From positions 1 to 20,673 of the IMG/VR virus record IMGVR_UViG_3300030103_001449: 20,673 bases of DNA; one strand, written 5' to 3'. Positions 1 to 20,673 of this stretch are shown here, one piece after another. Source of the DNA: a virus. How positions within the stretch are numbered: the stretch's first letter is position 1; every line of letters starts with the position of its first letter. A program made the position numbers and the translations under genes. Under the pieces are notes generated by a model, which saw only the letters and a program-made list of their open reading frames with translations, searched no databases and had not been told where the DNA came from.

Positions 1-165
1 CTCTATTCTCCATCTATCAGCAGTATAATATTCTGAAGCTGCTCCAAGACCTGTTACTTGTTGAGCTCTTTGATAGATGCCAAAGTCCCCATTAATTAAA
101 ATGTTTCGTCTGCCTAAAGGGGTTGCGGTATTAATTAACTCTGCTGGTACGGTTGTATTTGCCAT
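1..165 (-). CDS. Partial tail fibre / receptor-binding protein, N-terminus only
   Basis: This is the first 55 codons of a fibre gene whose 3' part lies beyond the left edge. The ATG at 165 overlaps the upstream stop as TAATG, and a purine-rich AGAGG lies a few bases upstream, so the start is well supported. The frame is open to base 1. The translation contains GRRNILINGDFGIYQR at about residues 18-33 and YYTADRW at about residues 47-53. This pairing (GRxNxxxNGDxxIxQR, then a tyrosine/aspartate-rich patch ending in DRW) is common near the N-terminus of phage fibre and carbohydrate-binding appendage proteins. It shares the GRR-NGD-QR core with the 346-residue protein encoded at 368-1408, so the two are probably related receptor-binding proteins. 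Role in host recognition is inferred from family and position; the C-terminal specificity region is not in the window. Confidence 0.8.
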   Translation of the reverse strand, partial: MANTTVPAELINTATPLGRRNILINGDFGIYQRAQQVTGLGAASEYYTADRWRIE

Positions 166-365
166 TAGTCTGCCTCTTCTATGGTTAGTGTTCCTGCGTC
201 AACTTGTTGTTTGACTTCTCTGTAGTGTCTGTTGCCTTCATCTATTGGAATCCACATTTTTGTGCCATTTACCATAGCTTGTATGGTTACATTTTTTGTT
301 CCGTCTGGATTCTTCTGATACTTAGCATCAGTTATCGTCATGTGCTCTCTAAAATCTGTTGTCAT
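165..365 (-). CDS. Small conserved phage protein of unknown function (66 aa)
   Basis: A short gene between two fibre genes, two bases after the stop of the upstream fibre and coupled by TAATG to the downstream one. The product is charged and soluble, with no signal peptide or membrane segment. The central stretch reads NPDGTKNVTIQAMVNGTKMW (about residues 19-38), followed by a Pro-Ile-Asp and a charged helical C-terminus rich in Gln, Glu and Val. I recall similar short proteins beside fibre genes in marine phage genomes but cannot name a function. The first ATG (365) has no strong ribosome-binding site; an in-frame ATG at codon 9 has AGAGAG only three bases upstream, which is too close, so I keep the first. 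Its position suggests a fibre-associated or accessory structural role, which is inference only. Confidence 0.75.
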   Translation of the reverse strand: MTTDFREHMTITDAKYQKNPDGTKNVTIQAMVNGTKMWIPIDEGNRHYREVKQQVDAGTLTIEEAD

Positions 366-367
366 AA

Positions 368-1408
368 TTAAAAATCCGAATCTGCAAATAAACCTGCTGT
401 GCCTTCTGGATTACCAGAAAAATAAAACCAACTATTACTGTTAAAATTTATTGAAGACACACCTTCGTAAACATTTTGATTAGTACCACCTTGTGACCAA
501 GCAGCACTATTGCCTAAAAAGAAAGTTGGTTTGGCTCTTTTTTCTTGCCTAAAATGCCAAGCTTGCCAAACATTTCCATCGCTATTTAGTGATGAACCCC
601 AAATAGCATTATAGCCATCATCACTTGATTTAAGAACCTCTAGATATCTTTCGCAATGTGCTAATTCAACTTGCCTTGACCTGTACTCAAAAGGCGTTGG
701 ATTTCCTGCTTCTACTTGTAAGCCTGTAATCCTCAAATTGTTTGATGTGCTGTCAGCAAAATTAGCTTGATTTACTGCTCTGTTTGCAGCCACATTTGCC
801 CAAGTGTCAGCAACATGGCTACCAGAGGTAAAAGATGATCCTGCTGCTAACCATAAATTAACATTAAATTGATTATCACTTGAATCATCAAATTGATTAC
901 CGCCTGTGTCGCCAGAAAAAGTTAAAGTCTTATGTTCCCAAGTATTAGCTGAGTTAATTGTAAATTGTTGAACATTGAAATCGCTACCAGAATGTTTTGC
1001 ATTATATAGTTCTAAGTTGTATGTGCCTGTTTTATTAGAATAAATCCAAAATTGTACACTTACATCTTCAGCTTCACTTGTGCCAAATTTTAGACCAATA
1101 CAATTATTACCCTCAAATTTTGCTAACTGTAAAATTGCATAAGCACTAGAGGCTGGACTTGTATTAGCTGTTGTGCAATTAATTCTATGAGCCTGTCTAA
1201 ATCCATTGACAGCTACATCATTATCTTTGTACATACTGTAAACTCCAAAAGCACTAGAAGCTAAATTAAAACCATCGCAGCCACCTTTACCATTTTGACT
1301 TGTTGTAAGACCACCTCTTTGGTCAATCGTACAGTCTCCATTGCGATTCATTCTCCTGCCAAAAGCAGGATAACCAACCATACTTGTATCTACTTTAGTT
1401 AATGCCAT
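368..1408 (-). CDS. Tail fibre / receptor-binding protein (346 aa)
   Basis: Complete fibre-type protein. The N-terminal part carries GRRMNRNGDCTIDQRGG (about residues 17-33), the same GRR-NGD-QRG core as the fibre gene at the left edge. The middle is beta-rich and aromatic/Asn-rich, compatible with a jelly-roll carbohydrate-binding fold. Around residues 225-255 is the segment LRITGLQVEAG, then TPFEYRSRQVELAHCERYLE. The pattern 'ITGxQxExG...TPFExRS...ELAxCxRYxE' is very common in phage tail-fibre and appendage proteins at the end of a carbohydrate-binding-like domain. The last 90 residues are a Gly/Asn/Trp-rich distal segment. The ATG overlaps the upstream stop as TAATG and has AGAGGA about eight bases upstream. 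It probably forms part of the adhesin that binds the host surface; the target cannot be read from the sequence. Confidence 0.88.
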   Translation of the reverse strand: MALTKVDTSMVGYPAFGRRMNRNGDCTIDQRGGLTTSQNGKGGCDGFNLASSAFGVYSMYKDNDVAVNGFRQAHRINCTTANTSPASSAYAILQLAKFEGNNCIGLKFGTSEAEDVSVQFWIYSNKTGTYNLELYNAKHSGSDFNVQQFTINSANTWEHKTLTFSGDTGGNQFDDSSDNQFNVNLWLAAGSSFTSGSHVADTWANVAANRAVNQANFADSTSNNLRITGLQVEAGNPTPFEYRSRQVELAHCERYLEVLKSSDDGYNAIWGSSLNSDGNVWQAWHFRQEKRAKPTFFLGNSAAWSQGGTNQNVYEGVSSINFNSNSWFYFSGNPEGTAGLFADSDF

Positions 1409-1683
1409 TAGGGAGTTTCCTCTGCATCTCTAGCTGTTCTGTCTTTGTAGTCCTCTCTGCTTGTGACAAGGGTTACAAAGTCAGCTTTATTACTCGGAAT
1501 AGAATCTGTAAAAGATTCATCGTTCATAAGTTTAGTAGTCCACTCAGACTGCATACGCTTCCAACAGTTATTTATTTTTCCTGTCATAGCTTTTTGAGCC
1601 CAATCATCTATATCCAACAAATCGTTTTTTAAAACGAGTTGGTCGGTATCGTCTATTTCTATTGTTATTGTTAGTTTTGCCAT
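1408..1683 (-). CDS. Small conserved phage protein of unknown function (91 aa)
   Basis: Small acidic, mostly helical protein. I place the start at the ATG at 1683 (MAKLTITIEIDD...), not at the upstream in-frame ATG at 1725. The 1683 ATG has GAGGT at 1694-1698, whereas the 1725 ATG has no ribosome-binding site and would overlap the preceding fibre gene. A short N-terminal beta strand (KLTITIEIDD) is followed by a helical part with LDIDDWAQKAMTGKINNCWKR, a Trp-containing stretch, and a charged C-terminus ending near RTARDAEETP. Proteins with a 'DIxxWxxxAxxGKxNNCxxR' segment and an 'RDAE' tail recur in phage tail regions in my memory, but I know no assigned function. It sits between two fibre genes and is coupled to the downstream one by TAATG, so a fibre assembly or accessory role is plausible. 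Confidence 0.8.
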   Translation of the reverse strand: MAKLTITIEIDDTDQLVLKNDLLDIDDWAQKAMTGKINNCWKRMQSEWTTKLMNDESFTDSIPSNKADFVTLVTSREDYKDRTARDAEETP

Positions 1684-1693
1684 AATTAATTTT

Positions 1694-1698
1694 ACCTC
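1694..1698 (-). promoter_or_regulatory. Ribosome-binding site selecting the start at 1683
   Basis: GAGGT on the minus strand, ten bases before the ATG at 1683. It decides in favour of this start over the ATG at 1725, which has only an AT-rich leader with no purine-rich core. Confidence 0.6.
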
Positions 1699-1703
1699 GT
1701 TTT

Positions 1704-3707
1704 CTAACTTAGTAGTTGAATACAAAAATTTGAATTTGAATCTATATCCATTTGTGCCGTGCCACCGCTTTGATAAATTCTAATATAAGCAGTATCACTA
1801 GCATCCATATCGGCTACACATGTAAATCCCATAGTCACATAAGCAGGAGCAGCGTTAAAATGTTGAGAACCGTTACCCATCAAATCACCCCACCTGTTAC
1901 CGTTACTTGTAACCAAATAAAGATAATAATAAGTAAAGTCTGTAGGAACGCTTTCCATTCTGATATTAGTTGAAACTAAATATTTGCCTGTAACAGGAGC
2001 AGTAAAAGTATAGGTGCTTGTATCAAAGTCGCTATTTACATCAAAAACTTCTGAGTTAAATTCTACTGTTTGATTTGTATTAATAGGTATATTATGTTGA
2101 ACGCTGCCTCTTTGTACATGAACTGATGGTTGCTTAGGTTTGGTTACATGACCTGCCGAGTCAATACGCATTCTTTCAGAATTACTTGTGCCAAATAATA
2201 AAGATCCTGCTTCTCTATTCCAAAGATATCCTGTTGTGCCACTAACAAGAAGGTCTAAACCATCAGTAGCACTATTACCTGTTATGCTATCTGATACTTT
2301 TATAATTGAACTTTGTGTACTGGAATGGACATTGAGCTCTCCTGAAGGACTCGTAGTTCCTATTCCAACGCTTGCTCCATCAATAATCATGCGTTCAGTT
2401 CCGCCAGTATCAAACCTTATTTTGTCCTCGTCAGAACTTTCTTCGACCATTACTTTAGTATCGCCATCAGCGTCTGATAACTGTATGGCAGAGTTTATTT
2501 GCCCGACAGCGATTGACATAACTTCAACAGATACACCGTTTGCTGGGGCCTCAGTTAGCGTCAAAGTTGTACCGCTAACGCTATAAGTCGCTTTTTCCTG
2601 ATAGACTCCACCGACATACACTTGTGTATTGTTTTCGTTAGCTGGAGCTGCTGCTAAAGTAAAAGCAGTAGTCGAACCATTACCTGTAAACTCATCTATT
2701 AAAACACTGGAAGCCGCAGCGCTAATATCTAAAACTGTATGCGTAATAGCTTCTACTGCTGTTCCTGTTGGTGGAGCCGTAGAAAAAGTTAGTGTCTGGC
2801 CTGAAATACTGTAAGTGCTTTTGTTTTGATAAGTACCGTCTATGTAAACTTGTACGTTGTTTTCGCTCACAGGAGTTACTCCTAAATCTAAAGTAGTATC
2901 ACTGTTATCTCCTGTCATGGTTGCAATAACCATGTTTGCTCCTTGTAAATTACTTAGAGCAGAATATATTGTTACCTCCCTACCAGAGGCTGGAGCTGTA
3001 CTTAGCGTAACAGTCGTGCCCGAAACGCTATAAGAATTATGTGCTTGGAATACCCCGTCTATAAAAACTAATAATTGTTTCTCATCTTGTACTGCATTTG
3101 AAATAGTAAAAGCAGTCGTAGAAGCATTTGCAGTCGTATAAGTATTAGTTACAAGAAAATCTGAACCATCTGCTAGATCACCCCAAGCATTTGTATAACC
3201 CTCAAACTTACCCGTTGTTGAGTTATATCTTAAATAACCTGCTTCTGGAGATCCGGGTCTCTGTGCAGTCGTACCTACAGGGACGTGTAAAGAATCTGTT
3301 TGTGAGCCTAAATCAAGAGATACCTCAGGAGTTGAGTCACCAAAACCCATTTTATTACTTGATAAAGTAATATCATTACCAGAGAGGTTGAAAGTATCAA
3401 CCATCCCTGCTGTCAATCTAAGTTCTACTTTATCGCCTGAACTAAAAGCTCTAGCAGTAGTTCCCTCTTGAGCTCTAACTACAGTTAAATTTTGATTACC
3501 TGCATTACCAGATGAAAAAGTAACTTTTACTATTTCATTATTGGTATCGTCATCAAGAGTAACAAAGAAAAAATTATCGGTTGCAGGGTCTGTTGGATCG
3601 GCAACAGGAAATACACTACCCTCCGTCACCGGAATGGTAGTCGTAGAATTATTTACCCCACTAGATAGCGTGGTTTTGGCATTGTTCTTAAACGCAAGGC
3701 CCGTCAC
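1704..3707 (-). CDS. Long tail fibre protein with tandem beta repeats and C1q-like tip (667 aa)
   Basis: Starts with GTG at 3707, preceded at 8 bases by a perfect AGGAGG. Residues about 1-105 match the phage fibre N-terminal pattern in which a TTIPV segment leads to TVVRAQEGTTARAFSSGDKV and a trailing LRLTAGM; this end probably attaches to the tail. Residues about 125-180 hold a linker with GTTAQRPGSPEAGYLRYNS, common in fibre shafts. Three tandem repeats follow at about residues 185-402, each with a (V/F)(I/V)xGxxQ core and a Y-S-(V/I)-S-G turn. Next come RMIIDGASVGIGTTSPSGEL and a second SERMRIDSAGHV segment, typical of shaft-to-tip transitions. The last roughly 140 residues (525-667) resemble a C1q/TNF-like trimeric jelly roll, with YTFTAPVTGKYLVS and a terminal FCIQLLS strand. 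No S74-type autocleaving chaperone domain is visible. Probably a trimeric adhesin. Confidence 0.88.
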   Translation of the reverse strand: MTGLAFKNNAKTTLSSGVNNSTTTIPVTEGSVFPVADPTDPATDNFFFVTLDDDTNNEIVKVTFSSGNAGNQNLTVVRAQEGTTARAFSSGDKVELRLTAGMVDTFNLSGNDITLSSNKMGFGDSTPEVSLDLGSQTDSLHVPVGTTAQRPGSPEAGYLRYNSTTGKFEGYTNAWGDLADGSDFLVTNTYTTANASTTAFTISNAVQDEKQLLVFIDGVFQAHNSYSVSGTTVTLSTAPASGREVTIYSALSNLQGANMVIATMTGDNSDTTLDLGVTPVSENNVQVYIDGTYQNKSTYSISGQTLTFSTAPPTGTAVEAITHTVLDISAAASSVLIDEFTGNGSTTAFTLAAAPANENNTQVYVGGVYQEKATYSVSGTTLTLTEAPANGVSVEVMSIAVGQINSAIQLSDADGDTKVMVEESSDEDKIRFDTGGTERMIIDGASVGIGTTSPSGELNVHSSTQSSIIKVSDSITGNSATDGLDLLVSGTTGYLWNREAGSLLFGTSNSERMRIDSAGHVTKPKQPSVHVQRGSVQHNIPINTNQTVEFNSEVFDVNSDFDTSTYTFTAPVTGKYLVSTNIRMESVPTDFTYYYLYLVTSNGNRWGDLMGNGSQHFNAAPAYVTMGFTCVADMDASDTAYIRIYQSGGTAQMDIDSNSNFCIQLLS
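1707..2135 (-). other. C1q-like C-terminal domain of the fibre
   Basis: Residues about 525-667 of the fibre. Visible hallmarks are an early V-x-F-N-S-E-V-F-D strand, the YTFTAPVTGKYLVS strand-turn-strand (C1q domains have 'F-x-x-P-x-x-G-x-Y-x-F'), several aromatic strands and a closing FCIQLL strand at the very C-terminus. C1q-like domains trimerise and serve as binding tips; that function is inferred here from the family. Confidence 0.65.
2502..3155 (-). repeat. Three tandem beta repeats in fibre shaft (protein-level)
   Basis: Three diverged copies with a spacing of about 75 residues. Their cores read QLLVFIDGVFQ, VQVYIDGTYQ and TQVYVGGVYQ, each followed by a YSVSG or YSISG turn and a TLTxxxAP strand. 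They are diverged at DNA level, which suggests old internal duplication. They probably form a modular fibre shaft. Confidence 0.75.
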
Positions 3708-3715
3708 AGTTAAGT

Positions 3716-3721
3716 CCTCCT
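3716..3721 (-). promoter_or_regulatory. Strong ribosome-binding site for the GTG start of the fibre gene
   Basis: A perfect AGGAGG on the minus strand, eight bases before the GTG at 3707. It overlaps the end of the upstream gene's stop region and compensates for the non-ATG start. Confidence 0.75.
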
Positions 3722-3722
3722 A

Positions 3723-4148
3723 TTAGCTGACTGTAACTGTCCAGGTAATTGTCATAGAGTCAGATGAACCTTTGTTAACTACAGAAAATTCTGTACGGCA
3801 AAGTAAAGTACCGCTAGAAGAAGCGTTCAAAATACCTGCTTCTGTAACTGCCCCAGTACCCGTGCCAGCTGCAAAAGTAGCCACGTAAGTTACTACAGCA
3901 CCAGATACAGTGGTACTTGTAAGAGCAACTCTTCCAAGTTCAGTTTCTAATGCAGTATCGCCAGCTGCAGGGTTGGTAGTACCAGAACCAATAGCCATGT
4001 GCGACATAGCAGTCGCTGTGGCATCTTTCATTCTAGAGGCTACATAACCTTTTCCAGCAGTAACAACAAGGTTATCAACTTCTTGTACGACTTCATCGTT
4101 AAGGGCAATTGATAACTTACCTTTTAGTTTTAACCCATCATTTATCAT
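3723..4148 (-). CDS. Phage appendage/structural protein (141 aa)
   Basis: Small Thr/Ala/Gly-rich beta protein. It begins with MINDGLKLKGKLSIALND and contains VVTAGKGYVASRM (about residues 28-40), SHMAIGSGTT (about 49-58) and AVTEAGILNASSSGTLLCRT (about 99-118). It ends in a strand reading MTITWTVTVS. The pattern 'V(V/T)xxGxxxVAxRM ... MAIGxGxTxxxxxxTxLxxELxRVxLTS ... TEAGIFN' is a widespread small phage tail/fibre protein family in my recollection, without a firm biochemical role. The ATG at 4148 has GGAG (4156-4159) seven bases upstream. It lies between the repeat/cupredoxin protein and the long fibre, so it is probably a component of the same appendage. Confidence 0.82.
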   Translation of the reverse strand: MINDGLKLKGKLSIALNDEVVQEVDNLVVTAGKGYVASRMKDATATAMSHMAIGSGTTNPAAGDTALETELGRVALTSTTVSGAVVTYVATFAAGTGTGAVTEAGILNASSSGTLLCRTEFSVVNKGSSDSMTITWTVTVS

Positions 4149-4160
4149 GTGTTAGCTCCG

Positions 4161-5633
4161 TTAATTTAATACACTAGTGTTAAGCGCTGCAGTATTAAGT
4201 ACACTAGAAGCTCCAGATACAAATGTAATACTCAGCGATTCGGATATTGTAGCACTATCTGAAAGAGATTTGCTAAAAGTTAAAGATTGAATAGCCTCAC
4301 TTAAATTAGGGGTGTCCGTAATCACCTGTCCCGGATTAACAAAAGGCGTATCTGACATGGTTATACTGTCCGCAAACGCTGTAGCAAAAGCCAATGCAGC
4401 CGATTCCGATATGCTTGGGGCATCACTAGGAAAGGGTTGAGTGGTTACAACTACTTGAGTACCGTTTACACCATCAGTTCCGTCATCAACTGTAAGCACG
4501 TTACCTTTAACAATATTTATATCTGTTCGTAAATCATCACTAGCGCTAGCAGTATCATCTAAGGTGTAAGCATCTGCTAAAACGGTTGCATAACTGAAAA
4601 CTAGGGCTTCTGTAACACTAAAGTCTCCTGCTGCACTTATATTAGCCGCTCCTCCCATGCCTGAGTGAATACTACAGTAGTAATACAGTGCACTAGGCGT
4701 AGATCCGGTCACTTGTATACGTGTGTACGCACCTGAAGATCCTGGGGATCCGTTTGTAGTAACATTAGTGGTGTATTCGCTACCACCACTGTGCGTACCA
4801 TTGGATGTAGTAGAAAGACGTAAGGGGTGTCCTGAGTTACTAGAATCAGCCTGATCGAAGGTGTACGTGGCGCCTACCTTCAGTTGTACAGTGGCTTGTT
4901 GAGTGCCATCTATAAAGTATTTATTACCGCTACCTGTGCTGACTACTGTTACTACAAAGGTTTGGTCAGAGGCAGTAGAATCATCCACAGCTTTACCTAT
5001 GGCTTTTACTTCGCTTTCAGACAAGGTAGAGCTATCTGATTGCCCTGTTTCAAAGCCTAATGCTGGTGCATCGCTTATTGTTGCCGTTTCTGCTTGCGCA
5101 CTAGAAAAACTTAATACAGGGCTCTCGCTAACTGTAGCACTATCAGCTTGAGCACTTGAAAAAGATAATACTGAGGACTCACTTACAGTTGCACTATCAG
5201 CTTGTGATGTAGAAAAAGCCAACGCTGCGGACTCACTTACAGTTGGTGTATCCGTAAACGCTCGTACGTAAGTAACAACTCTAGCTAAAGATTCAGAAAT
5301 AGTAGGCGTATCAGACAGTCCTTTGCCTACGGTCAATACGGCTTCTTCACTAACGCTAGTTGTATCGCTTGCTGCTTTAGAGAAACTAACAACAGGAGTA
5401 TCGGTAAGCGAGATTATAATTGCGTTTGGATGCCCTGAAGTAAAGAACAAGTCTTTAGAATCAGCGTCTAAGAATACGTTAGCAGCTGCTAAATTAACAA
5501 AAGTTAAGTCTTGCTCTAAGCCAACAAAGCTTAGATCGGTTTTTATGTTTTGAAAACTAGTTACCGGCTCTAACGAGTCGGTATCTATAATAATTCTTAG
5601 ATCAGTATGATCTACTGTAAATTTGAACGCCAT
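4161..5633 (-). CDS. Repeat-rich appendage protein with an inserted cupredoxin-like domain (490 aa)
   Basis: Mosaic structural protein. Residues 1-85 form a non-repeated N-terminus. Residues about 88-225 consist of short repeats of roughly 18-20 residues with a D-(S/T)-x-(T/S)-(V/I)-S-E-S core followed by a hydrophobic L-x-F strand. Residues about 232-336 are a different, Gly/Ser/Thr-rich domain with the ligand set of a type-1 copper site: H269 in SGHPLRLS, then C320, H323 and M326 in YYYCSIHSGMGG. The repeats resume after about residue 337 and continue to about 480, with an Asp-rich interruption near 360-395. There is no signal peptide. The ATG at 5633 overlaps the preceding stop as TAATG. 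The protein is likely a fibre or spike component; whether the cupredoxin-like domain binds copper or only stabilises the fold is not known from sequence. Confidence 0.85.
   Translation of the reverse strand: MAFKFTVDHTDLRIIIDTDSLEPVTSFQNIKTDLSFVGLEQDLTFVNLAAANVFLDADSKDLFFTSGHPNAIIISLTDTPVVSFSKAASDTTSVSEEAVLTVGKGLSDTPTISESLARVVTYVRAFTDTPTVSESAALAFSTSQADSATVSESSVLSFSSAQADSATVSESPVLSFSSAQAETATISDAPALGFETGQSDSSTLSESEVKAIGKAVDDSTASDQTFVVTVVSTGSGNKYFIDGTQQATVQLKVGATYTFDQADSSNSGHPLRLSTTSNGTHSGGSEYTTNVTTNGSPGSSGAYTRIQVTGSTPSALYYYCSIHSGMGGAANISAAGDFSVTEALVFSYATVLADAYTLDDTASASDDLRTDINIVKGNVLTVDDGTDGVNGTQVVVTTQPFPSDAPSISESAALAFATAFADSITMSDTPFVNPGQVITDTPNLSEAIQSLTFSKSLSDSATISESLSITFVSGASSVLNTAALNTSVLN
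4190..5375 (-). repeat. Degenerate D-x-x-T-x-S-E-S repeats split by the cupredoxin-like domain
   Basis: At protein level, about eight repeats lie upstream (5375-4960) and about five downstream (4625-4190) of the inserted domain. Some neighbouring copies are near-identical at DNA level, for example those around 5095-5225, where DSATVSES occurs twice with a 54-base period. These look like recent tandem duplications that could change copy number between relatives. Confidence 0.75.
4626..4940 (-). other. Cupredoxin-like domain (putative type-1 copper site)
   Basis: Residues about 232-336 of the 490-residue protein. The order of candidate ligands is His269, Cys320, His323, Met326. The His-to-Cys distance of 51 residues and the C-x2-H motif fit plastocyanin-like cupredoxins, while the loop from His to Met is shorter than in plastocyanin. 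A preceding VQLKVGATYTF strand matches the usual cupredoxin entry strand. All four ligands are present; copper binding is predicted, not shown. Confidence 0.7.
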
Positions 5634-6028
5634 TAATCAAAATCATCTCTTACTTTGAATTTGACTAAATCTTGTACGGTCTGTATTCCACCACCGCTTG
5701 TAGTGTGTTCTATTTCACCTTCAAATGTGCCTGAAGTTGTCCAAGTACCACTTGGAAAAGCCACGGCAACCTGTCCGGTTGATGCACCTGTAACCGTAGC
5801 AGAAGCATCTGTAATTGAAGCAGTTATTGTAGATAAAACAGTAGTTTTGCCTACCTCACGTATTCTTAACTTAACAGTTGCACCCGATAAAGAAACGGGT
5901 GCCCATGTAGTACTATCATCTGGATCTAAAGTTTTACCACTAGCCGCAGAGTTACTGTCTTTCAACGTAAAGTTAAGTTGAGGTAAAGTGTCCCCAACCA
6001 CTAGTTTTATTGTATTCGAATATGCCAT
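5633..6028 (-). CDS. Ig-like baseplate/fibre attachment protein (131 aa)
   Basis: Small all-beta protein beginning MAYSNTIKLVVGDTLPQLNF. The order of segments is GDTLPQLNFTLKDSN, a 'VSLSGATVKLRIRE' strand pair, a run of Thr/Ala-rich strands, 'GQVAVAFPSGTW' and 'GTFEGEIEHTTSGGGIQTV'. This matches the general layout of the Ig-like N-terminal module of BppU-type baseplate proteins (GDT-x-P ... L-x-G-A-x-V-x-L-x-I-R ... G-x-x-x-x-E), which makes up nearly the whole protein here. Such proteins usually anchor or extend tail appendages. The ATG at 6028 has GAGGT (6033-6037) upstream. It is the first gene after the giant internal protein and the last base of its stop is shared with the next start, so it opens the appendage block. 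Assignment to the exact family is tentative. Confidence 0.82.
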   Translation of the reverse strand: MAYSNTIKLVVGDTLPQLNFTLKDSNSAASGKTLDPDDSTTWAPVSLSGATVKLRIREVGKTTVLSTITASITDASATVTGASTGQVAVAFPSGTWTTSGTFEGEIEHTTSGGGIQTVQDLVKFKVRDDFD

Positions 6029-6052
6029 AGTTACCTCATTATATAGTATTTA

Positions 6053-9000
6053 TTAGTCATAACCAGCAGCTCCAAAATACGGCACATAATCCCATACATT
6101 ACCCCTACCTTCTATAATATCTATAACTCTTTCAGGAGTAGGGCCAAGTAAAGGTGTAAAGAAAGTATCTCCATACAAATCAGCTTCCATTGCAGGTATA
6201 AGTAATCCATATCTACCAGTAACACCCGACCTGTCTACAATATCAAACATGTAAGTAGGCCAAGTCATATCATCAGATCTAAATACTTTTGGATTCCCTC
6301 CTTGTAACACGTATTTTAAAAGCTCTCTTAATTCTAACCCTAACATTGCTAAAGGTAGCATTGTAGCTAACATAATAAGTAAAGGAGTCATGGCTCCTAT
6401 AGTGCCAGTATACTTAGCTTCTCTTTTCATGTTGTTATATACATTTTCTCCAAAAACTTTTCCAAATGAATAATAAAAAGGTTTAAGTTGTGCTAACAAA
6501 GCGAAAAAAGGATTGTTCATCCAAATAGTCCTCTGGGCTGCGTTAGGTTTTAACATCATTTCTCCAACCAACATGTTAATTGCATCTCTAAATTTAACAG
6601 TAGTAGCATCTGTTCTAAATGCTTTATCGTACTCTACAAAACTTTTAGGCGCTCCTTGAAAAAATCCAATTTTGTCCATCGCATATTTAGCTTCTCTAGC
6701 AGTCAATCCAATATTATCTAAACGTTCTATAGACTTTTTGTCGCCGGCTAGAGCTCTTTTAGTATCAGCTTCTATTGCATACAACGCTACCAACCCTGCA
6801 TTTCTATTCAAATGGTTCATCATCTTTGTAATAAAAATACTCTTAAAGAATAATTTAGAATATCTAGCAGTAGTATCAGTCATCCATCCTAAATCTCCTG
6901 CGTAGATACTTGCTTCAATTGCTTGGCTAATCCCCATTTGCCCAACAGCTCTCATCATGTTGTTAACTTCATCTTTGTTTCTAAGGTTTCTTATAATAGC
7001 TTTTGTGGTTAATCCAAACCCTTCTAAATTACCTCGTTGTATTATTGGTCCAACAAATTCTGGAAGAGTAGATAAAGAACTGAAAGTAAGAAAAGTAACT
7101 TGATTAAGTAAAGCAGCACCAGCTTGGAAATTTCTAAGTACAGGCATATTGTTTATATTCATTCCCGCTTTTCCTAGTATCGCACTCAAAGCATATGTAG
7201 CTTCAATAGGATCAGGCACTTTCGGGTTAAGCCAAGCCTCTGCTGTCGCAGCTCTCCAACCTCGCATATCGTATTTGTCTTCATCAAATTTTAATTTTTC
7301 TTCTGCAGGTAATCCTTCATTATTATTTTTTAAACGCTCTCTTTGTTCTGCACGCGTTTCCATGTCTGCAAAAGTTTGTAAAAAATCTGTTTTTACTTCT
7401 TGAGTTTTAGAAGTAAAAGTTTTTTGGCTAACTAGGCCACGCGCTCTTTCTATTTCTTTATCAGTTAAAAGATGTCGTACTTTTTCATTAAAAACAATTT
7501 TGTTAGTAATACTTCTTAGGGCAAAAATTTGCGAGTCTACAATATCAGTTAACAACTCATTTTCTAGCAATCTATGAGTAGGTATATTTTTCAATACCCT
7601 TTGTCTACTAGGCGACATACCGACTGCTACTGAAGAAACCATAGGGTTTATTTCAACTTCTTCCTTAGCTAAATAAGCCCCTGTTTCTCTATTTTGAATC
7701 ATCTCATCAACAGTTTTTGTCGCCTCACTTTTATTAATATTGTTGTTATATTGCATAACTAAAGCAATAAGACTGTTACGATGAAAAGAAGAGTTACTTA
7801 ACTTATCAATGTCATAGTTCCTACTTAAGTCAAAATTATCCATGGTAGACAATTGAGCTTCTTGCATGTCAAGTTTCACTCTCCTAAAAATAGGCCATAA
7901 AGCTAAAGTTGTCAGCCTTGCTTTCCTTACCCCATTTCCAGCATTAGGCAACCCGGAACGATATTCAGGGTCTTCTAATTGTTTTTGTAGCTCTACCTCT
8001 CCTAAAGCGTCCATGTCTTCAGAATAATGAGTAAAAGCTTTTTTAAGCTGTCTTCTACCTTTAGGACTAATCTCGTTATCATCGAAATTAATTCCAAATT
8101 TTTTATCGCCTAAAGGAATGTTAAGTGCTTGTATTAAAGGTTCAAATAAATTGTTTAAAACCCTGTTAAACTTTTGATCTTTTTCTTGAATAAAACCGAG
8201 CCCTTGTCCTTTTTGTTGAGTTTCTTTATACACAGCATCAATGAAAGCCTGAGTAAAACCCACTGTTTGCAAATATCTAATATTTGAACCAAATACTTTT
8301 TTAAGTAGTCTGTTAAATTCTTTTATTATTTGATTACTAGATAAAGAGCTATTAAAAATTTTATCCACTTTAGTTTGTATCTCTTCTCCAGACATATCTC
8401 TAATAATTGGATCTTGGTTTTTTAAATCTTCAAAAATCTCAAAAGTAGCTTGCCTTCCGCTACCTCTATCTTTGTAAGTACCAGCAAAATCTTCAGCTAC
8501 AGACACAATTAAATTATTTATATTGTCAGTAGTTGGTTTTGTTGTTCGTCTTAAAATATTCCTAATAAATTTCATTTTAGATTCGTTAGAATATCTTTTC
8601 ATTCTTCTAACTAAACCAGCTACATAAGCTTTTTCTCGTGCAGATACTGTTGCAACTTTAGGCGCTTGTTTAAGAACCACACTAGCTACGTTATCAGCAA
8701 TTTTTTCTTCAAAGCCATATTTTTCTTTGTACTGTTTAGGAGCGTCTTCTTTATCTCTTTCTTGTTTAAACTCATCAAGTAAAGCTTTTCCAAAAGAAGT
8801 GTCAGGAGTAATTCTAGTTTCATGGTATTCATGGAAAAAAGAATGTCCAAAAGAATGGAATAATCCAGCTAATACCACACCCTCTACCTCAGAAAGTTCT
8901 ACTGAAGCTGTGCTTTTTGGATCTCTAGCTAAAGCTTCATTTAATTGAGAAGTATATTTTTGAGGGTTTTTTAAAACAATAATATCTAAACCTTTATACA

Positions 9001-12000
9001 ACAGCATAGTTTCTGGTCTAAATAAATCGTCTCTGAATGATTTTTCCTCTCCCTCTCTAACACCGTTAATTAACTCATCTACTTTTACATTTAGATGCGG
9101 GTCGTCAAAGATAATAGGTTTGTCTTCGAACATTACATAGATTCTTCTATTACCTAACCCTAGTGTTTGCACTGCTACATTACTTAATATATTAATAGGG
9201 TCTACAAGTTGCCCTACTTTACTTAAGTTAAACCCTTGGTTCTGGGCTATCTCTGTTCTTAAGTTATATAAATCGGTAGCGTCTGGAAAAGCGGTTTTTG
9301 CATTTCTTTTCAATCTATTTAAAAGATTTACTTCGTCAGCTTCTAAATTATTTTTTCGTAACAGATCTAATATTTGTCTAGAAATACCTTGACCATCTAC
9401 ATTACTAATATCTTTATATTGAGAACTAACTCTGTCTTCTACAAAAACGCCAGGGCCATCTGAAACTCCTACTCTACCTACAACTCGTTCACCGTTTATT
9501 TGTTGTAAAGTTATTTTAGGGTTGTAAGTAGATGCAGTTTTTTCTCTTATAAAGTCAAACTCCTGCATTTCTTCATCGCCGAACGCACCGCGCACATCAT
9601 CATTAAAATTATCTAGCTTACCCTCTTCATCCCCAAATAAGTCACTAATGTTCATGACCTCTTGTGCATAATCTTCTTGGATTAAAAATTTATTTTGCCT
9701 AGCTATTGACTCAAGTATCTCTAGTTTTTCTTCTAAACTAGGGAAAAAATAAAGCCCTGGATTCTTAATAGCTGCTTCTACATATTCTTGTTTAGCTTGT
9801 CTGTAGTCAGAAGTACGCCTGTCGAGCTGTGTAAGATTAGCTACAGTTCGTAACGCATCGTCCAATATTTTTTCGTAATCTACGGTTTTACTTAAAGCAG
9901 GAGCTGCCTCACCAGATCCAGCAATGTTTAGTCTTTTTATTTTATTATCAGTTAAAAACTGAATTATTTCTTGCTCTGATTTAGGATTGAGCAATACTGG
10001 AATATTAACCCTATCTGCTATTCTTTTAGTTAAAGCAGTTCCAGGACTTAATCCACCATCAGGGCCAACATCAGAAAATAAAATAACTCCATCCGAACTT
10101 TTTACTACAAGCTCTGTTCTTTCTTTGTAGCCGAGCTTTAATACCACTGCGCGGCTTGTTGGATTAATGTTTGTTTTTAATGTGGTGTTTAAAAATTCTA
10201 CTTCTTCTTGTAAAGACTTAAACTCTTCTGTGCCAACTAATTCAGGGAACAACATTTTAATTTCTTTAGCCTGTGTTCTTGGTACACTTATTTTCTTTTT
10301 ACCTCTACCTTTGGTAGTACCAGCGAATACACCGTATAAAGGTATATTATGTTTTAAAGCTAATTTAGCCCCAGCCGCATCAACTCCAATCTGCATACCG
10401 CTAGTAATTTGTATATCTTTCTGTAAATCATTTAAATTTAAACGCTCACTAATAGCACGGTCTCCCGCTTTTAAATTATTTTGTTGTAAAAAAGCAGAAG
10501 TTACCGCTAGGTCAAGCTCTTCTAACGTATAATCAGGGTCAGGAATTCCTTCTTTGTAGTAGTCGCTGTTTATATCTTCTAATTGAGGGTCTGTAATTTT
10601 TCTTTGTAAACCGACTATTTGTTTAACTAAATTAAGTTTTCTTAGTTTTTGTCTTTTTCTGTAATAAGGAGTTTGATTAAAGTTTTCAACTAATTCTTTT
10701 GCCGACTTAAATGATTTACTCGCGCTATCATAATATATAGGCAAATTAAGTAAATCGAACTGTGTTTTTCCTACCCCTTTCTTTCTCATAAATTCTACCG
10801 AACCTACTTCGCTTAATTCTTTTATAATCTTAGGTAAAGAAAGTTTTTTTAAAATTGGAGCGTTAAAAGTATGAAGATTTTTATGATTATTAAGGACCGT
10901 AGGCTCAAGAGCAAAAAGATCTTTTCCCAATTCTTGTGCTATGCTTTTTATAGGGATTGTTTGGTAAGCAAAACCATCGGGAGTTAGCGTTTTATATTGA
11001 AAAAGAATTTCAGCTTCTTTGTCATTTTGATCTTTAAAACTAGTTAAGTATTTTTGTTCTAATAAAGTAGCAAAGCCCATGGCTACTCTATAAGTGTATG
11101 GTATTGTTTCTTTTTCTATGCTGTCTAATTTAGAATCAAAAATTGCAGTTCCTGCAGATAAAACATCATTAAAAGATAAAACTTGGTCTACCTCTTGTCC
11201 GTTTGTATAAGTTCTTTTTACCCAACTAAACTGCATAGCATTCTTACCTGGAGTTTTATAATAACTTCCATAAAGAACTTGATTGTTTAAAAAAGCTTTT
11301 TCAGTAGCAGTGCTCATAGCAGTTTGCACAGCTTTCTCTGGGGTCATACCTGAGAACTTATCGTTATACAATTCAGGTAAAGACTCTGCAGTTCTTTCTT
11401 TCAAAATAACTTGGTAGTTATCTTCTATCTTTAAACCTAACGCATCACTATTAGTTCTTACAAAAGCTAAAAGTTCTTTTGCTGTAGAAGCACCAAAACG
11501 TTGTTCTAATACAATAGTAGGTATAGTTTTTTGTCTTGCTCCTTGTTCTTTTGGTTTTTTAAACAAGCTTTTTAAATTGCTTATGTAGTCTTGTGCTTTA
11601 ACTAAGTCAAACTCGTCAGAACTCATAATAAAATTAGGTCCGACTGTCGCATCAGGAGAAGCTAACCCAACTAAATTAGCTAAAGAAATAGAATCTTTTT
11701 TAAATATGTTATCGACAGTAGGTATAATTACAGCACTAGTAGCTATACGAAAAACAGAATTTGGATCTGCCTCGGAAGCTCGAATATAATTTTTTAAAAT
11801 AGCAGCATTTGCTTTGTTTATCTCAGGATCTACTAAAGAAAACTCAGCCCCATCAATATAGTCAGCTAATACCGAACTTACAGAAGGCCCGCTGTTTAAT
11901 CCAAATTGTCTTAAAGGAATACCGTCTACTTCCGCTCGTTGTAAAATACTTTCTCTTGCTAATTGTTTAGCTTCATCGGGTGTTAGATCTGAAGATTTCA

Positions 12001-15000
12001 TTGCTAACTCCAAAGCCTCTTTTTGCATTGCCGACCTAATTTTTTCTTTAGCGTCCTCCCCTAAAACAAAACCATTATCGTCACTTATAACTCTGTCTTC
12101 CAATTGATCTAGTAAAATGTCCACTTCACGTAAGAAGCCTACAGCTGAACCCTGTAGTAGATTTTCACGCCTTTGCTTGCCTACCCCTAAATCTTGCAAT
12201 AATAAACTTTCTACTGTTAATTGACTTACTTCTTTAGGCCCAGCAAGACTACCTTTTGAAAGTATGTCTGATCTTTTAGCTTCTAGCTCTTGTCTTCGTT
12301 TGTCTAACTCAATTAATCTGTTTTGTAATTTAGTTTTAAAAGCATAATATTCAGTAGCTTCTACGTTTAGAGAGTTATTAAGTCTAATTATTTTTTTAGC
12401 TTCTTCTGCAGTCTTTGCGTCTTTTATTGCTGCGTTTATTTTTCTTAGAGTTGTATTATCTCTAGAAGTTAAATTCTCAAATAAATCTTGTTTCTTATCA
12501 ACTTCTTGATTTAAAACAATTATGGCTTCGTTAACTTCTGATAACTCTCCTGAAGTATCGTCAATAAAAATATCAGTATTGTTTAACTCAGCTCTTACTA
12601 AAAAGCTTTGGGCTTTTGCTCTTAACGTTCTTAATGTTGTTGCATCTTTTTCGTTTAACTTTTCATAAGTAGCAGAATCTACTGGTTTAAAAGCGTCTTG
12701 TTGTCTACCAGATACTAGAGTAGTTTGTCCAATATTAGGCACATTTGTTATGTCCTCTGGTCTAATACCAAGACTTATAAATTCAGTAGCTTCAGTTTCA
12801 GATATTCCAGCATCAATAAAAGCCTGTTTTAGTTCCTGTTCAATGTCAGAGGTAGTTAAATCTTCTTCCTCTGCCATATCCCTAATAATAGGGTTCTCTG
12901 TAGGTTCAACATTGTTTAATCCTGCATCAGTTAAGTTACGTTGTCTTGAAGCTTCGACCGCTTCGATCCTTTGTTGTTTTTCTTCAGCTGATAGATTAGG
13001 GTCAGCATTAATGTTAGCTATAAACCTATCGTGCGCTAAATTAATATAAAGTGCCGCTGCTGCGTCTCCCATATTCTTTTGTATAGTAGTTACATCAGCT
13101 TCACCATCTCTAGTAAACATTTGTTTTTTGGACCCTACATCTCTATCTACTTTGCCTTCAATTAATTTTTTATCTTCTGCAGATACAGTCTCTTCATCTC
13201 TTATATTAGCTTCAACTCTGTCTTCTGCTACTTCTTCAATAGACTTTATAACAACTTGTCTTTTCTTTTTAGTGCTTCTTAGGTTTTGTAGCTCTGCTAG
13301 GTCACTAGAAAAATCTTCATTGTTTGCCATCTTTTCAAGCACTGCTTCTTCTAAAGCATCTATGCTTTGAGGTTGTTCTGTCTCAGGCAAAGGTAAGTCT
13401 AACTGAGTAGGCTCAACTTCAGGTTCAACGTCAAGAATTTGATCTTTCATGACACTGTATTTTTCTTCTGGTTTATATTGTTCATCTGCTTTTATAACTA
13501 CCTCTTGAACTTGTTCAGGAGGAGTAGTTTGTTCCCAAACGACTTTGTCGTTTTCTAATAATTGAACAACTACTTCATTCCCAGTAGAAGAATCTGGAGT
13601 AGCAACAAAATCTAAAATATCAGTCAATACATCCCTAACAGAAACATCTTGAAACCTTTGGTTGTTGTAATAAGTATTTAAGTTTGGATTAACAGAAAGT
13701 AAAATACCGTTCCCATCTTTATCAATAGATAAATGTATCTCTGGGACATTACTTTCATCTTTACCTTGGCTTTCATAAGCTTCAAGTAAAAACTCCTGTA
13801 AAGCAGTTCTATTGATAGTGGTGCCATCTTCATCAAGTAATCCGTTAGCTCTTAGAGCATCTATAGGAATCCAAACAGCTTCTCTTTTGTAATCAGGGTC
13901 TACCATACTGTTTAGCTGTGCAAAAATGTCTTCTTTAGCTTCAGGTAAACCTAAATCTTGAAGATTTGCATACGTCTCGTCTTGTATGCTTTGCCATTCT
14001 AAATCTGCTTTTTTCTGAATAATAAAATCCCTAGCTTGTCTAAATACAGACGCACTAACTCCACCAAGAACACCACGAGCTCCACCAGCGGCTGCCCCAT
14101 CAAAAAAAGCTTGCGACCTACGTAACTTAGCTTCAGCCCCTTGTATATCAAAAGTAGGATTATTAAGCTGAGCTTGAGACATAATCAACTCTTCTTGTAA
14201 GAGTTCAGTAGAACCTTCGCTAAGTTTACTAGCCAAAGTGACCCTACCTATGTCTCTCATCAACTCTAAAGCTGATCTTTTTTCATATTTTCTTAAATAG
14301 TTTTGACCTAACCTACCAATAGAATCAAGTCCTTTTGCCCTAGCTAAATTAGCTAAATTAAGAGCCAACACGTCTCTTTTACTTAATTTTTCACCACGTG
14401 CTGCACGTGCCCTGGCCTTGTTTAACCTAGTAGTACCAGCAGCTAATTTAAATAGAGAGCCAAAAAATACTGCTTCTCCTAATACTTCTATACCTGCAGC
14501 AGGAACTCCTACAAGCAAAGCCATCGCAGCTTCATCGCCAGTCAATTCCATACCAGCTTCTTGGTATTCTCTTAAAATCTCTGGGGCAATCATTGTCTCA
14601 GCAGCAGCGAAAGCACCTAACGCTCCTCCTATTTTTGCGTCTCTTAGATACTTTCTAGAGACGTCCATAACTACTTTTTCTTCTGGTGTTAAATTATCAA
14701 TACCTTTATTACGTAGAGTTTTAAACCAAAGTTCTTCAAAAGCATTAGCGCCTACAGCAGCCTCTGCTCCTTCGTCTACAGTGCCTGGTAATAAAGCTAC
14801 AGGTTCTAACCTTCTGTTATTCCTTAAGTTACCTATTTTTCGAGTGGTTTTGGTTAAAGTGTCTTTTAATGCCGCTCTACCAGCACTAGTAAAAGCAGTT
14901 CTACCTGCAGTGGCAATTAAACCCCCTGCGAGTGCTTCTCCAACAGTTAAAGCAGCGGGATAAGCAAACTGTCCACCAGCACGTAAAATTTGATTAAACG

Positions 15001-15388
15001 CCCCACCTAAAGTTGGTTCTTCTAAGAAATTTTCAAAAGGTTCTAAAGGCGCAAGAGCTGCTTGAATATATTCATCGTGCTGTTGCATACGATTAAGATT
15101 TATTTGTGCAGCATCTTTGTCTCCCGCTATTAAGTTACCAATTGCAGCTAACCCATCAAAAGATCCTTTGACTTGTTCTGCACCTGCAAGCACTCCTCTT
15201 CGTAAGTACTCCCTGCTACCGAAAACCATTTCAGTATCATTTCTAGGGCTTTGAGGATCTGTAAGACCAATAAAACGACTAGCCTCTACAGCTTGCCGTT
15301 GTCTTTCTGCTTCTACTTTAAATTTACCTGGTCTTTGTTCAGGGTCTTGGCTATCTCGTAGAAGTATTTTTTCAAGTTCATTGGCCAT
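6053..15388 (-). CDS. Giant phage polyvalent / internal virion protein (3111 aa)
   Basis: One uninterrupted frame of 3111 codons, coupled to the upstream gene by TAATG. Residues about 135-320 contain Ala/Gly-rich hydrophobic helices. An acidic Pro/Glu linker lies near 640-680, and long charged helices around 680-1150. Residues about 1658-1835 form a SLOG domain of the cpYpsA / putative molybdenum-cofactor-carrier type. Residues about 2160-2250 resemble a zincin metallopeptidase, but the HExxH reads HSFGH (2178-2182). The C-terminal third is helical; residues about 2720-3060 resemble the large-polyvalent-protein domains found at the ends of phage giants, with a hydrophobic helix at about 2997-3019 and a WMNNPFFALLAQLKPFYYSF segment just before it. 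Polyvalent proteins are thought to be packaged and injected with phage DNA to act early in the host cell. I see no lysozyme/transglycosylase motif and no convincing RNA polymerase motifs. The gene is confident; the overall function is inferred. Confidence 0.85.
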   Translation of the reverse strand: MANELEKILLRDSQDPEQRPGKFKVEAERQRQAVEASRFIGLTDPQSPRNDTEMVFGSREYLRRGVLAGAEQVKGSFDGLAAIGNLIAGDKDAAQINLNRMQQHDEYIQAALAPLEPFENFLEEPTLGGAFNQILRAGGQFAYPAALTVGEALAGGLIATAGRTAFTSAGRAALKDTLTKTTRKIGNLRNNRRLEPVALLPGTVDEGAEAAVGANAFEELWFKTLRNKGIDNLTPEEKVVMDVSRKYLRDAKIGGALGAFAAAETMIAPEILREYQEAGMELTGDEAAMALLVGVPAAGIEVLGEAVFFGSLFKLAAGTTRLNKARARAARGEKLSKRDVLALNLANLARAKGLDSIGRLGQNYLRKYEKRSALELMRDIGRVTLASKLSEGSTELLQEELIMSQAQLNNPTFDIQGAEAKLRRSQAFFDGAAAGGARGVLGGVSASVFRQARDFIIQKKADLEWQSIQDETYANLQDLGLPEAKEDIFAQLNSMVDPDYKREAVWIPIDALRANGLLDEDGTTINRTALQEFLLEAYESQGKDESNVPEIHLSIDKDGNGILLSVNPNLNTYYNNQRFQDVSVRDVLTDILDFVATPDSSTGNEVVVQLLENDKVVWEQTTPPEQVQEVVIKADEQYKPEEKYSVMKDQILDVEPEVEPTQLDLPLPETEQPQSIDALEEAVLEKMANNEDFSSDLAELQNLRSTKKKRQVVIKSIEEVAEDRVEANIRDEETVSAEDKKLIEGKVDRDVGSKKQMFTRDGEADVTTIQKNMGDAAAALYINLAHDRFIANINADPNLSAEEKQQRIEAVEASRQRNLTDAGLNNVEPTENPIIRDMAEEEDLTTSDIEQELKQAFIDAGISETEATEFISLGIRPEDITNVPNIGQTTLVSGRQQDAFKPVDSATYEKLNEKDATTLRTLRAKAQSFLVRAELNNTDIFIDDTSGELSEVNEAIIVLNQEVDKKQDLFENLTSRDNTTLRKINAAIKDAKTAEEAKKIIRLNNSLNVEATEYYAFKTKLQNRLIELDKRRQELEAKRSDILSKGSLAGPKEVSQLTVESLLLQDLGVGKQRRENLLQGSAVGFLREVDILLDQLEDRVISDDNGFVLGEDAKEKIRSAMQKEALELAMKSSDLTPDEAKQLARESILQRAEVDGIPLRQFGLNSGPSVSSVLADYIDGAEFSLVDPEINKANAAILKNYIRASEADPNSVFRIATSAVIIPTVDNIFKKDSISLANLVGLASPDATVGPNFIMSSDEFDLVKAQDYISNLKSLFKKPKEQGARQKTIPTIVLEQRFGASTAKELLAFVRTNSDALGLKIEDNYQVILKERTAESLPELYNDKFSGMTPEKAVQTAMSTATEKAFLNNQVLYGSYYKTPGKNAMQFSWVKRTYTNGQEVDQVLSFNDVLSAGTAIFDSKLDSIEKETIPYTYRVAMGFATLLEQKYLTSFKDQNDKEAEILFQYKTLTPDGFAYQTIPIKSIAQELGKDLFALEPTVLNNHKNLHTFNAPILKKLSLPKIIKELSEVGSVEFMRKKGVGKTQFDLLNLPIYYDSASKSFKSAKELVENFNQTPYYRKRQKLRKLNLVKQIVGLQRKITDPQLEDINSDYYKEGIPDPDYTLEELDLAVTSAFLQQNNLKAGDRAISERLNLNDLQKDIQITSGMQIGVDAAGAKLALKHNIPLYGVFAGTTKGRGKKKISVPRTQAKEIKMLFPELVGTEEFKSLQEEVEFLNTTLKTNINPTSRAVVLKLGYKERTELVVKSSDGVILFSDVGPDGGLSPGTALTKRIADRVNIPVLLNPKSEQEIIQFLTDNKIKRLNIAGSGEAAPALSKTVDYEKILDDALRTVANLTQLDRRTSDYRQAKQEYVEAAIKNPGLYFFPSLEEKLEILESIARQNKFLIQEDYAQEVMNISDLFGDEEGKLDNFNDDVRGAFGDEEMQEFDFIREKTASTYNPKITLQQINGERVVGRVGVSDGPGVFVEDRVSSQYKDISNVDGQGISRQILDLLRKNNLEADEVNLLNRLKRNAKTAFPDATDLYNLRTEIAQNQGFNLSKVGQLVDPINILSNVAVQTLGLGNRRIYVMFEDKPIIFDDPHLNVKVDELINGVREGEEKSFRDDLFRPETMLLYKGLDIIVLKNPQKYTSQLNEALARDPKSTASVELSEVEGVVLAGLFHSFGHSFFHEYHETRITPDTSFGKALLDEFKQERDKEDAPKQYKEKYGFEEKIADNVASVVLKQAPKVATVSAREKAYVAGLVRRMKRYSNESKMKFIRNILRRTTKPTTDNINNLIVSVAEDFAGTYKDRGSGRQATFEIFEDLKNQDPIIRDMSGEEIQTKVDKIFNSSLSSNQIIKEFNRLLKKVFGSNIRYLQTVGFTQAFIDAVYKETQQKGQGLGFIQEKDQKFNRVLNNLFEPLIQALNIPLGDKKFGINFDDNEISPKGRRQLKKAFTHYSEDMDALGEVELQKQLEDPEYRSGLPNAGNGVRKARLTTLALWPIFRRVKLDMQEAQLSTMDNFDLSRNYDIDKLSNSSFHRNSLIALVMQYNNNINKSEATKTVDEMIQNRETGAYLAKEEVEINPMVSSVAVGMSPSRQRVLKNIPTHRLLENELLTDIVDSQIFALRSITNKIVFNEKVRHLLTDKEIERARGLVSQKTFTSKTQEVKTDFLQTFADMETRAEQRERLKNNNEGLPAEEKLKFDEDKYDMRGWRAATAEAWLNPKVPDPIEATYALSAILGKAGMNINNMPVLRNFQAGAALLNQVTFLTFSSLSTLPEFVGPIIQRGNLEGFGLTTKAIIRNLRNKDEVNNMMRAVGQMGISQAIEASIYAGDLGWMTDTTARYSKLFFKSIFITKMMNHLNRNAGLVALYAIEADTKRALAGDKKSIERLDNIGLTAREAKYAMDKIGFFQGAPKSFVEYDKAFRTDATTVKFRDAINMLVGEMMLKPNAAQRTIWMNNPFFALLAQLKPFYYSFGKVFGENVYNNMKREAKYTGTIGAMTPLLIMLATMLPLAMLGLELRELLKYVLQGGNPKVFRSDDMTWPTYMFDIVDRSGVTGRYGLLIPAMEADLYGDTFFTPLLGPTPERVIDIIEGRGNVWDYVPYFGAAGYD
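6209..7231 (-). other. C-terminal polyvalent-protein-associated region with membrane-type helix
   Basis: Residues about 2720-3060 of the giant protein. Visible features are FLTFSSLSTLPEFVGPIIQ, a FRDAINMLVGEMMLKP segment, WMNNPFFALLAQLKPFYYSF and a hydrophobic run MTPLLIMLATMLPLAMLGL at 3000-3018. The arrangement resembles the LPD-type (possibly LPD38) domain at the C-terminus of large phage proteins. A role in membrane contact or virion packaging is a hypothesis. Confidence 0.5.
8639..8911 (-). other. Degenerate zincin-like segment in the giant protein
   Basis: Residues about 2160-2250. HSFGH at 2178-2182 sits at the end of a hydrophobic VVLAGLF helix, where related phage giants have HExGH. 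About 45 residues later comes F-E-E-K-I-A-D (2226-2232), which resembles the downstream 'FEExxAD' helix supplying the third zinc ligand. The catalytic glutamate position is Ser2179. HEYHE at 2186-2190 lies just after and might offer an alternative HExxE site. Confidence 0.5.
9884..10417 (-). other. SLOG / cpYpsA-type (putative molybdenum-cofactor carrier) domain
   Basis: Residues about 1658-1835. The diagnostic pieces appear in the family's order: ITSGMQIGVDAAGAKLAL (core SGxQxGVDxxA, Asp1670), the strand IPLYG, then RTELVVKSSDGVILFSD (1757-1773), the GG-x-S-P-G-TALT loop (1778-1787), a helix leading to the strand IPVLLNP, and RLNIAGSGEAAP near 1819-1828, matching the terminal 'LNVAGPRxSE'. 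These build a Rossmann-like nucleotide-binding fold. An insertion of about 50 residues replaces the usual short segment between the second strand and the T-E-x-x-V helix. Confidence 0.8.
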
Positions 15389-17787
15389 TAGTATAGGAAA
15401 CTTTGTTGTTCAAATTTAGACATAAGTGTTCTAGGATCTGTACCAGGGGCCACTCCTGCTTCTTTTAACTCGCGTAAAGCTTGTTCAAGATCTTGTCGAG
15501 TTATAGTTCCCCCAACAGGCTCACCGCTAAGTGTTTCTAATTGAAATGATTCTACAGGGGGTTGACCTAGTTTACGCACACCTCTTCTGTCAAACAAATC
15601 TTTGTACTTAGGAGTCTGACCACGTGCATAATTAGCTTTTATTCTTATTTGAGTAGGATTAAGAGGGTCAAAAGCTGAATCTTCGCCTGGTTGCCCCCCA
15701 CTTCCAAACCACTCTGCCCATGTTGGACTATTAGCTAGTTTTGAGATAAGGCCCAGAAATTTTACGTTTAGTTGGTGTAAAATATGTCCAAGAGGTTTAA
15801 ACCTAGGATTTAGTTCACCAGTGGCAGGGTCAGCAGAACTTAGAATATCATATACTACAGGGTTGGAATAAATTTCATTGTAATCGGTAAATAATAAGCC
15901 TAGCCCTTCCTCCTCTCGGTCAATGGAATACTGATCCATTTTTCTTATTAAGGCAAATGCTCCTTTTTCTTCTTTTTTAGCTAAGTCCATAAAATCAGTC
16001 TGAATGTTATTAAGTCTATCAATTTCTGCTCTTGATAAAGTAGCCTTTTCGTTAAGCATAGCTTGGTACATGCCAGTGTCTAAAGTGCCTGTGTATCTCG
16101 CAACTTCCATAAGATCAAGAATTTGTTTGCCATCAAGTTTTTTCTGAGCTTCTAAAGCAGTTAAAATGGTAAAAACTCTATTATCAATTTCAGTTCTAGC
16201 CTTAGCTGCATTTTTTCCTAATCCTGGAGAACTCGCAAAGTTACCATTTTCGTCTAACTCAGTCTCTGGGTGTAATTTTAAAGACCCGCCTCCGGTTTTT
16301 GTGTTTGTAACTAAATTAGCATTAATGTATTCATCTAATCTTGATTTGGTATATTCACTAAGCTCATAGTCTGAGTCTTCTAACAATTTAGCTATTTTTT
16401 TTACAGGTGCATAAAACTTAGTCGGGTTTTCTATAATACTAGCAATCTCTTGATTTACTTTGTCTTTACTAGCAGCAGCTACTAATCTAGGATCAATCTC
16501 ATTTTCTCTTTCTTCAATCTTCTTAGTTAACTTATCTATTTGGCGAAGCTGAGCTTCCTTTAAAGGTCCTTCTCTTTCAATATTTTCATAACGTCCTTGT
16601 ACTTTTTCTAACTCCCTTCTTAACCTTAGCAATTGGTTGTCACTTTTTAATTTATTTTCAATTCTTAATATTTCTTTTTCATCATCACTGACTGCTCGAC
16701 TTATTGCTGGATTAACTCCTCCGCGAGCGAATCTGTCCGCATCCCCCATAATCCTCTCTTCTATTCTGTCAGAATTTTTTACAGTTTGTTCCAACTCTTG
16801 TCGTTCTTTATCAGAAAGATTTAAATCAGGGTCGTTTAACTTATTAATAGCTGCCCTTTTGTCCGCCCTTACTTCTAGTAGTTTATCTCTACGGTTCGTA
16901 AGATCAGCGTTCTGCATAGGAATGCCGTATTCATTTTCTAAGGCTGTAATCTCGCTATCGGTTAGTTTAATTAATTCATCTGCTCCGCCCTCAAGTATTT
17001 GTTTTGCTCTTGCTTGAGGATTTAAACCAATTTCTTCTAAATATTGAAAAACATCTCCTGTAAATTTACTTGACCCAGTGTACGCTTGGTTATCTAGATC
17101 AGGATCGCCAGATTCACCACCATAATTAGTGCCGTTAGGGTCAGTCTGATCCGGTGGTATTTCCCTAGTAGTTACAGCGGGGTTAAGACCTGCAGGATCA
17201 GATATATAGCTGTAAGTTGTAGAAAGTCCAAAAGTTGGAGATACTTTTTGCCTAACATTATATTGATAATCTTCAAATATTTTGCCTAATTGGTCTGCGG
17301 AAAGCACTAAGTCCCCTTTCTCATCTAAGTCTTCTGGAGATAGTGTTCTAAAACGTACATTAGGCCCAGAGTCAGTGCTTTCTAGCTCCCCCAAATCAAA
17401 CCTATACACAGTGTCACCTTGTGGATTAACCTCTTCTTCAATGCCAGTTACAAAAGTTGAATTACCAGTTGCATACTGCACAAGTCCCATGCCGTTTACT
17501 ATGTCTATCATAGACTCTAAGCCAGCTTTATTAACTTTATTGCCAGCCGCTTTCCATATTTCTGGAGAAAAAGCCTGTATTGCAGAGTCCAAACTAATTA
17601 CGTTAGGTTCAGGTCCAAGGTCTGCAGTTTTTAGATTTCTAAATGCCGCTTGTTGCATATTAGTTAAGTTATCATAGGCACTTTGATAACTTCTCTCAGT
17701 AAGTTTTGTAGCAAGGTCAGAAGACCTCTCTACATTACTTAAAGTATTAGCATAGGTTCTTTGGTAAGTGTCAAGTAAAGTAGCCAT
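15388..17787 (-). CDS. Large internal virion / ejection-type protein (799 aa)
   Basis: Acidic, mostly helical protein with no recognised enzymatic motif. The N-terminus (about residues 1-60) is a Ser/Thr/Gln/Tyr-rich helix. A more globular beta/alpha part spans about 60-190. A Pro/Asp/Gly-rich low-complexity linker follows at about 200-240. Residues about 320-430 are strongly coiled-coil-like, with dense Glu/Lys/Arg/Leu heptads such as RLRRELEKVQGRYENIE. The C-terminus carries TITRQDLEQALRELKEAG before a final MSKFEQQSFLY. It sits between small helical proteins and the giant protein, the position internal core or ejection proteins occupy in podoviruses. The ATG at 17787 is five bases after the preceding stop and has only a weak ribosome-binding site. 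Exact family not recognised. Confidence 0.83.
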   Translation of the reverse strand: MATLLDTYQRTYANTLSNVERSSDLATKLTERSYQSAYDNLTNMQQAAFRNLKTADLGPEPNVISLDSAIQAFSPEIWKAAGNKVNKAGLESMIDIVNGMGLVQYATGNSTFVTGIEEEVNPQGDTVYRFDLGELESTDSGPNVRFRTLSPEDLDEKGDLVLSADQLGKIFEDYQYNVRQKVSPTFGLSTTYSYISDPAGLNPAVTTREIPPDQTDPNGTNYGGESGDPDLDNQAYTGSSKFTGDVFQYLEEIGLNPQARAKQILEGGADELIKLTDSEITALENEYGIPMQNADLTNRRDKLLEVRADKRAAINKLNDPDLNLSDKERQELEQTVKNSDRIEERIMGDADRFARGGVNPAISRAVSDDEKEILRIENKLKSDNQLLRLRRELEKVQGRYENIEREGPLKEAQLRQIDKLTKKIEERENEIDPRLVAAASKDKVNQEIASIIENPTKFYAPVKKIAKLLEDSDYELSEYTKSRLDEYINANLVTNTKTGGGSLKLHPETELDENGNFASSPGLGKNAAKARTEIDNRVFTILTALEAQKKLDGKQILDLMEVARYTGTLDTGMYQAMLNEKATLSRAEIDRLNNIQTDFMDLAKKEEKGAFALIRKMDQYSIDREEEGLGLLFTDYNEIYSNPVVYDILSSADPATGELNPRFKPLGHILHQLNVKFLGLISKLANSPTWAEWFGSGGQPGEDSAFDPLNPTQIRIKANYARGQTPKYKDLFDRRGVRKLGQPPVESFQLETLSGEPVGGTITRQDLEQALRELKEAGVAPGTDPRTLMSKFEQQSFLY

Positions 17788-17791
17788 AACT

Positions 17792-18388
17792 CTATATCAT
17801 ACTAAATAATTGACTTATAAAACTATACCTTTGAGCTGTTTGTTGTGCTTTTGCTCTGGTATAAGCAGATTCTCTTGCTCCTTGTAAACTAGCAGCTTGT
17901 CCTAATTGAGATAAAGTAGATTGGTCTACACCTAACGACAAGCCCACCAACTGTCCCAATAAATTTTGATTAGCGGTACGTTGTTGTAAACGGGCATTAT
18001 TTAAAGCGTCTGTCTGAGCTAAACTGCCTGTTAATTGGGCACTAGTTCTTCTTGCTCTTCTGGCAGCTCCCGCTTCTCTAATCCCATACCTACTTAAATT
18101 CCTTTGATCTATCTCTTGCTGCAGTCTAGAACGTGAGGTTGCATCCTCCGCGGCTTGATCTATTAAATCAGTGCTACCTAATTGTTCTATTAACTGATCT
18201 TGGTAGGGTCTAACTACGTCCTCAACAAAACTAGCTCTGTCTTCTGCAATGTCAGCAAATAGTTGTTCAGGATCATTTACTTCCCCTAAAGGTCTATCAG
18301 AATTAGGAGTTATACGTCCCCCTTCGGCAAAAGAATCAGCAATGCCGGACATTGTATCTAAATAAGGATTGTTGTAATGGCTAGGCAT
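17792..18388 (-). CDS. Probable internal virion protein, helical (198 aa)
   Basis: Ala/Gln/Arg-rich protein. Residues about 1-50 are Pro/Asp/Gly-rich and probably disordered. Residues about 50-105 contain DIAEDRASFVEDVVRPYQDQ and a Gln/Asp/Arg-rich helix. Residues about 105-198 form a long amphipathic helical region with RYGIREAGAARRARRT, many LxQxxxLNNARLQQR-type repeats and a final SFISQLFSMI. This composition and the 'NLSRYGI...AARxxR...ALNNAR' pattern are typical of small phage ejection or internal virion proteins. It starts two bases after the preceding stop (TAATTATG context) with a weak ribosome-binding site, suggesting reinitiation. Function is inferred from composition and neighbours. 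Confidence 0.78.
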   Translation of the reverse strand: MPSHYNNPYLDTMSGIADSFAEGGRITPNSDRPLGEVNDPEQLFADIAEDRASFVEDVVRPYQDQLIEQLGSTDLIDQAAEDATSRSRLQQEIDQRNLSRYGIREAGAARRARRTSAQLTGSLAQTDALNNARLQQRTANQNLLGQLVGLSLGVDQSTLSQLGQAASLQGARESAYTRAKAQQTAQRYSFISQLFSMI

Positions 18389-18390
18389 AA

Positions 18391-19071
18391 TTATCCAAGT
18401 TTAGGAGGCGTAGAAATATTCGTTGGGCCAAACCCAAGAAACCTTGTTATTAATTTTCCTTCATTACCTGAGTCTTTTGGACCAGTGTCATATCGCATAA
18501 AAGGATTGAAGTTACCAGGATCCATACCCGCATCTTTAACAGCATTAAAACTAGCAAGATTACCAGTAGCTGCTTTTACACCCGCTAAAAGGACTTTAGA
18601 CTTTGCGTCAAACCTAGCCTTTCTAACTAGTAAATCAGACTGTGCATCCTGCAACCCAGTTGAAGTTTCGCCTTTTGCTGCTGCAGATAAAGCACCTGCA
18701 GCTAGTCTTTGGTTGCCAGCACCAGTGTTTAAAGCAGCAAACTCTTCTTTTCTTTTTGCGTCTAAAGCGGCAGTATTTGCGTCCACTAAAGCACTAACGG
18801 AACCTAAAGTTTTGTTAGCAGAGGCTTGAAAATCTTGACTTATATTATAATCTAATTGATTGTTAAGGGCTTGTTGTGTATTTGCATTTGCAAATCCTCT
18901 AACTGTTTCTTCCATTTGAAATTCAGAAGCGTCCTCTATTTGTTGTTTTATCAACGGTTGTAACTTGGTAGTAAAATACTCATTACTACGCTTAGCTATA
19001 GCTGCATTCATTTTTTCTACGGGTCCTGCTTCGTAATCTGCAGGATTCGGTCTTTGACTTCTTCCACCCAT
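18391..19071 (-). CDS. Probable internal virion protein, helical (226 aa)
   Basis: Begins MGGRSQRPNPADYE, then a long helical region rich in Ala, Asn, Gln and Lys from about residue 20 to 190, including MNAAIAKRSNEYF, NTQQALNNQLDYNISQDFQA and LVDANTAALDAKRKEEF. The C-terminus is Pro/Gly-rich and probably disordered. There are no membrane spans and no enzymatic motif. The overall look matches internal (ejection) proteins that sit just downstream of connector genes in podoviruses. The ATG at 19071 has GAGAGGT a few bases upstream and follows the preceding stop by one base. Family not recognised with certainty. Confidence 0.78.
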   Translation of the reverse strand: MGGRSQRPNPADYEAGPVEKMNAAIAKRSNEYFTTKLQPLIKQQIEDASEFQMEETVRGFANANTQQALNNQLDYNISQDFQASANKTLGSVSALVDANTAALDAKRKEEFAALNTGAGNQRLAAGALSAAAKGETSTGLQDAQSDLLVRKARFDAKSKVLLAGVKAATGNLASFNAVKDAGMDPGNFNPFMRYDTGPKDSGNEGKLITRFLGFGPTNISTPPKLG

Positions 19072-19072
19072 A

Positions 19073-19483
19073 CTACACCTCTCTCATATATACTCGTTCA
19101 GTTAAACTCCAACCATTTGCTAAAGCATATGGTTCCATTTCTGGCACTACTGATTGAGCTTTTATATATTCACAACCAGCCGCCTTTGCAATTTGATTAA
19201 GCCATTCTACATGCTTCTTCCAGTTATGTTTACCCGTTTCATGCACGTGCGCTATCCAAATTAACAAACTTCGTGTTTTTGAAAAAGGTTCAACATCAAT
19301 AGATAACACCATAAACCCCCTTGAAGAAACATAAAGTTGGGCTCTATCATTTACACATTCGCTATAGATATCTTCTGGTACTACTTTACAAAAAGGTATC
19401 TCACGGAGTATAAAACTTATAGGCCCTCTAATGTCCTCCCAAACTGTTCTAATATCAGTCAATTGGGGTTCTTTAAAGTACAT
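19073..19483 (-). CDS. GNAT-fold-like phage protein (136 aa)
   Basis: Compact protein with alternating strands and helices. It opens with MYFKEPQLTDIRTVWEDIRG. The second half reads like the C-terminal half of a GNAT fold: a strand LLIWIAHV (about residues 73-80), a helix HVEWLNQIAKAAGCEYI (about 91-107), then EPYALANGWSLTERVYMRE at the end, like 'xxxxLxxxGFxxxxxxYxKxL'. The canonical acetyl-CoA-binding R/Q-x-x-G-x-G/A loop is not visible, because the place where it should lie reads HVHETGKHNW. Catalytic activity is therefore doubtful. Small GNAT-like proteins next to adaptor genes recur in podovirus structural regions in my recollection. The ATG at 19483 directly follows the previous stop with AGAGGT about ten bases upstream. 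It may act in assembly or virion modification. Confidence 0.72.
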   Translation of the reverse strand: MYFKEPQLTDIRTVWEDIRGPISFILREIPFCKVVPEDIYSECVNDRAQLYVSSRGFMVLSIDVEPFSKTRSLLIWIAHVHETGKHNWKKHVEWLNQIAKAAGCEYIKAQSVVPEMEPYALANGWSLTERVYMREV

Positions 19484-20161
19484 CTAGTAGTCTACCTCTC
19501 TTCCATATCTGCCATATCTTTTCCTTGGCGATAGTCCTGCGCTTTTGTATTTTACTGTTCTTTTAACACCAATATTTCCTCCTCTGCCTCTTAACTCAGC
19601 ATCAGATACCTCAGCTTGGAACAAATTAAAATAATCAGCAGCAGCTATTGGATCAGTCCACTGCTTTGCAGGAATTCTTAATAATCTATAAATGGTACCG
19701 TAAATAATACCGTCTCTATAAGTATTACTAAACTCAGTGTCAATGTTGTTAGTAGTCCTAGTAGGTTTTAAAGCAACATTTAATAACAATTCTTTATTTG
19801 TATTAGGCACAGGAACTAACCAAAAACTACTTGCAGTTTTTTGCAGGTATACAGTAGGAGTGCCTGTCTTATCCCTCCAGTCAGGATAATTCAGTTCTAA
19901 ACTTCTTGGACTGATTGGATCTAAATCATTACCATCATAAGTCGCCCATAAAATTTGATGTACTTCTGTGCCACTAGGCTGATCAAATTCATACTCATAC
20001 TCTCCTGATATAGTTGTAATAGGGTCTAGGTCAAATGTAAACGCCTTACTTTTTTCACACAGTTCGATAGCTGCCGAACGTATATTAGTTTGAATTAAAC
20101 TATCAGGACACCCCGGTGCATACGGTAATACTTCTTTTACTAACGATTCAAAACTAGCCAC
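19484..20161 (-). CDS. Head-to-tail adaptor protein, SU10-adaptor-like (225 aa)
   Basis: The N-terminus reads ASFESLVKEVLPYAPGCPDS, then a helix IRSAAIELCEKSKAF and a strand pair leading to SGEYEYEFDQPSGTEVHQI. This is the pattern of the phage SU10-type adaptor family ('LVxEVLPYxPGCPxxLIxxAIRxAAIEFCExSxxW'). The C-terminal half has FWLVPVPN, ALKPTRTTNNID and a helix YRDGIIYGTIYRLLRIP. The extreme C-terminus is strongly basic (KRTVKYKSAGLSPRKRYGRYGRE). Adaptors form a ring below the portal and connect it to the tail. The start codon is GTG at 20161, preceded by GCGGGGGT; it overlaps the upstream stop by eight bases. Length is close to other adaptors of this family as I recall them. Confidence 0.85.
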   Translation of the reverse strand: MASFESLVKEVLPYAPGCPDSLIQTNIRSAAIELCEKSKAFTFDLDPITTISGEYEYEFDQPSGTEVHQILWATYDGNDLDPISPRSLELNYPDWRDKTGTPTVYLQKTASSFWLVPVPNTNKELLLNVALKPTRTTNNIDTEFSNTYRDGIIYGTIYRLLRIPAKQWTDPIAAADYFNLFQAEVSDAELRGRGGNIGVKRTVKYKSAGLSPRKRYGRYGREVDY

Positions 20162-20673
20162 TAGCTACCCCCGCTTTAGGTTCATTAATATCTCCAGCTT
20201 GTTGTCCTACTCCTAAACTCTGTGCAAACAACTGATAATACGATCCTGCTGTTGCTAAATTAGAAGCATATTCTGATTCTTTTAAAAAGGCTCTGTATAA
20301 AACAAAGTTAATTAATGCGTTTGCAAAAATATCGTCTACTTGAATTACATCTGTACCCGCACTTAAATTAGTTGGATTCTTAGAGTACACGACTTCTACA
20401 TATGCACTGCCAGAAACTCCAGGGTAAACATAAAATTTACGTGGATCTCTCACGTCAAACATATAGTGTTTTACTTGTGTACCATGAGCCGCATCTCCTG
20501 TTACTGTAGGATCATGCCAACTAGGCTCGAAAGTATTTATAGCATCAAAATCAACAAGCCTTATAGTTCTAGCACCAGTTGCATCAGTGCCTGTTCCAGA
20601 CATGTTTCTTACAACTTTAATTAAACGTAACCCGTCAGTTGGGATAGATTGTTCAGTTCCCGCGGATAAAGAT
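20154..20673 (-). CDS. DUF6682-like phage structural protein, 5' end outside window (at least 172 aa)
   Basis: The frame is open from the right edge of the window down to the TAG at 20154. The internal ATG at 20603 is unlikely to be the true start, because the upstream codons read LSAGTEQSIPTDGLRLIKVV followed by RNMSGTGT. That continuous segment matches the family pattern 'LSAGTxQxLPxDGxRLLxVxRN', so the gene must start beyond base 20673. Downstream hallmarks are FDAINTFEPSWH, HYMFDVRDPRKFYVYPG and a helical C-terminus with NALINFVLYRAFLKESEYA and a Leu/Gln-rich end. Proteins of this type sit directly upstream of SU10-like adaptor genes in tailed phages and are probably structural (connector or head completion). 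The stop overlaps the adaptor's GTG start. Confidence 0.85.
   Translation of the reverse strand, partial: SLSAGTEQSIPTDGLRLIKVVRNMSGTGTDATGARTIRLVDFDAINTFEPSWHDPTVTGDAAHGTQVKHYMFDVRDPRKFYVYPGVSGSAYVEVVYSKNPTNLSAGTDVIQVDDIFANALINFVLYRAFLKESEYASNLATAGSYYQLFAQSLGVGQQAGDINEPKAGVASG

What the first reader, a model, noticed from the sequence alone, without database searches (positions are those of the whole stretch)
9884..10417. SLOG/cpYpsA-type domain embedded in a giant phage virion-type protein
Residues about 1658-1835 of the 3111-residue protein carry the ordered motifs of the putative molybdenum-cofactor-carrier / cpYpsA branch of the SLOG superfamily: SGxQxGVDxxA, T-E-x-x-V-x-x-S-D-G, GG-x-x-P-G-TALT and LNxAG-x-x-E-A-P. 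Standalone members are bacterial proteins of about 150-170 residues. SLOG folds are known or predicted to bind or process nucleotides and nucleotide-derived signals, including in anti-phage conflict systems (established for the superfamily). A copy delivered with the phage genome could sense or degrade a host alarm nucleotide, or modify NAD-like molecules early in infection; that is a hypothesis. The roughly 50-residue insertion (about 1690-1745), with a basic KGRGKKK patch, is unusual for the family.
Basis: partly seen in the sequence, partly recalled or inferred. Interest (0 to 1): 0.78.

Follow-up and report, generated by a model that had tools for sequence, protein, structure and literature searches.

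The report
Nucleotide-binding module in giant phage protein
A 3,111-residue protein of an uncultured podovirus, probably packed in the virus particle and injected into the host, carries a real domain of a nucleotide-binding family (SLOG/cpYpsA), and distant relatives of the protein have further nucleotide-type enzyme domains plugged into the same loop, which suggests a swappable toolkit aimed at host nucleotide chemistry.

Summary
Observation confirmed. Residues 1656-1831 (nt 9896-10423, minus strand) form a complete cpYpsA SLOG domain: Pfam PF12694 above its curated cut-off, a profile built without this protein family (55.5 bits; best of 1000 shuffles 5.3), hhalign to bacterial members at 99%, and a predicted Rossmann-type fold whose only strong PDB match is 3imk, a cpYpsA structure. 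The carrier protein sits in a podovirus structural gene order and its C-terminus matches proteins annotated as virion structural proteins. Injection is inferred, not shown. New here: (i) cpYpsA recurs in unrelated giant environmental phage proteins (2.5-3.5 kaa); two share only this domain, so it moves as a module. (ii) In relatives L044/L045 the cpYpsA halves flank a whole AlkB-type oxygenase, plus in L045 a DUF4326, at the loop where the window has a ~38-residue insert. (iii) The window version has lost two residues invariant in 28 relatives, so binding or sensing is more likely than classical catalysis. The 'unusual' KGRGKKK lies over the family's own PKGR position. Verdict: new variant of phage polyvalent (injected multidomain) proteins; ligand and role unproven.

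The parts
6053..15388 (-). 3111-aa giant protein, probable internal virion/ejection protein (position of T7 gp16)
   Evidence: ORF; follows 198-aa and 799-aa ORFs in the position of T7 gp14/gp15 and precedes tail-fibre genes; C-terminus homologous to proteins annotated as virion structural proteins; phrog_35479 E 1.7e-14
9896..10423 (-). cpYpsA SLOG domain, residues 1656-1831
   Evidence: Pfam PF12694, leave-family-out HMM, hhalign, AF2 + Foldseek to 3imk
10379..10399 (-). first-strand loop motif GMQIGVD, residues 1664-1670
   Evidence: G, Q, G, D invariant in 28 other members; second G is M here only (whose printed residue numbers are 3 too high)
10139..10291 (-). variable loop/insert, residues about 1700-1750; plug-in site of AlkB and DUF4326 in L044/L045
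   Evidence: low pLDDT; nested domains in relatives between profile positions 61 and 64
10088..10120 (-). RTELVVKSSDG motif, residues 1757-1767; invariant N of RTxxN is V1761, invariant T after SDG is V1768
10028..10048 (-). SPGTALT phosphate-loop-like motif, residues 1781-1787
9917..9931 (-). LNIAG motif, residues 1820-1824
8495..8878 (-). degenerate zincin-like (metallopeptidase) region, residues 2171-2298, HSFGH in place of HELGH
   Evidence: hhalign to L033/A008 region with HELGH, E 1.3e-5; motif list
6053..7267 (-). conserved C-terminal region, residues 2708-3111, shared with proteins annotated as virion structural proteins
   Evidence: Aeromonas phiA008 E 3e-22, Pseudomonas KPP25 E 7e-11
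15388..17787 (-). 799-aa protein, position and size of T7 gp15
   Evidence: gene order and size only; no similarity in cultured phages
17792..18388 (-). 198-aa protein, position and size of T7 gp14
   Evidence: weak phrog_8003 virion structural protein E 0.009
19484..20161 (-). neck/tail-tube structural protein (Bcep22-like)
   Evidence: phrog_437 E 1.1e-31
20154..20603 (-). head-neck structural protein
   Evidence: phrog_399 E 3.4e-27
1704..3707 (-). 667-aa tail fibre with T7-tail N-domain match
   Evidence: PF03906 25.7 bits, cut-off 25.2

Best explanation
A genuine cpYpsA SLOG domain is carried as cargo by a giant T7-gp16-position virion protein of a podovirus. Most likely it is delivered with the genome and binds a nucleotide-derived molecule of the host, probably an NAD/ADP-ribose type signal, and so blunts or senses early immune or stress signalling. 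It acts mainly by binding rather than classical catalysis. Shown: domain identity and predicted fold, giant protein, structural gene context, modular exchange, nested enzyme domains in relatives. Inferred: packaging and injection, nucleotide binding, anti-defence role.
For: Domain. Structural gene context and C-terminal homology to proteins annotated as virion structural proteins. Relative L033 shares the C-terminal region, carries cpYpsA, and lies beside a gene matching 'internal virion protein with endolysin domain' (phrog_342). SLOG absent from relatives phiA008 and tf, so it is accessory cargo. Domain shuffling: L017 and L019 share only 177 aa (63% aa, 71% nt). At the SLOG loop of L044/L045 sit an AlkB-type 2OG-Fe(II) oxygenase and, in L045, DUF4326; DUF4326 is independently reported fused to SLOG, Macro and NADAR in jumbo phages (PMC7824862). 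Viral SLOGs have been proposed to sense or cleave cADPr-type signals (PMC9503650). The SLOG domain of ThsA binds 3'cADPR (PMC11204291). SLOG halves of L044/L045: 5 synonymous, 0 non-synonymous changes.
Against: No ligand, activity or virion proteomics is available for this phage. ThsA-type SLOG is a different branch from cpYpsA. Loss of the TGGxxP loop and of the invariant N and T in the window could mean loss of ligand binding altogether. Injection rests on gene position and homology.
Confidence: 0.45

Rival explanations
1. Active enzyme: the SLOG domain hydrolyses N-glycosidic or related bonds in NAD/ADPr-derived signals on arrival in the cell.
For: Core motifs GxQxGxD, RT, SDG, SPGxxLT, NxAG kept; LOG-type SLOGs are N-glycosidases and viral SLOGs are proposed to cleave cADPr (PMC9503650); L044 keeps the invariant N of RTxxN.
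Against: Window and L003 replace the invariant N by V, all three family members replace the invariant T of SDGT, and the TGGxxP loop is not conserved.
Confidence: 0.2
2. DNA-handling: the SLOG domain binds DNA, like DprA, and helps genome ejection or protects incoming ends.
For: Weak DNA_processg_A match to the N-half (E 0.0018 on the segment, 17.9 bits, cut-off 29.6); the carrier is a putative ejection protein; AlkB-type domains in relatives often act on nucleic acid (general knowledge).
Against: DprA match is far below cut-off and restricted to a shared SLOG loop; cpYpsA scores much higher; Foldseek gives 3imk, not DprA, in the PDB.
Confidence: 0.15
3. Decaying passenger: a former SLOG now serves only as structural spacer or scaffold.
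For: Loss of several invariant positions in this family; the zincin-like domain of the same protein has also lost its catalytic Glu.
Against: Motifs conserved at about 50% overall identity between window and L003; 0 non-synonymous versus 5 synonymous changes in the SLOG halves of L044/L045.
Confidence: 0.15
4. Molybdenum-cofactor carrier, as the database name of the family suggests.
For: PDB and plasmid hits are annotated 'putative molybdenum carrier protein'.
Against: That name is an annotation by resemblance; no molybdoenzyme context here; Pfam now classes the family as SLOG.
Confidence: 0.03

Closest known systems
cpYpsA SLOG family (Pfam PF12694; PDB 3imk)
   Same: Same predicted fold, motif order and profile.
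   Different: Embedded in a 3.1-kaa phage protein rather than a standalone protein of about 150-170 aa; about 38-residue insert; invariant N and T lost.
Phage polyvalent proteins (Iyer et al. 2017, PMC5512222)
   Same: Giant multidomain phage protein in the virion gene region, with a zincin-like region and exchangeable effector domains.
   Different: SLOG, YpsA, AlkB and DUF4326 are not mentioned in the main text of that survey; the zincin is degenerate; injection not demonstrated here.
T7 gp16 / N4 virion RNA polymerase class of large ejected proteins
   Same: Gene position after the gp14/gp15-position genes and before tail fibres; N4 vRNAP is similarly giant (about 3,500 residues) and is ejected (PMC12633501).
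   Different: No transglycosylase or RNA polymerase domain detected; homology only to the C-terminal region of some annotated virion proteins.
Viral standalone YpsA-like SLOG proteins (PMC9503650), e.g. Maribacter phage Molly SLOG protein
   Same: Same domain family.
   Different: Those are small separate proteins, not part of a giant virion protein.

Membership tests
cpYpsA SLOG (PF12694) | Score above curated cut-off | tested here: met
   40.5 and 49.1 bits, cut-off 26.2
cpYpsA SLOG (PF12694) | Both halves present in permuted order (SGGQxGxD first, RTxxN-SDGT, GGSxLT, LNxAG) | tested here: met
   profile 6-143 of 156 aligned in order to 1656-1831; hhalign
cpYpsA SLOG (PF12694) | Rossmann-like SLOG fold | tested here: met
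   AF2 pLDDT 76 overall, mostly 84-97 in the core; Foldseek 3imk E 3.6e-7, prob 1.00
cpYpsA SLOG (PF12694) | Residues invariant in 28 sampled members, including N of RTxxN, T of SDGT and a Gly of the TGGxxP loop | tested here: inconclusive
   most kept; N to V, T to V and GG to GM in the window; TGGxxP loop not alignable with confidence
cpYpsA SLOG (PF12694) | Nucleotide binding | not testable with these tools
   needs biochemistry
Phage polyvalent protein | Very large protein encoded among virion genes | tested here: met
   3111 aa in structural gene cluster
Phage polyvalent protein | Two or more disparate effector domains in one polypeptide | tested here: inconclusive
   window: SLOG plus degenerate zincin; relatives L044/L045: SLOG plus AlkB, and DUF4326 in L045
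Phage polyvalent protein | Injected into the host with DNA | not testable with these tools
   inferred from position and homology only
T7 gp16-type ejection protein | Gene order gp14-gp15-gp16-gp17 | tested here: met
   sizes 198, 799, 3111 aa then tail-fibre genes; order and size only
T7 gp16-type ejection protein | N-terminal transglycosylase domain | tested here: not met
   no Pfam or PHROG match; in distant relative L033 the SLT domain is on the neighbouring gene
DprA/Smf | PF02481 above cut-off | tested here: not met
   17.9 bits, cut-off 29.6

The most novel reading that the evidence does not exclude
A virion-delivered SLOG domain serves these uncultured podoviruses as a plug-in platform: it binds host nucleotide second messengers (sponge or sensor), and its variable loop accepts other nucleotide-active enzymes (AlkB-type oxygenase, DUF4326), giving an injected, evolvable anti-signalling device that acts before any phage gene is expressed.
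Probability: 0.2. Interest if true: 0.8.

Novelty: new variant of a known kind. Interest (0 to 1): 0.56.

Why it matters
Viral SLOG domains have been reported as mostly standalone proteins, and the main text of the 2017 survey of injected polyvalent proteins does not mention SLOG. Finding cpYpsA repeatedly inside giant phage proteins, exchanged as a module and interrupted by whole enzyme domains at one loop, gives a concrete and testable case for phages bringing nucleotide-signal countermeasures into the cell with the DNA, before any phage gene is expressed.

Tried and rejected
No relative of the domain was found in cultured phages with the window query; with a sharper phage-type query only standalone SLOG proteins (Maribacter phages) and one protein of Virus Rctr197k were found. 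No host clue: the N-terminal region has no relative in genome contigs. AF2 of the nested L044 region had low confidence (pLDDT 48), although both SLOG halves scored about 70-91; its PDB matches are not usable. The 799-aa neighbour has no cultured relatives. For phage tf the source paper gave no mass-spectrometry proof that gp51 is in virions, so 'virion structural' there is an annotation. DprA membership rejected (below cut-off). Moco-carrier function set aside as an annotation name.

Full report
OBSERVATION. The window is an IMG/VR virus record of 20,673 bases, nearly identical over 18 kb to a longer contig (L002, 99.8%). The minus strand encodes a 3111-aa ORF at 6053-15388. Pfam finds one confident domain in it: cpYpsA, PF12694, E 2.8e-10, 40.5 bits against a curated cut-off of 26.2; the excised segment scores 49.1 bits. 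phmmer against PDB sequences gives 3imk, 'putative molybdenum carrier protein', E 8e-4, matching both halves. An HMM built only from 28 other phage and bacterial members, without this protein's own family, aligns positions 6-143 of 156 to residues 1656-1831 with 55.5 bits, E 2.3e-16; 1000 shuffles reach 5.3 bits at most. hhalign of the window+L003 pair with nine standalone members (eight from bacterial plasmids, one from a phage) gives 99% probability, E 5.8e-18, while the protein's C-terminal region as a control gives 0.2%.

FOLD. AlphaFold2 on a 21-sequence alignment gives pLDDT 76 overall, mostly 84-97 in the core and below 70 in most of the insert, with alternating strands and helices of a Rossmann-like domain. 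Foldseek against the PDB has one match below E 0.001: 3imk, E 3.6e-7, probability 1.00. In the viral library the best matches are stretches of 822- and 1404-residue models of unnamed viral proteins, then a Clandestinovirus 'DNA processing protein A' and a Medusavirus 'molybdenum cofactor carrier'.

Net extra length over the family is about 38 residues (176 residues for 138 profile positions). The KGR of 'KGRGKKK' falls where bacterial members have PKGR/PKGY, so it is not clearly a foreign patch; L003 does not keep it. Note that residue numbers printed are 3 too high; one search gives correct positions.

CARRIER PROTEIN. Upstream lie genes matching head-neck structural families (phrog_399, phrog_437) related to Bcep22-like podoviruses, then 226-, 198- and 799-aa ORFs, the giant protein, and fibre genes including a Phage_T7_tail match. 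By order and size this is the T7 gp14-gp15-gp16-gp17 arrangement; no sequence match to T7 proteins was obtained, and no transglycosylase domain was found in the giant protein. Its C-terminal 395 aa matches proteins annotated as virion structural in Pseudomonas phages KPP25 and tf and a hypothetical protein of Aeromonas phage phiA008. The SLOG profile finds nothing in phiA008, tf, or the fetched KPP25 and BcepIL02 stretches. BcepIL02, in the lineage that shares the neck gene, has its own giant DarB-like antirestriction protein. Injection is therefore an inference.

RELATIVES AND MODULARITY. Scans of viral contigs found the domain in giant ORFs: L003/L043 (3049 aa), L044 (3413), L045 (3544), L033 (2483), L017/L018 (3410), L020 (3132), L019 (at least 2853), L029 (3410); in mid-size proteins (L011, L021, L023-L027; 840-1245 aa, where for L021 and L024 a terminase large-subunit gene lies just downstream); and standalone (154-231 aa). 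All-against-all BLASTP shows window, L003, L044 and L045 are one protein family; L033 shares the C-terminal region; L017 and L020 form another family; L029 shares only the domain with the others. L017 and L019 share only a 177-aa segment around the domain, 63% identical in protein and 71% in DNA, and nothing else at E 0.1: direct evidence of shuffling. The domain tree neither shows nor excludes a single origin of the giant-protein versions. Bacterial relatives sit in short open frames of 158-325 codons.

NESTED DOMAINS. In L044 and L045 the two halves of cpYpsA (profile 5-61 and 64-142) are separated by about 268 and 386 residues. Between them lies a 2OG-Fe(II) oxygenase of AlkB type (PF13532, E 6e-10 and 1.7e-10, above cut-off) and, in L045 only, a DUF4326 (E 6.9e-5, 23.9 bits, just under the cut-off of 25). 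This is the loop that holds the window's insert. DUF4326 has been reported in independent fusions with SLOG, Macro and NADAR domains (PMC7824862). The SLOG halves of L044 and L045 show 5 synonymous and 0 non-synonymous differences; the oxygenase 13 and 4. A structure prediction of the nested region was of low confidence in the insert.

FUNCTION. The window keeps GxQIGVD, RT, SDG, SPGxxLT and NxAG (L044 has M for the N of the last motif), but the window and L003 have V for the N of RTxxN, and window, L003 and L044 have V or L for the T of SDGT; both residues are invariant in 28 others. This favours altered or non-catalytic ligand binding over the classical reaction. Viral SLOGs have been proposed to sense or cleave cADPr-type molecules (PMC9503650), and the ThsA SLOG binds 3'cADPR (PMC11204291). 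I therefore favour an injected nucleotide-binding module that interferes with or senses host signalling (0.45), with enzyme (0.2), DNA handling (0.15) and relic/scaffold (0.15) as rivals.

NOVELTY. The domain family is known, viral SLOGs are known, and injected giant multidomain phage proteins are known. The main text of the 2017 polyvalent survey contains no mention of SLOG, YpsA, AlkB or DUF4326, and the 2022 survey calls viral SLOGs typically standalone. Literature coverage here is limited to open-licence papers. I class this as a new variant of a known kind.

Noticed in passing
window 8843-8857 (-), residues 2178-2182; L033 residue 1547; Aeromonas phiA008 protein residue 1079: Zincin-like metallopeptidase region, homologous by hhalign (E 1.3e-5), has lost its catalytic Glu in the window family (HSFGH, HAYGH, HALGH against HELGH in relatives).
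   Followed up: partly
L044 residues 1819-1947 and L045 residues 1937-2065: AlkB-type 2OG-Fe(II) oxygenase inserted inside the cpYpsA domain, with HxD, H and RxSxTFR motifs visible.
   Followed up: yes
L045 residues about 1773-1857: DUF4326 domain inserted next to the AlkB domain; absent in L044, which is otherwise 96% identical.
   Followed up: yes
window 5092-5245: 54-bp tandem repeat (2.9 copies) in the 490-aa ORF, encoding repeats like DSATVSESxVLSFSSAQA.
   Followed up: no
window 5784-5823: 21-bp repeat in the 131-aa ORF; the corresponding ORF of L002 is 124 aa, consistent with gain or loss of one unit.
   Followed up: no
L021 7982-11719, L024 9210-11732: 840-1245-aa proteins with cpYpsA encoded near a terminase large subunit gene, a different context for the same domain.
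   Followed up: partly
window 1704-3707: Tail fibre with two DUF4183 stretches and a C1q-like C-terminus (21.0 bits, cut-off 23.7).
   Followed up: no
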